In this document: piece by piece, positions 1 through 64,000 of the stretch
How the letters are laid out: every line of letters starts with the position of its first letter
How positions within the stretch are numbered: the first letter of the stretch is position 1
From: Bosea sp. (in: a-proteobacteria)
Lineage (GTDB): Bacteria; Pseudomonadota; Alphaproteobacteria; Rhizobiales; Beijerinckiaceae
Reading direction: 5' to 3'
DNA length: 64,000 nt
NCBI GenBank assembly: GCA_023910605.1
Contig: JAAVVV010000001.1
Coordinates: 1,912,698 to 1,976,697, forward strand
Made by a program: the position numbers and the translations under genes
Notes under the pieces: model-generated
What the model was told of the DNA's origin: nothing
Database searches by the model: none
What the model saw: the letters and a program-made list of their open reading frames with translations, nothing else

Positions 1-127
1 TGGTGGGAAGGTCTGGGCGCAGCCGCACCCGATCCGCGCTGCGGTGGCGCAGGTGGCGAAGTCAGGTGGCGAAAGCTGGTGAGGAACGAAGGTGGGGCAG
101 GACTGTCCGTCGCTGATCAGCCGCCGG

Positions 128-2437
128 TCAGTGTCGCGGCATCTCGCGCTCGCGGGCGTTGATGATGGCCTCGACCAGGCGTGACAGCCGCCGGACCGAA
201 CCACCCCGCCAGTTACGGCCAAGGAAGGCCTGATCCTCCTCGCTCAACGGCGCGATGAAGCGCGGATCGAGTGAGCGGCTGGCGGCCAGCTCTGCGAGAA
301 GCGGCGCGATCAGTGCCGGAAGATGATCAGATGTCGGCTCCGGGAACTCGATTATCCTCAGGCGGTCACGAAGCGGCCATGGCAGATTGTCGATCCGGTT
401 CGCCGTTGCGACATAGTTGATGTGGCTGGCATCGATCGGCACCTGCAGGCACTTGTCCTGAATCTGGCTGTTGCTACCGGGATCAAGGTAGGGCAGCAGG
501 CTGTCCCACATGCGGCCATGGTCCTGCCTGGTCGGAGCTTTTTCCAGCTCGTCGAGGATCACCAGCGGATTGGCCTGCCGCCCCCGGCTCATCGCCAGGA
601 ACGGATGGCTTGGCTCTGCTGAAAACCAGCGCCGATCAGTCCCGGCGAAGACCGCGCCGTCCGAACCGGCACAGTCGACCGACCAGACATGCAAGCCAAA
701 GTGATGGGCGAGGCGGCGCGCGAAGTGGGTCTTGCCCGAGCCGGGCGTGCCGGTGAGCAGCACCGGTCTGATGGTGACGGTTGGCTTCGAGGTCAAATCG
801 CCCATAACAAAGTCGATCACGTTCTGAGCATACGGAAACTCCGCCAGCAGAGCCTTGCGCCGCCCCGGCAGATTGCCGGTGGGCGCAAGCGGCACCGGTT
901 GCCCTGGCATGTGCTCATGGCCCTGCACAGCGTCCTTGAGCTTGCTGTTGCCTTTGACCTCGATCATCGGACAGACCACCACCTCGAACGCAGCGTCCGT
1001 CGCGCTGTCGGCATCGCCTTTCGGTTCATGTGCTGCCAGCGGCTTGCCTTCGGGATCGAGACCGAGCTTGTTCAGCGCCGTCTCGGCACGGTCCAGCTTC
1101 TGCTCCAGTTCCTCACAGGCCAGCTTGTAGCTCTTCACCTCATCGGCACGCTTGCGGTTGTTCTCTTCCATCGAGGCGCGGAACGTCTTGCCCCCCGCAT
1201 CGACCGTGCCGGAGATGATCGACTGCGCGTGCTCCAGCGCCGTGCGCAGCATCGAGGTGTCGAGCGAAGCGTGGTGGCGTGTGGCGCCGCTCAGCAACAT
1301 GCCGATGCCGATGATGACCTGCTGCAGCCTTGCCTTCAGTTCCACCGGCACGCCGTGCCATTCGTCGAAGCCATCGCGCAGTGCAGCCGCCACGCGCCGC
1401 GCGGGCTCTGTCAGGGAGATGCGGCGTTCGCCGAGCGGCAAGGGCGCGAGCCCGGCATCGAACAGGCGCAGCACCTGCAGGCCCTCCGGCGAGGTCGGCG
1501 TGTTGGCAGCGATTGCAGGACCGGGGACCGCTGCACGCAGGCCCAGATGACCAATGGCAGCCGTAGCGTCGTCCACCAGATCAGTCATGACCACAGAGCG
1601 CAGCAGCGGTGCCTGCAGGCTCGCCAGCAGCACACCGGTGGCGAGCGATGACAGTGACGGATCGGACGCCTTGAAGGCGCGCCAGTCGAGCAGCGCGGCA
1701 AGCTCCAACCCGAGCCTCTCGGCATCGCTGGCCCGGACGGTCTCCATCCAGGTGGCGCAACGCTCGGCCAAGTCCGGCAGCACGGCAACCACATCGGCGG
1801 CAGCAGCGCGGCGCATCACGGTGTCAACACCTGACAGGCCGAGCCAGCAAAGCTGATGCAAGCGTGGCAAGGTGGCGTACGCCCGCTCGATGGCCACTGC
1901 TGCGCTGTCGGACGCGGCACCCATGTGCCTGATCATGTCGCGGACCATCCGCTCATCGGCGGCTTTGGCGGCGGTGGCCAACTCGGCCGCAACATCGCGC
2001 ACGAAGCGTGGATCAGCGCCGGTCAGATATGGACTGGGTGCAAGCCGATCACGTGGCAATGAAGCCAACGACTGCTGGCGACGCCGGGACTTTCCAGTGT
2101 CGCGCACGACCGGTGTGTCGTCACCAAGGTCGTACAGCGCCCGGATCGCCGCAGCTTCGGCATCGTCCACGGGCTCGAACGACGGCAGGTCGGCATCATT
2201 GCGTTCTGCTTCGGCCTTGTTCAGCACCTTGACCGCTTCGGTGAACAGGTCACGCGTTCCGTCGACCAGATCCTCGAAGGCGGCATCTTCGGGCGAGAGG
2301 ACCTTCGTCTTGGCAGGCGTACCAGAAGCATTGGCCGCCTGGCTGCCGGTTACACTGGATGCGCCTGCGCCGACTGCGCCATCACTGCCGGTCTTGCCGA
2401 AAGGGACATCATCATCACTCTTGTCGCTGCTGGTCAT
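128..2437 (-). CDS. Lon-like AAA+ ATPase without protease domain
   Basis: This 769-residue protein has its AAA+ module at the C-terminus. Walker A (GTPGSGKT) is at about residues 563-570, Walker B (VILDELEK) at about 626-633, and a sensor-1 ATAN followed by a PLRDRL segment at about 677-692. That last pattern resembles the ATPase domain of Lon, but no Lon protease domain (Ser-Lys dyad) follows; the protein ends about 80 residues later. The first 550 residues are mostly helical, with an acidic, Ser/Gly-rich start, and I recognise no domain there. The ATG at 2437 is preferred over a TTG two codons upstream. The PD-(D/E)XK-like gene lies 132 bp upstream on the same strand, so the two may form an ATPase-nuclease pair in the defence island. 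The role is inferred from context; the ATPase assignment is firm. Confidence 0.8.
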   Translation of the reverse strand: MTSSDKSDDDVPFGKTGSDGAVGAGASSVTGSQAANASGTPAKTKVLSPEDAAFEDLVDGTRDLFTEAVKVLNKAEAERNDADLPSFEPVDDAEAAAIRALYDLGDDTPVVRDTGKSRRRQQSLASLPRDRLAPSPYLTGADPRFVRDVAAELATAAKAADERMVRDMIRHMGAASDSAAVAIERAYATLPRLHQLCWLGLSGVDTVMRRAAAADVVAVLPDLAERCATWMETVRASDAERLGLELAALLDWRAFKASDPSLSSLATGVLLASLQAPLLRSVVMTDLVDDATAAIGHLGLRAAVPGPAIAANTPTSPEGLQVLRLFDAGLAPLPLGERRISLTEPARRVAAALRDGFDEWHGVPVELKARLQQVIIGIGMLLSGATRHHASLDTSMLRTALEHAQSIISGTVDAGGKTFRASMEENNRKRADEVKSYKLACEELEQKLDRAETALNKLGLDPEGKPLAAHEPKGDADSATDAAFEVVVCPMIEVKGNSKLKDAVQGHEHMPGQPVPLAPTGNLPGRRKALLAEFPYAQNVIDFVMGDLTSKPTVTIRPVLLTGTPGSGKTHFARRLAHHFGLHVWSVDCAGSDGAVFAGTDRRWFSAEPSHPFLAMSRGRQANPLVILDELEKAPTRQDHGRMWDSLLPYLDPGSNSQIQDKCLQVPIDASHINYVATANRIDNLPWPLRDRLRIIEFPEPTSDHLPALIAPLLAELAASRSLDPRFIAPLSEEDQAFLGRNWRGGSVRRLSRLVEAIINAREREMPRH

Positions 2438-2569
2438 GGGCAAACACTCCGGGCAAGGCTTCGCCGTTCGCAGACAAGGCGCTGCGTCGGGTCATTCGAT
2501 GGAATGGAAGAGTGGGGAGGAGCCGCTGCCGATCAGGCCGTTGGCCGTGAGATCAGCAGCGGCTCACCT

Positions 2570-3577
2570 TCATGCGTGCATCGCGGAAGCGTGCCGGGGT
2601 GCGACCTTGCGGCCCTGCCGCGCCACCTCGATCATCGGCAGGTGATGCGGCTGGATGCGTGCGCCGCCCGGCAGGTCGACCAGATCGGGACCCGGCACAT
2701 CCTTGCCATCACCCCTTGCGTCCAGCAGCGCGACGTTGAGCAGGTCTGGCACGAACTCGAACAGGCGGTTGCGGACGCCGCCAAGAACGGCATCGACCAA
2801 TGGCTTCACCGGTGCCTTGAAATACGCGTCGAGTTCGTCACCCGTGACGCGCAGATGATCCGGGAAGCCCGAGCGGCCATAGTAATCGATGACGCACGCA
2901 TCCACCGACTTCACCTTGATGCTCTTGGCCTTGAGATGGCTCGCCACCTGCAGGCTGCCTGCAAGCAGGGTCGCGCTGATCGGTTCGATCTTGCGGATCT
3001 CGGTGGCACCATTGCCGCGCTTGACCTCGATCAGTGTGGCGCGGCGTGTGCGTGGGTGGATCACCAGCATGTCGAAGATCACCAGCGGCGCGTCATCTGC
3101 CGGGGCCTCCAGCTTGACGTTGATGCCACGCAGCGTGTCGCGGGCGTTATTCCGGACGAGGTCCTTTGACGCCTTGGTCAACTGCAGCGCCACTTGAGTG
3201 AACACGATGTAGCCAGCCTGCTCGAGTGCGGCACACATCGACTTCTCGATCAGAGAACCCGAACGCTTGACCATGCTGTTCACGGCGCTGACAAGGCACG
3301 ACAGCGAAGGCCCGAGCAACGGATCGACCGGGTGCTCACCGGCCATGGCGGCATCCAGCGTCTTGCGCGCTGCGGCGAGCAGGTCGGCAGGGATCGCGAT
3401 CTTGGTGGGCTGATTGCCGGAAAGCGACTTGCGGGAGGCCGGATTGGCGGGAGGCTTCGAAGAGTTGTTCGCCTTGCCACGGCCAATCACAGTCGGCTTC
3501 GCGAGTTCTGCCGACACTTCCGGCAGGGTGATCAGATTGCCGCCAACAAAGCGGTCGAGGTTGGTCTGGGTACGCAT
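2570..3577 (-). CDS. PD-(D/E)XK nuclease-like protein
   Basis: The protein has 335 residues. A candidate nuclease core runs from about 108 to 190: a helix with E111, then D169 in an IFDMLVIHP strand, then the E184-x-K186 pair in LIEVKRGNG. This is the usual E...D...ExK layout of the PD-(D/E)XK fold. The first 60 residues are low in hydrophobic content and probably disordered. The start at 3577 is chosen because AAAGGA lies just upstream; the frame is open a further 20 codons without a better site. It is transcribed toward the Lon-like ATPase and is divergent from the XRE regulator at 3667. It is probably a DNA-cleaving or DNA-binding subunit. I do not recognise a named family, and the nuclease call rests on motif spacing only. 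Confidence 0.6.
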   Translation of the reverse strand: MRTQTNLDRFVGGNLITLPEVSAELAKPTVIGRGKANNSSKPPANPASRKSLSGNQPTKIAIPADLLAAARKTLDAAMAGEHPVDPLLGPSLSCLVSAVNSMVKRSGSLIEKSMCAALEQAGYIVFTQVALQLTKASKDLVRNNARDTLRGINVKLEAPADDAPLVIFDMLVIHPRTRRATLIEVKRGNGATEIRKIEPISATLLAGSLQVASHLKAKSIKVKSVDACVIDYYGRSGFPDHLRVTGDELDAYFKAPVKPLVDAVLGGVRNRLFEFVPDLLNVALLDARGDGKDVPGPDLVDLPGGARIQPHHLPMIEVARQGRKVAPRHASAMHA

Positions 3578-3639
3578 ACGCTTGGTCCTTTGGGTTGAAG
3601 AGCGGGTTGCTCCAATGCCCAGACCTTGACCGATCAAAT

Positions 3640-3665
3640 GCCATATGTCATTAAAAACGCCATAT
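3640..3665. promoter_or_regulatory. Direct repeat GCCATAT in divergent intergenic region (operator candidate)
   Basis: GCCATAT occurs at 3640-3646 and again at 3659-3665, 19 bp apart (roughly two helical turns), in the AT-rich gap between the nuclease-like gene (start 3577, minus) and the XRE regulator (start 3667, plus). The second copy abuts the regulator's ATG, leaving no clear ribosome-binding site. The arrangement fits a binding site for the XRE protein that would shut its own gene and perhaps the divergent one. Function is inferred. Confidence 0.4.
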
Positions 3666-3666
3666 C

Positions 3667-3921
3667 ATGGTAAACAACCTTTTAAATTCCCGACAATGCG
3701 AGGCTGCCCGTTCGTGGCTGCGATGGACACGCGAGCAGCTCGCAAACAAGTCAAAGGTGTCTGTGCGAACAATCGCGCGTTTTGAGTCTGATCAGGCAGT
3801 TCCGGGCGACAATACGCTCCACCACCTTCGCCGCGCCTTCGAAGACGCAGGCATCGAGTTTATCTTCGACGGCGCGCGCGGTGTGGGCATGAGAACACGT
3901 GACATGCAGGGCGGTACATAG
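3667..3921 (+). CDS. Small XRE-family HTH regulator
   Basis: This is an 84-residue, single-domain protein. A helix-turn-helix of the XRE/Cro type spans about residues 12-60: TREQLANKSKVSVRTIARFE is the classic helix 2-turn-helix 3 segment, followed by the usual LHHLRRAFEDAGIEF helix and strand. It is divergent from the nuclease-like gene and convergent with the DUF4268 gene, which ends 9 bp from its stop. Small XRE proteins of this kind commonly repress neighbouring restriction or toxin genes, so it probably controls the island from the repeats just upstream. Its start codon lacks an obvious Shine-Dalgarno sequence. Confidence 0.8.
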   Translation: MVNNLLNSRQCEAARSWLRWTREQLANKSKVSVRTIARFESDQAVPGDNTLHHLRRAFEDAGIEFIFDGARGVGMRTRDMQGGT

Positions 3922-3929
3922 GCCCAGCC

Positions 3930-4943
3930 TCAAACGCCCGCTTCTGCGTCGGCTCCATCTGGCTCGCCAAAGCTGTCGAGTTTCAGCGCTCTCACGCGCT
4001 CGGTGAACACGGCACGGAAGCGCCGTAGCTCGTCGATGATCCACCGATGCTGACGGGGCCAGTCGGTGCGGTCGGCAATGTCGGCATTGCGGAGATAGGT
4101 AGCGATGCGGGATGCGCGCCGGTCGGGAAGCTCTTGCCAGTCCAGCGCGCTGCCAAGCGCTGCCTCGATCTCGGTCTTTTGCCCAACAAGTGCGTGAAAA
4201 GCCTGCTTCGGTGGCATGCCCTTCTGGTGCATGTAGAGGTCAAAGCGGAGATGCCTGTCGGCCCGGTACAGGTTCGGAGCCAGCAAGAAACCTGAACGGC
4301 CGATCTTGAAGGGCAGCCACTGGCGCGCCCATGGCTTGGGAAAGCGGCCCTTTTCACCAGAGGCAAGATAGGCATCTTGAAGGGCCAGCCAATACTCCTG
4401 ATAGAGCGCTTCGGTCTCCGTCTGTGGAGTATCCCCCGAAGTGCGGCGTGCAACCTGACGTGCTTGCTTTGCCCAATCATTTGGCATGGCCACCACATTG
4501 AAGCGTGGAGCGGCAACACTGTCGCCAATGCGGATGACATCGATTTCGACACCGAAGAAATCGAAGCCGCCGCTTGTGTGGGCATTGAGCCAATCGATGG
4601 CTGCGCGGTGTTCCTCGCGGAATCGGGTTGCGATCCAGACCACGCTGGCCTCCTCGCGCTGCAATCCTGCGAGGTAGGTCAGCACCTGGCCAAGATGCCG
4701 GTGGTCAGTAGCTTCAAGCTGGTTTTCGATCAGGACCTCGGCGCCGCCTTCATCCATGGCCACGATATCTGCGGAGAAATCGCCGACACCGCGTTCTGTC
4801 GTCTGCAGCGTTAGTTCGCCAAGGTGCAGCGCTTCGCCCAGCAGATTGAGGCTGTCAGCTTCGGCGAGCCAGGGCGTGAAGTCTGCGGATTCGTTGCGCC
4901 AGATCGCACGGATGTCGACGGTCAGAATGCGGCCGAGTTTCAC
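3930..4943 (-). CDS. DUF4268 domain protein with nuclease-like N-terminus
   Basis: The 337-residue protein starts MKLGRILTVDIR. Residues 55-95 contain D59, then E73-N-Q75 in VLIENQLEATDHRHLGQ, a PD-(D/E)XK-like pattern in which Gln replaces the usual Lys. Proteins with this N-terminus and a C-terminal DUF4268 region are common next to restriction-modification genes. The C-terminal part (about 190-320) holds the DUF4268-like segment with WLPFKIGRSGF and a stretch of conserved Trp/Arg residues. The 103-residue gene lies 10 bp upstream on the same strand and is presumably cotranscribed. A DNA-targeting role in defence is inferred from the family's company; no activity is known to me. Confidence 0.7.
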   Translation of the reverse strand: MKLGRILTVDIRAIWRNESADFTPWLAEADSLNLLGEALHLGELTLQTTERGVGDFSADIVAMDEGGAEVLIENQLEATDHRHLGQVLTYLAGLQREEASVVWIATRFREEHRAAIDWLNAHTSGGFDFFGVEIDVIRIGDSVAAPRFNVVAMPNDWAKQARQVARRTSGDTPQTETEALYQEYWLALQDAYLASGEKGRFPKPWARQWLPFKIGRSGFLLAPNLYRADRHLRFDLYMHQKGMPPKQAFHALVGQKTEIEAALGSALDWQELPDRRASRIATYLRNADIADRTDWPRQHRWIIDELRRFRAVFTERVRALKLDSFGEPDGADAEAGV

Positions 4944-4953
4944 GTTTGCCCTT

Positions 4954-5265
4954 TCACGCCGCGAGGTTCAGCCGTTTCATTTCGGCCTCGAACTCGAAGC
5001 GGAGTTGGTTGCGCTCGTCTTCGGGCAGCCAGTTCGACATTTGCGGGAAGAGATAGCGGTTGGCGCGGGTAGTCTCGTTCGGCCAGGGCGAGCCGCGTTC
5101 GCTGCCGCGCAACTCGGCCAGCATGGCTTTCAGCTTGAGACGGACTTTTTCGGGGTCGACCTGCACAGGCGTCGGGGCGCGCAAGTCCTCATCACCGAAC
5201 AGGCTGCCCTGTGCTGGCATGTGGCCAAAGAGGTCGGGGCCATTGCTGCCCATGCTGTCAATCAT
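4954..5265 (-). CDS. Small hypothetical protein upstream of DUF4268 gene
   Basis: The 103-residue protein is acidic at the N-terminus and helical at the C-terminus (DPEKVRLKLKAMLAELRG, then RNQLRFEFEAEMKRLNLAA). There is no signal peptide or membrane segment and I recognise no named domain. It ends 10 bp before the DUF4268 gene, so the two look like a unit. Another Met at codon 5 could also be the start. It may be a structural partner or specificity factor, but nothing in the sequence shows this directly. Confidence 0.55.
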   Translation of the reverse strand: MIDSMGSNGPDLFGHMPAQGSLFGDEDLRAPTPVQVDPEKVRLKLKAMLAELRGSERGSPWPNETTRANRYLFPQMSNWLPEDERNQLRFEFEAEMKRLNLAA

Positions 5266-5404
5266 GTCCCAATCCGAAATGGATCATCCGGGTTGTATTG
5301 GACAACCTGTCCGGCGAAAAGCCCGCGTTGCCCTGCCATCCACATGCAAGGTGTCGGAACGACTGCCAACAGCCGCCGTCATTCCGGGACGATGCAACTG
5401 CATC

Positions 5405-5463
5405 GGGCCCAGAACCCATCAAGTCATGATGACGACATCTTTGCGCCGATGGGTTCCGGGCTC
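5405..5463. repeat. Palindromic intergenic repeat (REP-like)
   Basis: In the 229-bp gap between two defence genes an imperfect 16-bp inverted repeat pairs GGGCCCAGAACCCATC (5405-5420) with GATGGGTTCCGGGCTC (5448-5463), 14 of 16 bases matching. Just to the left lies CCGTCATTCCGGGAC (5376-5390), a phrase familiar from short dispersed palindromes in Hyphomicrobiales genomes. It is probably a copy of such a repeat; no T-run follows, so it is not a standard terminator. Confidence 0.55.
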
Positions 5464-5494
5464 GGCGTTGCCGCCCCGGTATGACGCCAACACT

Positions 5495-6706
5495 TCACGT
5501 CTCATCTGCTGCTACGGCAAAGGGCGAGGCGAGCAGCGGGGCGGCGCAGATGCGCTCCAGCAGGTCTGCCTGCGCCGGTTCCAGTGCCACAAGGCGGCCG
5601 AGCACGTGCAGCAGGTTCATCAGGTCGGTGGTGTAGTCGTCGAGCCAGTGGTCCGGCTGGATCTTGTCGAGCGGCGAGGGTGGGCGGCGGTCGCCGATGA
5701 TCGGGCGCGTGCGGTCGCGGCGGCGATAGCTGAACCATTGGCGCAGCACGTTCTTGCCCGAAACCTCATAGTCCCAGACGCCTTGCGGCACGTTGTCGAT
5801 GTGGCCCTTGCCAATGCGCAGGCGCTTTTTTGCGGGGTCATAGTCCATGGTGTCGGGCAGCGGCTCCGGCGCGCCGGGGATCATGCCGTCCTTGGGGATG
5901 CTCGGCCCGGTGCCTTTCGCCAAGCGCGGCGGGCCGGCAGGGCGGCGGTTTTCAGGTTTTTCTGCGCCAGCATCAGCAAAGCGCTCGCCGTAGCAATGCA
6001 GCCAGACAACCTCGCGCCCGATGGCGGCAGCTTCCGCGAACAAAGCGGCATCGATGGTCAGCGGCAGGCGCAGGCCAGGCCGCACCAGGTCAGCCTGAAA
6101 GCGCGCGGTGAAAGCCGGGTGCGCCATCACCCCGGCAATATAGGCCATCACATCCTCAGGCGCGATGAGGGTGCCATAGCTGACGGAGAGATGCGCCAGC
6201 AGCTCGGGCTTGATGTTGGGAATAGTGGCGGCAGCATCGCGCCAGAGCGGGAAAACGCGGCCTCCGCGACCGTTGTAATGATGTTGGTCTGGAATGCAGT
6301 TGGACAGCGAGATGGATGGGCCTGACTGGATCGAAACATCGTCCACTGCTGTCAGGAAGACCTGATGATCCGATAGTAGCGCCCAGATTTCCGGACGTGC
6401 CCGCGTGACCAGCCGATGATCTGGCGGCAGCCATTGGCGATCAAAGCTGCGGAAGGCATAACGGATTGGCTCAACGAGGAAACGCGTATCTTCTGCAATG
6501 GTTGATTGCCGTATCGGAAATGACCCCATTTGCTTTTTGACTACCGTATTGATGCTGCGGCTGTCATCCGAATGAAACAGCGCATCCTTGCGGATAGGAT
6601 CCTTCTCGCCCCGCAACGTGTTCCAGCGATCTTCGAGCGATCTCACATCTGGCGCTATGACCCAGGTGCGATGCGTTTTCACGCCGGGGCTTGACCAAGC
6701 GAACAT
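5495..6706 (-). CDS. C-terminal part of split restriction-modification enzyme (target-recognition region)
   Basis: This open frame of 403 codons holds the C-terminal third of the enzyme whose N-terminal part ends at 6679. The join is exact: one extra base in the A4 run at 6722-6725 (T4 on the coding strand) turns the upstream frame into FTPLAEMFAWSSPGVKT, which continues straight into this frame. The ATG at 6706 is therefore probably an internal Met and not a real start. The segment FAWSSPGVKTHRTWVIAPD and the many aromatic residues after it resemble the C-terminal specificity region of type ISP-like enzymes. If the frameshift is real the enzyme is broken, unless the gene is corrected by slippage or the two parts work as subunits. 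Confidence 0.7.
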   Translation of the reverse strand: MFAWSSPGVKTHRTWVIAPDVRSLEDRWNTLRGEKDPIRKDALFHSDDSRSINTVVKKQMGSFPIRQSTIAEDTRFLVEPIRYAFRSFDRQWLPPDHRLVTRARPEIWALLSDHQVFLTAVDDVSIQSGPSISLSNCIPDQHHYNGRGGRVFPLWRDAAATIPNIKPELLAHLSVSYGTLIAPEDVMAYIAGVMAHPAFTARFQADLVRPGLRLPLTIDAALFAEAAAIGREVVWLHCYGERFADAGAEKPENRRPAGPPRLAKGTGPSIPKDGMIPGAPEPLPDTMDYDPAKKRLRIGKGHIDNVPQGVWDYEVSGKNVLRQWFSYRRRDRTRPIIGDRRPPSPLDKIQPDHWLDDYTTDLMNLLHVLGRLVALEPAQADLLERICAAPLLASPFAVAADET

Positions 6707-8805
6707 CTCCGCGAGAGGGGTAAAAGCGACCAGTCGCCTTTGCGCGCTGGCAGGAATGAGGCCGTCCAGTCCTTGTCCGCCTCGACCCAGCCGCTATCCG
6801 ACAAGGAAACATGATCAAGTGTATCGAATTTCAGCTTGCGTATGCCTTCCGGCAAAGCCCGAAAACGGACCCGCGCTGGTTTCGAGCGGTCTTTTGCGCG
6901 TTTGCGTAAGGCCAGCACGATGCAGACAGGCTGCTGAACGCCCTGAAAGATGCGCGTGGCCAATACAGGCTGGTGACCCTCAGGCGAGCAGTCCACAACC
7001 CAAATTTCGCTGCAATCGCGGCGAAGATCATCCCGCATCTTTTGAAAGCCTGGCCCGTTCAAGAAGCCGGAAGCCGTGATGAAGCAGATGATGCCTGCTC
7101 GATCTTCGTCAGGTTCCTGTGTTGCATCTGCCCAGCCGCTGCCAAAAACCTTCAATGTCGCCCAGCGCCAGAAAAAGACGTAGAGGTTTTTCAGGTGCTT
7201 CGTGTGAGCGCTCACGCCCCATTGGGTAGGAGGAACCCAGCGGTCCATGGGTGAAAGCAACTCCTTGTTGGTGTCGCTTCCCTTCTCAACCCAAGCGCCC
7301 ATGCCGCCAGCATCTACTTTGTAAGGCGGGTTGCCGATGACTACGGTGATCGGCTCGCCGCGCTTGATCTCGTTGGCCTGCCTGCGGCTTTCGCCGATGG
7401 GGGCGACCATGCCGGAAAACTGCGTCTGTGTTGCGTAAGGGTCGCCCAGCGTGTCTGTCACGAACAGGCGCAGCGTCGGCAGGTTTCGCCCATCACCCGC
7501 GCTGATGCTCATTAGCGTTTGCATTTCGGCCAGCAGGCGAAGCTGCGCCACAGCAAATGAGCCGAACTGCATCTCGAAGCCGATCAATCGCTCTGCCGAC
7601 GCTGCGATCGCGCCCGGTACAGCGCCGGGGCCAAGATCGGCCTCCACCGTCTCGGCAATGCGGCGCAAGGCGCCGAGCAGGTAAGCGCCTGTGCCCACCG
7701 CAGGGTCTGCCACCGTCACATCGCGCGAGGCAAGGCCCAGCGGGCGGCCAAACAGCGCCGGGTCACGCAAGGCCTCATCCACCAGCCGCACCATGGCGGC
7801 CACCACCTCCGGCGGGGTGTAATACGAGCCGGTGCGCTTCCTCAACGCGTTGTCGTAAACCTCAAGGAAGTCCTCATAGAAATAGAGCCAGGCATCGGGA
7901 TTGCCCTTGGTCAGCGTCGGCCAATCCACGACATCGAGCACGCGGGTGAGGGTGTCTGTCGAGGTCTTCAAGGCGCTCTGGATCAGCGGATCATCGGTGA
8001 GCAGGCGCAGCGCGGTGGCGATCAGCGAATTGGAGGTGCGCAGCTCCAGCGCCGCCTTGCCGATGCCGTCCTTGAGTTCGATGCCGCGCGCCCGCGCCAC
8101 CAGCAGCCCGAAGGTGACGGCCTGCGCGTAACCATCGGCAAACTCGGCATTGCTGGCATTCGGGAAGAGAAGCGAGCGCCACTCCGTCGCCAGCAAGGTA
8201 AGGCCGGGGTTGCCGCGCTCCAGTTCTTCGGTGACTTCATCACGCAGCAACCGGCACAGCCGCGCTGCAGTCTCGGCAAGCTGCTTGGCCGTGCGCGGCG
8301 AAATCGGGTTCCATGTCAGGAAGCTGCTGATCAACGGCAGCAATGTGGGCGGCGCACTGAGCTTGTCGCCAGATGTCTCGACATCGCCCGCCAGCGACAC
8401 CGCGCCCTGCAGGGTACCGTTCTGCCAAAGCGTAAAGTTGTTGCCGTCGGTGTATAGCAGATTGGGCAGGGACTTGAGTTTGCCCCACTGCTTCTTGTCA
8501 TGCTCATCTGAAAAGCGCTGCGGATTGGCGCCCTTGCCCGGCGCCTTGACCTCGATGTAGCCGACCAGCGCATTGCGAACCGTCACGGCATAGTCGGGCC
8601 GGGTTTTCAGGTGCGACAGCGTGCTCTCGCCCACAAGGCTGACGACGCCATCGGGCAGACCAAGCAACGCCGCCAGATCGCGGAACAGCGCCTCCATCGG
8701 CGCACGCAACTGATCCTCCGGCGCGCCGGTGGCCGCCTTGTTGGAAAGTTTGGCCTTGGTGGAGGCACCGAAGGTGGCGATGGCGGAGTTGAGCGAGTTT
8801 GACAT
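6679..8805 (-). CDS. N-terminal part of split restriction-modification enzyme: nuclease plus adenine methyltransferase
   Basis: The frame gives 708 residues. The N-terminal nuclease has D71 and E85-V-K87 in a PDY...YIEVKAPG pattern (PD-(D/E)XK). A helical coupling region follows, then an N6-adenine methyltransferase with the AdoMet motif DPAVGTG at 367-373 and the catalytic NPPY at 492-495. There is no helicase between nuclease and methyltransferase, so the layout is closer to single-chain type IIG/IIL enzymes than to the long LlaGI-type ISP enzymes, although the C-terminal region looks ISP-like. Translation runs off into a wrong frame after about residue 693 and stops at 6679; the C-terminal third lies at 5495-6706 in another frame. 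The start is the ATG at 8805, with a GTG one codon upstream. It is divergent from the helicase gene, 117 bp apart. Confidence 0.8.
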   Translation of the reverse strand: MSNSLNSAIATFGASTKAKLSNKAATGAPEDQLRAPMEALFRDLAALLGLPDGVVSLVGESTLSHLKTRPDYAVTVRNALVGYIEVKAPGKGANPQRFSDEHDKKQWGKLKSLPNLLYTDGNNFTLWQNGTLQGAVSLAGDVETSGDKLSAPPTLLPLISSFLTWNPISPRTAKQLAETAARLCRLLRDEVTEELERGNPGLTLLATEWRSLLFPNASNAEFADGYAQAVTFGLLVARARGIELKDGIGKAALELRTSNSLIATALRLLTDDPLIQSALKTSTDTLTRVLDVVDWPTLTKGNPDAWLYFYEDFLEVYDNALRKRTGSYYTPPEVVAAMVRLVDEALRDPALFGRPLGLASRDVTVADPAVGTGAYLLGALRRIAETVEADLGPGAVPGAIAASAERLIGFEMQFGSFAVAQLRLLAEMQTLMSISAGDGRNLPTLRLFVTDTLGDPYATQTQFSGMVAPIGESRRQANEIKRGEPITVVIGNPPYKVDAGGMGAWVEKGSDTNKELLSPMDRWVPPTQWGVSAHTKHLKNLYVFFWRWATLKVFGSGWADATQEPDEDRAGIICFITASGFLNGPGFQKMRDDLRRDCSEIWVVDCSPEGHQPVLATRIFQGVQQPVCIVLALRKRAKDRSKPARVRFRALPEGIRKLKFDTLDHVSLSDSGWVEADKDWTASFLPARKGDWSLLPLSRRCSLGQAPA

Positions 8806-8922
8806 CACAGTGCTTTATTGCCCGTGGTTGCGTCGATACGCAACCGGACGGGCAGCAGCGTTCAAAGCATGTATGAAATGACGCAAGTGACCGTCAGATT
8901 GCAGATTGTGGGCTAACCCGTC

Positions 8923-11900
8923 TTGAGCAAACCTGTTTCTGCATGCACTGTTCGCGAAATTTATGGTGATGTTCTGAAAAGTAAGCAGGAAATGCCGGAC
9001 CGGCCATTTTTCAATTTCTCGATTGACCAGCTTGAAAGGCTGTTCAAAACGCAAGGCGGCAACCTCACTATTATTGACCAATTGCTCGCAGAATTGGCGC
9101 ACCGTGACACGGACCGATCAAGGGCGCTGGCCGTGCGCGTTTCCAAGCAACGATCTGCGAAAATTCCGGGTGCAGATGCTGAGGCAACCGCTAGGAGCCA
9201 TGCGCGTCGTTTGGCCTTGGCGAAAGCTGTCGTGTCCAACGGGGCTGACGATTCAATTGCGAACGCGCCTGAACCGCTGCGACATCTGGTTCGCAAGCTC
9301 CACTTCGAGCAACTTGAACAAGCTTCGCGTTCGAACAAACACCCGATGCATTCCACGCCGGAAGCATCAACTGCAGTGGCGATGAGCATCGAAACAGCAA
9401 ACAGCAAACGCGGGTTAAATCTGCGTTCTGGTGAAACGCTTCCGACACCGCTGACGCTCGGAGCGCGGGTGCCATCCAGCGTACGGACGGAAGTCATTCG
9501 GATTGACACCCTTGATCGTGCCGGATTGTCTACCCTCATCAGCGATCTGAAAAGCAAAGCAGGAGCAGAATACAGAATCATGGAAGATCAGGCTGCAGAA
9601 CGTCTCGCTGAACTGCAGCGACAGCACATGGCGAACGATCCGGCCGAAAAAACACGCCTTGGCAAAATCTACGATCGGCTCCGCGAGAAGCTGCTCGACA
9701 TGCGCTTGTCCAACCCGATGCTGAGCTACAAGCATCGGGCCACATCCAAGCGCCAGTTGCAGATTGTCGACGAGGTTCCTGAAGAGGTCTATGGCGCGCT
9801 TGCGGTCGAAGGCACAGCGCTGGAGATCATGCCGCTTGCCGAACCAGAAGGCATCCCTACAGACGAGCAGACGGATGAGTTCCGCGCCGAGCTTGAACAC
9901 GCGAAGGTGTCCGATCTCGAATACCTGACCGAACTGGCGGCGCTCGAAAATGCGGGACGGGATGACGAATTTGCTCTGGCCGAGGCTGAAACCCGATTGC
10001 GCACCCGCCTTCGCGAAAGGCTGCAGATGCCGCCGCGACCAAACCGCAAGACGGTATCACCAGTCGAACACGCCAAATCACTCGGCATTGATCCGCAGAT
10101 CGAACTTCAGCCCAAGGCCGCAAAGAGCGACCACAAGGACCGCAAGCTGCAAACGCTGAAGTGGCCGGACAGCCTGTCGTCCACGCTCGACAAGGTGCAG
10201 GGTGATGCCATCTTGTCTGAGCAGGAGATGGGTCTGTCGACCCTTTTTCTGGTCTTCGGCTTTCTGGAATGGGCGGATTCCAAGGACAGCAGCAAGCGTT
10301 TGTTCGCCCCGCTCCTGCTGCTTCCGGTAAAGCTCTCTGAACGCAAGACAGGCCGGGGAAACATCGTCTTTTCGTTGGCTGCGACGTCCGAGCAAGCCGA
10401 TGGCAACATGAGCCTGGCCAAGAAGCTGGAAGCGCTGGGACTGGTGCTGCCAGTGTTCGACCCTGCCGAGGGAGCCAAAACGCCAATCGAGGACTACTTC
10501 GATGAGGTCAACGCGGTCGTGTCCGCGCTGCCAGGCTGGAAGGTACGCCGCTGGCTGACATTGGGCCATTTCGCCTTTGGGCGGTTTGCTATGTATGCCG
10601 ATCTTGATCCGGCGAAATGGCCGAATTCACCGGTCGAGAATGCACTCGTGGGTTCCGTGCTACGCGGCACTGAAATCAATGGCGACGGCGGGGCAGGTCT
10701 ATCTAGGCCACCCGACGACTACGACGTCGACAATGAGCAGATCGAGACCATCGCGCCTTATCTGGTGCGGGATGCTGACGCTTCGCAGCATTCGGCCATC
10801 ATCGATGTGATGAAAGGCAGGAACCTCGTTATTCAGGGGCCGCCCGGCACCGGCAAAAGCCAGACCATCGCCAACATCATCGCCAACGCGCTGGCTGCGG
10901 GCAAGAAGGTACTGTTTCTTGCCGAGAAGATGGCGGCGCTCAACGTCGTTAAGCGGCGCCTGGATGAAGACAAGCTCGGGCATTTCTGCCTTGAATTGCA
11001 CTCCGACAAATCGTCAGCCAAGCAGGTCATCCAAAGCCTGAAGGAGCGGCATAAGCTCGGCTACAGCGTGCCTGCCACTCGCACCACCAGCGATGTGCTG
11101 TGGCATGAAGCCCGCCGCGACATCCGGCAATATCTGGATGCCCTGCATGCTGACACAGATGTCGGTAAGCCTTTCGAGCAAATCTGGAAGGCGATACGCA
11201 CGCGATCGGACCTTGGCGAGGCCGTTGGTCAGTTCCGCAAGACGTCTTTGCCGACTGCTGCGTACACCTCGAACTCGGGTTTTGAACGAATCCGCGATCG
11301 CCTCGCGCAATATGCTGGCATGAGGGCCGAATTCGAGACGTCTTTCGGGCCAGTCAGCCAGTCTCCTTGGACCGGACTTTTCGATAGCGATGCCGTGAAT
11401 GCCGGGATCGCCTATCCGTTGCTTGATGAGCTGGCGGACATGGCAAAGCAACTCGGACGTCTGCAGGACGCTCTGAAAGCTGCCGCACCATTTGGCATGG
11501 GAACGATCCAGGAGTTGCGGGCAAGCGCTGATCTTTTGGCCTTGGCAACCCTCCCGATTCCAGACGAGGCCCTCGTCGCATTCCTGGCTGCACATGATCG
11601 CGCCTCTGTCACCGAAGTGCTTTCGGCGCTGGAGACCTTCGACAGTGCGCGACAGGCGCTTGTCATCATTGCAGGCTTCAGTCCGCAGAACGAGGGGCAG
11701 CGCCTCATCGTTCAGCGGGTGGTCCCTCAGTTATCTGAAGCCGACATGGACGAGACGCCGAGCGTGACGTTCTCGCACGCCCGGTCAGTGCTCGAACAAG
11801 CTGATGCCGTCCGAAATGCAGCCAAGGCGGCGACGCCTCATCTGTCTGCTCTGGGTTTGACCGAGGGCTTCCCGGTGGCAGGGCTGACAATGCTTTTGAT

Positions 11901-14900
11901 CCTGTCGCGCATTGTTTTGAAGGTGCCGCACGATCTGCGCCGCCTTGTCTTGCAAGCACCACCCGGAACTGCGGCCACTCTTGCGCCGGTCGAGGTCGAG
12001 TGGAAAACCCTCAATGAGGCCGAGACGACATGGCGCTCGCGGTTCACACGTGCCAGTGAACGCTGGCCGTCGGTCGATGCTCTGCTGGCCGCCGCCGCAA
12101 TCCGGGAAAAGTCTGGCATCAGCGGGTTGCTTGCAGGATTTGGAGGGGATGCGAAGACCGTTGCCGAGGTTAACGCCCTGCTCGGCATCCCTTCGACAGT
12201 GAAACTTCCTGCATCCGACTACCGCGATCTCTCTAATCACGTGCGCCGCCTGGCTTCTTTTACCACGAATGGGAGCCACCGCTTGCTGTTCGGAGATTTC
12301 TGGCGAGGGCTTGATACGCCGATCACGGCTTTCGCCGGTGCCATAACGATCCTCGAAAGCGCGCGCGGCTTGATCGATGGTGCTCTAGGCGGGCCTGATG
12401 TCCTGCGCCTCCTCGATGCATCTGGGCCGGAGTTGGCCCAACCGCTTGTCAGCGCCCAGAGCGCGCTGTCGCTGTGGGGAGAACTCCCTGACACCATTCG
12501 AAAACTTGCGGGGTCGGCGAGCTTCGAGACGTTGAACCAACACCTCGACATTACAGTGCTGTCCGCCAGGCGCATGCTGGAAAGCGGAAATGAGCAGGCA
12601 CTTGCGACCCTCACCGCCACCTGGCGGGAGCTTCATTCTGTCTTGCTGGAGGCGGATCAGCTTCGCGAGGTAGAACAGCGGCTTTCGGCAATCGGAACTC
12701 CTCAGCTTGTCGAAACCGTCAGCACGCGTCGGCCCGAAGTCCAAATGGCATTGTCTTGGCTGGCGGCTGTGCAGTCAGTAGGAGGCCTAGGCGATGCGGT
12801 TTCACGCCTTTCTGCGGTTGGTGCGAGCGCTTTTCTCGCCGGCTACGTTGAGGCTCGATCCGAAGGGTGCGCAGCATTGGCCGCTGTCGAAGGCACTCGC
12901 GCAGAACTGCAACGATCATTCGGTTTAACACCGTGGTCGATTGATCAACCCAACGAAGTTGCCGCCAGAATTGCCGATTTTCTCGGCCGCCGTGATGAAC
13001 TTCAGCAATGGCTGGCAGTCCAGCAGGCGAGGGGACAATGTGTGATGGACGGACTGGAGCCGTTCATTGAAGCGTCGAACCAGTACGGCTTGGTTTCGCA
13101 GCAACTTCCTGAATTGTTTTCTGGGTTGGTCGCCGTGCAGCGGGCAGATCAGATCCGTCGCAACGATCCGGTGTTGTCAAAGGCAACAGGTGCTGCGTTG
13201 GGCAGCTTGCGCGAGCAGTTTCGGGCCAGAGACGCGCAACGCAAGGAAGCCGACAAGAAGACGGTCTATGCAGCGGTCATCGGTAGGCAGCCCGTGTCCG
13301 GCATGAACTACGGTTCGAGGAAAACATGGACCGAAAGGGAGTTGCTTCAGCTTGAGTTTGGCAAGGAACGAACCTCTGTCCGCGTCCTGCAACTCATCAG
13401 GCAGGCCGGCCGTTCGATCCAGTCCATGAAGCCCTGCTTCATGATGTCGCCGCTCTCGTTAGCGAAATTCGTGCCTGCTGGATCGCTTGAGTTTGATTTG
13501 CTGGTCATCGACGAAGCATCGCAGATGAGGCCAGAGGACGCGCTCGGCGGTCTGCTCCGGGCAAAGCAGATCGTAGTCGTCGGCGATCCGAAACAGCTTC
13601 CGCCGACAGATTTCTTCCAGCGTTCGGGGGATGACGCCGCGACCGATGAAGACGGTGTTCCGCTGGACGATGACGACGAATCCATCCTCGAAGCCTGTCA
13701 CAAGACCTTTCGGCAGCTCCGGTTGCTAAAATGGCATTATCGTAGCCGCTGCGAAAGCTTGATAGCCTTCTCGAACAAGCACATCTATGCCCCCGAGGGT
13801 CGCCAACTGATCACCTTCCCTGCTGCCTTGCCGGGTTCATTCTCGATCGATCGCATCAGGATTGAAGGAGTTTATGAGCAAAGGCGCAATGCGCCTGAAG
13901 CCCTCCGGATCGCAGAGGATGTCATTCTCTTCATGCAGCACCATTCCGACGATCCCAAGCCACCGACCATGGGCGTCGTCGCGATGAACTCGGATCAGGC
14001 GGAGCTTATCCGCGAGCAGATCAATCTGCTCGCCCGCGGCGATGATCTCGTCGAACGCTACCGAAAAAATGTCGAAGAGCGTGGCGAAGAGTTCTTCGTA
14101 AAGAACCTCGAGAACGTCCAGGGTGATGAGCGGGACTATATTCTGATCTCGCTGACCTATGGCCCGAAGGCAGGCGAGAAACAGGTTCTGCAGCGGTTTG
14201 GCCCCATCACTGGCAAACAAGGTCACAGGCGATTGAATGTGTTGTTCACGCGAGCCCGCATTAGGATCGGCCTTTACACATCTATGGATGCTAGCAACGT
14301 CAAGCCTTCGGAGACGAGTTCGCGTGGCGTCCATATGTTGCAGCAATACTTAGCCTATGTCGAAGGAGGTGGGCGTGAAGCTGGTATCGCGACGGGAAGG
14401 GAGCCGGACAGCGACTTCGAGATTCATGTGGCTGAGCGTTTGCGGGCACGTGGTTTTGCGGTCGAGTATCAAGTTGGGGTTTCGGGCTTTCGGATTGATC
14501 TCGGCGTTTTCCATCCGGAATTGCCTGGCCAGTATCTAGCAGGCATCGAATGTGACGGTGCCCAGTACCATGAAAGCAAAAGCGCTCGTGATCGGGACCG
14601 CCTGCGTCAGGACATCCTTGAAAATCTCGGATGGTCAATCCTGCGGGTTTGGTCGACCGATTGGTTTGACAACCCTGATCGCCAAACAGAAATCCTGGTG
14701 GCGCGCCTGATTGAGCTTCAGAAAAGCGGAAGTGCGGCGACGAACCGATACACCTTCCGTACGCATTTCGAGCGGATGTCGGACGGTGTGAACGATGAGA
14801 CCCCAGTCCCTATCGACTGCATGCCCAGGGTGGAGAATGCTGAAATTCTTGAGGAAGGTCTTGAGGAAGGTGAGGTGCTTCCGCCACGCACCGATAAGAT

Positions 14901-15252
14901 TGGTGCCACAAAAACGAGCATGGCAAGCGTCGCCGAGCGCCTGACTGGTGATAGCAACCTCGGAGACTTGGAAGCTCGAGAATTGTGGCTGGCCGATCGG
15001 TTCACACCTGCCGAAGCGCGCCGGGCGCTTTCCGCGTTTCGTGAACAGGTCATCGCGTCTTCGATGGCACCATGGGAGCCGGAACGCTCGATCTTGCGTG
15101 CGAGCATGATCGAAACGTTCGTCGAACAGCGCCTTGTTGATGAAGGCGACTGGTTCGTGAAGGTCCCGCAATTCCAGCGCAGAAGCACCAACGGCGCGGA
15201 AAAGGCACGCTATCTCAGCGAGATCTGCGACATAATCGGACGCATAGTCTGA
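8923..15252 (+). CDS. Giant SF1 helicase with DUF4011 and Vsr/DUF559-type nuclease domain
   Basis: This single frame encodes 2,109 residues. DUF4011 begins near residue 245 (RLGKIYDRLREKLLDMRLSN). Walker A GPPGTGKS is at 639-646 and the DEAS box at about 1530-1533, so nearly 900 residues separate the two halves of the first RecA domain; a long insertion is typical of COG1112 helicases. The second RecA domain, with QGDERDYI and a LNVLFTRARIRI segment, runs to about 1790. A nuclease domain of the MTES_1575/DUF559 (Vsr-like) type follows, with D1859 and the E1876-CDG motif, then a DUF3320-like tail. The listed TTG start gives a 219-residue N-terminal extension that looks coding (FSIDQLERL...ELAHRD); the first strong alternative is ATG 9580. 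Such proteins recur in defence islands and probably unwind and cut invading DNA. Confidence 0.9.
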   Translation: MSKPVSACTVREIYGDVLKSKQEMPDRPFFNFSIDQLERLFKTQGGNLTIIDQLLAELAHRDTDRSRALAVRVSKQRSAKIPGADAEATARSHARRLALAKAVVSNGADDSIANAPEPLRHLVRKLHFEQLEQASRSNKHPMHSTPEASTAVAMSIETANSKRGLNLRSGETLPTPLTLGARVPSSVRTEVIRIDTLDRAGLSTLISDLKSKAGAEYRIMEDQAAERLAELQRQHMANDPAEKTRLGKIYDRLREKLLDMRLSNPMLSYKHRATSKRQLQIVDEVPEEVYGALAVEGTALEIMPLAEPEGIPTDEQTDEFRAELEHAKVSDLEYLTELAALENAGRDDEFALAEAETRLRTRLRERLQMPPRPNRKTVSPVEHAKSLGIDPQIELQPKAAKSDHKDRKLQTLKWPDSLSSTLDKVQGDAILSEQEMGLSTLFLVFGFLEWADSKDSSKRLFAPLLLLPVKLSERKTGRGNIVFSLAATSEQADGNMSLAKKLEALGLVLPVFDPAEGAKTPIEDYFDEVNAVVSALPGWKVRRWLTLGHFAFGRFAMYADLDPAKWPNSPVENALVGSVLRGTEINGDGGAGLSRPPDDYDVDNEQIETIAPYLVRDADASQHSAIIDVMKGRNLVIQGPPGTGKSQTIANIIANALAAGKKVLFLAEKMAALNVVKRRLDEDKLGHFCLELHSDKSSAKQVIQSLKERHKLGYSVPATRTTSDVLWHEARRDIRQYLDALHADTDVGKPFEQIWKAIRTRSDLGEAVGQFRKTSLPTAAYTSNSGFERIRDRLAQYAGMRAEFETSFGPVSQSPWTGLFDSDAVNAGIAYPLLDELADMAKQLGRLQDALKAAAPFGMGTIQELRASADLLALATLPIPDEALVAFLAAHDRASVTEVLSALETFDSARQALVIIAGFSPQNEGQRLIVQRVVPQLSEADMDETPSVTFSHARSVLEQADAVRNAAKAATPHLSALGLTEGFPVAGLTMLLILSRIVLKVPHDLRRLVLQAPPGTAATLAPVEVEWKTLNEAETTWRSRFTRASERWPSVDALLAAAAIREKSGISGLLAGFGGDAKTVAEVNALLGIPSTVKLPASDYRDLSNHVRRLASFTTNGSHRLLFGDFWRGLDTPITAFAGAITILESARGLIDGALGGPDVLRLLDASGPELAQPLVSAQSALSLWGELPDTIRKLAGSASFETLNQHLDITVLSARRMLESGNEQALATLTATWRELHSVLLEADQLREVEQRLSAIGTPQLVETVSTRRPEVQMALSWLAAVQSVGGLGDAVSRLSAVGASAFLAGYVEARSEGCAALAAVEGTRAELQRSFGLTPWSIDQPNEVAARIADFLGRRDELQQWLAVQQARGQCVMDGLEPFIEASNQYGLVSQQLPELFSGLVAVQRADQIRRNDPVLSKATGAALGSLREQFRARDAQRKEADKKTVYAAVIGRQPVSGMNYGSRKTWTERELLQLEFGKERTSVRVLQLIRQAGRSIQSMKPCFMMSPLSLAKFVPAGSLEFDLLVIDEASQMRPEDALGGLLRAKQIVVVGDPKQLPPTDFFQRSGDDAATDEDGVPLDDDDESILEACHKTFRQLRLLKWHYRSRCESLIAFSNKHIYAPEGRQLITFPAALPGSFSIDRIRIEGVYEQRRNAPEALRIAEDVILFMQHHSDDPKPPTMGVVAMNSDQAELIREQINLLARGDDLVERYRKNVEERGEEFFVKNLENVQGDERDYILISLTYGPKAGEKQVLQRFGPITGKQGHRRLNVLFTRARIRIGLYTSMDASNVKPSETSSRGVHMLQQYLAYVEGGGREAGIATGREPDSDFEIHVAERLRARGFAVEYQVGVSGFRIDLGVFHPELPGQYLAGIECDGAQYHESKSARDRDRLRQDILENLGWSILRVWSTDWFDNPDRQTEILVARLIELQKSGSAATNRYTFRTHFERMSDGVNDETPVPIDCMPRVENAEILEEGLEEGEVLPPRTDKIGATKTSMASVAERLTGDSNLGDLEARELWLADRFTPAEARRALSAFREQVIASSMAPWEPERSILRASMIETFVEQRLVDEGDWFVKVPQFQRRSTNGAEKARYLSEICDIIGRIV

Positions 15253-15264
15253 TCGCTTTAAGGG

Positions 15265-15778
15265 TCAGAGGCCACGTCTTATTGCGTCTAGGCTTGCTTC
15301 AATATGGCTATCCGTATTAGGCGCCTCGTCCATCAGAGCGTCATCATCAGATACTGGAGGAGGATTTGCAAGGCTCGGCCTGTACCCATCCCCGGGCCTC
15401 GGTGCGCGCTCGAATTGCAGGGTGTCATCACGCGCGTCTTGCGGATCAGCGATCATGCCGCAACCGTCGATCTGGCTGACAACTTGCAGCATGTGCTCGA
15501 TTCCCAGCGCCTCCAGAACCTGCCGTGCCTTTGGTCCCGGTGGATCTGAAACAACCGTCAGCGCACCGCCGGACCGCGCGGCGACCAGGGTCATATAGTC
15601 CTTGAAGGGGCTGTCACCATCGAGCACGAGGGCTGGCCAACGCAGCAGCTTCGCGATTTCGCTGATCACTGCTGCTATCCGTATTGTCAGCATATCGCGC
15701 ACGCGAAGCGACCAGCCGTCGAAGATGATCGCGTTGGGTCCTTCCCAGAGTTCGAGCGTGTCTTCGCTCTGGTAGAGG
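15265..15778 (-). pseudogene. STAS-like protein, 5' end removed by IS66 nest
   Basis: About 170 codons of host sequence remain. A first section (LWEGPNAIIFDGWSLRVRDM...) is followed by a segment around PALVLDGDSPFKDYMTLVAARS and then a GGALTVVSDPP...VLEALGIEHMLQVV run. The latter resembles the end of a STAS (anti-sigma-factor antagonist) fold, where a strand, a helix and LxxxGL-type helix follow each other. The tail is acidic and Pro-rich. Upstream of 15778 the frame enters IS DNA, so the N-terminus is lost. It is convergent with the helicase gene, whose stop lies 12 bp away. Remaining STAS similarity is a by-eye judgement. Confidence 0.45.
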
Positions 15779-15791
15779 GTAAGCGTGTAGG
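15779..15791 (+). mobile_element. Outermost IS66 type-B left-end fragment
   Basis: GTAAGCGTGTAGG is the first 13 bases of a type-B IS66 element. It is interrupted at its base 13 by element A1, and its next 17 bases resume at 23506-23522 after A1. This is the oldest recognisable layer of the nest. Confidence 0.8.
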
Positions 15792-15809
15792 GTAAGCGTC
15801 CTCTGACGG

Positions 15810-17414
15810 CTACGGCATAAGGTTCCACGGCAACAGGTCGGCGATTTTGTTGATGGGGTGATCGGCGATCCTGGTGATGACTGCTCGCAGATATCCCGCT
15901 GGGTCTCGCCCGTTGAGCTTTGCGGTTTCGGTGAGCGTGTAGATGGCGGCGGCGCGCTCGCCGCCTGCGTCGGACCCTGCGAACAACCAGTTCTTGGCGC
16001 CGAGCTTGAGAGGCCTGATGGCGCGTTCTGCGGCGTTGTTGGAGATATCGAGGGTGCCGTCGTCGAGATAGCGGGTGAGTGCTGCCCAGCGCGATCGGGC
16101 ATAGCGAATGGCCTTGGCCAGGTCGCTCTTGCCGGAGATCTGGGCGAGGGAATGGTCGAGGAAGCTGGCGAGTTCGGTCATGACGGGCAGCGCCAGATCC
16201 TGACGAGCCTTGCGCCGATCCTCGGGCTGCTGGCCGTGAATGAGGCGCTCAACCTCGAACAGCTTGCCAATGCGGGTCATCGCCTCCAGTGCCAGGGGCG
16301 AGCCTGTCCCGGCGTGAACGTCGTGGAAGTTGCGCCTGACGTGCGCCCAGCAGGCAACCTCGGTTGCGGCGGCTGAACGCGTGGCACTCGTCGCATAGAG
16401 TTCGTTGAATCCGGCATAGGCATCCGCCTGCAGGAATCCTGCAAAGGCCTTGAGGTGCTCGCGCGGTCGCTCTCCCTTGCGGTCGGGCGTGTAGCGATAC
16501 AGCGCGGCGGGCGGGTCTTGACCGCCACGGGGTCGCTCATCGCGCAGATACACCCAGAGCCGCCCTGTCTTCGTGCGCCCGAGGCCCGGCGCCAGCACTG
16601 GCACGGGCGTGTCGTCGGCATGCAGCCGCTCAGCCCGCATCACATGGGCACCGACCGCCTCGACCAGTGGCGCGACAAGCTCTGCGGCCTTGGCAACCCA
16701 GCCGGCCATCACCGAGCGCTCGATCTCGACGCCCTCGCGGGCAAAGATCTCTGCCTGGCGATAAAGCGGGAGATGATCACAGTATTTGCCAACCAGAACC
16801 TGGGCGATCAGGCCCGGTCCGGCCATGCCGCGCTCGATCGGCATGCTCGGCATCGGAGCTTGCGCCATGCTCTCGCAGGTGCGGCACGAGAAGGCGGGAC
16901 GCACATGGCGGATAACCTCGAAGCGGCCCGGCACATACTCCAGGACTTCACGGACATCCTCATCCACCTTGCGCCACTTGCCTGCCGTTCCGCAGGATGG
17001 ACAAGCACAGGCAGGGTCGTTCACGATGGCAGGCGTGTGTACGATCTCGATGCGCGGCAGATGCTCAGGCAAAGGGCGGCGCGTGGCCTTCGGCTTGGCT
17101 GTTGCTGCATCAGCGGCAGGAGCTATCTCGTCGATGGCTGCATTGTTCGCCGCCTCGACCATCTCCAGTTCCTCGAGCCGCAGTTCCAGTTGCTCGATCT
17201 CATGGGAGAGCTTCTCCGAGGAGCGGCCAAATTGCATGCGCCTGAGCCGCGCGATCTGGATCTTGAGCTTCTCGATCTCCAGGCTCTTGACAAGAAGACC
17301 GGCCTTGGCGGCGGCAGCTTCGGCCTGCGCCGTCTTCAGCGCTGCAGCCTGCGCAGCGACGAGCGCGCGAAGCCGCGCCACCTCGTCACTATCTTGTCCC
17401 GCTGCTTCGATCAT
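15810..17414 (-). CDS. tnpC: IS66 family transposase TnpC (element A1)
   Basis: The 534-residue DDE transposase starts with a leucine-rich coiled coil (about 15-90), followed by a zinc-binding segment with CPSC and CRTC and the IS66 core. The acidic residues lie in the LHADDTPVPV motif, the LQADAYAGF motif and the NAAERAIRPLK C-terminal motif. It is identical in translation to the copy in A2. The gene is intact even though its element has been interrupted in tnpB, so it could still act on other copies in trans. Confidence 0.95.
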   Translation of the reverse strand: MIEAAGQDSDEVARLRALVAAQAAALKTAQAEAAAAKAGLLVKSLEIEKLKIQIARLRRMQFGRSSEKLSHEIEQLELRLEELEMVEAANNAAIDEIAPAADAATAKPKATRRPLPEHLPRIEIVHTPAIVNDPACACPSCGTAGKWRKVDEDVREVLEYVPGRFEVIRHVRPAFSCRTCESMAQAPMPSMPIERGMAGPGLIAQVLVGKYCDHLPLYRQAEIFAREGVEIERSVMAGWVAKAAELVAPLVEAVGAHVMRAERLHADDTPVPVLAPGLGRTKTGRLWVYLRDERPRGGQDPPAALYRYTPDRKGERPREHLKAFAGFLQADAYAGFNELYATSATRSAAATEVACWAHVRRNFHDVHAGTGSPLALEAMTRIGKLFEVERLIHGQQPEDRRKARQDLALPVMTELASFLDHSLAQISGKSDLAKAIRYARSRWAALTRYLDDGTLDISNNAAERAIRPLKLGAKNWLFAGSDAGGERAAAIYTLTETAKLNGRDPAGYLRAVITRIADHPINKIADLLPWNLMP

Positions 17415-17488
17415 GAGGTGAAGATACCAGGGCAGATGGGGTCAAGCTATTGAATCAATGTCGATCTTGACCTTTTGCGCGAAGCACT

Positions 17489-17756
17489 TCACCCCGCACG
17501 TCGTGGCTGATCCGTGCGTAACGGCGAGCGCCAGTCGATGCCTTCGAGCAGCATCGACAGCTGTGCGGGCGTCAGTACAACCTCGCCATCCTGCGTCACT
17601 GCCCAGACGAAGCGGCCACGCTCCAGCCGCTTGGCGAACAGGCAAAGCCCCGTGCCGTCCCACATCAGAATCTTCACCAGATCAGCGCGCTTGCCCCGGA
17701 AAATGAACAGGTGGCCGCGGAACGGATCCTTCTTCAAAAGATCCTGCACCACCATC
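17489..17756 (-). pseudogene. tnpB: IS66 TnpB (element A1), interrupted by element B1
   Basis: This is the C-terminal 89 codons of the IS66 accessory protein Orf2 (TnpB). The first 32 codons lie 5.1 kb away at 22889-22983, on the other side of B1. The full-length equivalent in A2 has 120 residues. The CCACCATC target duplication sits at the junction (17749-17756 and 22881-22888). Confidence 0.9.
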
Positions 17757-17833
17757 GTAAGCGTGTAGGCAACCCCACGTATCTTTTGGTGTTCTGATCG
17801 CTCATTTTCCCGGTGAATCATGTGGGGAATCCT

Positions 17834-18217
17834 ATGAGCGAGAGTATGAATCAAGATCGAGTTTTTGAGGTTTTGACGGCAGCGCCGGTGCGGACGAGGC
17901 GCAGGCTACGTGATTGGTCGGTCGACGAGAAGGCACGACTGATTTCCCAGACGCTGTTGCCTGGTGCGAATGTTTCGGCGATTGCGCGTTCTGCCGGGGT
18001 TGACCCTTCGCAGCTTTATGGATGGCGGCGACAGGCCCGGGCATCCGGGGCGGTCAAAGCCATGCCCGTTGCGCACGATGAGGTGAAGTTTGCGCGCGTC
18101 GAGGCGGCTGGCAACTGGGCTGTGGAGATTGTCATTCGGGATACGGTTGTCCGCGTTGGCGGCGACATCGATGCGGATCATCTGACCGTGATACTGAGGG
18201 CGGTGCGCAAAGCATGA
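17834..18217 (+). CDS. tnpA: IS66 TnpA, HTH protein (element B1)
   Basis: The 127-residue IS66 Orf1 product carries a helix-turn-helix (VDEKARLISQTLLPGANVSA...GVDPSQLYGWRRQ) that would bind the element ends. ATG 17834 is chosen; an in-frame GTG at 17813 would add seven residues. Its stop overlaps the start of tnpB by four bases, which suggests translational coupling. Confidence 0.9.
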   Translation: MSESMNQDRVFEVLTAAPVRTRRRLRDWSVDEKARLISQTLLPGANVSAIARSAGVDPSQLYGWRRQARASGAVKAMPVAHDEVKFARVEAAGNWAVEIVIRDTVVRVGGDIDADHLTVILRAVRKA

Positions 18218-18558
18218 TTGGCCTGGGTGTCGTCGTTTACGTGTCGTGCCAGCCCGTCGACTTTCGTAAAGGTGCCGCATCCCTGATGGTGCTTGTCCGG
18301 GATGGCGGCCTCGACCCGTTCAACGGCGCGCTTTACGTGTTTCGGTCGAAACGTGCGGACCGTGTTCGGATCGTGTGGTGGGATGGCAGCGGCGTTTGTC
18401 TCTATTCGAAGACGCTTGAGGAGCAAGGCTTTTGCTGGCCTGCCCTATCGGCGGCTCGCATTCGCCTGGACCATTCGCAGCTGATGGCTCTTCTGGCCGG
18501 GATGGACTGGAAGAAGATCCGTCCGACAAAGGTGCGGCGACCCTTGCTGACGGGATGA
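18214..18558 (+). CDS. tnpB: IS66 TnpB (element B1)
   Basis: This 114-residue IS66 Orf2 product has the family's hallmark CQPVDFRKGAASL start and the FRSKRADRVRIVWWDGSG segment. It is required with TnpA and TnpC for transposition in characterised IS66 elements. The copy is intact, and an identical translation occurs in B3. Confidence 0.95.
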   Translation: MIGLGVVVYVSCQPVDFRKGAASLMVLVRDGGLDPFNGALYVFRSKRADRVRIVWWDGSGVCLYSKTLEEQGFCWPALSAARIRLDHSQLMALLAGMDWKKIRPTKVRRPLLTG

Positions 18559-19660
18559 TGTCGATCTGCGGCAAGATGAATCATGCTGCTGTAATCATTG
18601 GGAAAGTGAGCGGTTTTGTGCTCTATTTGCACCCATGGATTTACCCCTGAACACCTTGCCGGACGACGTGGATGCGCTCAAGGCGATGGTGCTCGCCCTG
18701 GCGCGTGCGCAGGCGCAAGGGGATGTTCGATTAAGAGCCGCGGAGGCTGAAATCGCCCGGCTGGAGGCGATCGAACAGAGCGCCAACGAGCGGATTGCCA
18801 ACCTGACGCTGATCATGAAGGTCTTGCAGCGCGCGCAACATGGCAAGCGCTCTGAACGGCTCCGCGCCGGTGGTCCTGGGGTCCTCGACGACGAGCAGAT
18901 TGCCTTTGCCTTCGAGGAGGTGGAGACCGGCCTTTCGAGCGTCCAGAGCGAACTCGACCGGGGCGCCAGGGACAAGCCGAAACGCGCTCCACGCCCGCGC
19001 AAAGGCTTTGCTGCGCATCTTGAGCGCATCGAGGAGGTCATCGAGCCGGAACTCCCCGCTGGATATGAGGGCCTGGAGAAGGTGCTGATCAGCGAAGACC
19101 GTTCCGAACGGCTCGATGTCATTCCGCCGAAGTTCAGGGTCATCGTGACGCGCCGTCCCAAATATGCCTTCCGTGGCCATGACGGCGTGATCCAGGCGCT
19201 CGCACCGGCACACATCATCGAAGCCGGATTGCCAACGGAACGGCTGCTCGCCTTTATCGCGGTCTCCAAATATGCCGACGGTCTTCCGCTTTACCGTCAG
19301 GAGGCGATCTACCTGCGCGACGGGGTCGAGATCAGCCGATCCCTGATGGCCCAATGGATGGGCCATCTTGGGTTTGAACTGCAGATACTGGCCGATTACA
19401 TCCTCGAAAAGATCAAGGAGGGTGAGCGGATCTTTGCCGACGAAACGAGCTTGCCCACTCTGGCTCCCGGATCGGGGAAAGCAACCAAGGCCTGGTTATG
19501 GGCCTACGCGCGCGATGATCGCCCCTATGGCGGCACCAGTCCGCCAATGGTGGCCTATCGCTTCGAAGACGGCAGAGGCGCTGAATGTGTGGCCCGTCAT
19601 CTGTCCGGGTACAACGGCATCCTGCAGGTCGATGGATACGTGGCCTATAGCAGCCTTGCC

Positions 19661-19696
19661 AAGAGCCAGGCCAAGAGCCAGGCCAAGAGCCAGGCC
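19661..19696 (+). repeat. 12-bp tandem repeat inside IS66 tnpC (three copies)
   Basis: AAGAGCCAGGCC is repeated three times and encodes a Lys-Ser-Gln-Ala repeat in TnpC of element B1. The B3 copy has four units at 24335-24382, which accounts for the whole length difference between the copies. It is a slippage-prone minisatellite. Confidence 0.95.
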
Positions 19697-19795
19697 AAAA
19701 CCGGCAGCACAGAAACGATGAGGCTTGCCGGATGCTGGGCGCATCTCAGGCGCAGGTTCTACGATCTGCACATCAGCGTAAGCGTCCTCTGACGG

Positions 19796-21400
19796 CTACG
19801 GCATAAGGTTCCACGGCAACAGGTCGGCGATTTTGTTGATGGGGTGATCGGCGATCCTGGTGATGACTGCTCGCAGATATCCCGCTGGGTCTCGCCCGTT
19901 GAGCTTTGCGGTTTCGGTGAGCGTGTAGATGGCGGCGGCGCGCTCGCCGCCTGCGTCGGACCCTGCGAACAACCAGTTCTTGGCGCCGAGCTTGAGAGGC
20001 CTGATGGCGCGTTCTGCGGCGTTGTTGGAGATATCGAGGGTGCCGTCGTCGAGATAGCGGGTGAGTGCTGCCCAGCGCGATCGGGCATAGCGAATGGCCT
20101 TGGCCAGGTCGCTCTTGCCGGAGATCTGGGCGAGGGAATGGTCGAGGAAGCTGGCGAGTTCGGTCATGACGGGCAGCGCCAGATCCTGACGAGCCTTGCG
20201 CCGATCCTCGGGCTGCTGGCCGTGAATGAGGCGCTCAACCTCGAACAGCTTGCCAATGCGGGTCATCGCCTCCAGTGCCAGGGGCGAGCCTGTCCCGGCG
20301 TGAACGTCGTGGAAGTTGCGCCTGACGTGCGCCCAGCAGGCAACCTCGGTTGCGGCGGCTGAACGCGTGGCACTCGTCGCATAGAGTTCGTTGAATCCGG
20401 CATAGGCATCCGCCTGCAGGAATCCTGCAAAGGCCTTGAGGTGCTCGCGCGGTCGCTCTCCCTTGCGGTCGGGCGTGTAGCGATACAGCGCGGCGGGCGG
20501 GTCTTGACCGCCACGGGGTCGCTCATCGCGCAGATACACCCAGAGCCGCCCTGTCTTCGTGCGCCCGAGGCCCGGCGCCAGCACTGGCACGGGCGTGTCG
20601 TCGGCATGCAGCCGCTCAGCCCGCATCACATGGGCACCGACCGCCTCGACCAGTGGCGCGACAAGCTCTGCGGCCTTGGCAACCCAGCCGGCCATCACCG
20701 AGCGCTCGATCTCGACGCCCTCGCGGGCAAAGATCTCTGCCTGGCGATAAAGCGGGAGATGATCACAGTATTTGCCAACCAGAACCTGGGCGATCAGGCC
20801 CGGTCCGGCCATGCCGCGCTCGATCGGCATGCTCGGCATCGGAGCTTGCGCCATGCTCTCGCAGGTGCGGCACGAGAAGGCGGGACGCACATGGCGGATA
20901 ACCTCGAAGCGGCCCGGCACATACTCCAGGACTTCACGGACATCCTCATCCACCTTGCGCCACTTGCCTGCCGTTCCGCAGGATGGACAAGCACAGGCAG
21001 GGTCGTTCACGATGGCAGGCGTGTGTACGATCTCGATGCGCGGCAGATGCTCAGGCAAAGGGCGGCGCGTGGCCTTCGGCTTGGCTGTTGCTGCATCAGC
21101 GGCAGGAGCTATCTCGTCGATGGCTGCATTGTTCGCCGCCTCGACCATCTCCAGTTCCTCGAGCCGCAGTTCCAGTTGCTCGATCTCATGGGAGAGCTTC
21201 TCCGAGGAGCGGCCAAATTGCATGCGCCTGAGCCGCGCGATCTGGATCTTGAGCTTCTCGATCTCCAGGCTCTTGACAAGAAGACCGGCCTTGGCGGCGG
21301 CAGCTTCGGCCTGCGCCGTCTTCAGCGCTGCAGCCTGCGCAGCGACGAGCGCGCGAAGCCGCGCCACCTCGTCACTATCTTGTCCCGCTGCTTCGATCAT
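19796..21400 (-). CDS. tnpC: IS66 family transposase TnpC (element A2)
   Basis: This is the 534-residue IS66 DDE transposase, with the same translation as the A1 copy. It has an N-terminal coiled coil, a CPSC...CRTC zinc-binding stretch, and the catalytic core with LHADDTPVPV and LQADAYAGF motifs. Its whole element is intact, so this copy is the best candidate for an active transposase here. Confidence 0.96.
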   Translation of the reverse strand: MIEAAGQDSDEVARLRALVAAQAAALKTAQAEAAAAKAGLLVKSLEIEKLKIQIARLRRMQFGRSSEKLSHEIEQLELRLEELEMVEAANNAAIDEIAPAADAATAKPKATRRPLPEHLPRIEIVHTPAIVNDPACACPSCGTAGKWRKVDEDVREVLEYVPGRFEVIRHVRPAFSCRTCESMAQAPMPSMPIERGMAGPGLIAQVLVGKYCDHLPLYRQAEIFAREGVEIERSVMAGWVAKAAELVAPLVEAVGAHVMRAERLHADDTPVPVLAPGLGRTKTGRLWVYLRDERPRGGQDPPAALYRYTPDRKGERPREHLKAFAGFLQADAYAGFNELYATSATRSAAATEVACWAHVRRNFHDVHAGTGSPLALEAMTRIGKLFEVERLIHGQQPEDRRKARQDLALPVMTELASFLDHSLAQISGKSDLAKAIRYARSRWAALTRYLDDGTLDISNNAAERAIRPLKLGAKNWLFAGSDAGGERAAAIYTLTETAKLNGRDPAGYLRAVITRIADHPINKIADLLPWNLMP

Positions 21401-21474
21401 GAGGTGAAGATACCAGGGCAGATGGGGTCAAGCTATTGAATCAATGTCGATCTTGACCTTTTGCGCGAAGCACT

Positions 21475-21837
21475 TCACCCCGCACGTCGTGGCTGATCCG
21501 TGCGTAACGGCGAGCGCCAGTCGATGCCTTCGAGCAGCATCGACAGCTGTGCGGGCGTCAGTACAACCTCGCCATCCTGCGTCACTGCCCAGACGAAGCG
21601 GCCACGCTCCAGCCGCTTGGCGAACAGGCAAAGCCCCGTGCCGTCCCACATCAGAATCTTCACCAGATCAGCGCGCTTGCCCCGGAAAATGAACAGGTGG
21701 CCGCGGAACGGATCCTTCTTCAAAAGATCCTGCACCACCATCGACAGCCCGTCGAAGCCCTTCCTCATATCCACAGGTGCCAGCGCCATGTAGATGCGCG
21801 CGCCCGCCAAAGGCGAGGTCAGGGTTTGTGGCGTCAT
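21475..21837 (-). CDS. tnpB: IS66 TnpB (element A2)
   Basis: This is the complete 120-residue Orf2 product, with the characteristic APVDMRKGFDGL and FRGKRADLVKILMWDGTG segments. Its start overlaps the end of tnpA by four bases. It serves as the full-length reference for the broken A1 copy. Confidence 0.95.
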   Translation of the reverse strand: MTPQTLTSPLAGARIYMALAPVDMRKGFDGLSMVVQDLLKKDPFRGHLFIFRGKRADLVKILMWDGTGLCLFAKRLERGRFVWAVTQDGEVVLTPAQLSMLLEGIDWRSPLRTDQPRRAG

Positions 21838-22283
21838 CGGTCGAGCGCTGCGACAAGAGCCGAAAGCCGCTCAGGCGCGATACCCTCATCCGCCTTCAGC
21901 ACCCGGCCGTTGCTCAAGCTGACCTCCACCGTGCAGTCGGCACGCGGAGCCATCTTGCGCGGGGGCTTTGGTGAAGGCTTCTGTCCCGGCTGCGCTTCGG
22001 CTGCGATGACAACAGGCGCGAAGACCGGAGCCTCCAGCGAGGCCAGCGGCGTCACGCCCGGCATCAGCCCCGCCTTCGCCTGCTTGCGCCAGTAAAACAG
22101 CAGGCTCCGGCTCACCCCATGCCGATCCGCAACCGCCGCCACAGAAGCGCCCGGCTGCATCGTCGCCTCCAGAAGCCGCACCTTCTCCTCGACGCTCCAG
22201 CGACGACGGCGCTCAACCTGGCTGATAATCTCCGTCCGGGTGTCCATAGCCGTCCTTGCGCATAGGCTTAAGGACGACAACAA
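21834..22283 (-). CDS. tnpA: IS66 TnpA, HTH protein (element A2)
   Basis: The 149-residue protein has the IS66 Orf1 helix-turn-helix (SVEEKVRLLEATMQPGASVA...HGVSRSLLFYWRKQ) and a conserved C-terminal strand-helix segment. It is the first gene of the element and overlaps tnpB by four bases. ATG at codon 13 (MDTRTEI...) is a possible alternative start. Confidence 0.92.
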   Translation of the reverse strand: MLSSLSLCARTAMDTRTEIISQVERRRRWSVEEKVRLLEATMQPGASVAAVADRHGVSRSLLFYWRKQAKAGLMPGVTPLASLEAPVFAPVVIAAEAQPGQKPSPKPPRKMAPRADCTVEVSLSNGRVLKADEGIAPERLSALVAALDR

Positions 22284-22888
22284 CCGTCCAGACCATGCTC
22301 ATACGATGCCGGACCCGCCCCCGCGCAAGGCAGCCATGGCAGAACGCTTACACATCAGCGGCGTCTCGCAGGCTGCCACGGACAGCGTCATGGCCATGAC
22401 CGAGCTGTGGAGGGTCGAAGATGACGTGCGCGGCCGGAATGCAGACACCCGCGCGAAGCTCCGGCAGGAAAAGTCTGCGCCTGTCGTCGCGCGCCTCTTC
22501 GATCTTTGGGAACGGGAGCTCGGCAAGGTCTCCGGCAAGTCCAAGACGGCGGAAGCAATCCGCTATGCGCTCGCCCGCCGTGAAGCACTCGAACGGTTCC
22601 TCTCCGACGGTCGCATTGAAATCGACTCCAACATCGTCGAACGGGCCATCAGGCCCCAAACCATTACGCGAAAGAACAGCCTCTTTGCCGGAAGTGAAGG
22701 CGGTGGCAGGACCTGGGCTACACTGGGAACGCTTCTGCAAACCGCCAGGATGAACAATGTCGATCCTCTCGACTGGCTGTCGCAAACCCTCGCGCATATC
22801 GCCCAAGGATGGCCCGCATCCAAAATCGACGCCCTCATGCCCTGGAACTTCAGGTCAAACGCCCTCAGCTAACCGCTTACCCACCATC

Positions 22889-22983
22889 GACAGCCCGTCG
22901 AAGCCCTTCCTCATATCCACAGGTGCCAGCGCCATGTAGATGCGCGCGCCCGCCAAAGGCGAGGTCAGGGTTTGTGGCGTCAT
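22889..22983 (-). pseudogene. tnpB: N-terminal piece of A1 tnpB
   Basis: These 95 bases encode the first 31-32 codons of the TnpB of element A1, cut from the rest (17489-17756) by element B1. They match 21743-21837 in A2. Confidence 0.9.
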
Positions 22984-23429
22984 CGGTCGAGCGCTGCGAC
23001 AAGAGCCGAAAGCCGCTCAGGCGCGATACCCTCATCCGCCTTCAGCACCCGGCCGTTGCTCAAGCTGACCTCCACCGTGCAGTCGGCACGCGGAGCCATC
23101 TTGCGCGGGGGCTTTGGTGAAGGCTTCTGTCCCGGCTGCGCTTCGGCTGCGATGACAACAGGCGCGAAGACCGGAGCCTCCAGCGAGGCCAGCGGCGTCA
23201 CGCCCGGCATCAGCCCCGCCTTCGCCTGCTTGCGCCAGTAAAACAGCAGGCTCCGGCTCACCCCATGCCGATCCGCAACCGCCGCCACAGAAGCGCCCGG
23301 CTGCATCGTCGCCTCCAGAAGCCGCACCTTCTCCTCGACGCTCCAGCGACGACGGCGCTCAACCTGGCTGATAATCTCCGTCCGGGTGTCCATAGCCGTC
23401 CTTGCGCATAGGCTTAAGGACGACAACAA
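22980..23429 (-). CDS. tnpA: IS66 TnpA, HTH protein (element A1)
   Basis: This second copy of the 149-residue TnpA has the same translation as in A2. It is intact, but its downstream partner tnpB is interrupted. Confidence 0.92.
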   Translation of the reverse strand: MLSSLSLCARTAMDTRTEIISQVERRRRWSVEEKVRLLEATMQPGASVAAVADRHGVSRSLLFYWRKQAKAGLMPGVTPLASLEAPVFAPVVIAAEAQPGQKPSPKPPRKMAPRADCTVEVSLSNGRVLKADEGIAPERLSALVAALDR

Positions 23430-23505
23430 CCGTCCAGACCATGCTCATACGATGCCGGACCCGCCCCCGCGCAAGGCAGCCATGGCAGAACGCTTACCGT
23501 GTAGG

Positions 23506-23522
23506 CAACCCCACGTATCTTT
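23506..23522 (+). mobile_element. IS66 type-B left end, bases 14-30 (continuation of 15779-15791)
   Basis: CAACCCCACGTATCTTT continues the type-B left end whose first 13 bases are at 15779-15791. It is cut at base 30 by a further type-B left end beginning at 23523. Confidence 0.8.
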
Positions 23523-23589
23523 GTAAGCGTGTAGGCAACCCCACGTATCTTTTGGTGTTCTGATCGCTCATTTTCCCGGTGAATCATGT
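23523..23589 (+). mobile_element. IS66 type-B left-end fragment, 67 bp
   Basis: This is the first 67 bases of a type-B element (GTAAGCGTGTAGGCAACC...), identical to 17757 onward. It is interrupted at 23590 by another type-B left end in the same orientation. No matching right end or target duplication is found for it. Confidence 0.85.
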
Positions 23590-23732
23590 GTAAGCGTGTA
23601 GGCAACCCCACGTATCTTTTGGTGTTCTGATCGCTCATTTTCCCGGTGAATCATGTGGGGAATCCTATGAGCGAGAGTATGAATCAAGATCGAGTTTTTG
23701 AGGTTTTGACGGCAGCGCCGGTGCGGACGAGG
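23590..23732 (+). mobile_element. IS66 type-B left-end fragment, 143 bp
   Basis: This is the first 143 bases of a type-B element, including the start of tnpA. It ends where the complete, oppositely oriented element B3 begins. With the 30-bp and 67-bp fragments it forms a stack of three nested left ends, each cut by the next. Confidence 0.85.
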
Positions 23733-23740
23733 GTAAGCGG

Positions 23741-25408
23741 TTAGCTGAGGGCGTTTGACCTGAAGTTCCAGGGCATGAGGGCGTCGATTTTGGATGCGGG
23801 CCATCCTTGGGCGATATGCGCGAGGGTTTGCGACAGCCAGTCGAGAGGATCGACATTGTTCATCCTGGCGGTTTGCAGAAGCGTTCCCAGTGTAGCCCAG
23901 GTCCTGCCACCGCCTTCACTTCCGGCAAAGAGGCTGTTCTTTCGCGTAATGGTTTGGGGCCTGATGGCCCGTTCGACGATGTTGGAGTCGATTTCAATGC
24001 GACCGTCGGAGAGGAACCGTTCGAGTGCTTCACGGCGGGCGAGCGCATAGCGGATTGCTTCCGCCGTCTTGGACTTGCCGGAGACCTTGCCGAGCTCCCG
24101 TTCCCAAAGATCGAAGAGGCGCGCGACGACAGGCGCAGACTTTTCCTGCCGGAGCTTCGCGCGGGTGTCTGCATTCCGGCCGCGCACGTCATCTTCGACC
24201 CTCCACAGCTCGGTCATGGCCATGACGCTGTCCGTGGCAGCCTGCGAGACGCCGCTGATGTGCAGATCGTAGAACCTGCGCCTGAGATGCGCCCAGCATC
24301 CGGCAAGCCTCATCGTTTCTGTGCTGCCGGTTTTGGCCTGGCTTTTGGCCTGGCTTTTGGCCTGGCTCTTGGCCTGGCTCTTGGCAAGGCTGCTATAGGC
24401 CACGTATCCATCGACCTGCAGGATGCCGTTGTACCCGGACAGATGACGGGCCACACATTCAGCGCCTCTGCCGTCTTCGAAGCGATAGGCCACCATTGGC
24501 GGACTGGTGCCGCCATAGGGGCGATCATCGCGCGCGTAGGCCCATAACCAGGCCTTGGTTGCTTTCCCCGATCCGGGAGCCAGAGTGGGCAAGCTCGTTT
24601 CGTCGGCAAAGATCCGCTCACCCTCCTTGATCTTTTCGAGGATGTAATCGGCCAGTATCTGCAGTTCAAACCCAAGATGGCCCATCCATTGGGCCATCAG
24701 GGATCGGCTGATCTCGACCCCGTCGCGCAGGTAGATCGCCTCCTGACGGTAAAGCGGAAGACCGTCGGCATATTTGGAGACCGCGATAAAGGCGAGCAGC
24801 CGTTCCGTTGGCAATCCGGCTTCGATGATGTGTGCCGGTGCGAGCGCCTGGATCACGCCGTCATGGCCACGGAAGGCATATTTGGGACGGCGCGTCACGA
24901 TGACCCTGAACTTCGGCGGAATGACATCGAGCCGTTCGGAACGGTCTTCGCTGATCAGCACCTTCTCCAGGCCCTCATATCCAGCGGGGAGTTCCGGCTC
25001 GATGACCTCCTCGATGCGCTCAAGATGCGCAGCAAAGCCTTTGCGCGGGCGTGGAGCGCGTTTCGGCTTGTCCCTGGCGCCCCGGTCGAGTTCGCTCTGG
25101 ACGCTCGAAAGGCCGGTCTCCACCTCCTCGAAGGCAAAGGCAATCTGCTCGTCGTCGAGGACCCCAGGACCACCGGCGCGGAGCCGTTCAGAGCGCTTGC
25201 CATGTTGCGCGCGCTGCAAGACCTTCATGATCAGCGTCAGGTTGGCAATCCGCTCGTTGGCGCTCTGTTCGATCGCCTCCAGCCGGGCGATTTCAGCCTC
25301 CGCGGCTCTTAATCGAACATCCCCTTGCGCCTGCGCACGCGCCAGGGCGAGCACCATCGCCTTGAGCGCATCCACGTCGTCCGGCAAGGTGTTCAGGGGT
25401 AAATCCAT
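23741..25408 (-). CDS. tnpC: IS66 family transposase TnpC (element B3)
   Basis: This is the intact 555-residue IS66 transposase. It has a coiled coil near the N-terminus (about 10-60), an acidic linker, the catalytic core with FADETSLPTL and LQVDGYVAY motifs, and the SNIVERAIRPQTI C-terminal motif. It carries four SQAK units in a short repeat, against three in the broken B1 copy. Confidence 0.96.
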   Translation of the reverse strand: MDLPLNTLPDDVDALKAMVLALARAQAQGDVRLRAAEAEIARLEAIEQSANERIANLTLIMKVLQRAQHGKRSERLRAGGPGVLDDEQIAFAFEEVETGLSSVQSELDRGARDKPKRAPRPRKGFAAHLERIEEVIEPELPAGYEGLEKVLISEDRSERLDVIPPKFRVIVTRRPKYAFRGHDGVIQALAPAHIIEAGLPTERLLAFIAVSKYADGLPLYRQEAIYLRDGVEISRSLMAQWMGHLGFELQILADYILEKIKEGERIFADETSLPTLAPGSGKATKAWLWAYARDDRPYGGTSPPMVAYRFEDGRGAECVARHLSGYNGILQVDGYVAYSSLAKSQAKSQAKSQAKSQAKTGSTETMRLAGCWAHLRRRFYDLHISGVSQAATDSVMAMTELWRVEDDVRGRNADTRAKLRQEKSAPVVARLFDLWERELGKVSGKSKTAEAIRYALARREALERFLSDGRIEIDSNIVERAIRPQTITRKNSLFAGSEGGGRTWATLGTLLQTARMNNVDPLDWLSQTLAHIAQGWPASKIDALMPWNFRSNALS

Positions 25409-25484
25409 GGGTGCAAATAGAGCACAAAACCGCTCACTTTCCCAATGATTACAGCAGCATGATTCATCTTGCCGCAGATCGACA

Positions 25485-25829
25485 TCATCCCGTCAGCAAG
25501 GGTCGCCGCACCTTTGTCGGACGGATCTTCTTCCAGTCCATCCCGGCCAGAAGAGCCATCAGCTGCGAATGGTCCAGGCGAATGCGAGCCGCCGATAGGG
25601 CAGGCCAGCAAAAGCCTTGCTCCTCAAGCGTCTTCGAATAGAGACAAACGCCGCTGCCATCCCACCACACGATCCGAACACGGTCCGCACGTTTCGACCG
25701 AAACACGTAAAGCGCGCCGTTGAACGGGTCGAGGCCGCCATCCCGGACAAGCACCATCAGGGATGCGGCACCTTTACGAAAGTCGACGGGCTGGCACGAC
25801 ACGTAAACGACGACACCCAGGCCAATCAT
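25485..25829 (-). CDS. tnpB: IS66 TnpB (element B3)
   Basis: The 114-residue Orf2 product has the same translation as in B1. It lies between tnpA, which it overlaps by four bases, and tnpC. Confidence 0.95.
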   Translation of the reverse strand: MIGLGVVVYVSCQPVDFRKGAASLMVLVRDGGLDPFNGALYVFRSKRADRVRIVWWDGSGVCLYSKTLEEQGFCWPALSAARIRLDHSQLMALLAGMDWKKIRPTKVRRPLLTG

Positions 25830-26209
25830 GCTTTGCGCACCGCCCTCAGTATCACGGTCAGATGATCCGCATCGATGTCGCCGCCAACGCGGACAACCGT
25901 ATCCCGAATGACAATCTCCACAGCCCAGTTGCCAGCCGCCTCGACGCGCGCAAACTTCACCTCATCGTGCGCAACGGGCATGGCTTTGACCGCCCCGGAT
26001 GCCCGGGCCTGTCGCCGCCATCCATAAAGCTGCGAAGGGTCAACCCCGGCAGAACGCGCAATCGCCGAAACATTCGCACCAGGCAACAGCGTCTGGGAAA
26101 TCAGTCGTGCCTTCTCGTCGACCGACCAATCACGTAGCCTGCGCCTCGTCCGCACCGGCGCTGCCGTCAAAACCTCAAAAACTCGATCTTGATTCATACT
26201 CTCGCTCAT
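25826..26209 (-). CDS. tnpA: IS66 TnpA, HTH protein (element B3)
   Basis: This 127-residue HTH protein is the same as in B1. The ATG at 26209 is chosen over the in-frame GTG at 26230. Confidence 0.9.
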   Translation of the reverse strand: MSESMNQDRVFEVLTAAPVRTRRRLRDWSVDEKARLISQTLLPGANVSAIARSAGVDPSQLYGWRRQARASGAVKAMPVAHDEVKFARVEAAGNWAVEIVIRDTVVRVGGDIDADHLTVILRAVRKA

Positions 26210-26815
26210 AGGATTCCCCACATGATTCACCGGGAAAATGAGCGATCAGAACACCAAAAGATACGTGGGGTTGCCTACACGCTTACGATTGAAAAGCAGG
26301 TCAAGGCTGGCGCGAAATCCATCACCATCGTCGGGCACAGCATGGGTGGGTTGGTGAGCCGGCTTTTGCTGGAATCCGGCGTGTTCAGCAATGAGCCTTG
26401 GTTCAAGAAAATCATCAGTTTCATCGCACTTGCTACACCGCATTTGGGGGCCCCCCTAGCCTTGGCGCGCATTCTCGGCATGGATAGCGCACTCGGCATC
26501 AGCAAGTCGGACTTCAAGATTTTTGCCAATAATCCAAAGTACCCAACTGCCTATCAGCTTCTTCCAGCCCCAGGCGAGGCGGCATGTTGGGATATCTCAG
26601 TCAGGAGCCTCCCCGCTCTCGATATTTACGACAGCAAGGTGGCCGCTCGCCTAGGACTAAATACCTCGTTACTCAAGCGGGCGCGCTACGTCCACGATAC
26701 TCTGGGCAAGAATAGCGCACCCGGAAACGTAAGGTATTTTTTCTTTGCCGGGACTGGCCATGGAACGGTCACTCGGGTCAACGTCGGCATTGGCGCAAAC
26801 GTGCTTACAAGCTCA

Positions 26816-27746
26816 GAGCCCGATTTAAAAGGAGTTGAGCGATATCAGTAGTTTGTGATTCCCGTTTGGTGCTGAATCAAATGGGGTTTCCGATGACCTG
26901 GACTGCTATCGCTCGTGCTGAGCATAACCGTGATCGTTTGCGGTTTCCAAGTGATTTGACCGACCGGGAATGGGCACTGATCGCGCCGATGGTTCCCGCC
27001 GCCAAGCGCGGCGGTCGGCCCAGAACCACTGACATGCGCGATGTGGTGGAAGCGATCCTGTTTATTGCTTCGAGCGGATGCCAATGGCGCATGCTGCCGG
27101 GTGATTTCCCACCTGTCTCGACCGTGCGCGGCTATTTCTATCGTTGGCGGGACAGTGGCCTTCTGGAAACCATGAACCAGCTTCTGGTGATGGCCGCACG
27201 CGAGATCGAGGGTAAGCAGGCTCAGCCCACCGCCGGCATCATCGACAGCCAGAGCGTCAAAACCACCGAAAGTGGCGGGATTTCGGGGTATGATGCAGGA
27301 AAGAAAATCAAAGGCCGCAAGCGCCATATCATCACCGACACGCTCGGCTTCCTGATCTTCGTGCTGGTCCACGGTGCCAACATTCAGGATCGTGATGGTG
27401 CTCCTGACCTGCTCAAGGCGATCCGCTTCCGCTGTCCGTGGCTGCGTCATATCTTTGCTGATGGCGGCTATGCGGGGGACAAATTGAAGGATGCCATGTG
27501 CGGCCATGGCCGCTGGACAGTCGAAATCGTCAAACGGTCCGATGCCGCAAAGGGCTTCGTCGTCCTGCCCCGCCGATGGGTGGTCGAGCGAACATTCGCA
27601 TGGCTCAATCGATGCCGCCGTCTTGCCAAGGATTGGGAGAAATCCATCGCAAGCTCCACAGCCTTCGCCCATATCGCCAGCATCCGCATGCTCACCAGAC
27701 GCATCGCAAGACACTCAATCTGCACGTGAACTTTTGAATCGGGCTC
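26816..27746 (+). mobile_element. IS5-family element inserted in the lipase gene
   Basis: The element is 931 bp with imperfect ends GAGCCCGATTTAAAAG (left) and GAGCCCGATTCAAAAG (right, read inward). The 3-bp duplication TCA is at 26813-26815 and 27747-27749, in keeping with TNA-targeting IS5 subgroups. It contains one transposase gene. Confidence 0.93.
26893..27729 (+). CDS. IS5 family transposase
   Basis: The 278-residue transposase has the family start (LTDREWALIAPMVPAAKRGG), the first catalytic Asp in AGIIDSQSVKTT, the second in FADGGYAG, and the Glu in VVERTFAWLNRCRRL. The ATG at 26893 (MTWTAIA) matches the usual family start; the frame is open nine codons further upstream within the element. 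It is intact and may be active. Confidence 0.93.
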   Translation: MTWTAIARAEHNRDRLRFPSDLTDREWALIAPMVPAAKRGGRPRTTDMRDVVEAILFIASSGCQWRMLPGDFPPVSTVRGYFYRWRDSGLLETMNQLLVMAAREIEGKQAQPTAGIIDSQSVKTTESGGISGYDAGKKIKGRKRHIITDTLGFLIFVLVHGANIQDRDGAPDLLKAIRFRCPWLRHIFADGGYAGDKLKDAMCGHGRWTVEIVKRSDAAKGFVVLPRRWVVERTFAWLNRCRRLAKDWEKSIASSTAFAHIASIRMLTRRIARHSICT

Positions 27747-28235
27747 TCAGAGGATGCCGGAGATGGTACAGTCCCTCTGTGGAGCGCCTTGCCGCGCTCG
27801 CTCCAAAAGCAGCTAGTGGTAGGCGAGCATTCCGGGTTCTTCGTCGGCGATGCGTTTAGCGCAGTCTTCTATCGGCTGCTTGGCGCCGATTTTCCTGAGC
27901 CACCCATCGCACTTGATGGCGCGAGTAGCGTAGCTCTATCGATGAAGCAGTTGTTGCTGCCGAAAGAGGAGGCTCCGGAAGTTGTTCTGATACCAGACAT
28001 GCCGACCAACAAAATTACCGGACAGCTGTTCCTTGAGCGGACAGAAAAGCCGGAAGCGCCTTTTGTCGCGTTCGGGGAAGCTGTTCCGGTCAGTTACAAT
28101 GGACCGGATATTGCGCTACTCAAATTCGTACTGCCACCTCTCAACGAGACCGGACAATACCGGGTAACGTTCAAAGGTGAACCCGGTGCTTCAGAACCTG
28201 TGTTTTTCGCTGTCTGGGCCTGAAAGGGGAACGCG

Positions 28236-29966
28236 ATGCCGGCAAAACGTTCCGTCGACCCGAGCATCGTCCTCCTGCCCTATCTATCGGCGGATCTCGG
28301 GACCCAGATGGGCCGAGACGAGGATGGCCCGCTGATCGAAACCCTACGCTTCCATGCCGATGAGCCGCTGCTCGACGGTCCTGTGAGCCGACGCGTCGCG
28401 ATTATCGATTTTGACCCGGAGACTGGACAAGTGCTGCCTGGCGTCAGGTTTTCGTCGAAAGGCGGCGCACGCGGTCAGCACACTTATGCGATCGCTGAGC
28501 CCCGAAATCCCGAAAGACGGGATTTCATGCAAGTAAGCGTTTTTGCGACCATCCTGTCGACGATGGCTCAGTTCGAAACCGCTGATGTCCTCGGGCGCAA
28601 GCTTCGCTGGGCGTTCGAGGGGGAGCAGCTTCTCGTTGTCCCACGCGCCGGGAAAATGGCGAATGCCTACTATCACCGCGCCTCACGCAGCCTCCAGTTT
28701 TTCTTCTTTGACGCAGACATTAACGGCACGACAAAGACGATCCATACATGCTTGTCACCAGATATCATTGCACACGAAACGAGCCATGCGATTCTCGACG
28801 GAATTGCTCCTGATCTTTACAACTCGGTTTCGCCCCAGTCCCTGGCGCTCCACGAAGCCGTCGCTGACCTTTCCGCAGTGATCTTCTCGCTTCGCTCGCG
28901 CGAACTAGCGACGGGGCAGCTCAAAATGGCAAATGGCATCCTTTCGAAGGCCGTGGGGTTTTCCGCCATTGCCGAGCAGTTCGGGCATGCGCAATCGGGC
29001 GAGCATGATCATCCGCTTCGCGATCTTGACAATGATCACGTGCTGCCGGGCGGCACCGGAACGGTGATCCTTCGAGCCGAACCGCATGCATTGAGCACAG
29101 TCCTCTCCGGAGCGCTGTACAGTCTCCTTGTAGCAATCTTTGACCGGAGTCTCATTGATTTGGGGGATGCGGAAGAGCCTATGCCGGGTGGGGAGGTGCC
29201 GAGCCAGTTCTCGCAATCCGGCAAAGCGCTTTTTATAGCGCGGGAGAAATTCAAGCGCATCATCTTCCGGGGTCTGGACTATCTGCCTCCCGGTGAAATC
29301 AGCTTTGCGGATTACGGACGAGCAATGATTGCTGCAGATGCATCTTCAAACCCGGACAGTCCAGAATTTCGTGAGATCCTGAGGTCCGAATTTGTCCGCC
29401 GCGGAATCGTTCAAACCAGGGATGAGCTGGAGGCGCAGATGCCCGCCTTTGCCTTGCCGGAGGACATTGATCTTGATCAACTCGTTCGGTCCAACTGGGC
29501 GGCGTACCAATTCGCTGATCGTTTTCGCGGCGCATTGATGGTGCCGCCGGACATTGCCATTGATGTTCCATCACGGCTCGACGTCACTAAGTCGACGTAT
29601 CGTTCTGATGCAGAAGGCAAGCCGCATCGCGTCGAATTCCGCGAATGTATCTTCAAGGTGTCGTGGCGACGGACGCAAATCCTGAAAAGACGGAGCGGGC
29701 TGGTTGAAGAACTCAGCATCATTTACGGAAGCACGTTGGTAATCGACTGGGCAACGCGGGAGATCAAGGCATTCTTGACCACGAGTCCGGACCACGCGCT
29801 TCAAAAGACGGGTGCCGCCAATACAAACCGAGATATGCGCGAGAGTTACCTCGCTATCTGCCTTTCCGAGGGAATGGTCCAAATCGGTAGCCCAGAGGCC
29901 GAACTTACAGGTGGCACCTTGCGCCTGCGCGGTCTTGGTCAGTTCTTGCACATGTCCGGGCACTAA
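28236..29966 (+). CDS. Gluzincin-type zinc metallopeptidase
   Basis: The 576-residue protein has H180-E-x-x-H184 within DIIAHETSHAILDG and E207-x-x-x-D211 within LHEAVADLSA, giving the two zinc His and the third Glu ligand of gluzincins (thermolysin/M4-like layout). There is no signal peptide or membrane segment, so it probably works in the cytoplasm, unlike secreted thermolysins. The C-terminal 200 residues (from about 380) look like a separate domain with a FRECIFKVSWRR strand set and no obvious match. It begins 13 bp after the lipase stop and ends one base before the MBL gene, strongly suggesting a joint function. I infer an effector or processing protease in a defence-type cassette; the substrate is unknown. 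Confidence 0.8.
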   Translation: MPAKRSVDPSIVLLPYLSADLGTQMGRDEDGPLIETLRFHADEPLLDGPVSRRVAIIDFDPETGQVLPGVRFSSKGGARGQHTYAIAEPRNPERRDFMQVSVFATILSTMAQFETADVLGRKLRWAFEGEQLLVVPRAGKMANAYYHRASRSLQFFFFDADINGTTKTIHTCLSPDIIAHETSHAILDGIAPDLYNSVSPQSLALHEAVADLSAVIFSLRSRELATGQLKMANGILSKAVGFSAIAEQFGHAQSGEHDHPLRDLDNDHVLPGGTGTVILRAEPHALSTVLSGALYSLLVAIFDRSLIDLGDAEEPMPGGEVPSQFSQSGKALFIAREKFKRIIFRGLDYLPPGEISFADYGRAMIAADASSNPDSPEFREILRSEFVRRGIVQTRDELEAQMPAFALPEDIDLDQLVRSNWAAYQFADRFRGALMVPPDIAIDVPSRLDVTKSTYRSDAEGKPHRVEFRECIFKVSWRRTQILKRRSGLVEELSIIYGSTLVIDWATREIKAFLTTSPDHALQKTGAANTNRDMRESYLAICLSEGMVQIGSPEAELTGGTLRLRGLGQFLHMSGH

Positions 29967-29967
29967 C

Positions 29968-31125
29968 ATGAGCAACCTTAATGTCCGAGTCTACAATGTC
30001 CTCTTCGGCGACGCCGTCCTGCTCAGCGTGCCAGATATTGATGCCACCGGCCAACCAATTGTCCTGAAGGTGCTCATCGATTGCGGCAATGCGCTCGCCG
30101 GCAAGGCTGGGGATGATGCTGTGTTCAAGCCGGTGTTAACCGATATCGCGAGCGAACTCGGCGGCAAGCCACTAGATCTCTACATTATGACACACGAGCA
30201 CATGGACCATGTGCAGGGCATGCTCTACGGCGCGCAAAAGCTTGGCATCAATATCAACGCCAGGCAGGTCTGGATGACCGCCTCCTCGGCACCCGATTAT
30301 TACGACGCTTTCCCTAAGGCGCGTGAACAACGCAAACTCGCTCTCTCTGTGCTCGATGAGACCGAACGCTTTCTTGCCGCCAGCCCCGGCGGGGGAGCAG
30401 GCGAACTCGAGGCGCTGATGGGCATCAACAATCCACGCGCCAGCGCCGATTGTATCGACTGTATTCGAGCTATGGCGCCGGGCGATCCGCTCTATGTCCA
30501 TCGCGAGGCAAATATCGCGGGGAGGCACCCTTTCCGAAAAACCAGCATTCGCGTCCTTGCACCGGAACAGGACACCTCGGTCTATTACGGCCGGCTTGGG
30601 CCACGCACACTTGGAATGATGGTCGACACCAGTGATCCCTTCGCTGGCGGCAACACTATGCCGCAACCGCCGGCTGGTGTTTCTGCTGGGCATTTCTACG
30701 ATCTCGTCAAATTCCGTTCGAGTGGCCTGCGCGATAACCTCCTGCAGATCGACAAGGCTGCGAATAATACAAGTCTCGTGCTTGAGTTCGAATGGAATGG
30801 CTGGAGACTACTATTCCCGGGGGATGCTGAAGAAAAAAGCTGGGCGATAATGGAACGACTAGATCTGCTTTCGTCGGCACATTTTCTCAAGGTCAGCCAT
30901 CATGGCAGCCACAACGGAACGCCGCCTGAAGTTACAGACAAAGTACTACCGGAGGCAGCGCCGGATGAAAAGCCGCGCATCGTTGTGGTTTCGACAGCGG
31001 TTGGTGCCTATAAAGGCGTGCCTGACGATGAGACGCTCAACACGCTGGCTCAGCGCGCAACGTTGCACGACACGCGCAATATCGCACCAGGCAAATGGTT
31101 CGATTTTGTATTTGAACCGAACTGA
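29968..31125 (+). CDS. ComEC-like metallo-beta-lactamase-fold hydrolase
   Basis: The 385-residue protein has the H76-x-H78-x-D80-H81 metal motif in MTHEHMDHVQG. Further ligands are a late FPGDAEE Asp and the KVSHHGSHNG His, the arrangement seen in the MBL domain of ComEC/Rec2 and related standalone phosphodiesterases. The family usually cleaves phosphodiesters or nucleotides. There is no signal peptide or membrane segment. It starts one base after the metallopeptidase stop and is the last gene of the cassette. An IS66 relic begins 25 bp after its stop. It might cut nucleic acid or degrade a signalling nucleotide; the sequence alone does not decide. Confidence 0.85.
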   Translation: MSNLNVRVYNVLFGDAVLLSVPDIDATGQPIVLKVLIDCGNALAGKAGDDAVFKPVLTDIASELGGKPLDLYIMTHEHMDHVQGMLYGAQKLGININARQVWMTASSAPDYYDAFPKAREQRKLALSVLDETERFLAASPGGGAGELEALMGINNPRASADCIDCIRAMAPGDPLYVHREANIAGRHPFRKTSIRVLAPEQDTSVYYGRLGPRTLGMMVDTSDPFAGGNTMPQPPAGVSAGHFYDLVKFRSSGLRDNLLQIDKAANNTSLVLEFEWNGWRLLFPGDAEEKSWAIMERLDLLSSAHFLKVSHHGSHNGTPPEVTDKVLPEAAPDEKPRIVVVSTAVGAYKGVPDDETLNTLAQRATLHDTRNIAPGKWFDFVFEPN

Positions 31126-31149
31126 ATATTTCCCGAACTACCATTGATA

Positions 31150-31236
31150 GTAAGCGTCCTACGACGACTACCGCCTGAGGTTCTACAGCAGACAAGCGTT
31201 CTGCCATGGCTGCCTTGCGCGGGCACGGGTCTGACG
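31150..31236. mobile_element. IS66 relic: both ends joined
   Basis: GTAAGCGTCCTACGACGAC at 31150 is a diverged IS66 type-A left end, and from about 31192 AAGCGTTCTGCCATGGCTGCC is a type-A right end read inward, in the wrong direction. The interior is gone. It is an old remnant of a related, but not identical, IS66 element. Confidence 0.7.
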
Positions 31237-31439
31237 TTTCCCCAAAAAACAAGTTCTTGCACTGCATAACATGATGTATAACATTGAGATGAGGTTGTGA
31301 TATAAGCAATTGAAATATATGGGTTTTATTTTTTGGCATCCGCTCCCCGTGGGCGCGCCATTCCCGCTTCCCAGCGCAACAATCTCATTTTTTCAATGTT
31401 GGCATTCGCATGCGCCGTATTGAACATCGGTTCAGTGCA
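31237..31439. other. AT-rich IS-derived spacer without recognisable gene
   Basis: This stretch is visibly AT-rich compared with its surroundings and has no credible coding frame. Two near-identical short phrases, TGCATAACATGATG, occur near 31262 and again at 31437, the latter marking the start of the duplicated IS3 segment. I see nothing else in it. Confidence 0.5.
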
Positions 31440-31751
31440 TAACATGATGCATGACATGCCGTTGATGGGATGATTGCGAACTACCTGGTGATGCGCGGCG
31501 GCGTCTGCCAGTCTGTCAGGCGCGTGCCGGAACATCTGCATGCTGGTGCAGTCGGACCAAGGTTCGCAGTTCACCAGCATGGAACAGGCTTCGTTCCTGA
31601 AGCGCCACAATCTCGAACCTTCGATGAGCCGGCGTGCCAACTGCCATGACAGCGTGGTGGCCGAGAGCTTCTTCAACCTGCTCAAACGCGAGCGTATCCG
31701 CCGGAAGGCCTATCGAACGAGGGCCGAGGCACGACAGGATGCGTTCGATTA
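31440..31751 (+). repeat. 312-bp direct repeat carrying IS3 transposase fragment (copy 1)
   Basis: The 312 bp from the TA at 31440 to the TA at 31750-31751 recur at 32913-33224 on the far side of an IS630 element. From about 31537 the repeat encodes part of an IS3-family OrfB: SDQGSQFTS, with the second catalytic Asp, and CHDSVVAESFFNLLKRE, with the catalytic Glu. The N-terminal half of the transposase is absent, so the fragment is dead. Confidence 0.9.
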
Positions 31752-32912
31752 TACCAAAGGCCCTTTGACCTGACTCACCGAGGGTTCCCAAACTGACTGC
31801 GGCGTGATTCAAAGTGCGTGGAGGACCCACGCCATGCCGAAGGTTGTCGAGATCAAGCCGAGCCATACTCCCGCCGAGCTGCGCCGCCTGGCGGCATCGG
31901 GCAAGGATGCGAACCAAAGTCGACGATTGCTGTCCATCGCTGCGGCGCTGGACGGGATGAGCCGGGCGGAGGCCGCCAAGATCGGCGGCATGGACCGCCA
32001 GACGCTACGGGACTGGGCGCATCGGTTTAATGAGCAAGGCCCTGCCGGGTTGAAGGACAACCGTCGCCGGGGGAACCCAAGACGTCTGTCGCAGGCGCAA
32101 CTGGTGGAGCTGTCCGAGATCGTCGAGACCGGCCCCAACCGCGCTGTAGACGGCGTGGTGCGCTGGCGGCGGATCGACCTGCAACGTGTCATCGCGGACA
32201 AGTTCAAGATCGCGTATCACCAGCGCAGCATCGGCAAGCTGCTGAAGCACCTGGGCTTCTCGCACATCAGCGCCCGGCCACGGCATCCCGGGCAAGATGG
32301 CGAGGTCATCGCGGCTTTTAAAAAAACTGGCCCAACACGCTCGCGGCGCACATCAAGGGCGTGACGCGCAAGACGAAGATCGAGATCTGGTTTCAGGATG
32401 AGGCCCGCATCGGCCAGAAGAACGGGCTCGTCCGGCAATGGGCGAGGCGCGGCACAAGACCTACCCAGCCTGCCGACCAACGCTATGAGAACGCCTATCT
32501 CTTCGGTGCCATCTGCCCCGAAAGAGGCGTGGGCGCGGCCCTCGCTTTGCCCCATGCTGACACCGACATGATGCAACTGCATATCGACGAGATATCCCTG
32601 CACGTCGCCAAAGGCGCTCATGCCGTGCTGCTGCTGGATCGAGCCGGATGGCACATCACCGGCGACCTGAACTGGCCGAAGAACATCACGCCGATCCTGC
32701 TGCCCTCGCGCGCGCCGGAACTGAACCCCGTGGAGAATATCTGGCAGTATCTGCGTGCCAACTACCTCTCGAACCGCGTCTTCGAGACATACGCCGACAT
32801 CATCAATGCAGCCTGCGAGGCCTGGAACAGGCTCACCGAAAGGCCCGACGTCATCACATCAATCGGGATGCGCCACTGGGCGCAAACAGGTCAGTTGTAA
32901 GGGCCGTTAGTA
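31752..32912 (+). mobile_element. IS630-family element
   Basis: The element is about 1,161 bp with ends TACCAAAGGCCCTTTGACC and, inward from the right, TACTAACGGCCCTTACAAC, flanked by TA dinucleotides as IS630 targets require. It contains a two-frame transposase gene. The flanks are not continuous with each other; both come from the same IS3 fragment, 312 bp apart. Confidence 0.9.
31834..32900 (+). CDS. IS630 family transposase, two frames joined by probable -1 frameshift
   Basis: The first frame (31834-32364) encodes an N-terminal HTH domain (SRAEAAKIGGMDRQTLRDWAHRF) and a second helical domain. The second frame (to 32900) holds the DDE core, with FQDEARIGQKNG, LLLDRAGWH and LNPVENIWQYLR. 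A seven-A run followed by C (32320-32326) lies at the junction; a -1 slip there joins FKKNWPNTLAAHIKGVTRKT into the second frame without a gap. IS630 elements with this layout often use programmed frameshifting, so this is probably functional and not a mutation. The fused protein would be about 355 residues. Confidence 0.88.
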
Positions 32913-33350
32913 TAACATGATGCATGACATGCCGTTGATGGGATGATTGCGAACTACCTGGTGATGCGCGGCGGCGTCTGCCAGTCTGTCAGGCGCGTGC
33001 CGGAACATCTGCATGCTGGTGCAGTCGGACCAAGGTTCGCAGTTCACCAGCATGGAACAGGCTTCGTTCCTGAAGCGCCACAATCTCGAACCTTCGATGA
33101 GCCGGCGTGCCAACTGCCATGACAGCGTGGTGGCCGAGAGCTTCTTCAACCTGCTCAAACGCGAGCGTATCCGCCGGAAGGCCTATCGAACGAGGGCCGA
33201 GGCACGACAGGATGCGTTCGATTACATCGAGATATTCTGCGATCCCACCCGCAAGCACGCCAGGAACGGGATGCCGTGACCCGTCGAGTTCGAATGACGG
33301 CCCAAAACGCAATCCGGGGGCGTCGAGAAAACCCGGGGCGATTCAAGGGG
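32913..33350 (+). mobile_element. IS3 transposase 3' fragment, copy 2 and its tail
   Basis: The first 312 bp (to 33224) repeat 31440-31751. The frame then continues IEIFCDPTRKHARNGMP to a stop at 33279, the normal end of an IS3 OrfB. Beyond it, CCGTCGAGTTCGAATGACG and the following bases to about 33350 resemble the usual IS3 3' non-coding end, though I cannot place the terminal repeat. It lies immediately upstream of glpD. Confidence 0.75.
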
Positions 33351-33494
33351 GCTTGGCCAGGAAGGAAGAAAGGCAGAATAGTCAAGGTGCCAAGGGAGAT
33401 GTCCTGCCGAGGCAAGTTCACACTTCAAAAACCGCCTGAAATGTCCCAAGCTGATTTGACGACGGACAAAAAACGAAAATCAAGGGGAAGCGCG

Positions 33495-35033
33495 ATGGGG
33501 GAGGTCTATGACCTTGCCATCATTGGTGGCGGCATCAACGGCTGCGGCATCGCACGCGATGCGGCCGGTCGCGGCCTCAAGGTTTACCTCTGCGAGCAGA
33601 ACGACCTGGCCAGCGGCACGTCCTCGTGGTCGACCAAGCTGATCCATGGCGGATTGCGCTATCTTGAGCATTACGAGTTCCGGCTGGTGCGTGAAGCGCT
33701 GATCGAGCGCGAGATCCTGTGGAATCTGGCGCCCCACATCATTCGGCCGCTCCGCTTCGTGCTCCCCCATCATGCAGGGCTGCGTCCGGCCTGGCTGCTC
33801 CGGCTGGGCCTGTTCCTTTATGACAATCTCGGTGGCCGGAAGCGTCTGCCCGGCACGAAGACGCTCGACCTGCGGAGCGATCCGGCAGGTCAGCCACTCA
33901 AACCCGGTTACGGCAAGGCTTTCGAGTATTCGGATTGCTGGGTCGACGATTCACGGCTCGTCGTCCTCAACGCCATGGACGCCCGGGCGCGGGGCGCCAC
34001 TGTCGTGACCAATACCCAATTCAAGAGCTGTGTGCGCCACGCTGATCACTGGGAGCTTCAGGTCGGCACCCAGGGCGACCATACGCGGGCCATTTCGGCG
34101 CGGGCCATCGTCAACGCGGCAGGTCCGTGGGTCGCCGACGTGCTGGCGAACCGTATTCGCACCAACGGCGAATCCCGCGTGCGGCTGGTGCAGGGGTCGC
34201 ACATCGTCGTGAAGCGCATTTTCGACCACGACCGCAGCTACATCTTCCAGAACACCGACGGGCGGATCATTTTCGCAATCCCCTACGAGCAGGACTTTAC
34301 CCTGATCGGCACCACGGATCAGGACTACGCCGGCGATCCCGCTGACGTTAAGGCTTCGCCGGAGGAGATCAGCTATCTCTGTGCCGCGGCAAGCGAGTAT
34401 TTCGCCAGACCCGTCCGTGAGTCCGACGTTGTCTGGACCTATTCCGGTGTTCGTCCGCTCTACGACGACGGCGCATCGAAGGCTCAGGAGGCAACACGCG
34501 ATTACGTCCTGACCCTGGACGCCAAGCCGGGATATGCGCCGCTGTTGTCTGTATTTGGCGGAAAGATCACGACCTACCGCCGGCTCGCGGAAGCTGTCCT
34601 TGAGAAGCTCGCGCCGCATGTCACGCCCGCACTGACGGGCAAGGCGGCTGGCTGGACAGGCCATGAAAAATTGCCGGGCGGGGATTTTCCGGTCACCGGC
34701 CTCGCGGCGCTCTCGGATGCGCTCGCCTTGTCCCATCCTTTCCTCGATCCGCACCATGCGAAGCGGCTGTTGCGCGCCTATGGCACACGCGCCGCAGTGC
34801 TCCTCGGCGAGGCCCGGAGCCTGTCCGATCTCGGTCAGTCTTTTGGGACAGACCTGACCGAGGCAGAGGTTCGCTACCTCATGCGCGAGGAGTGGGCAGC
34901 GACCGCCGATGACGTTCTGTGGCGGCGCAGCAAGCTTGGCTTGCGGACGGGTTCAGATGCCAAGGCCGCGCTGGCGAGTTTCATGGCCAAGGCCGGCGGC
35001 AGCGATGCCCAGGCGATGGCGGGTGCCGCATGA
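33495..35033 (+). CDS. glpD: Glycerol-3-phosphate dehydrogenase (FAD)
   Basis: GlpD oxidises sn-glycerol 3-phosphate to dihydroxyacetone phosphate at the inner membrane and passes electrons to quinone. The 512-residue protein begins with the FAD-binding GGGINGCGIARDAAGRG segment (residues 11-27) followed by SWSTKLIHGGLRYLEHYEFRLV, the GlpD signature. A FGGKITTYRRLAE segment near residue 355 and a C-terminal helical domain are present. ATG 33495 follows AGGGGAAG at good distance; the frame is open 73 codons upstream, but that part is IS3-derived. It is the first gene of the glycerol operon, overlapping glpS by four bases. IS DNA ends only about 150 bp upstream, so its regulation may have been altered. 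Confidence 0.93.
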   Translation: MGEVYDLAIIGGGINGCGIARDAAGRGLKVYLCEQNDLASGTSSWSTKLIHGGLRYLEHYEFRLVREALIEREILWNLAPHIIRPLRFVLPHHAGLRPAWLLRLGLFLYDNLGGRKRLPGTKTLDLRSDPAGQPLKPGYGKAFEYSDCWVDDSRLVVLNAMDARARGATVVTNTQFKSCVRHADHWELQVGTQGDHTRAISARAIVNAAGPWVADVLANRIRTNGESRVRLVQGSHIVVKRIFDHDRSYIFQNTDGRIIFAIPYEQDFTLIGTTDQDYAGDPADVKASPEEISYLCAAASEYFARPVRESDVVWTYSGVRPLYDDGASKAQEATRDYVLTLDAKPGYAPLLSVFGGKITTYRRLAEAVLEKLAPHVTPALTGKAAGWTGHEKLPGGDFPVTGLAALSDALALSHPFLDPHHAKRLLRAYGTRAAVLLGEARSLSDLGQSFGTDLTEAEVRYLMREEWAATADDVLWRRSKLGLRTGSDAKAALASFMAKAGGSDAQAMAGAA

Positions 35034-36115
35034 GCCTCGTTCTTGATCAGGTGAGCAAGCGGGTCGGTCCTTCGGATCACATCGTCGATGTGTCCCTGCG
35101 GCTGGAGAAAGGCTCTCTGAACGTTCTGCTTGGACCGACATTGTCTGGCAAGACATCGCTCATGCGGCTGATGGCCGGGCTCGACCGCCCCACCTCCGGA
35201 TCGATTGCTTTCAACGGTGTCGATGTCACCAGCGCGCCCGTGCGTGGCCGCTCGGTCGCCATGGTCTACCAGCAGTTCATCAACTACCCGACCATGAGCG
35301 TCTTCGAGAACATCGCCTCGCCGCTCCGTGTCATGGGTCTGCCCGCCAGCGAGATCAGGGAACGCGTCGGGGTCGCGGCCCGGCTTCTCAAGCTGGAACC
35401 CATGCTGACGCGCACGCCGCTGCAACTCTCGGGCGGACAGCAGCAGCGCACGGCCATCGCGCGGGCATTGGTCAAGAGAGCCGAGCTTGTGCTGATGGAC
35501 GAGCCCCTCGCCAACCTCGACTACAAACTGAGGGAGGAACTTCGCGAGGAGTTGCCGCGCATCTTCGCCTCCACCGGGGCGATCTTCGTCTATGCCACAA
35601 CCGAACCCTCCGAAGCGCTGCTTCTTGGCGGTAACACGGCCGTGCTGCACCAGGGCCGGGTCGCGCAATTCGGACCAACATCCGAAGTTTACCGCAATCC
35701 CGCCGACCTGAATTCAGCCGCAGTGTTCTCGGACCCGCCACTCAACCGTATCGCTGCCGAGAAATCTGGCGGCATGCTGAGATTTTCTGGCGGGCACATT
35801 CCCGCCAGGGGCAAGCTCGCCAGCCTCGAAGACGGACCATGCACTCTGGGTTTCCGGGCCCACCATCTGCAACTCGCAGATTCAGACGCCGACGCCATCA
35901 AGCTCTCAGGCCGCGTCACCGTCTCCGAAATCACGGGCTCGGAGAGCTTCATCCACATCGATGCGGCGCCCCATCACTTCGTCGCGCTGGCGCATGGTGT
36001 CCGGCTCTATGAACCTGGCGCAACCATCGAGACCTTTGTCGACACGAGACGCCTCTTTGTCTTCGATCGGGCCGGGCGACTGGCGGCCTCACCCGACGAC
36101 ATGGCGGGAGCCTGA
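35030..36115 (+). CDS. glpS: Glycerol ABC transporter ATPase GlpS
   Basis: This is one of two ATPases powering glycerol import. In 361 residues it has Walker A GPTLSGKT (about 34-41), the signature LSGGQQQR (about 133-140) and Walker B LVLMDEP (about 152-158). The TOBE-like C-terminal region is typical of carbohydrate importers. It differs from glpT at the D-loop and His loop: where an H-loop His is expected, the sequence has ATTEPSEAL (Thr instead of His). The ATG overlaps the glpD stop as ATGA. GlpS and GlpT very probably act as a heterodimer under the GlpPQ channel. Confidence 0.9.
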   Translation: MSLVLDQVSKRVGPSDHIVDVSLRLEKGSLNVLLGPTLSGKTSLMRLMAGLDRPTSGSIAFNGVDVTSAPVRGRSVAMVYQQFINYPTMSVFENIASPLRVMGLPASEIRERVGVAARLLKLEPMLTRTPLQLSGGQQQRTAIARALVKRAELVLMDEPLANLDYKLREELREELPRIFASTGAIFVYATTEPSEALLLGGNTAVLHQGRVAQFGPTSEVYRNPADLNSAAVFSDPPLNRIAAEKSGGMLRFSGGHIPARGKLASLEDGPCTLGFRAHHLQLADSDADAIKLSGRVTVSEITGSESFIHIDAAPHHFVALAHGVRLYEPGATIETFVDTRRLFVFDRAGRLAASPDDMAGA

Positions 36116-36119
36116 GCCG

Positions 36120-37189
36120 ATGGCGCGTATCACCCTCTCGTCGCTGGCGCATTCGTACAGGCCCGATCCGCGGGAGGCGTCCGACTACGCCGTCCGCGAG
36201 GCAACCCATGTCTGGGAGGATGGGGGCGCCTACGCCCTGCTGGGTCCCTCCGGTTGTGGCAAGACCTCGCTTCTGAACATCATCTCGGGGCTGGTCGCCC
36301 CGACGAAGGGGCGCGTCCTGTTCAATGATCAGGACGTGACGTTCAAGCCGACCGAGGCGCGCAACATCGCGCAGGTGTTCCAGTTTCCCGTGATCTACGA
36401 CACGATGACCGTGCGCGAGAACCTGGCCTTCCCGTTGCGAAACAGGGGCATGCGGGGCGAGGCGGTCGAAACCCGCGTCAACGAGATTGCGAAGCTCCTC
36501 GACCTGACGGCCGATCTTGGACGCAAGGCGCGGGGGCTGACGGCTGACTCGAAGCAGAAGATATCGCTTGGGCGAGGGCTGGTGCGGCCAGACGTTGCCG
36601 CCATCCTCTTCGACGAGCCGCTGACGGTCATCGATCCGCATCTGAAATGGGAGTTGCGCTCGAAGCTCAAGGAAATCCACAAGAAACTCGACACCACGAT
36701 GATCTATGTCACGCATGACCAGACCGAGGCGCTGACCTTCGCCGACAAGGTGGTGGTGATGTTCGACGGCGAGGTGGTGCAGGTCGGCAAGCCGCAGGAG
36801 CTGTTCGAGACGCCTGACCACACCTTCGTCGGATACTTCATCGGCTCTCCTGGCATGAACGTCCTTCCCGCCCACATCGAGGGTACGAGCGCCCACGTCA
36901 ACGGCGAGGCGCTATTCCTTGGCCGCAGCCTGAGTATTCCGGCTGGCGCCAACGTCGAGATTGGCATCCGCCCCGAGTTCCTCAAGCCTGTTGCCTCGGG
37001 GGGTATCGCGGTCCGCATTCTCCGTGTCGAGGATATCGGGCGCCAGAAAATCCTGCGCTGCGAGGCTGGCCAGCATCGGCTTGCGGCCATCCTGCCGGAA
37101 GACGCGGCGGTTCCGTCAGGCCATGTGCGGCTCTCTGCCGATCCAGATCACATTCACGTCTACGCCAACAGCCGGCGGGTTAGGCAAGC

Positions 37190-37193
<4 letters not shown>
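36120..37193 (+). CDS. glpT: Glycerol ABC transporter ATPase GlpT
   Basis: The 357-residue partner of GlpS has Walker A GPSGCGKT, Walker B AAILFDEP and an intact His loop (YVTHDQTEA). The signature motif is unusual: LTADSKQKISLGRGL stands where LSGGQQQR would be. GlpS has a normal signature but lacks the His, so each of the two composite ATP sites probably differs in activity. The C-terminal TOBE-like region has a GIRPEFL segment. It starts four bases after the glpS stop. The name follows the Rhizobium glpSTPQUV transporter and should not be confused with the E. coli glycerol-3-phosphate antiporter of the same symbol. Confidence 0.9.
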
Positions 37194-38082
<889 letters not shown>

Positions 38083-38086
<4 letters not shown>

Positions 38087-38916
38087 GCAGCCCCTCCCAA
38101 CGCATGCTGGAAGCCGGGGGCTCGGGTTGGGGCCGCCGCCTGATGCTCGGGCTCTACATCCTGTTCCTGATGCTGCCGCTCTATTGGCTCTTCGTCATGA
38201 GCATCAAGACCAACAACGAGATCATCTCCGGCCTGACGATCTGGCCGCAGAACCCGACGCTCGCCAACTACCGCAAGATCTTCTCCGATCCGTCCTGGTA
38301 CTGGGGCTACATCAACAGCCTGATCTATGTGGCGATCAACACGGTCATTTCGATCGCGCTGGCGTTGCCGGCAGCCTACGCGCTCTCGCGCTACCGGTTC
38401 CTCGGCGACAAGCACCTGTTCTTCTGGCTTCTGACAAACCGCATGGCCCCGCCAGCAGTCTTCGCGCTGCCGTTCTTCAACCTCTATTCCGCCATCGGGT
38501 TGTTCAACACGCATTGGGCGGTTGCGCTCGCCCATTGCATTTTCAACATTCCCCTGGCGGTCTGGATCCTGGAAGGTTTCATGTCCGGCGTTCCGCGCGA
38601 GATCGATGAGACCGCGCAACTCGATGGCTATTCCTTCCCGCATTTCTTCGTGAAGATCTTCCTGCCCCTGATCGGCAATGGCGTGGGGGTGGCGGCGTTC
38701 TTCTGCTTCATGTTCTCGTGGGTCGAGCTTCTGCTCGCCCGCACGCTCACGAACAACATGCCGATTTCCGCCATCATGACACGCACTGTTTCCGCCGCAG
38801 GGATGGATTGGGGTCTGTTGGCGGCGGCCGGCATCCTCACGCTTGTGCCAGGCGCGCTCGTGATATGGTTCGTGCGCAATTACATCGCCAAGGGCTTTGC
38901 CCTGGGGAGAGTGTGA
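38083..38916 (+). CDS. glpQ: Glycerol ABC transporter permease GlpQ
   Basis: This is the MalG-type partner of GlpP, 277 residues with about six transmembrane segments beginning at 17-36 (LMLGLYILFLMLPLYWLFVM). The EAA loop is at about 171-190 (REIDETAQLDGYSFPHFFVK). It overlaps glpP by four bases, and the DUF2160 gene follows 8 bp downstream. The symbol follows the rhizobial operon, not the E. coli phosphodiesterase. Confidence 0.9.
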
Positions 38917-38923
38917 GACGGTC

Positions 38924-39295
38924 ATGACGCTTGCCAGAGCATCGTTGGGGCTTGGAATGGCTCTTGTTGTCACGCTCGGCTGGGCCTGGCGCACGGGTCG
39001 CCTGGATGGCGTCGCCGCAGGTCTCCAGTGGATGGCCTGGACCTGGCAGACCGGCCTGTTCTTCACGGGGATCGTCTGTACGCTCGTCATCATGACGCTT
39101 CTGGCCGTCTACCGGCCAGAAACGGAGCGGGTCGGCGTCCTGCGTATCGCCACGACGCGCGGCGACAGGCTGTTCATTTCTCTTTTGGGCGCCGCCTTCA
39201 TTCATCTCGGCTGGATCGGTCTGACCAATGCCGAGCTGTGGTGGGCCTCGATCATCTCTCTCGTCTACGCCGCAGCGGTGTTCCGCTGGGTATGA
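38924..39295 (+). CDS. glpU: DUF2160 small membrane protein GlpU
   Basis: The 123-residue protein has four predicted transmembrane stretches (about 9-27, 43-63, 80-98 and 103-121). DUF2160 proteins sit between the permease and binding-protein genes in glycerol operons of Rhizobium and relatives. The biochemical role is not known to me; an accessory membrane subunit is a reasonable guess. The ATG at 38924 follows GGAGAG at a workable distance. Confidence 0.88.
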   Translation: MTLARASLGLGMALVVTLGWAWRTGRLDGVAAGLQWMAWTWQTGLFFTGIVCTLVIMTLLAVYRPETERVGVLRIATTRGDRLFISLLGAAFIHLGWIGLTNAELWWASIISLVYAAAVFRWV

Positions 39296-39379
39296 TGGGT
39301 GGGAACGTCACCGGATGGCTCGGCGTCAGGCCATCCGGTTCAATCCTGCAAGGCGCAACCTAGGGAGGATAAGTTGAAT

Positions 39380-41119
39380 ATGAGATCAAGAATGCTGATG
39401 GGAACGACGGCGCTCGCGCTTGTTGCCATGACGACAGGCGCCATGGCCGACATGGCTGCGGCGCAAAGGTGGGTTGACGGCGAATTCCAGCCTTCGACGC
39501 TGTCCAAAGAAGCGCAGATGAAGGAGATGGAGTGGTTCATCAATGCGGCGAAGCCATTCGTCGGCATGGAGATCAATGTCGTCTCCGAGACAATCACCAC
39601 GCATGAGTATGAGTCGAAGACGCTGGCCCGTGCCTTCACCGAGATCACTGGCATCAAGATCAAGCACGACACCATCCAGGAAGGCGATGTGGTCGAGAAG
39701 ATCCAGACCCAGATGCAGTCGGGACGCAATGTCTATGACGCCTGGATCAACGATTCTGATCTGATCGGCACGCATGTGCGCTATCAGCAGGCGGTTCCCC
39801 TGTCGGACTGGATGGTCGGAGAGGGCAAGGATGTGACGCTGCCGACGCTCGATGTGGATGATTTCATCGGCAAATCCTTCACCACGGGCTACGACGGCAA
39901 GCTCTACCAACTGCCGGACCAGCAGTTCGCGAACCTCTACTGGTTCCGGTATGACTGGTTCCAGCGCGCCGACCTGAAGCAGCGGTTCCGGGCAAAATAC
40001 GGTTACGACCTTGGCGTGCCGGTGAACTGGTCCGCTTATGAGGATATCGCCGAGTTCTTCTCCAACGACGTCAAGGAGATCGACGGCGTGCGGGTCTATG
40101 GCCACATGGACTACGGCAAGAAGGACCCGTCGCTTGGCTGGCGCTTCACCGACGCCTGGCTCTCCATGGCAGGCAACGGCGACAAGGGCATTCCGAACGG
40201 CCTGCCTGTCGATGAATGGGGCATCCGCATGGAAGGCTGCCAGTCGGTCGGCTCCTCCATCGAGCGCGGCGGTGACACCAATGGCCCGGCGGCGGTCTAC
40301 TCGATCACCAAGTATCTGGAGTGGCTTCAGAAGTACGCACCGCCCCAGGCGCAGGGCATGACGTTCGGCGAGGCGGGCCCGCTTCCCGCGCAGGGCGCGA
40401 TCGCACAGCAGATCTTCTGGTATACCGCTTTCACCGCCGACATGGTGAAGCCTGGGCTGCCAGTCGTGAATGCCGACGGTTCGCCGAAGTGGCGCATGGC
40501 TCCCTCGCCGAAGGGCGCCTACTGGAAGGAAGGCATGAAGCTCGGTTACCAGGACGCCGGTTCCTGGACCCTGCTGAAGTCGACGCCGGTGGATCGTCGC
40601 AAGGCGGCCTGGCTCTACGCCCAGTTCGTCAACTCCAAGTCGGTCTCGCTCAAGAAGAGCCATGTCGGCCTCACCTTCACGCGCGAAAGCGATATCTGGG
40701 ACAAGAGCTTCACCGAGCGCGCCCCCAAGCTCGGTGGCCTGATCGAGTTCTATCGCTCACCAGCCCGCGTGCAATGGACCCCAACCGGCAACAACGTGCC
40801 GGACTACCCGAGGCTCGCACAGCTCTGGTGGCAGAACATCGGTGACGCATCATCGGGCGCAAAGACGCCTCAGGCGGCAATGGACGCGCTTGCGGCAGCC
40901 CAGGACGATGTCCTGATCCGCCTTGAGCGCTCGGGCGCACAAGGCGCGTGCGGGCCGAAGGTGAACCCCCGCACATCCGCCGAGGAGTGGTTCAAAAAGG
41001 CCGAAGCCTCCGGCAATTTCGCTCCCCAGCGCAAGCTGGCGAACGAAAAGCCGCAGGGCGTGACTGTCGACTATGACACGCTGATCAAGTCATGGCCGTC
41101 GACCCCACCAAAGCGTTGA
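39380..41119 (+). CDS. glpV: Glycerol-binding protein GlpV (periplasmic)
   Basis: The 579-residue extracytoplasmic solute-binding protein has an N-terminal Sec signal peptide (RSRMLMGTTALALVAMTTGAMA), probably cleaved after AMA before DMAAAQRW. The mature part is larger than ordinary sugar-binding proteins, as expected for this glycerol-binding group. GGAGG at 39364-39368 suits either this ATG (11-nt spacing) or a TTG at 39374 (5 nt). It is the last gene of the operon, followed by a strong terminator at 41140-41177. Confidence 0.9.
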   Translation: MRSRMLMGTTALALVAMTTGAMADMAAAQRWVDGEFQPSTLSKEAQMKEMEWFINAAKPFVGMEINVVSETITTHEYESKTLARAFTEITGIKIKHDTIQEGDVVEKIQTQMQSGRNVYDAWINDSDLIGTHVRYQQAVPLSDWMVGEGKDVTLPTLDVDDFIGKSFTTGYDGKLYQLPDQQFANLYWFRYDWFQRADLKQRFRAKYGYDLGVPVNWSAYEDIAEFFSNDVKEIDGVRVYGHMDYGKKDPSLGWRFTDAWLSMAGNGDKGIPNGLPVDEWGIRMEGCQSVGSSIERGGDTNGPAAVYSITKYLEWLQKYAPPQAQGMTFGEAGPLPAQGAIAQQIFWYTAFTADMVKPGLPVVNADGSPKWRMAPSPKGAYWKEGMKLGYQDAGSWTLLKSTPVDRRKAAWLYAQFVNSKSVSLKKSHVGLTFTRESDIWDKSFTERAPKLGGLIEFYRSPARVQWTPTGNNVPDYPRLAQLWWQNIGDASSGAKTPQAAMDALAAAQDDVLIRLERSGAQGACGPKVNPRTSAEEWFKKAEASGNFAPQRKLANEKPQGVTVDYDTLIKSWPSTPPKR

Positions 41120-41139
41120 CATCAAGATGACGCAACAGG

Positions 41140-41177
41140 CCCCGCTCGGATCGAGAAATCCGGGCGGGGTCTTTTTT
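41140..41177 (+). terminator. Rho-independent terminator of the glycerol operon
   Basis: A 12-bp stem (CCCCGCTCGGAT at 41140-41151 with ATCCGGGCGGGG at 41158-41169, one mismatch) is followed by a T-rich run at 41170-41177. It lies 21 bp after the glpV stop. Confidence 0.93.
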
Positions 41178-41180
41178 CGG

Positions 41181-41537
41181 CCAGCCTGAGGGCCGCCGCA
41201 CAGAAACCCAGCCAGGAGCCATCATGTCGTCGCGATCGATCGTGTCCAATCCTGGCTCTGACGCAATTCTGGTGAGTGCTGGCATAGACAGGATTTGAGA
41301 TTCATGGTTTGGGCCGGCTTTTCAACGTGTTCAACCGGTTGCTGGCCGGGTGCCAGTTGAAGCGCCATTCGGCCTTCTGCTGCGTGGTGTTTCCCTTTCC
41401 TCCAGATCAGTCGGTCAAACCCTTCAACGGGGCTGGTGAACCATGCCGCGTTGGTGTTTCGTCTCATCATGTCGAGGCATCGGCCATGAGGACCCGCGAC
41501 GGACCCGGACCGGCAGCGGGCGCGGAGGACCAGCCTC
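41181..41537. other. Intergenic region with no recognised gene
   Basis: These 357 bp between the terminator and the membrane hydrolase gene hold no convincing coding frame on either strand. A 105-codon frame on the minus strand has no family resemblance I can see. A GGAGGA sequence near 41525 is the ribosome-binding site of the next gene. Confidence 0.5.
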
Positions 41538-43133
41538 ATGAACGGAGCAAAAAGTTTGCCTCAACCTGCTGACAAGACGCCGCCAGGCGGAACGGCGGGA
41601 GCGCAGGCGTTTCCAGGGCCGATGGCGTTATGGCTGCTGGTGGCCTTCGCGCTTGTCGCTGCGTCCCTCATCGGCTTTCGGCAGGATCGCGGCGATGTCG
41701 TCGTCGCGGAGCGATGGCTGGACACGACTCCGGTGACGATCACGCGCACCGGGCAGGGGCCTCAACCTGTCGTGCTGATCGCCCATGGCTTCGCCGGCTC
41801 CCGGCAGCTCATGCAGGCTTTCGCCTACACGCTCGCCCGCAACGGCATGACGGCGGTGTCTTTCGATTTCCTCGGCCACGGCCGTCATCCCCTGCCTCTG
41901 GGCGGCAGCGTGACGCGGATTTCCGGAGCGACGCAGTCGCTGGTCGGCCAGACACGCGGAGTGCTGGCGCTGGCGCGCACCATCGGCGATGGCCGCGTCG
42001 CCCTGCTGGGGCATTCCATGGCGTCGGACATTCTGGTGCGGGTGGCGCGCGCGGAGCAAGATGTCGTCGCGACCGTCGCCATCTCCGCCTTCTCGCGCGA
42101 GATCACCGAGACCGAGCCGCGCAACCTGCTCCTGGTTGCGGGCGCGTGGGAAAGCAGGCTTGCGGCGGAAGCTCGCCGCATCGTGGCGTTGCGCTCAACG
42201 CCCGCCGTGCCCGAGCAGGGCGTCACCTATGGCGATCATGGCGATGGCAGCGCTCGCCGCTTCGCCATAGCGCCCCATGTCGAGCATGTCGGCGTGCTCT
42301 ACAGCGCTGCGAGCCTCTCCGAGGCGCGGGACTGGCTGCGCGCCAGCTTCGGCGTCACGATGCCTGCCCAGCGTCCGGACAGGGGAGGGCTGTGGATCAT
42401 CATGCTGCTGGCTGGCCTCATCATCGCGGTGAGGCCGCTGTCGCGCCTGCTGCCGCTTGTGTCTGCGCGTGAGGCAGGGGCTGCGCTGCCGTGGCGCAGC
42501 TTCTGGCCCGTGCTTGTGCTGCCCGCATTGCTCACGCCGCTGGTGCTGCGCGTTTCGCCAACCAGGGTGCTGCCAATCCTCGTCGCGGATTATCTTGCCT
42601 TCCATTTCGCGCTTTATGGCGCGCTCACCTGGCTCATGCTTGTGGTGCAGCGCCGCCGCGCCGTCGCGCCGCCTGATGGGAAGCCTGCCGCCGACCGCCT
42701 GCGCCTTGGCCTGGCGGCGCTTGGCGCTTGCCTTGTGGCCGTGCTGCCGCTGTTCATCGCCATCGATGCCTATGTCACCGCCATCAGGCCGATCGAGGCG
42801 CGGCTCGTGCTGGCCCTGTGCCTTGTGGGCGGCGCCGCCAGTTTCTTCTTCGCTACGGAATGGGCTTCGGGAGGATCAGGCGCCGCCAGGGGCGGGTCGG
42901 CCGCCATCGCCGTGGCGTTCCTGCTCTCGCTGCTGGGGGCTGTGCTGCTTGATCCGGGCCGGCTGTTCTTCCTGGCCATCATCGTGCCGGTGATCGTGCC
43001 GTTCATGATCGTTTTCGGGCTGATCGCCTGGTGGATCCGTCAGCGGACGCGGCATCCGTTTCCGGGCGCTGCGGTCAAGACGCTGGCCTTCGGCCTCGCG
43101 ATCGCTGCGACCTTCCCGATGATGACGGGCTGA
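41538..43133 (+). CDS. Membrane-anchored alpha/beta hydrolase
   Basis: The 531-residue protein has a transmembrane segment at about 28-47, then an alpha/beta hydrolase domain to about 275. HGFAGSRQ forms the oxyanion region, LLGHSMAS is the nucleophile elbow with the active Ser, and VEHVGVLYS contains the probable His. The second half has about six to seven further membrane segments. This two-part build suggests a hydrolase that acts near the membrane, perhaps on lipids or esters; no substrate can be read off. A GGAGGA site 7-8 bp upstream supports the start. It stands alone, with no operon partner. Confidence 0.8.
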   Translation: MNGAKSLPQPADKTPPGGTAGAQAFPGPMALWLLVAFALVAASLIGFRQDRGDVVVAERWLDTTPVTITRTGQGPQPVVLIAHGFAGSRQLMQAFAYTLARNGMTAVSFDFLGHGRHPLPLGGSVTRISGATQSLVGQTRGVLALARTIGDGRVALLGHSMASDILVRVARAEQDVVATVAISAFSREITETEPRNLLLVAGAWESRLAAEARRIVALRSTPAVPEQGVTYGDHGDGSARRFAIAPHVEHVGVLYSAASLSEARDWLRASFGVTMPAQRPDRGGLWIIMLLAGLIIAVRPLSRLLPLVSAREAGAALPWRSFWPVLVLPALLTPLVLRVSPTRVLPILVADYLAFHFALYGALTWLMLVVQRRRAVAPPDGKPAADRLRLGLAALGACLVAVLPLFIAIDAYVTAIRPIEARLVLALCLVGGAASFFFATEWASGGSGAARGGSAAIAVAFLLSLLGAVLLDPGRLFFLAIIVPVIVPFMIVFGLIAWWIRQRTRHPFPGAAVKTLAFGLAIAATFPMMTG

Positions 43134-43179
43134 GCCCGACGCTGCGCCAGGGCCTGTCGGTTGGTTGCGGCGCGGTGGA

Positions 43180-43431
43180 GTGATGGCGGCGCAGCACCAG
43201 TTCGCTCTGGATCGACAGCTCATCGGTCTCGCCCCCGAAGCTCGCGATGGCGATGGAATTGCCGCAGACGTCATGGAGCCAGCTGAGCGTGGCGGTTGGG
43301 CTTATGACGAGCCCTGTGCGCAGGATGCGCAGGTCAAGGCTGTCGCGCGGGCGAAGCATCAGACGGTGCGGGCCGAGCCTCACTGGCGGCGCATAGGTGT
43401 AGCGCGTGATGTGCCTGACCTGAATGTCCAT
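43180..43431 (-). pseudogene. Fragment of a transglutaminase-like protein (N-terminal domain only)
   Basis: MDIQVRHITRYTYAPPVRLG begins a bacterial transglutaminase N-terminal beta domain. It runs to about LSIQSELVLRRH, where the family's catalytic domain should follow. Instead the sequence turns into unrelated DNA adjoining the hydrolase gene. The catalytic domain is missing, so it is a deletion remnant. The frame itself is open to 43075. Confidence 0.7.
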
Positions 43432-43466
43432 GGATCCTTGTCTCCGCAGCGCCCGCCCCATCCAAC

Positions 43467-43489
43467 AAAAAAACCGCCATTGGGGCGGT
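43467..43489 (-). terminator. Terminator on the minus strand
   Basis: Read on the minus strand, ACCGCC (43489-43484), a 5-base loop and GGCGGT (43478-43473) are followed by a run of seven T (43473-43467). It lies 90 bp past the stop of the small secreted protein gene and would end its transcript. Confidence 0.8.
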
Positions 43490-43579
43490 GAAGTCGAGAA
43501 CGAGGTTCCACGCCGGGGGGCAGACCCGCGCTATGGTCAGGCAATGCGGGCTGCCGCGAAGGGTTCCGCGCCTCAGCCC

Positions 43580-43897
43580 TCAGCGCATGGCCGCGTGCAG
43601 CGCGGACGCGGCCAACCGGGCGGGCTGGGCAAGGGTGACCCCGGCCATCTGGACGCCATGCGCGGTCTGGATATCGAAGGCGCCCGCGATGCTGCGGCTG
43701 TCGAAACTGGCCGGCAGGTCCGTGCCGCTTGAGCCGCGAATGGAACCGAGGCCAGTCGGGTCGATGTTCTGCGCCTTCACCGGGGCGGTGCGCGCCATGC
43801 GTTCGGCCGCGACAGGCGCCATCACGGCCAAGGCGGCGCAGGCGCTGAAGGCGATGAGCCGCGTGAGGGGCGCTGAAATCTCGAGATGGGCATTCAT
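43580..43897 (-). CDS. Small exported protein, unknown function
   Basis: The 105-residue protein has a hydrophobic N-terminal segment (LTRLIAFSACAALAVMAPVAAERMA) that should be a signal peptide. The mature part is rich in Ala, Ser and Gly, with no named domain. An AGGAGA site precedes the start at a good distance. A near-match to the EcfG promoter (GGAAC-N17-GGTT) lies upstream at about 43931-43956 on the same strand, and a terminator follows, so it looks like a real single-gene unit. Confidence 0.6.
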   Translation of the reverse strand: MNAHLEISAPLTRLIAFSACAALAVMAPVAAERMARTAPVKAQNIDPTGLGSIRGSSGTDLPASFDSRSIAGAFDIQTAHGVQMAGVTLAQPARLAASALHAAMR

Positions 43898-44489
43898 CGG
43901 AGTTGTCTCCTGCTGATGTGCTGCCCTCACAACCCGGCCCCTGTCGCTTCGGTTCCGACACAAATCCGCACCGGCGCGTTTTGTCCTCGCCTTCCCCGCA
44001 CTGGCGCCACAATCGATCTCGTTTTTCGCTGGCTCTTCCGATTGTTTCCGTTCGCCGCAGCCTTTTTGCGAGGCGCTGGGGCTGGCGTCCTGGACTGTTC
44101 GATGACGCAATCGCCCTGTCGCAGGCGATCCCAGCGGCCCCAGAGGCGTCCCTTGCCTGCAATGCCCGCTCAGGCGCAGGCCTGCCTTCAGGCCCAGGAA
44201 TCCGGAAGGCCCAGGAATCCGGAAGGTCCGAGAATCCGGATGGTCCGAGAATCCGGACGGTCCGAGAATCCGGATGGAGTCGCGTTCATCCAGAGCATGA
44301 AGACGGAGCGCCGCGTTATGCCGGCCGGCCCGGACATTGTGCATCACCGGCGGGCAGAGGCAGGCAGAGGCGGAGCTTTTCATGCTGTTCTCAGGCTGGG
44401 TCTTTCGCTGGTGCGCACCATCCAAGCCAGGTCCGGACGGGCATCGAGCGCTGCCCTGACCATCGCGGATTCCAAGACGGGAGCGCCCA
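43898..44489. other. Intergenic region containing a 17-bp tandem repeat
   Basis: The 592 bp between the small exported protein and the transglutaminase gene contain no gene I can support. Its notable content is the tandem repeat at 44198-44277, listed separately. Overlapping frames on both strands have low-complexity translations. Confidence 0.5.
44198..44277. repeat. 17-bp tandem repeat, about 4.7 copies
   Basis: The unit GAATCCGGATGGTCCGA repeats at 44198, 44215, 44232, 44249 and partially at 44266. Variation between units is confined to bases 10 and 13-17. Each unit contains two short palindromes (TCCGGA and a GGTCC-like arm). There are no spacers, so it is not CRISPR. Confidence 0.9.
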
Positions 44490-45398
44490 TCAGGCTGCCT
44501 CGCCTCCGGCCCGCAGGCTTTCCGCCAGAACCCAATGGTCGCGCCGGTGCAGCGAGGTTGCAGGGTAGCGCTGGCCCTGGACTTCGCGCGTCACGATGTC
44601 GAAGCGATCGAGGCTGTGCGCGCCGAACGAGTTGAGGATAGGCACATCGGTAGCGTCGCGGCCCCGCGCGATCAGGATGCGCCCGATGCGCGGAGCATTG
44701 TGCCGGGCATCGAAGGTCCACCACTCGCCGCCGAGGAAGGCCTCGAACCAGCCGCTGAAGTCCCCCGGCGCCGGGTCAGGCGGCACGCCGATGTCCCCGA
44801 GATAGCCGGTGCAATAGCGCGCCGGGATGTTGAGGCAGCGGCACAGGGTGAGGGCGAGGTGGGCAAAGTCGCGGCATACGCCGACGCGCTCCTCATAAGC
44901 TTCTGCGGCGCTGCGGGTCGGCCGCGCGCTGCCATAGTCGAAGCGCAGGTGGCCATGCACATGGTCGCAGATCGCCTGAACCTTGTTCCACCCGCCAGAG
45001 ATGCCCCCGAACATGGCCCAGGCATGGTTGGAGAGCCTGTCCGTCTCACAATAACGGCTGCCGAGCAGATAAACGAGCGTGTCGTCGGGCAAGGCTTCGG
45101 GCGGGGCGGCCTCGGCCTCCGGCCTGACCGGATCGGGGAACCCGGAATCATGCACGATGCCCGCGGCCGCGAGCCTGATCCCTCCGGCTGGCGCGATGAA
45201 GCGGCGGCACAGATTGCCGAACTTGTCCTCGTAAAGGCTGACATCCCCGATGCGTGCGCCGTCGGCCAGCGACACCACGGTCATTTCGTCCGGCTCGGTG
45301 ATGTCGTGCCGCCGGGAGGGATGGATGTCGAGCATCGTGATAAGCGGCGTCGGGCGCTCGCAGGAGATGTCGATCGTGTAGCCATAGCGAATGTGCAT
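44490..45398 (-). CDS. Transglutaminase-like cysteine peptidase family protein
   Basis: The 302-residue protein has an N-terminal beta domain (MHIRYGYTIDISCERPT...) and a transglutaminase-like domain. The Cys is in RVGVCRDFAHLAL and the Asp in WWTFDARHN. The position where classical transglutaminases have the catalytic His reads FSGWFEAF, without His; I believe some members of this family share that feature, so activity is uncertain. The start at 45398 is supported by family alignment from memory; the frame is open 69 codons further upstream but that translation is low complexity. A truncated paralogue lies at 43180-43431. Confidence 0.85.
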   Translation of the reverse strand: MHIRYGYTIDISCERPTPLITMLDIHPSRRHDITEPDEMTVVSLADGARIGDVSLYEDKFGNLCRRFIAPAGGIRLAAAGIVHDSGFPDPVRPEAEAAPPEALPDDTLVYLLGSRYCETDRLSNHAWAMFGGISGGWNKVQAICDHVHGHLRFDYGSARPTRSAAEAYEERVGVCRDFAHLALTLCRCLNIPARYCTGYLGDIGVPPDPAPGDFSGWFEAFLGGEWWTFDARHNAPRIGRILIARGRDATDVPILNSFGAHSLDRFDIVTREVQGQRYPATSLHRRDHWVLAESLRAGGEAA

Positions 45399-45538
45399 GT
45401 CGGGACCTGCCTGAGGCTCAATCCCCGACCCGAAGGCCGTGGGAGAGGCGAGCGTTGTGCGCTGCAGCGCGTACGAACGAACCGGGAGATATCCGCAAGG
45501 TTCCGCCGCGGCTGGGCTTTTTTCGATCTTCCGCTGAC

Positions 45539-45563
45539 GGAACAGAGGCTTTGGCGAGATGTT
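45539..45563 (+). promoter_or_regulatory. Near-match to EcfG promoter upstream of PRC-barrel gene
   Basis: GGAAC (45539-45543), 16 bases, then TGTT (45560-45563) differs from the general-stress consensus GGAAC-N16-CGTT by one base. It lies 117 bp ahead of the PRC-barrel start. Confidence 0.5.
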
Positions 45564-45680
45564 GTTGAGTCGATCATCGGGGTTCTGCGCCAGAGGGTCA
45601 GCCATGATGCTGATCGGCGTGGGACAAACGGTGAGGTGGGCATCTGCGTCCGCCTTGTTGACGGGAAAGAGGACCGAAGC

Positions 45681-46109
45681 ATGTCGCGCATCGACAACAA
45701 CGCCGCCTTGTCGCTTGCGCTGGGCGCCGCTCTGGTTCTCGGCCTTCCTGCGTCTGCCATGGCGCAGGCTGCACCCTCAGCGCCATCCCGCCAGGACGTG
45801 TTCTACAGGCCGGCGACAGAGCAGAAGACGTGGCGCACCTCCGACATGATCGGGGAGGGCGTCTTTAATCGGGCCGGCGAACGCATCGGCGAGGTTGATG
45901 ATCTCATCATCGACCAGAGCGGGCGGATTGCGGCGACCGTGATCGGGGTCGGGGGCTTCCTGGGGCTGGGCGAGCGCCTCGTAGCCGTGAGTTTCACGGC
46001 TGTGGATCTGACGCGCGAACCCAACGGCAACCCGCGGCTGGTGGTCGATCTGACCAAGGACATGCTGTCAGCCGCTCCCCCATATCGCCCCGACATCAAA
46101 CGCAACTGA
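45681..46109 (+). CDS. Exported PRC-barrel domain protein
   Basis: The 142-residue protein has a Sec signal peptide (about 1-29, ending SAMAQA) and one PRC-barrel domain at about 50-125, with RTSDMIGEGVFNRAGERIGEVDDLIID as the first strands and a VVDLTKDML end. PRC-barrel proteins of this sort are frequent in alphaproteobacterial stress regulons. A near-consensus EcfG site lies upstream, and the glycine-zipper lipoprotein gene follows 54 bp downstream. The frame is open far upstream, but the signal peptide sets this start. Confidence 0.85.
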   Translation: MSRIDNNAALSLALGAALVLGLPASAMAQAAPSAPSRQDVFYRPATEQKTWRTSDMIGEGVFNRAGERIGEVDDLIIDQSGRIAATVIGVGGFLGLGERLVAVSFTAVDLTREPNGNPRLVVDLTKDMLSAAPPYRPDIKRN

Positions 46110-46163
46110 AACCGGCAACCTGGCGCCCTTCAACCGGCGCGACTGACACAACGGGAGGATGAA

Positions 46164-46451
46164 ATGAAGAAGCTGATGGCTTGCATGATTCTGGCGGGTT
46201 CGCTCGCTGCCTGCAACAGCCCGGGCGAGCGCGCCGTGGGCGGCGGCCTGATCGGAGCCGGCTCCGGCGCCTTGATCGGCGGACTGGCCACCGGCAATTC
46301 GAGCGGCGCGCTGGCTGGGGCTGCGATCGGCGGCGCGGGTGGCGCCATCATCGGAGCTGCGACCGCCCCACAGTACCGCCGGGGCTACTATCGCGAGCGC
46401 TATTGCCGCAGCTATGACGATTTCGGCAATCCGATCCGCGTGCCCTGCTGA
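46164..46451 (+). CDS. Glycine-zipper lipoprotein
   Basis: The 95-residue protein starts with a lipoprotein signal peptide; LAAC at about 14-17 is the lipobox with the modified Cys17. Residues 25-70 form a glycine zipper with repeated GxxxG spacing (GGGLIGAGSGALIGGLATG). The tail has a Tyr/Arg-rich YRRGYYRERYCRSYDDFG segment and two further Cys. It resembles YMGG-like or SlyB-type small envelope lipoproteins. GGGAGGA upstream is a good ribosome site. Confidence 0.85.
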   Translation: MKKLMACMILAGSLAACNSPGERAVGGGLIGAGSGALIGGLATGNSSGALAGAAIGGAGGAIIGAATAPQYRRGYYRERYCRSYDDFGNPIRVPC

Positions 46452-46468
46452 GGGCGGCGATCCTCTTC

Positions 46469-46530
46469 TGAAACATGGCTTGCCTTCCTTGGCTCTCGCG
46501 AGCAACGGAAGGCAGGGCTGTTTCAGGAAG
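46469..46530. repeat. Long imperfect inverted repeat
   Basis: CTGAAACATGGCTTGCCTTCC near 46470 pairs, with a few mismatches, with GGAAGGCAGGGCTGTTTCAG near 46509, leaving a GC-rich loop of about 18 bases. No T-run follows, so it may be an mRNA-stabilising or attenuator-type hairpin after the lipoprotein gene rather than a classical terminator. Confidence 0.6.
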
Positions 46531-46544
46531 ACGCAAAAGCATGC

Positions 46545-46760
46545 CTGTCCGCCAGCCGGGGCGCAGGCTCGACGATGACGCGCCCGTGAGGCGCCGCCCG
46601 ATCCACGATCGCCCCCCCTTCCTCCAGCCACACGAGTCTGGAGATGAGCCGCGAGCCGAGACTTCCCGCCCTGGCCGATGTCGAAATCGGGCGCGAAGCC
46701 GTGCCCGTCATCATCCGAGACGCCCTGATGCAGGTGCTCATGCACGAACCGACCGCAGGT
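46545..46760 (-). pseudogene. Relic of an HWE/HisKA_2 histidine kinase C-terminus
   Basis: In one minus frame VSDDDGHGFAPDFDIGQGG resembles the ATP-binding G1 box; after a frameshift, SLGSRLISRLVWLEEGGAIV and HGRVIVEPAP in a second frame continue as the G2 box and last strand of such a kinase ATPase domain. The rest of the gene is gone. It is a short decayed fragment with no expected function. Confidence 0.6.
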
Positions 46761-46795
46761 CCAATGCGCTTGTCGCATGGCGGGCCGAAGGCATG

Positions 46796-46826
46796 AAAAA
46801 CCCCGGCGCCATGGCGCCGGGGCTTG
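46796..46826 (-). terminator. Terminator of the DUF883/holin-like operon
   Basis: A perfect 10-bp stem, CCCCGGCGCC at 46801-46810 with GGCGCCGGGG at 46813-46822, has five A on its left (46796-46800), which read as T on the minus strand. It sits 24 bp past the stop of the leftward gene ending at 46850. Confidence 0.85.
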
Positions 46827-46849
46827 TCATTCATCATGAGGCTGAACGC

Positions 46850-47254
46850 TCATTCACGGCCGAGTTGCCGGCCCAGCAGCGCTCCGATCGCCACGACCCC
46901 CGCGACCGCGATGGTGGAGAGGCTGATGCGCCGACCCACCATCCGCGCCATGAAGGGCGCCGCCATCATCGCACCGACCGTCAGCTTCGAGGTCGGCGGC
47001 TGACGGCGTTCGCGCACTGACTGCCCCACAAGCATCAGGATCCCGGCGACCATGAGCAGGACCGCTGCAAGGACAAGGCTGCTCCCGACCACGCCGATGC
47101 GGAAGGTGAGCCAGTAATGGAGCGCCTGCAAAGCATAGACAATTCCGATCAGCGCGAGGATTGCGGCGATGGCGAAATAGACCAGCGCGTTCAGGTTGCG
47201 TTTGACCGTCCCGATAATGTCGGTGGCAGCCAGCAGGGACAGCTCCTTCCACAT
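46850..47254 (-). CDS. Holin-like small membrane protein (phage-holin superfamily III type)
   Basis: The 134-residue protein has two strong transmembrane segments at about 25-48 and 56-79 and a weaker one near the C-terminus. The layout is that of the YqjE/phage_holin_3_6 group. It starts 4 bp after the DUF883 gene stop, the same pairing as yqjD-yqjE in enterobacteria. It is probably an envelope stress or membrane-associated protein; the word holin does not imply lysis. Confidence 0.8.
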   Translation of the reverse strand: MWKELSLLAATDIIGTVKRNLNALVYFAIAAILALIGIVYALQALHYWLTFRIGVVGSSLVLAAVLLMVAGILMLVGQSVRERRQPPTSKLTVGAMMAAPFMARMVGRRISLSTIAVAGVVAIGALLGRQLGRE

Positions 47255-47258
47255 GGCC

Positions 47259-47600
47259 TCACCGTGTGGTCATGAGGCCGACGAAAACCCCAACTGCGGC
47301 GGCGATGCCGAGGGCGCGCATGGGATGGGCGCGCATCTCGTCGGCGAGGATGCGCTGCAGTTCCGAGGCTTGATCCTTTGCTGCGCTGACCATCACGTCG
47401 GTGTCGACCCCGACGGTCTTGAGCTTGGTCGACATGGTATCCACCATCTCCGAGGCTGAACGGGCCATGGACTCTGCGGTGCGGGACGCCTCGCGCTGGA
47501 CATGGTCCACCGTGGCGTTGGTGCGCTCCATGGCGTCGTCCTTCATGTGTTCCGCCTTCGCGCCGGCAGTGGGCCGGCTCTTGATGAATTGGTCGCTCAT
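47259..47600 (-). CDS. DUF883 (ElaB/YqjD-type) membrane-anchored protein
   Basis: The 113-residue protein is a long amphipathic helix (about 20-85) followed by a short C-terminal hydrophobic anchor (IAAAVGVFVGLMTT). ElaB/YqjD proteins of this build bind ribosomes and the inner membrane in stationary phase in E. coli. GGAGAG before the ATG at 47600 supports the start. An exact EcfG promoter lies 72-96 bp upstream, so it is very likely part of the general stress response. Confidence 0.85.
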   Translation of the reverse strand: MSDQFIKSRPTAGAKAEHMKDDAMERTNATVDHVQREASRTAESMARSASEMVDTMSTKLKTVGVDTDVMVSAAKDQASELQRILADEMRAHPMRALGIAAAVGVFVGLMTTR

Positions 47601-47671
47601 GGCGCTCTCCATTGGTCGTGTCGGTGAAACGGCAGGGCCAGCCGCTCTTCGGCCAGCCGCGTGCCGGATCA

Positions 47672-47696
47672 ACGTGGCGTGTCCGGATTGGTTCCG
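47672..47696 (-). promoter_or_regulatory. EcfG-type promoter, exact consensus
   Basis: On the minus strand GGAAC (47696-47692), 16 bases and CGTT (47675-47672) match the alphaproteobacterial general stress consensus. It faces the DUF883 gene starting at 47600. Confidence 0.8.
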
Positions 47697-47874
47697 CCGG
47701 GTCCTGTTGAGCTTGCGCTTGAAACGGCGCCGTCAGTCCATGGCCACGGCCGTCGTGACTGCGCCTGGCGCAAGCCCGATCGGCTGGCGCTGCGCCTCCT
47801 CGCTTGCGATCCGCTCAGCCTCCGGCGCTGCGGGCCGGATGCCGGGCAGCTTGTCGTTCCGGATGGCGAAGGGG

Positions 47875-48234
47875 CCGCGAAGATGCCGACTCGTGGCGGC
47901 TGGCTGGCTGGCCTCCACCGCAGCCGGGGCGGCGGCAGGCGCCGTCGCAGGCGCCGCCACCGGGGGGCTGATCGGCGCCCTGACCGACAGCGGCATCGAG
48001 GAGCGCGACGCTCACACCTATGCCGAGGCGGTGCGCCGCGGCTCGATCCTGATTTCGGTGCGCACGCCCGAAATGAACGAAAGCCGCGTGCAGGCGATCA
48101 TGGATCGGCACAACCCGTCCGACCTAGAGACCCGCCGCGCCGGCTGGGCGCAGGAAGGTTGGACCAGCTATGATCCTTCGGCGCGCCCCTATGACCGCAC
48201 TGAGGTCGTCGCCGAGCAAGACCGCTATCGTTGA
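47875..48234 (+). pseudogene. Fragment of a general-stress-protein-17M-like protein
   Basis: A glycine-zipper stretch (TAAGAAAGAVAGAATGGLIGAL) is followed by a conserved segment, DAHTYAEAVRRGSILISVRT, and a tail with WAQEGWTSYDPSARPY. This matches the C-terminal half of the family that has an N-terminal ferredoxin-like domain; that half is not found upstream in any frame. No credible start precedes it. It ends just before a terminator, which suggests that an intact gene once stood here. Confidence 0.6.
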
Positions 48235-48261
48235 CCAGCCAGCGACGGTTTTTCGGCTGGA

Positions 48262-48290
48262 GCCTCCGCCTCAGGGCGGGGGCTTTCTTC
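48262..48290 (+). terminator. Rho-independent terminator
   Basis: The stem GCCTCCGCC (48262-48270) pairs with GGCGGGGGC (48275-48283) and is followed by a T-rich TTTCTT. It lies 28 bp past the stop of the stress-protein fragment. Confidence 0.8.
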
Positions 48291-48321
48291 GTCGGGAGGC
48301 ACGGCGCGCAGGAGCCTGACC

Positions 48322-48346
48322 GGAACGAAAGCTGCCGCTCGACGTT
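48322..48346 (+). promoter_or_regulatory. EcfG-type promoter, exact consensus
   Basis: GGAAC at 48322-48326, 16 bases, then CGTT at 48343-48346. The csbD-like gene starts 49 bp downstream at 48395. Confidence 0.85.
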
Positions 48347-48394
48347 GTCAGGGGGAACGGCAATTGCGCCGCGTGACAGCCACAGGAGACAGCC

Positions 48395-48586
48395 ATGGGC
48401 AGCACGAACGACAAGATCAAGGGCATGGCCAACGAGGCCGCAGGCAACGTCAAGCAGGCGGTCGGCAAGGCGCTCCACAAGCCGAAGCTCGAAGCCGAGG
48501 GCTTCGCGCAGGAACGCAAGGGCGAAGCCCAGCAGGCCGTCGGCAAGGGCAAGGATGCCGTCAAGAAGTTCGTCGACAACGTCTGA
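48395..48586 (+). CDS. CsbD family stress protein
   Basis: The 63-residue CsbD-like protein (MGSTNDKIKGMANEAAGNVKQ...) is hydrophilic and helical with repeated Lys/Glu/Gln/Ala. CsbD proteins accumulate under general stress in many bacteria; the molecular role is not known. An exact EcfG promoter 49 bp upstream and a terminator 80 bp downstream make this a compact stress-induced unit. Confidence 0.93.
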   Translation: MGSTNDKIKGMANEAAGNVKQAVGKALHKPKLEAEGFAQERKGEAQQAVGKGKDAVKKFVDNV

Positions 48587-48665
48587 CCTCGTTGTTGCGA
48601 TCAAGACATTCAGGCGGGTGGCGCAGGCCATCCGCCTTTGCATGTTGGCTGAACCACATGACAAA

Positions 48666-48698
48666 GCCCCTCCGGCGCTTGCGGAGGGGCCTCTGTTT
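48666..48698 (+). terminator. Terminator of the CsbD gene
   Basis: GCCCCTCCG (48666-48674) pairs with CGGAGGGGC (48682-48690) across a 7-base loop, followed by a T-containing CTCTGTTT. It is 80 bp past the csbD-like stop. Confidence 0.85.
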
Positions 48699-48819
48699 CT
48701 GGCCGGCGCGACGAGGAGCCTGAGCCGAGGGGCGACGCCAGTTGTCTGTTCTGACACGTCAATCTCCCGTGATTGCCGGATGAACCGCAGTATCCGGGCT
48801 TTGTTTCCCCGCAGTGCCT

Positions 48820-48985
48820 GACGGTCGGCGCCACGGTTGCGGTCAACCCCAGCCATCCGTGCGGAACCTGCGCCCATTGCCGCGGTGGCGAGCACCAGCA
48901 TTGCGCAGAGATGCGCTTCTTTGGCAGCGCGATGCGCGTGCCCCATGTACAGGGCGGCTTTCGCCGGGCTTGTGCGCCGGGCTCC
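48820..48985 (+). pseudogene. Relic of a zinc alcohol dehydrogenase
   Basis: VAVNPSHPCGTCAHCRGGEH and HCAEMRFFGSAMRVPHVQGGFRR correspond to the structural zinc lobe (four-Cys region) of the idonate/sorbitol dehydrogenase family. Only about 55 codons are left, with no catalytic zinc region and no Rossmann fold. It stands about 100 bp before an intact quinone oxidoreductase of the same superfamily. Confidence 0.65.
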
Positions 48986-49084
48986 GATGCGGGACAAGGC
49001 GGGGGGAGGGGTGGCCCCGATCAGACTGAGCCGGAAGCGGCGCAGGGAGCGGACCGGCCCCCGGCATGCGCAAAGGACAGGAAC

Positions 49085-50056
49085 ATGGTCAAGGCAATAC
49101 GCATCCATCAGCCGGGCGGGCCCGAGGCGATGGTATATGAGGATGTCGAGGTCGGGCAGCCCGGCAAGGGCCAGCTCCTGATCCGCCACACGGCGATCGG
49201 CGTCAACTTCATCGACGTTTATCACCGTTCGGGGGCCTACCCGCTGCAGATGCCTCATGCGCTGGGCATGGAAGGCGCGGGCGTGGTTGAGGTGGTTGGA
49301 CCCGGAACCACAGGCTTCCGCATCGGAGATCGCATCGCCTATTCCGCTCCGCCGCCCGGCTCCTACAGCGAAAAGCGCCTTGTCGACGCCGCCAAGATGG
49401 TCAGGCTGCCAGATGGCATCCCCGACAAGATCGGTGCTGCGATCATGCTTCAGGGCATGACGGCGCGCTATCTGCTCAAGCAGACCCACAAGGTGAAGAA
49501 GGGCGACTGGATTCTTGTCCATGCCGCTGCCGGCGGCATGGGCCTGCTGCTCTGCCAGTGGGCGAAGCATCTGGGCTGCCATGTCATCGGCACCACCTCT
49601 TCGGATGAGAAGGCGGCGCTTGCGCGCAAGAATGGCTGCGAATATCCGATCATCTACACGAAGGAGGACTTCGTCGCCCGGGTGAAGGAGATCACCGGCG
49701 GCAAGGGCGTCTCGGTCGTCTATGACGGCGTTGGCAAGGACACCTTCCTCAAGTCGCTCGAGTGCCTCGCCATCCGCGGGCATCTTGTATCCTATGGCGC
49801 TGCTTCGGGCCCGCCTGATCCGATTGCGCCTTCAATTCTCTCCACCAAGTCCATGTCGCTGACGCGGCCCACGCTGTTCCAGTACACTGCCACCCGCCCC
49901 GAACTGCTGGCCAATGCACGCGACGTCTTCAAGGTCGTGCTGTCAGGGGCCGTCAAGATCCAGAAGCCGGCGGAGTACAAGCTCAAGGATGTGGCCCAGG
50001 CGCATATCGACCTGACCAGCCGCAAGACCACAGGCTCGATCATCCTGATCCCATAA
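49085..50056 (+). CDS. qor: NADPH:quinone oxidoreductase, zeta-crystallin type
   Basis: The 323-residue MDR-superfamily protein lacks the zinc-binding residues. It has the quinone oxidoreductase signature IGVNFIDVYHRSGAYPLQMP near residue 38 and the NADPH-binding VHAAAGGMGLLLCQWAK loop near 145. It would reduce quinones with NADPH in the cytosol, one electron at a time in characterised homologues. It is monocistronic as far as can be seen. Confidence 0.9.
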   Translation: MVKAIRIHQPGGPEAMVYEDVEVGQPGKGQLLIRHTAIGVNFIDVYHRSGAYPLQMPHALGMEGAGVVEVVGPGTTGFRIGDRIAYSAPPPGSYSEKRLVDAAKMVRLPDGIPDKIGAAIMLQGMTARYLLKQTHKVKKGDWILVHAAAGGMGLLLCQWAKHLGCHVIGTTSSDEKAALARKNGCEYPIIYTKEDFVARVKEITGGKGVSVVYDGVGKDTFLKSLECLAIRGHLVSYGAASGPPDPIAPSILSTKSMSLTRPTLFQYTATRPELLANARDVFKVVLSGAVKIQKPAEYKLKDVAQAHIDLTSRKTTGSIILIP

Positions 50057-50773
50057 GGCCCTCATGGCGGCGTGCGGTGACGCGAGGACCGCACATCGTC
50101 CATGTGCAGCGCACAATTTCCGTGCAACCCAGAAACGGAATGGATTGAAGCCATGCAGGACGGTTATGCCCGCACCATGGCTGGGCTGGTTGCGCGCGCC
50201 GTCCTCGCTCCCTTGACGTAGCGGTCACCCGGCTTTGTGGCTCATATGGGAACTGAGCCATGTGGCTCCTTCGCCGGAGCGGAACGCGACGGCGGCAACG
50301 GAGTGATCCGCATGGGACTCTTGAACATCGTTCGCCGCATGTCGTTGCGGGGAAAAAGCTGTCGATCCGGGAGATCGCGCGGCGTGCCGGCCTGTCTCGG
50401 AACACCGGCACAGGGCATTTGAATCCCGGAACCATCGAGCCGAAGTTCGGTTTGCCGATAAGATTGTCGTTTCAGAATCAGGCTGCGCGCAAGAGGTGGA
50501 CAGCTCCAAAGCCTCCTGGTGAGCCTGCGCCTGCCTTTGTGCATGGAGCCGCTCAAACGCTTCCCCGCGCTGTCCGCCAAGCTGCTGCAGAATCGCTGTG
50601 CGGCGGAGGTCGATCTGCGCGGTGGCCAGCCGTCGCTCATCAGGCAAAGTCCTTGGCGGCAGCCAATGTTGCCCGTTTGCTGCCGCACAGGGGCGATCGG
50701 GCCCGCCGCAAAGGCGGGAGACTTGCGCTTGAAAGATTGGCGTCTGGACGATTGGCGTTTGACTGGCGGGTGC
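50057..50773. other. Intergenic region holding an IS21 IstA relic
   Basis: These 717 bp separate the oxidoreductase and the receiver gene. Around 50310-50450 lies the degenerate IS21-type IstA N-terminus listed separately. The rest, to about 50770, has open frames on both strands that I cannot assign; a minus-strand one (about 50450-50640) starts with a helical, Gln/Arg-rich translation. Confidence 0.5.
50300..50450 (+). mobile_element. IS21-family IstA relic
   Basis: GVIRMGLLNIVRRMSLRG in one frame and GKKLSIREIARRAGLSRNT then LNPGTIEPKFGLP in the next frame together reproduce the N-terminal HTH of an IS21-type transposase IstA. The frame changes once at the GGGGAAAAA sequence near 50350. 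The rest of the element is absent. Confidence 0.6.
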
Positions 50774-51118
50774 TCAGGTCTTCTGGTCGAGATGCGGGCG
50801 GACAAGGCCGAGCAAGGTCGCCTCGTGATAGGGCTTCGACAGGAAGGCCGCCGCCTGGAATCGCTCCGGCAGATCCTGCGGCCGTGATCCGGACAGGAAG
50901 GCGAAGGGAATCGCGGCGGCGACAAGCCTGTCGGCGAAGGGGAACGCCTTGCCATCGCCAAGGTCGATGTCCAGGAAGGCGAAATTGGCCGATATCTCTG
51001 AAAGGGCCATCGCTTGCTTCAGCGAATACAGGCTCCGGACCTCAAGCCCGAGTTCCTCATTCAGCAGATCGGCGAGATCGTCAGCCAGAAGCGGATCGTC
51101 TTCGAGCACCAGTATCAT
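50774..51118 (-). CDS. Single-domain response regulator
   Basis: The 114-residue protein is a CheY-like receiver only: the acidic pocket E6-D7-D8, the phosphoacceptor Asp at residue 50 (FLDIDLGDG) and the switch Lys in FLSKPY (about residue 95) are present. There is no output domain. It is divergent from the large HWE kinase gene 200 bp away, and its minus-strand promoter region carries an exact EcfG consensus. It may relay or sink phosphate for that kinase within the general stress pathway. Confidence 0.88.
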   Translation of the reverse strand: MILVLEDDPLLADDLADLLNEELGLEVRSLYSLKQAMALSEISANFAFLDIDLGDGKAFPFADRLVAAAIPFAFLSGSRPQDLPERFQAAAFLSKPYHEATLLGLVRPHLDQKT

Positions 51119-51181
51119 GCTGGGGGGATATCTCCACGCGCCGGATAGACTATCGATAGCACGGGGTTCATTAAACATCAA

Positions 51182-51206
51182 AACGACGTTCAGGCCAACT
51201 GGTTCC
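51182..51206 (-). promoter_or_regulatory. EcfG-type promoter, exact consensus
   Basis: Read on the minus strand, GGAAC (51206-51202), 16 bases and CGTT (51185-51182). The receiver gene starts 64 bp downstream at 51118. Confidence 0.8.
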
Positions 51207-51319
51207 ATGCATTTTGTGCTTTTGGAAATTTCGTGTGGAGGCGAATAACGCGCTTGAGCCGCATGTTTTTTGGTGCCTAAGCTTGGCCATAGAGCGCCTG
51301 GCGAAGAGAAAACAGAGCC

Positions 51320-54300
51320 GTGACGAAACCACAGGGACCGATCGCGACGGACGACAGCCTGGCTGGGCTGGAGATGTCGAAGGCGCGCGCTGAGCAAGGC
51401 GCAGGCCTGTTCGGTCCAAGATCCTTTACCTGGCATGTCGGCGTGCTGTCGCTTGGGCTGATTGTGCCCTCTCTCTTGCTGATCGGCCTTCTGCTGAGCC
51501 AGTTCGTGCGGTCGGAGCGGCTTCGCATCGAAAGCGACGCGCACGCAAAGGTCCGGATGATGGTGGCTGCGCTGGATCGGGAGGTCGGCAATATCACCAC
51601 GACGCTCGAAACCCTGGCGGCAGCGCCAAGTCTTCAGGCCAATGACCTTGAAGCCTTCCATGCCCACGCCATGCGGGTCCGTGAACGCCAGAACGTGCAC
51701 TTCAGCTTGCGTGATGCAGAAGGCGTCACGCTTGTGACGACGCGCCTGCCATTGGGCCAGATCATCACCAGCAACCCCGAAGAGGTGAAGGACGCTGACC
51801 GCACAGCAATGCAGGGGCGCAGCGCCACTGTCAGCAATCTGTTCACTGGCCCGGTCACCGGCTCCCACGCCGTCCAGATCATGGCGCCAGTGCTGTCCGA
51901 CCAGCCGGCGACGCGCGTTGTAGGGGCCAGCTTCGATCCGGGTTTCTTCAGCGCGGCTCTCAACCAGTTCGCGCAGGACGAAGGCTGGAGCTTCACGATC
52001 ATCGATCGCCGCATGCGGATCGTCGCCGCGCTCGGAGGGCAGAACGCGACAGCCGGAACTTCGGCCAGCGCGGCCTTTGTGCAGAGCGCGTCGGGGCAGA
52101 GCGGACTGTTCTATGGCACAGGCCCGATGGGAATTGATGCGGTCGTGGCCTTCGAGACTTCGGGCGCCACCGGCTGGCGGGTGACGGCCGCTCTGCCTTC
52201 GCATGCCGTCCGGGAGGCCTTGAACCGGTCCCTTGCCGTGCTGGGCCTCACAATCATGGTCCTGGGCGGTCTCGGCCTCGCCCTCGCATGGACCATTCGT
52301 CGTCGGCTCAATCGCGCCATTGCTGCGGTCAGCGCGCTTGCGGCTGCTGTGGGAAAAGGCGGGGATGAGACGCTGCCGCCGATCGCCGTGTCCGATGTCG
52401 CGTCGATCGGGCGTGGCCTGATCGAGTCCTCGCGCGAATTGCGCAAGGCCGGCAACAGCCTGCGCCAGTCAGAACTGAGGCTGCGCCGCGTGCTTGATAA
52501 TCTCTTCGCCTTCGTCTGGCTGCTCGACACGGACGGCACGCTGATCGAGGCCAACAATGCGCCTCTCGCGGTGGCCGGGCTCCAGCGCTCCGATGTCGTG
52601 GGCAAGCCCTTCTGGGAATGTTGCTGGTGGGATCTCGGCCCGGAGGTGCAGGCGCGGATCAAGGCAGCCTGCACGGCGGCCTCAGGCGGCGCAACCGAGC
52701 GGTTCGAGACCGAGGTCCGCATCGCAGGTGACCGGCGCATCAACATTGATTTCCAGATCGCCCCCTTGAAGAATGAACACGGTGTCATCGTCGGCTTCCA
52801 GACTTCAGGCGTAGACATAACCGACCGCTTCCATGTCGAGGCCAAGCTTGCCCAGCGCGAGGCGCTCAGCCGCTTCCTCTGTGAACTGCGCGAGGAGATG
52901 GACCGGGAAACCGAGCCGGCAGCGCTATTGCGCACGGCGGCGAAAGCGCTCGGCGCTCACCTCGGCATCGATGTTGTCACAATGCTTGAGATCGACCAGG
53001 TTGCAGACCGCGTGACCATCCATGCGGCCCGTTCGGGAGTGGTGCTTCCGCCCCAGATGGCGAGCTTGTCGGATCTTTTCGCTCCTGAAATCCAGAAACT
53101 GCTGGTCGATGGCCAGACTGTGGCAATTGAGGATGTCCGCCTGCACGAGATGACGCGTCACCGGGCGGGAGAATTCGAGGCGCAGGGCCTGCGCGCCTTC
53201 CTTGCCGTGCCCCTGCGCCGCGGTGAGGCGTGGGTCGGAACGATCATGCTCGGCCATGGCGGGCCGCGGGGATGGAATACTGAAGCGGGCTACATCCGGG
53301 TGCTGGCCGAGCGCGTATGGCTTGCCTACGACAATGCGCACCTCGTGCGTGACCTGCTGCAGAGGGAGGAACTCTTGCGGATCGGGGTCGCCGTATCCGG
53401 GCTCGGCCTCGCCGAAATCGACTACCGGAGCAACATGATCACGCTTGACCAGCGCGCCGCGCAGATCTTCGGCGTGGAAGCGGGCGTGCCCATGCCCCGC
53501 GCCGATGTCCATGCCCGCATGCACCCGGAAGATCGCCCGTTCATCATGGAGCAGATCGATCGCCTGCTCCACGCCGAGGGGCGCGGCTTCTTTGGGTTGG
53601 ATCACCGTGTGGAGCGGGCAGACGGCTCCGTGCGCTGGGTGGCTGCCCAGAAGCAGGTGATCTACGGCCCGGGCCCTGACGGTGCGCGCGCCGCCATCAG
53701 GGGCTTTCTCGCGTTGCATGACGTCACAAGCCGCAAGATGGCGGAACAGGCCCTGCGCGCCAGCGAGGAAAGGCTGCGCGGCTTCGCCATGTCGAACGTC
53801 ATCGGCATGCTCTATGGCGACATCGAAGGCGGCATCACCTTCGCCAACCAGGAATTGCTGCGCATCATCGGCCGCACCCAGGAGGATATCGATGCCGGCC
53901 GGGTGTGCTGGGACAGCATCACGCCGCCCGAATGGCAGTCCGTCGATGCTGTCCACATCGCAGAGGCGGTGGAGCGCGGAGCCTCGACGCCCTACGAGAA
54001 GGAATACATGCGTCCGGATGGCACGCGCGTGCCTGTGCTGGTGGGCTTCAGCCTGGCCGAGCCGGACCGCACACAGTCGGTGGCTTTCATCCTCGACATC
54101 ACCGAGCGCAAGCGCATTGCACGCGTGCTCGAGGAGACGGCCGAGCGGCTGACCTTGTCGCAGGAGGCTGCCGGCATCTCCAGCTGGGAGAGCGTGCCCG
54201 GCAGGGAGGAAATGACGGTGTTCTCGCCCTCGATCAGGAAGCTTTACGAGCTGCCCGACAATTGGGTCTACAGCTTCGAGAACTTGCTCGAACGCCTCCA

Positions 54301-55183
54301 CCCGGATGACAGGAACCGTGTGGCGACGCGCCTGAGGGAGATCAGCTTCAACGATCCTGAGCCTTTCGAGTACGAATTCAGGGTCAAGCGGCGCGATGGC
54401 GGCTGGCGCTGGCTCTACACGCGCGGCCGCGCCGTCTGCGACAACGATGGGAAAGTGGTGCGCCTTGCCGGCATCAACATGGACATCTCGGTGCGCAAGG
54501 AACTGGAGGAAAGGCAGACGCTGCTGATCCACGAACTGCATCACCGCATCAAGAACACGCTCGCCACGATCCAGGCCATTGCCCACTCCTCGATGCGCTC
54601 GGCAACGAGCATGGATGATTTCCGCCGCAGCTTCGGGGACCGGCTGCTGTCGCTCGCCCGTTCGCACACGCTGCTCACGGACAATGCCTGGGCCGGCGCG
54701 GACCTGCGCGAACTGATCGCGCTCGAGGTGCAGCCCTATGATGACCGCGACCGGATCACGCTGGAAGGGCCCGTGGTTGCGCTGCCGCCCGAACTCGCGG
54801 TGCCGCTCGGCATGGGCGTGCATGAACTCGCCACCAATGCCGCGAAGCATGGTGCGCTGTCATCGGCCGCGGGGCGCCTGTCCGTGATCTGGCGCGTGTT
54901 GCATTGCGAGGCGGGCTGCAAGCTCGTCATCGAATGGCGCGAGCGCGGCGGCCCGCTTGTCTCGCCAGCCTCGCATGAGGGTTTCGGCTCGCGCCTGCTC
55001 GACCGTGTCCTGGGGCCGCAGATCAACGGCGCCATCCGCATCGACTCTGATCCTGAGGGGATCACGGCGGTGATCGAGGCGCCGCTGGCCGAGGCGCGCC
55101 TCACCCGGAACGCCGATGTCAGCGTCACGCCCACCTTGCGCGTCTGGACCGGCACCCGGCCACGCGAGTGCGTGCCCGAGTAG
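51320..55183 (+). CDS. HWE-family multi-PAS sensor histidine kinase
   Basis: The 1,287-residue membrane kinase starts with a short cytoplasmic part, a transmembrane helix at about 38-60, an extracytoplasmic sensor of about 240 residues (dCACHE-like) and a second transmembrane helix near 305-327. The cytoplasmic side has in order a PAS domain (about 385-500), a GAF-like domain (510-675) and three more PAS domains (680-1060). The phosphoacceptor box HELHHRIKN is near 1071, followed by an HWE-type ATP-binding domain with ELATNAAKHGAL. HWE kinases commonly feed PhyR in the general stress response. It is divergent from the receiver gene and probably its cognate kinase; the stimulus is not known. 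Confidence 0.9.
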   Translation: MTKPQGPIATDDSLAGLEMSKARAEQGAGLFGPRSFTWHVGVLSLGLIVPSLLLIGLLLSQFVRSERLRIESDAHAKVRMMVAALDREVGNITTTLETLAAAPSLQANDLEAFHAHAMRVRERQNVHFSLRDAEGVTLVTTRLPLGQIITSNPEEVKDADRTAMQGRSATVSNLFTGPVTGSHAVQIMAPVLSDQPATRVVGASFDPGFFSAALNQFAQDEGWSFTIIDRRMRIVAALGGQNATAGTSASAAFVQSASGQSGLFYGTGPMGIDAVVAFETSGATGWRVTAALPSHAVREALNRSLAVLGLTIMVLGGLGLALAWTIRRRLNRAIAAVSALAAAVGKGGDETLPPIAVSDVASIGRGLIESSRELRKAGNSLRQSELRLRRVLDNLFAFVWLLDTDGTLIEANNAPLAVAGLQRSDVVGKPFWECCWWDLGPEVQARIKAACTAASGGATERFETEVRIAGDRRINIDFQIAPLKNEHGVIVGFQTSGVDITDRFHVEAKLAQREALSRFLCELREEMDRETEPAALLRTAAKALGAHLGIDVVTMLEIDQVADRVTIHAARSGVVLPPQMASLSDLFAPEIQKLLVDGQTVAIEDVRLHEMTRHRAGEFEAQGLRAFLAVPLRRGEAWVGTIMLGHGGPRGWNTEAGYIRVLAERVWLAYDNAHLVRDLLQREELLRIGVAVSGLGLAEIDYRSNMITLDQRAAQIFGVEAGVPMPRADVHARMHPEDRPFIMEQIDRLLHAEGRGFFGLDHRVERADGSVRWVAAQKQVIYGPGPDGARAAIRGFLALHDVTSRKMAEQALRASEERLRGFAMSNVIGMLYGDIEGGITFANQELLRIIGRTQEDIDAGRVCWDSITPPEWQSVDAVHIAEAVERGASTPYEKEYMRPDGTRVPVLVGFSLAEPDRTQSVAFILDITERKRIARVLEETAERLTLSQEAAGISSWESVPGREEMTVFSPSIRKLYELPDNWVYSFENLLERLHPDDRNRVATRLREISFNDPEPFEYEFRVKRRDGGWRWLYTRGRAVCDNDGKVVRLAGINMDISVRKELEERQTLLIHELHHRIKNTLATIQAIAHSSMRSATSMDDFRRSFGDRLLSLARSHTLLTDNAWAGADLRELIALEVQPYDDRDRITLEGPVVALPPELAVPLGMGVHELATNAAKHGALSSAAGRLSVIWRVLHCEAGCKLVIEWRERGGPLVSPASHEGFGSRLLDRVLGPQINGAIRIDSDPEGITAVIEAPLAEARLTRNADVSVTPTLRVWTGTRPRECVPE

Positions 55184-55483
55184 CTCGCCGGATCAGGTCG
55201 CCTTCGCTCACCCCCTCGGTGATGGCTGAGCGCGGTGGACTTGCCCCGGAACACCCGGAAGCCGGGCACGAACAGGCCTATGCCTCCCGCGAAGGGCGCC
55301 CATGCCCAGCGCGAGCACGATCAGCGAGATCCGGGCCCAGCGCGCGGCCTTGATCTGGCGTTCGCCCTCCGCCCTGAGGATGAGCCAGCCTGCGCCAGGG
55401 AAGGCGTGGCCCGCTGCGGGTTCTATGCCATCAATCCGGTGGCCGATCCGTTCGTGATCACGGTGTCGGCGACGCTGCGCCGC
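55184..55483. other. Intergenic region with a possible cydB relic
   Basis: The 300 bp between the kinase and usg contain on the minus strand (about 55243-55395) a broken frame whose pieces read GWLILRAEGERQIKAARWAR and, after a frameshift, FAGGIGLFVPGF. This resembles the end of cytochrome bd oxidase subunit II. The rest of such a gene is absent. I see nothing else in the region. Confidence 0.35.
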
Positions 55484-55753
55484 TCAGTGCAGGCGGAACT
55501 CGCCCTTGATGGCGCGCAGCTCGGCCGGGCCGATCAGCGCCTTGTGGCAGACCGTGACGCGATAGAGCAGGCCCTCCAGCCTGGCCTGCCAGAAGTCCAG
55601 GAAGCGGTTCAGTTCGGGGAAGGATGGCGCCTTGTCGTAATCCTGCCAGATGTATTGCTGCAGGATGGCCGGATGATCCGGCAGTCGGTAGAGAATGTCG
55701 GCCGTGGTCAGCCCATATCCGTCGATCTGGCGCGCGAAGTCCCTTGTCGTCAT
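55484..55753 (-). CDS. usg: Usg family protein
   Basis: The 89-residue cytoplasmic protein matches the alphaproteobacterial usg family: YGLTTADILYRLPDHPAILQ and YIWQDYDKAPSFPELNRFLD are the conserved blocks, followed by a WQARLEGLLYRV segment. The role is unknown to me. The start at 55753 (MTTRDFARQ) fits family members better than the Met seven codons upstream. It stands alone and is divergent from the MoeA-like pair. Confidence 0.88.
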   Translation of the reverse strand: MTTRDFARQIDGYGLTTADILYRLPDHPAILQQYIWQDYDKAPSFPELNRFLDFWQARLEGLLYRVTVCHKALIGPAELRAIKGEFRLH

Positions 55754-55992
55754 GTGCGTCTCCCTGCCTGGCAACGAGCTGGGAAAGTGTCCGCAAAGTG
55801 TCGGCTGATTTCAAGGTTTGTCTGAAATTTAGGTGTTTTTCCATAGTCTTGGCACTCAGCTTGGTTGCTGCTGACATGGCGGCGGAGCTGGCGATGGCCG
55901 GCCCCATTGACCCATGCAGGCCCGCCGCCCTAGATGCGCGCTGACTAGCCCTTGGCCCCGGTTAACGGACGGCGGATGCCGATCACCTCACC

Positions 55993-57081
55993 ATGCCCCA
56001 CCGGCTCTGGATCGCGGTCCCGGCTTTCCGTGTCGCGGCTGCCCTTTGCATGGGCGTGAGCGCGATGACCTTGCCGCGCATGGCGCTGGACGAGGTGTTG
56101 GGCCCTGTCCTCGCGCGCCTGCATCCTGTGCCGCCCGTCGCGCTTGCCCCGGCCAAGGCGATCGGCCTTGTGCTGTGCGAGAACCTCGTTGCCGCTGCGC
56201 CCTGGCCTGCCCGGCCCGTGGCCTTGCGTGCGGGGCTCGCCGTGGCCTCCCTCGACCTGGTGGGCGCTTCCCCGCATGCGCCGCTCTTCCTGCCGCAAAT
56301 GCCGCCGATGCTCAGCGCTGGAGATCCCTTGCCGGCCGGGTGCGACGCCATCCTTGATCCGGGCGCTGCGCAAAACCAGTTCGGCATGGTCGAGATCACC
56401 GGGAGCGTTGCGCCAGGCACCCATGTACGGCTTGCCGGCCACGATGCGCCGCAAGGCAGCGTCATCGCGAGGGCAGGCTGTTGCTTCACTGCCGCGCAGT
56501 CGCTTGCGGCCATGGTGCTTGGCGTTGCCGCCGTGCCTGTGCGCCGCCCCCGCATCGCGCTGGCCATAACGGACCCGGCGCTGGCCGGCTGGCTGGCGAC
56601 CGAGCTGGCCCGGCAGGGCTGCCTTGTCGAGCCAGACGCGGCGCGCGCCCACCTCCTGCTGCGCCAGCACGGTGAGGCCGCGCCCCGGCTGGCGCTGAAC
56701 CCCGGTGAGGCTGGCTGGATTGAATGGTCGGGAGGGCAGGTCGTCATCGACCTTCCCGGCCGTTTCGATGCGGCCTTCGGCTGCTGGCTCGCTTTGGGGA
56801 TGCCGGCGCTGGCGCGCCTGTCCGGCTGGCCCTTGCGCAGCGTCGCCCTGCCGCTGGCGCTCAAGCTGAGTTCGGCCATTGGCGCGTCGGAAATCGCCCT
56901 TCTTGCCATGAGAGATGGGAAGTTCCACCCGCTCGGCGTCGGCGACCTCACGATGGCGTCAATCGCCTCCGCCGACGCCTGGCTCCTCATCCCGCCGGGC
57001 TCGGAAGGGGAGGCGGCTGGCCAGCGCGTGACCGCGACAGCTCTGGACCAGCCTTTCGGTTTCAGCGAGATGGGGGCATGA
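55993..57081 (+). CDS. MoeA-like molybdopterin-binding protein, diverged
   Basis: The 362-residue protein is related to MoeA by overall plan: an N-terminal MoeA domain with ALAPAKAIGLVLCENLVAAAP, a mid region with GDPLPAGCDAILDP where MoeA has its RGADAV-type loop, and a RPRIALAITDPALAGW segment in place of the MoeA VLSTGDE strand. The molybdate- and adenylate-binding residues of true MoeA are largely absent. It overlaps the start of the MoeA-PBP gene by four bases (ATGA), so the two are translated together. An accessory subunit or regulator is possible. The GTG or ATG nearer 56065 could be an alternative start. Confidence 0.7.
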   Translation: MPHRLWIAVPAFRVAAALCMGVSAMTLPRMALDEVLGPVLARLHPVPPVALAPAKAIGLVLCENLVAAAPWPARPVALRAGLAVASLDLVGASPHAPLFLPQMPPMLSAGDPLPAGCDAILDPGAAQNQFGMVEITGSVAPGTHVRLAGHDAPQGSVIARAGCCFTAAQSLAAMVLGVAAVPVRRPRIALAITDPALAGWLATELARQGCLVEPDAARAHLLLRQHGEAAPRLALNPGEAGWIEWSGGQVVIDLPGRFDAAFGCWLALGMPALARLSGWPLRSVALPLALKLSSAIGASEIALLAMRDGKFHPLGVGDLTMASIASADAWLLIPPGSEGEAAGQRVTATALDQPFGFSEMGA

Positions 57082-59072
57082 CAAACTCGCAGGCCGCAGT
57101 TCAGGAGCAGTTCCTCAGGATTCTGTCGCGCGATGACGCGATTGCCGCCTTCCGCGCTGCGCTGAGGCCCATGCCGCTCGGCGCGGAGGCCGTGGCGCTG
57201 GCCCATCTCGCCGGCCGTGTGCTGGCCGCCGATGTCGCCGCAGCTGTGGATGTGCCGCCCTTCGACCGCTCCGTGGTCGATGGCTTCGCGGTTCGGGCCG
57301 CTGACCTGATGGCGGCCTCTGCCGGCAACGCGGTGCGCCTTGCGCTGAACCCGGAGGTGATCGCCTGCGGCGTCGCGCCAAAGATTCTTGTTTCGCCCGG
57401 CACGGCGACCCCCATCGCGACCGGAGGGCCGATCCCGCGCGGGGCCGATGCTGTGGTGATGATCGAACACACTCAGCCTGATGGCGACGCTGCGGTGACG
57501 CTCTCCCGCGCCGTGGCCCCCGGGCAGAACATTTCCCACGCAGGTTCGGACATCGCGCGCGGGCAGACGCTCATCCATCGCGGCGTCGTGCTGGGCGCGC
57601 GCGAGATCGGCATGCTGGCGGCGGTCGGCCTGGCCGATACGACCGTCTGGCGTCGGCCGCGCATCGCCGTGCTCTCGACCGGCGATGAGCTTGTGTTGCC
57701 GGGCGAGGCTCTGGCGCCGGCGCAGATCTTCGATTCCAACGGGGCCATCGTCGCTGCTGCGATCGAGGAGAATGGCTGCGAGGCCATCCGTCTCGGCGCG
57801 GTGCGGGATGATGCGGTCGCGCTGGAGATGGCCATCTGCGGCGCCTTCGAGAGTTGCGATGGCGTCGTTCTGTCGGGGGGCACCTCCAAGGGCGCGGGCG
57901 ACCTCACGCACCGCATCGTGGCTGGCCTTGGGGCGCCGGGCATTGTGGCGCATGGCGTGGCGCTCAAGCCGGGCAAGCCCCTGTGCCTGGCCGTGTCCGG
58001 AGGCAAGCCTGTGGTGGTGCTGCCGGGCTTCCCGACCTCGGCCATGTTCACCTTCCATGACATCGTCGCTCCGGTGCTGCGCATCATGGCGGGCCTGCCC
58101 GAGCGGCGCGAGACGGTGGTCGAGGCCCGCGTGCCCGTGCGCATCGCCTCCGAAGCGGGCCGCACCGAATTCGTGATGGTGGCGCTCGCCGACGATGCCG
58201 AGGGGCTGGTGGCCCATCCCATCGGCAAGGGCTCCGGCTCGGTCACCGCCTTCTCGCAGGCGGATGGCTTCATCGCCATCGATGCGCAGGCGGAATCCAT
58301 GCCGGCGGACACGCGCGTGCGCGTGCAGCTCTTCTCGTCGCATGTCCGCGCGCCGGATCTTGTGGTCATGGGGAGCCACTGCGCCGGGCTCGACGCCGTG
58401 GTCGGCGCGCTGGCCGATCAGGGCCTGCTGGTGCGCGTGCTGGCGCTGGGCAGCCATGGCGGGCTGGCCGCGCTGCGCCGGGGCGAATGCGATATTGCCC
58501 CCATTCATCTGATGGACGCAGCTTCCGGCGCCTACAACCAGCCCTTTTTGTCCGAGGGCATGGCGCTCCTGCCCGGTTGGCGGCGCCTTCAGGGCGTGGT
58601 GCACCGGCCAGGCGACGTGCGTTTCAGCGGCCGCACCGTTCCGGACGCCGTGGCCGCGGCGCTGGCAGACCCGGATTGCATCCTGGTCAACCGCAATCAG
58701 GGTTCAGGCACGCGAATGCTGATCGATGCCTTGCTGGCTGGCGCGAGGCCCCCCGGCTACTGGAACCAGCCGCGCTCTCACAATGCGGTCGCAGCGGGCG
58801 TGGCGCAGGGCCGCGCCGATTGGGGGCTCGCCATCAAGCCGGCGGCGGAGGCGCTGGGCCTCGGCTTCCTGCCGCTGGCCGAGGAGCATTATGATTTCGC
58901 GGTGATGGCCGCGCCGCGCCGCCCCGCCGCGCTCGCGGCATTCACCGAGGCTTTGGCGCGATCAGGGATCGCTCTCGCAGCCCTGGGCTTCGTGCCCGCG
59001 CAGGGTCAGGCTGGCGCGTTGCTTTCCGCCAGCACGCAGTCGAACCCTTCGAAATCCGGCGGTCCGAGATAG
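57078..59072 (+). CDS. MoeA fused to a PBP-like (substrate-binding) domain
   Basis: The 664-residue fusion has a full MoeA part to about residue 420, with DRSVVDGFAVRAAD, GGPIPRGADAVVMIEHT, VLSTGDELVLPG, FDSNGAIVAA and VVLSGGTSKGAGD. MoeA inserts molybdenum into molybdopterin-AMP. From about 430 a PBP-like domain starts (APDLVVMGSHCAGLDAVVGAL...) of the type found fused to MoeA or ModE-like proteins; it contains NRNQGSGTRMLIDALL and would bind a small ligand. The combination suggests ligand-gated or substrate-specific cofactor assembly, for example for formate dehydrogenase, but no target gene is in the window. The last 67 bp overlap the convergent ABM gene. Confidence 0.88.
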   Translation: MTNSQAAVQEQFLRILSRDDAIAAFRAALRPMPLGAEAVALAHLAGRVLAADVAAAVDVPPFDRSVVDGFAVRAADLMAASAGNAVRLALNPEVIACGVAPKILVSPGTATPIATGGPIPRGADAVVMIEHTQPDGDAAVTLSRAVAPGQNISHAGSDIARGQTLIHRGVVLGAREIGMLAAVGLADTTVWRRPRIAVLSTGDELVLPGEALAPAQIFDSNGAIVAAAIEENGCEAIRLGAVRDDAVALEMAICGAFESCDGVVLSGGTSKGAGDLTHRIVAGLGAPGIVAHGVALKPGKPLCLAVSGGKPVVVLPGFPTSAMFTFHDIVAPVLRIMAGLPERRETVVEARVPVRIASEAGRTEFVMVALADDAEGLVAHPIGKGSGSVTAFSQADGFIAIDAQAESMPADTRVRVQLFSSHVRAPDLVVMGSHCAGLDAVVGALADQGLLVRVLALGSHGGLAALRRGECDIAPIHLMDAASGAYNQPFLSEGMALLPGWRRLQGVVHRPGDVRFSGRTVPDAVAAALADPDCILVNRNQGSGTRMLIDALLAGARPPGYWNQPRSHNAVAAGVAQGRADWGLAIKPAAEALGLGFLPLAEEHYDFAVMAAPRRPAALAAFTEALARSGIALAALGFVPAQGQAGALLSASTQSNPSKSGGPR

Positions 59073-59329
59073 AGCGCGCGGTTCTGCCCCGCATTGCGGT
59101 GAGAATCGCGGAACTGCTCCGATCGGGTCCAGTTGAGGAAGGCATCCTTGCTCGCCCAGCTGGAATGAGAGGCGTAGAGGGTGTGGTCGTCCTTCTCTGG
59201 CCCACGCAGCAGGTGAAAGGCAAGGAAGCCCGGCATCTCGTCCAGCCGCGTCCGGCGGCTGCTCCAGATCGCCTCGAAATCAGCTTCGCTGCCTTTCACG
59301 ACCCTGAAGCGGTTCATGGCGATGAACAT
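59006..59329 (-). CDS. Antibiotic biosynthesis monooxygenase (ABM) domain protein
   Basis: The 107-residue protein has the dimeric alpha-beta ferredoxin-like ABM fold: FIAMNRFRVVKGSEADFEAIW as first strand and helix, PGFLAFHLLRGP, and WASKDAFLNWTRSEQFRDSH. This subgroup includes IsdG-type haem-degrading enzymes, but the Asn/Trp/His triad of IsdG cannot be confirmed by eye. GAGGGGAC before the ATG supports the start. It may be cotranscribed with phnE, which ends 78 bp upstream. Its 3' end overlaps the MoeA-PBP gene by 67 bp on the other strand. Confidence 0.85.
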   Translation of the reverse strand: MFIAMNRFRVVKGSEADFEAIWSSRRTRLDEMPGFLAFHLLRGPEKDDHTLYASHSSWASKDAFLNWTRSEQFRDSHRNAGQNRALYLGPPDFEGFDCVLAESNAPA

Positions 59330-59406
59330 GGCGTCCCCTCTGGCTGATGTGCAACGCGGCGAAGCTAGCCGCAACCGGCCAGCCGGCTCAAGGCGCGCGA
59401 TGCCGC

Positions 59407-60213
59407 TCAGATGATGCGGCTGCGAATGCGGGAGGTGACGATCTCTGTGAGAACCACCACAACGAAGATGGTCGCCAGCACCAGCCCGGCCTGATCCCAG
59501 TAGAGGTTGCTGGTGGCGGTATCGAGCGCGACACCGATGCCGCCAGCGCCCACCAGCCCGAGCACGGCGCTCTCGCGCACATTGATGTCCCAGCGAAACA
59601 GCGCGACGGACCAGAAGGAAGGCTCCACCTGCGGCCAGTAGCCCTTGAGCAGGATGGCCGGGCGGGTGGCGCCTGCTGCGGTCAGCGCCTCGATGGGACC
59701 GGGCTGCGCTTCCTCGATCGCCTCGGCCAGCAGCTTGCCGACGAAGCCGATGGAGCGGAAGGCGATGGCCAGCGTGCCGGCAAGCGCGCCGGGGCCGAAC
59801 ACCGCGACGAACAGCAGCGCCCAGATCAGCGAATTGACCGAGCGCGACGACACCAGGATGAGATGCGCAAGCTGATTGAGCGCGACCGAAGAGGTGATGT
59901 TGCGCGCCGCCAGGAGCGCGACTGGCGCCGCCAGAACCAGCGCCATCAGCGTGCCGAGTGTTGCGGTGTGAAGCGTCTCGATCAGGCCCGCAAGCACGGT
60001 GGGCCAGAAGGTGAAGTCGAAGGGCCACATGCGGCCGAAAAGGTCGCCGGTCTGCGCCGGCGCATCGAGCAGAAATTCGGGAATGACCTCGATGGTGCGC
60101 AGCGACCAGATGATGGCCAGCGCGCAGGCGAGATAGACCGCGTAGCGCGCCAGCTTCTCGGCCAGGGTGAAACGCGCCCATTCCCGCGCAATGGCGCTGC
60201 CGGCCGTGCTCAC
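59407..60213 (-). CDS. phnE: Phosphonate ABC transporter permease (second PhnE)
   Basis: The 268-residue membrane protein has about six transmembrane segments and the PhnE EAA region GKLLAEAIEEAQPGPIEALTAAGAT. The GTG start overlaps the stop of the first permease gene (GTGA). It forms the channel with the preceding PhnE, probably as a heterodimer. The alternative ORF extending upstream is in the frame of the other permease and is not coding. Confidence 0.9.
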   Translation of the reverse strand: MSTAGSAIAREWARFTLAEKLARYAVYLACALAIIWSLRTIEVIPEFLLDAPAQTGDLFGRMWPFDFTFWPTVLAGLIETLHTATLGTLMALVLAAPVALLAARNITSSVALNQLAHLILVSSRSVNSLIWALLFVAVFGPGALAGTLAIAFRSIGFVGKLLAEAIEEAQPGPIEALTAAGATRPAILLKGYWPQVEPSFWSVALFRWDINVRESAVLGLVGAGGIGVALDTATSNLYWDQAGLVLATIFVVVVLTEIVTSRIRSRII

Positions 60214-61022
60214 TGGAACACCTTGCGGATGCGGGTCGAGATCAGCTCGAACGCCATGATGATGGCGATGATGACGAGCAGGATCGTGAGCACCACGTCG
60301 TAGTCGAAGCGCTGATAGGCGGTGAACAGCGTCGCCCCTATGCCGCCCCCGCCCACGATGCCGACCATCGTCGAGTTCCGCAGGTTGGAATCGAGCTGGT
60401 AGATCACGAAGCCCACGAAGCGCGCCATGACCTGCGGCAGCACGCCCATGATGAGCACGCCGAGGAAGCCCGCGCCCGTCGCCCGCACCGCCTCGACCTG
60501 CTTCATCGAGATTTCCTCGATCGCCTCGGCGAAGAGCTTGCCCACGAACCCCATCGAGGCCACGACCAGAGCGAGAACGCCTGCCAGAGCACCGAACCCC
60601 ACAGCCTTCACGAAGAGTATGGCGACAATGACGGGATGGAAGGTGCGCAGCAGGGCGATGAAGGCGCGCGCCGTCCAGGAGAGCCAGGATGGCGCCAGGT
60701 TCCGAGCCGCCATCAGTCCCAGCGGCAGGGCCAGCAGCACGCCGAAGGCGGTGGCAAGCACTGCGATCTGCAGGCTTTCCAGCATTCCGTCCTTGATGAG
60801 CTCCACCTTCTGGGCCTGCACATTGGGCGGCCACATGCGCTGAAGGAAGATGGCTCCCTGATCAAGCCCGATGAGGAAGCGCGCCCAGGTGATCTGCAGG
60901 ATGCCGGCGGCATAGACGATGTAGCCCACGAGCAGCAGAAGCAGCGCCCGGCGGGTCCAGTTGGCGGGAAAGGCATCGGCCAGGGTGCGCCGGGCCGGGC
61001 TGGCGCTCACCCCTCCAGCCAT
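60210..61022 (-). CDS. phnE: Phosphonate ABC transporter permease (first PhnE)
   Basis: The 270-residue inner-membrane protein has a first transmembrane segment at about 26-44 and the PhnE signature [25 protein letters not shown]. It overlaps phnC by 16 bases and the second phnE by four, giving tight translational coupling. Confidence 0.9.
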
Positions 61023-61837
61023 TTCTCGCCTCCATAGATCTCGATCAGATGCCTGTCCTCAAGCGCGGAGGGCGGGCCATCGAAGACGATGGCGCCCTTC
61101 GACATGCCGATGATGCGGTGGGCGAAGCGCTTGGCGAGTTCGACATTGTGGATGTTGACGACAACCGGAATGCCACGCTCCGCCGCAAGCTTCTCCAGGA
61201 TCTCCATGATCTCGACCGAGGTCTTGGGATCGAGCGAGGAGGTGGGCTCGTCGGCCAGAATGAGATCCGGATTCTGCATAATGGCGCGGCAGATGCCGAC
61301 ACGCTGGCGTTGCCCGCCCGAGAGGGCGTCGGCGCGCCGCGTCGCCATCTCGCCAAGGCCCACGGCGTCGAGCAGCGCGAAGGCCCGCTCCACGTCATCG
61401 GAGGGAAAGCGCCTCAGGAAAGCCCGCCACCAGGGCAGGTAACCCAATCGTCCGCAGAGCAGGTTTTCGATCACCGAAAGCCGCTCGACCAGATTGTACT
61501 CCTGGAAGACCATGCCGATGGTGCGCCGCGCGGTGCGCAATTCCGCCCCTCTGAGCCTGGCGAGGTCGCGGCCCATGAAGATGATTTCCCCGCCGGTCGG
61601 ATCGACGAGGCGGTTGATGCAGCGGATCAGGGTCGATTTCCCTGTGCCCGACGGACCGATGATCGCGGTCAGGCCGCGACCCTCGATCGTGACGGTGACA
61701 TCGCGCAGCACGGGTTGCCCTGCGCGATATTCCTTGCGCAGGTTGCGGATCGCCACCTGCCGGTGACGCGCCGCATCCGGCGCGGAGCCCTTCGGCAACG
61801 CCTCGGCGCCGGCCTCGGCGACGGCTGCGGCCGGCAT
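61007..61837 (-). CDS. phnC: Phosphonate ABC transporter ATPase PhnC
   Basis: The 276-residue ATPase has Walker A GPSGTGKS, signature [10 protein letters not shown], Walker [14 protein letters not shown] and the His loop [10 protein letters not shown], all intact. The first 30 residues are an Ala-rich extension before the usual start of the fold. It overlaps phnD by three bases (ATGA) and phnE by 16. It powers uptake through the two PhnE subunits. Confidence 0.93.
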
Positions 61838-62898
61838 CAGGGACGCGGCGCGGCGGGAGCTGCGGGTGCTGCCGGCGGAGCAGCGCGGCGCGCGGCGGCC
61901 TCGGCCTCGCGCCTGGCTTCGGCGTCGTAGGCGGCGCGATTATATGGTGTGTTGGTCCGCTCGGCCACCTCGCGAACAGGGGCCCAGTCCTTCTGGTAGG
62001 TGATCGGAAGGAACCTATCGTCGCCGTTGAATTCCTTGACCATTTCGGGCGGGAACTTGAAGTCGTAGAAGCATTGCCGCACCTTGGCGGCCAGCTCTGG
62101 CTTGAGGTCATGCGCATGCGCAAAGGATGAGGTCGGGAATATCTGGCTCTTGTAGATCACCCGGAAGTTCTCCGGCTTCACCGTACCGCGATTGCCCATC
62201 CGCTCGAACACGTCCGACGCCACGGCGCCCATGTCGTAGTCGCCGGTATTCACGCCAAGCACGGAGCGATCATGCCCGCCCGACATGATCGGCTGGTAAT
62301 CGGTAACCGGTGTCAGCCCTTCCGCCGGAAACAGGGCGCGCGGGGCGAGATTGCCCGAGTTCGAGGAGGGCGAGGTGTGTGCAACCTTCCGGCCCTTGAG
62401 GTCGGCCAGCTTCTGGAAAGGTGAATCGGATTTCACGATGGCGAGCAGGTTGTAGCCGCGCACGCCAGCAGACGAGCCCTTGGCCGCGAACGGCACAGCG
62501 CCGGCGATGTTGACCGCAAAGCCCGTTGGGCCTGTCGAGTAGCCGGCCACATGCAGGCGGCCCGAACGCATCGCCTCGATCTGCGCGGAGTTGGACTGGA
62601 CAGGGAAATAGACCCAGCGCTTGGCGGTGCAGGTGCCGAGAAAGTCCATCAGCGGCTTGAAGATGTTGGCATAGACGGCCGGATCCTCGACGGGCGTATA
62701 GGCGAAGATCATGGTGGATGGATCACGCAGCTTGCTCGCATCCGTCGGCAGGTCCGCGACAAGATCGTTGTTCGCGTCGCAGTAAAGCGTGTCGAGCTGC
62801 CCGCGATTCGTGCAGCTGTCCTGCGAGAGGGCAGGGGTGCTGGCCGTGGCCACAGCGGCGCAGGCGACGCCCGCAAGGGCGAGGAACATTGTCTTCAT
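61837..62898 (-). CDS. phnD: Phosphonate-binding protein PhnD (periplasmic)
   Basis: The 353-residue protein has a Sec signal peptide (about 1-25, [22 protein letters not shown]). The mature protein matches the PhnD/phosphate-phosphonate binding family: [38 protein letters not shown] and [19 protein letters not shown], the last with the Ser/Thr residues that hold the phosphonate. An Ala/Pro-rich tail (after [11 protein letters not shown]) of about 20 residues is unusual for this family. It is the first gene of a phnD-phnC-phnE-phnE operon. No C-P lyase genes are in view, so the final substrate is open. Confidence 0.92.
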
Positions 62899-63059
62899 GA
62901 TGGGTCTTCCTCCGGTCGGGCGCCTTTTTTGGATGACGCCTCTATGCCAATTCGAACACGACGGTATATGTAGCCAGCAAAGCAGGCAAGCATCGCCGCG
63001 CGCTGTCGCCAGACTGTCGCAAAGCGAGGCTAACGCCTCGGCATCCAGGGAGGATCATC
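62899..63059. other. Divergent promoter region between phnD and a second binding-protein gene
   Basis: These 161 bp separate two divergent binding-protein genes and should contain both promoters. A GGGAGG ribosome site precedes the rightward gene. I see no clear Pho box or other named operator. Confidence 0.5.
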
Positions 63060-64000
63060 ATGTTTCAGCGTCGCGAATTGCTCGCCGCCACCGTCGTGAC
63101 AGTAGCTCTTGGGCTGTCTGCTCCGTCTTTCGCGCAGGCGCCCACAGGCAAGGTCACTGTCGTCACCTCGTTTTCGAAGGACGTCACCGACCCGTTCAAG
63201 AAGGGCTTCGAAGCCGCCTTTCCGGGCGTGACGCTCGAGGTTCAGAACCGCAACACCAATGCCGGCGTCCGCTTCGTGCAGGAGACGCGGGCCAACAACC
63301 AGGTCGACCTTTTCTGGGCCTCGGCGCCCGACGCCTTCGAGGTGCTGAAGACGGCAGGCCTGTTGCAGGCCTACAAGCCTGCCGCCACCGGCATCCCCGA
63401 GAAGATCGGTCCCTACAACATCACCGATCCGCAGGGCATGTATTTCGGCTTCGCGGCCTCTGGCTATGGCATCATGTGGAACGAGCGCTACCTGCGCGCC
63501 AACCGTCTGGCCGAGCCCAAGGAGTGGGCCGATCTCGCGAAGGCCGAATACTATGACCATGTGATGATCACCACGCCCTCCCGCTCGGGTACCACCCACC
63601 TTACGGTCGAGACGATCCTGCAAGGAGAGGGCTGGGACAAGGGCTGGGCCACGATGAAGGCCTTCTCCGGCAACATGCGCTCGGTCACGGACCGCTCCTT
63701 CGGCGTGCCCGATGCGGTCAATTCCGGCCAGGTCGGCCTCGGCATCGTCATCGACTTCTTCGGCTTTTCGGCCCGCGCGGCTGGCTTCCCCGTGAAGTTC
63801 GTCTACCCCACCGTCTCCACGGTCGTGCCGGCCAATGTGGCCATCATCGCCAACGCGCCTAACCAGGCCGGCGCGCGCGCCTTCGTCAATTATCTTTTGT
63901 CCGATGCCGGGCAGGAGCTTCTGCTTCAGCCCGCCATCAGCCGCCTGCCGGTCAACCCGGCCATTTATGCCAAAGCGCCTGAAGGCTACCCCAACCCGTT
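63060..64000 (+). CDS. ABC transporter substrate-binding protein (AfuA/PhnS-like), 3' end outside window
   Basis: The open frame runs from the ATG at 63060 through the end of the window, at least 313 residues. A signal peptide with twin Arg (QRRELLAATVVTVALGLSAPSFAQA) opens the protein. The mature part (GKVTVVTSFSKDVTDPFKKGFEAAFPGVTLEV...) belongs to the family that binds Fe(III), thiamine or 2-aminoethylphosphonate. It is divergent from the phn operon, which makes a phosphonate ligand attractive. No stop has been reached. Confidence 0.85.
   Translation, partial: MFQRRELLAATVVTVALGLSAPSFAQAPTGKVTVVTSFSKDVTDPFKKGFEAAFPGVTLEVQNRNTNAGVRFVQETRANNQVDLFWASAPDAFEVLKTAGLLQAYKPAATGIPEKIGPYNITDPQGMYFGFAASGYGIMWNERYLRANRLAEPKEWADLAKAEYYDHVMITTPSRSGTTHLTVETILQGEGWDKGWATMKAFSGNMRSVTDRSFGVPDAVNSGQVGLGIVIDFFGFSARAAGFPVKFVYPTVSTVVPANVAIIANAPNQAGARAFVNYLLSDAGQELLLQPAISRLPVNPAIYAKAPEGYPNP

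Follow-up and report, generated by a model that had tools for sequence, protein, structure and literature searches.

A conserved peptidase and ComEC-like hydrolase gene pair with an exchangeable lipase, possible remains of an anti-phage module in Bosea sp.

What could join a lipase, a zinc peptidase and a ComEC-like MBL-fold hydrolase whose genes lie end to end on one strand of a Bosea sp. genome of 3.76 Mb? The window, as we call the whole stretch of 64,000 nucleotides that was analysed, holds these three + strand coding units (the lipase pieces, the peptidase and the MBL) between an IS66 nest and a gene of the glycerol-phosphate-oxidase type. A preliminary description had taken the coding stretches at 26287..31125 for a cassette of three effectors inside a defence island. 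All three are found there, with the lipase homology starting at about 26285, and we give about even chances to the reading that they survive from a conserved module, likely an anti-phage suicide system, whose peptidase would activate an MBL nuclease. The features that the argument needs are the following.

3930..4943, − strand: PDC-S11 candidate defence gene (PADLOC 4.2e-110)
5495..8808, − strand: type IIG restriction-modification gene in two frames (PADLOC REase_MTase_IIG, 7.2e-248 and 5.9e-133)
8923..15252, + strand: DUF4011/AAA/MTES_1575 helicase-nuclease (Pfam)
23741..26230, − strand: IS66-type transposase genes abutting the truncated 5′ side of the lipase (Pfam DDE_Tnp_IS66, TnpB_IS66, HTH_Tnp_1)
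26285..26851, + strand: N-terminal piece of the lipase, an LCAT-type alpha/beta-hydrolase with GHSMGG (Pfam LCAT 1.5e-9)
26816..27746 (about), + strand: IS5/IS4-type insertion element within the lipase gene (Pfam DDE_Tnp_1, DUF4096)
26866-27729, + strand: IS5/IS4-type transposase (Pfam DDE_Tnp_1, DUF4096)
27789..28223, + strand: remainder of the split lipase gene, C-terminal (46% identical to L009 lipase residues 294-432)
28236..29966, + strand: zinc peptidase without leader, a gluzincin with a predicted thermolysin/fungalysin fold, intact, 576 residues (HETSH, E207)
29968..31125, + strand: ComEC-like MBL-fold hydrolase with a long middle insert, intact, 385 residues (matches to the ComEC domain and to PADLOC LmuA)
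33.3 kb: FAD-dependent gene of the glycerol-phosphate-oxidase type (Pfam DAO, DAO_C)

At least two lesions make the lipase of the window a pseudogene, N-terminal loss and a split by an insertion element. Its homology begins at about 26285, which corresponds to residue 103 of the intact lipase of locus L009 (435 residues), and on this 5′ side it abuts an IS66-type element, so that about 102 N-terminal residues are gone. What is left of this piece matches residues 103-280 of the L009 lipase at 66% identity and stops near 26815 at the IS5-type element, whose ends, as read from the sequence, form a 10-base inverted repeat with TCA on either side and whose transposase has 98% identical copies elsewhere in the same genome. 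With the lipase lost, no more than the peptidase-MBL part could still function here. The gap of one base between peptidase and MBL was correctly given before and recurs at exactly that length in L009, L032, L095 and L096, and the gap between lipase piece and peptidase is 12 bases instead of the 13 first reported. The term defence island holds in a broad sense, since PDC-S11, the split type IIG enzyme and the DUF4011/MTES_1575 gene sit at 3.9-15.3 kb, beyond the IS66 nest, which spans about 15.8-26.2 kb.

The peptidase carries HETSH at residues 180-184 together with E207, and HExxH with its downstream Glu is kept in 100/100 of the peptidases compared. Its fold is predicted as M36/M4, in a comparison (VIA-align rows) that barely covers the stretch past residue 401. 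Pfam and PADLOC v2 held no match at E 1, and NCBIfam gave one match at chance level (0.13). The three proteins had been described as lacking signal peptides, and a crude hydropathy test for export signals (Kyte-Doolittle, 19 residues, threshold 1.6 or more) agrees for the two intact ones: 0/100 peptidases and 0/83 MBLs begin with a hydrophobic stretch, counting the first 60 residues.

The MBL of the window shows the motifs HEHMDH, GDA and HHGS, the first of which is kept as HxHxDH in 80 of 83 MBLs. Its closest solved relative is the ComEC domain 9ic4 (E 3.2e-12 by fold and 1.4e-9 by sequence), the sole solved match of the sequence search at E 0.01, and its best matches in PADLOC and NCBIfam are the LmuA model (5e-17) and the Avs1a model, respectively. 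From HxHxDH to the next motif block there are 184 residues compared to about 75 in ComEC, and the length is 179-320 in all 66 MBLs of the 83 where it is measurable. This insert lies roughly where gated MBL nucleases have theirs. Confidence of the predicted model is low within the insert at 211-260 (block means 32-70) and dips at 131-160 (66-77); it dips outside the insert as well, at 41-50 and 311-320. The least confident loop, 213-230, holds no residue conserved in 85% of 15 aligned MBLs, and only the PP-x-GV right after it is conserved among them, therefore no cut site is apparent.

Are the three genes neighbours elsewhere? The best 80 of 478 matches to a 22-row peptidase alignment gave 78 loci, which were joined by loci from genome searches, viral contigs and plasmids to a total of 101 (L078 and L104 being one record). 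In 84 of these the first gene downstream of the peptidase on the same strand is the MBL, and the 17 loci without it comprise four viral contigs, six truncated where the contig or the stretch ends and seven real absences (L028, L037, L038, L039, L061, L064 and L079). A further separate set of 12 loci, where L146 is the same place as L088, has the MBL in 11. Distances among peptidases and among MBLs correlate at r 0.893 over 79 loci, a value from which shared descent is not removed, and 2000 permutations reached at most 0.084. Hosts of the pair include members of the Pseudomonadota, Myxococcota, Chloroflexota, Acidobacteriota and Bacteroidota and a planctomycete, and it was also seen in two archaeal metagenome-assembled genomes (L027 and L043), which may be misbinned. 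The nearest named relatives of the window peptidase are alphaproteobacterial. The family is rare and patchy: at E 1e-20 the class yielded 4 of 385 genomes, the set of relatives 8 of 101 and the phylum 7 of 398, own genome included each time. On plasmids, relatives were found in 110 of 72,556, and 51 of the 110 are typed as conjugative. An origin on phages was considered and rejected, as 50,697 phage records gave two weak matches and IMG/VR gave four weak loci, none of which (0/4) has an adjoining MBL.

The three-gene cassette of the preliminary description thus stands as far as the pair is concerned, which is the near-invariant core, and does not stand for the lipase, which is optional. Within 3.5 kb of the peptidase, 35 of the 101 loci encode a lipase from one of four families, namely LCAT in 5, patatin in 22, DUF2235/Tle1-like in 7 (L078 and L104, the single record, both counted) and phospholipase D-like in 1, as judged from Pfam matches of examples and from annotation; the remaining 66 loci have no nearby lipase of these families. 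It is mostly directly upstream on the same strand and at some loci divergent or downstream. Along a quick peptidase tree under a simple model, the lipase type changes at least six times among the lipase-bearing rows. All LCAT loci fall in a single clade of seven rows together with the window and L023 (SH-aLRT 97). The L023 contig begins inside the peptidase, hence it has no upstream DNA for a lipase, and the clade members that do have such DNA carry an LCAT lipase directly before the peptidase in 5/5 cases, with gaps of 2-23 bases.

Restriction or CBASS genes had been suggested as neighbours of intact loci, and indeed CBASS, Hachiman, Septu or restriction genes lie near several of the loci. 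We inspected 16 plasmid loci with annotation, picked non-randomly from the match list by rank and diversity, and 12 have a named defence gene in their flanks when ThiF and CHAT genes are counted; L101, L102 and L109 have none by name, and neither does L097, where a closer look revealed Septu. In L099, L100 and L111 a CBASS cyclase stands no further than about 5 kb away, Septu PtuA/PtuB genes are found close to L032, L097 and L136, and in L111 the MBL is followed by a PtuA-like pair. HamA and HamB stand right after the MBL in L100 and L105 (PADLOC 7.5e-146 and 0 in L100; HamB of L105 also identified), and a search of the 101 loci with the L100 proteins at 1e-15 returned these two loci only. L098 has by annotation a DUF1837 gene that does not adjoin the pair.

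For eight of these plasmids, flanking stretches of 17-21 kb each near the module were compared with 40 kb read half a plasmid away, using our own list of defence names, which was drawn up once the near loci were known but before the controls were read. Named defence genes make up 12 of 103 flanking genes against 2 of 236 control genes, these two being ThiF and Shedu (Fisher p 2e-5, on gene counts that are not independent because several plasmids are related), and by stretch they occur near the module in 7/8 against 2/8 controls (p 0.02). Two groups of modules, L099 with L104 and L100 with L105 and L111, are closely related in the tree or share a record; a SAV_2336 gene, lone helicases, PD-(D/E)XK and toxin-antitoxin genes were excluded on both sides. 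On the chromosomal side, a second sample, of 12 loci, shows a weak enrichment of defence models near the module, with PADLOC at 1e-25 assigning 36 models among 101 near genes against 6 among 110 control genes. Among the 25 of the 36 near matches that were listed are Septu models, ATPase_I-A, IetA and a type IV restriction enzyme, and the control models bear four names (PD-Lambda-3_B, MkoA, MkoC and WYL).

Since the pair recurs, about a third of the loci have a lipase nearby and anti-phage systems stand repeatedly close by, the module is likely one of phage defence. By analogy with HamM, Avs1a and CanC, we infer a course in which infection would activate the peptidase, which, having a predicted thermolysin fold, may then cut inserts that block the ComEC-like MBL and thereby release a nuclease that degrades DNA. 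An intact lipase would damage the membrane of its own cell; the peptidase might target it as well as the MBL, or it might act alongside. What points to this course is read from sequence: the pairing across phyla, the exchange of the lipase, the catalytic motifs, the absence of evident export signals, the MBL insert and the defence neighbours. That the module is a prokaryotic immune module of a new kind, in bacteria and in archaeal draft genomes, where one thermolysin-fold protease arms both a gated MBL pro-nuclease against DNA and a pro-lipase against the membrane, be it of LCAT, patatin, Tle1 or phospholipase D type, is a tentative extension that we rather doubt. Our literature search found no activity reported for any member.

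The earlier view that all three proteins are effectors is, by analogy with the systems in the accessible part of PMC12799240, less probable than a scheme in which a single protease activates one or two effectors. Its fullest form would have lipase, peptidase and MBL strike different cell components in parallel after a sensor, the peptidase activating neither of the others, and it would fit three kinds of hydrolase that lack evident export signals and sometimes lie near defence genes, as well as the extra hydrolases added at some loci. We consider it unlikely, for the pair stays near-invariant while the lipase comes, goes and changes family, which indicates a special link between peptidase and MBL, and the MBL has long inserts like those of protease-gated nucleases. 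Some loci, on the other hand, sit in long arrays of hydrolases, with subtilases, a phage-type lysozyme/amidase and an S1/P1 nuclease or polysaccharide lyase; part of these enzymes have hydrophobic N-termini of the export type, and the module is present in myxobacteria (L012-L014). All this would suit a digestive kit for scavenging or predation, directed against other cells or debris, yet such a kit is hard to reconcile with peptidases and MBLs that lack the N-terminal hydrophobic stretch throughout, nor would it account for the CBASS, Hachiman and Septu genes that recur nearby, and we rate it as quite improbable.

The third alternative concerns lipids. Among solved folds, the phosphorylcholine esterase Pce (1wra, 2bib) ranks second as a match to the MBL, and the MBL might accordingly act in a Pce-like manner on lipid head groups, side by side with the lipase and with the peptidase regulating both. 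The lipases of four families near the pair would agree with such a lipid-directed module; however, by fold ComEC matches better, by sequence no other solved structure matches at E 0.01, and about two thirds of the loci (66/101) do without such a lipase, which leaves this option with very little probability.

If activation of the MBL by the peptidase is the preferred reading, how does the module relate to known systems? The preliminary description had recognised no named system in the triad, and no PADLOC v2 or NCBIfam entry describing the set was found. The idea of pairing a protease with an MBL is already published for trypsins and caspases (PMC12799240, as far as its accessible text goes), the only close paper recognised in our search. 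It describes pairs of trypsin and MBL pro-nuclease in Hachiman (HamM), AVAST type 1 (Avs1a/Avs1b), Lamassu and DRT, of which the gated nuclease HamM is cut at residues 118 and 218, and also the Canu loci CanABC with a caspase and a gated MBL nuclease. The present module resembles the trypsin pairs in having a protease gene beside a ComEC-like MBL gene, defence genes near, long MBL inserts in roughly the same part and LmuA and Avs1a as best models. It differs in its stand-alone thermolysin-fold zinc protease, where the accessible text of PMC12799240 has trypsin fused to HamA, Avs or LmuA, in the MBL gene lying downstream instead of upstream, and in a lipase that often joins and the lack of a conserved sensor gene among the genes found. 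With Canu it shares, as that text presents it, a stand-alone protease gene, a gated MBL nuclease gene downstream (predicted here) and a setting in defence islands; Canu has a caspase and CanB where we find a zinc peptidase, and the accessible text mentions no lipase for it. A trypsin- or caspase-like protease marks the class of gated MBLs, whereas the fold here is predicted as M36/M4, with HExxH...E in every peptidase. Other marks of that class are two disordered inserts over the MBL active site, a conserved residue for cutting in each of them, and DNase activity once cleaved.

Membership of AVAST type 1 was rejected, the MBL scoring 41.7 bits against an Avs1a cut-off of 420, and so was that of Hachiman on gene content, with HamA/HamB at only L100 and L105 among 101 loci. 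In Lamassu, LmuB (SMC-type) and LmuC accompany the LmuA effector; the gene names around the 16 plasmid loci include no SMC protein, but many genes there lack names. CBASS can use a patatin-type phospholipase, CapV, as membrane effector, and a patatin-type phospholipase is likewise present at some of our loci, but PADLOC at 1e-5 has no family for the L100 patatin or the L099 Tle1-like enzyme (for the window lipase piece it gives weak matches only, best 0.0054), and a cyclase lies near some loci only. The peptidase shares the predicted fold and the HExxH...E zinc motif with M36 fungalysin and M4 thermolysin. Unlike secreted M4/M36 enzymes it has no evident signal peptide and no Pfam match, and unlike M4 the window peptidase runs about 175 residues beyond the M4-matching part.

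Taken by analogy, the module is likely a further variant of the protease-opened MBL pro-nuclease, with a thermolysin-fold protease and an exchangeable lipase. The accessible part of PMC12799240 also refers to further MBL nucleases beside proteases of other families, which its text does not name, and proposes that other proteolytically activated enzymes may act in antiviral immunity; its fig. S2, on other protease families, may already list this clade. In the literature outside bioRxiv and most subscription papers, the titles and abstract openings listed describe no gluzincin-MBL or lipase-gluzincin-MBL set, which is no proof of absence. If our reading is true, a zinc gluzincin would be a concrete further protease class for MBL gating, with a lipase added; proteolytic ignition of DNA and membrane killing would then be testable from named intact loci, such as L009 of Pseudochelatococcus lubricantis and L096 of Rhizobium phaseoli R630.

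Where, then, would infection be sensed? The sensor had been placed upstream of the lipase, in DNA lost to the IS66 nest. We sought a common gene before the lipase at the five loci with an intact LCAT-type lipase and found none shared: a second MBL stands there in L010 and L032, in L009 an unassigned reading frame, beyond which lies a hydantoinase gene, in L095 a divergent plasmid gene of the TOPRIM type and in L096 a protein with a hydrophobic N-terminus. A conserved upstream sensor was therefore rejected, and the idea of a lost one is unsupported. The sensor may instead be the C-terminal part of the peptidase itself. At L101, L110 and L138-L141 a related N-terminal part precedes the peptidase in one fused protein, and the records of L101 and L110 annotate that part as an S8 subtilase.

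In the loci L101, L110 and L138-L141, all with relatives of the gluzincin peptidase, a subtilase-like part is fused to the N-terminus of the peptidase, giving proteins of about 1200-1330 residues, and the MBL gene still lies downstream of this fusion. The fusion is possibly a two-protease cascade. In L096 of Rhizobium phaseoli R630, the stretch 12180-15363 covers a separate subtilase gene and, after it, a gene with a ComEC-type MBL-like start that holds the motifs GDC, GDA and HHG and lacks HxHxDH; the two genes possibly represent a further protease-MBL pair within the same plasmid array.

A second MBL, which differs from that of the module and carries the motif HWHYDH, is located immediately upstream of the LCAT-type lipase in two loci, and S1/P1 nuclease genes adjoin the module or lie near it:

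L010 7355-8656, second MBL
L032 5084-6430, second MBL
L032 10756-11790, S1/P1 nuclease
L095 10921-11787, S1/P1 nuclease
L098 6970-7779, S1/P1 nuclease

In L032 at least, the nuclease has a signal-peptide-like N-terminus. Matrixin-like peptidase genes, assigned to this family by eye from the sequence rather than by a profile, adjoin the peptidase-MBL pair in L018, L019, L024 and L029.

The viral contigs L091-L094 encode remote peptidase relatives, none adjoined by an MBL. The neighbourhood of the module in the window includes:

5495-8808 (-), Type IIG restriction-modification gene, broken into two frames
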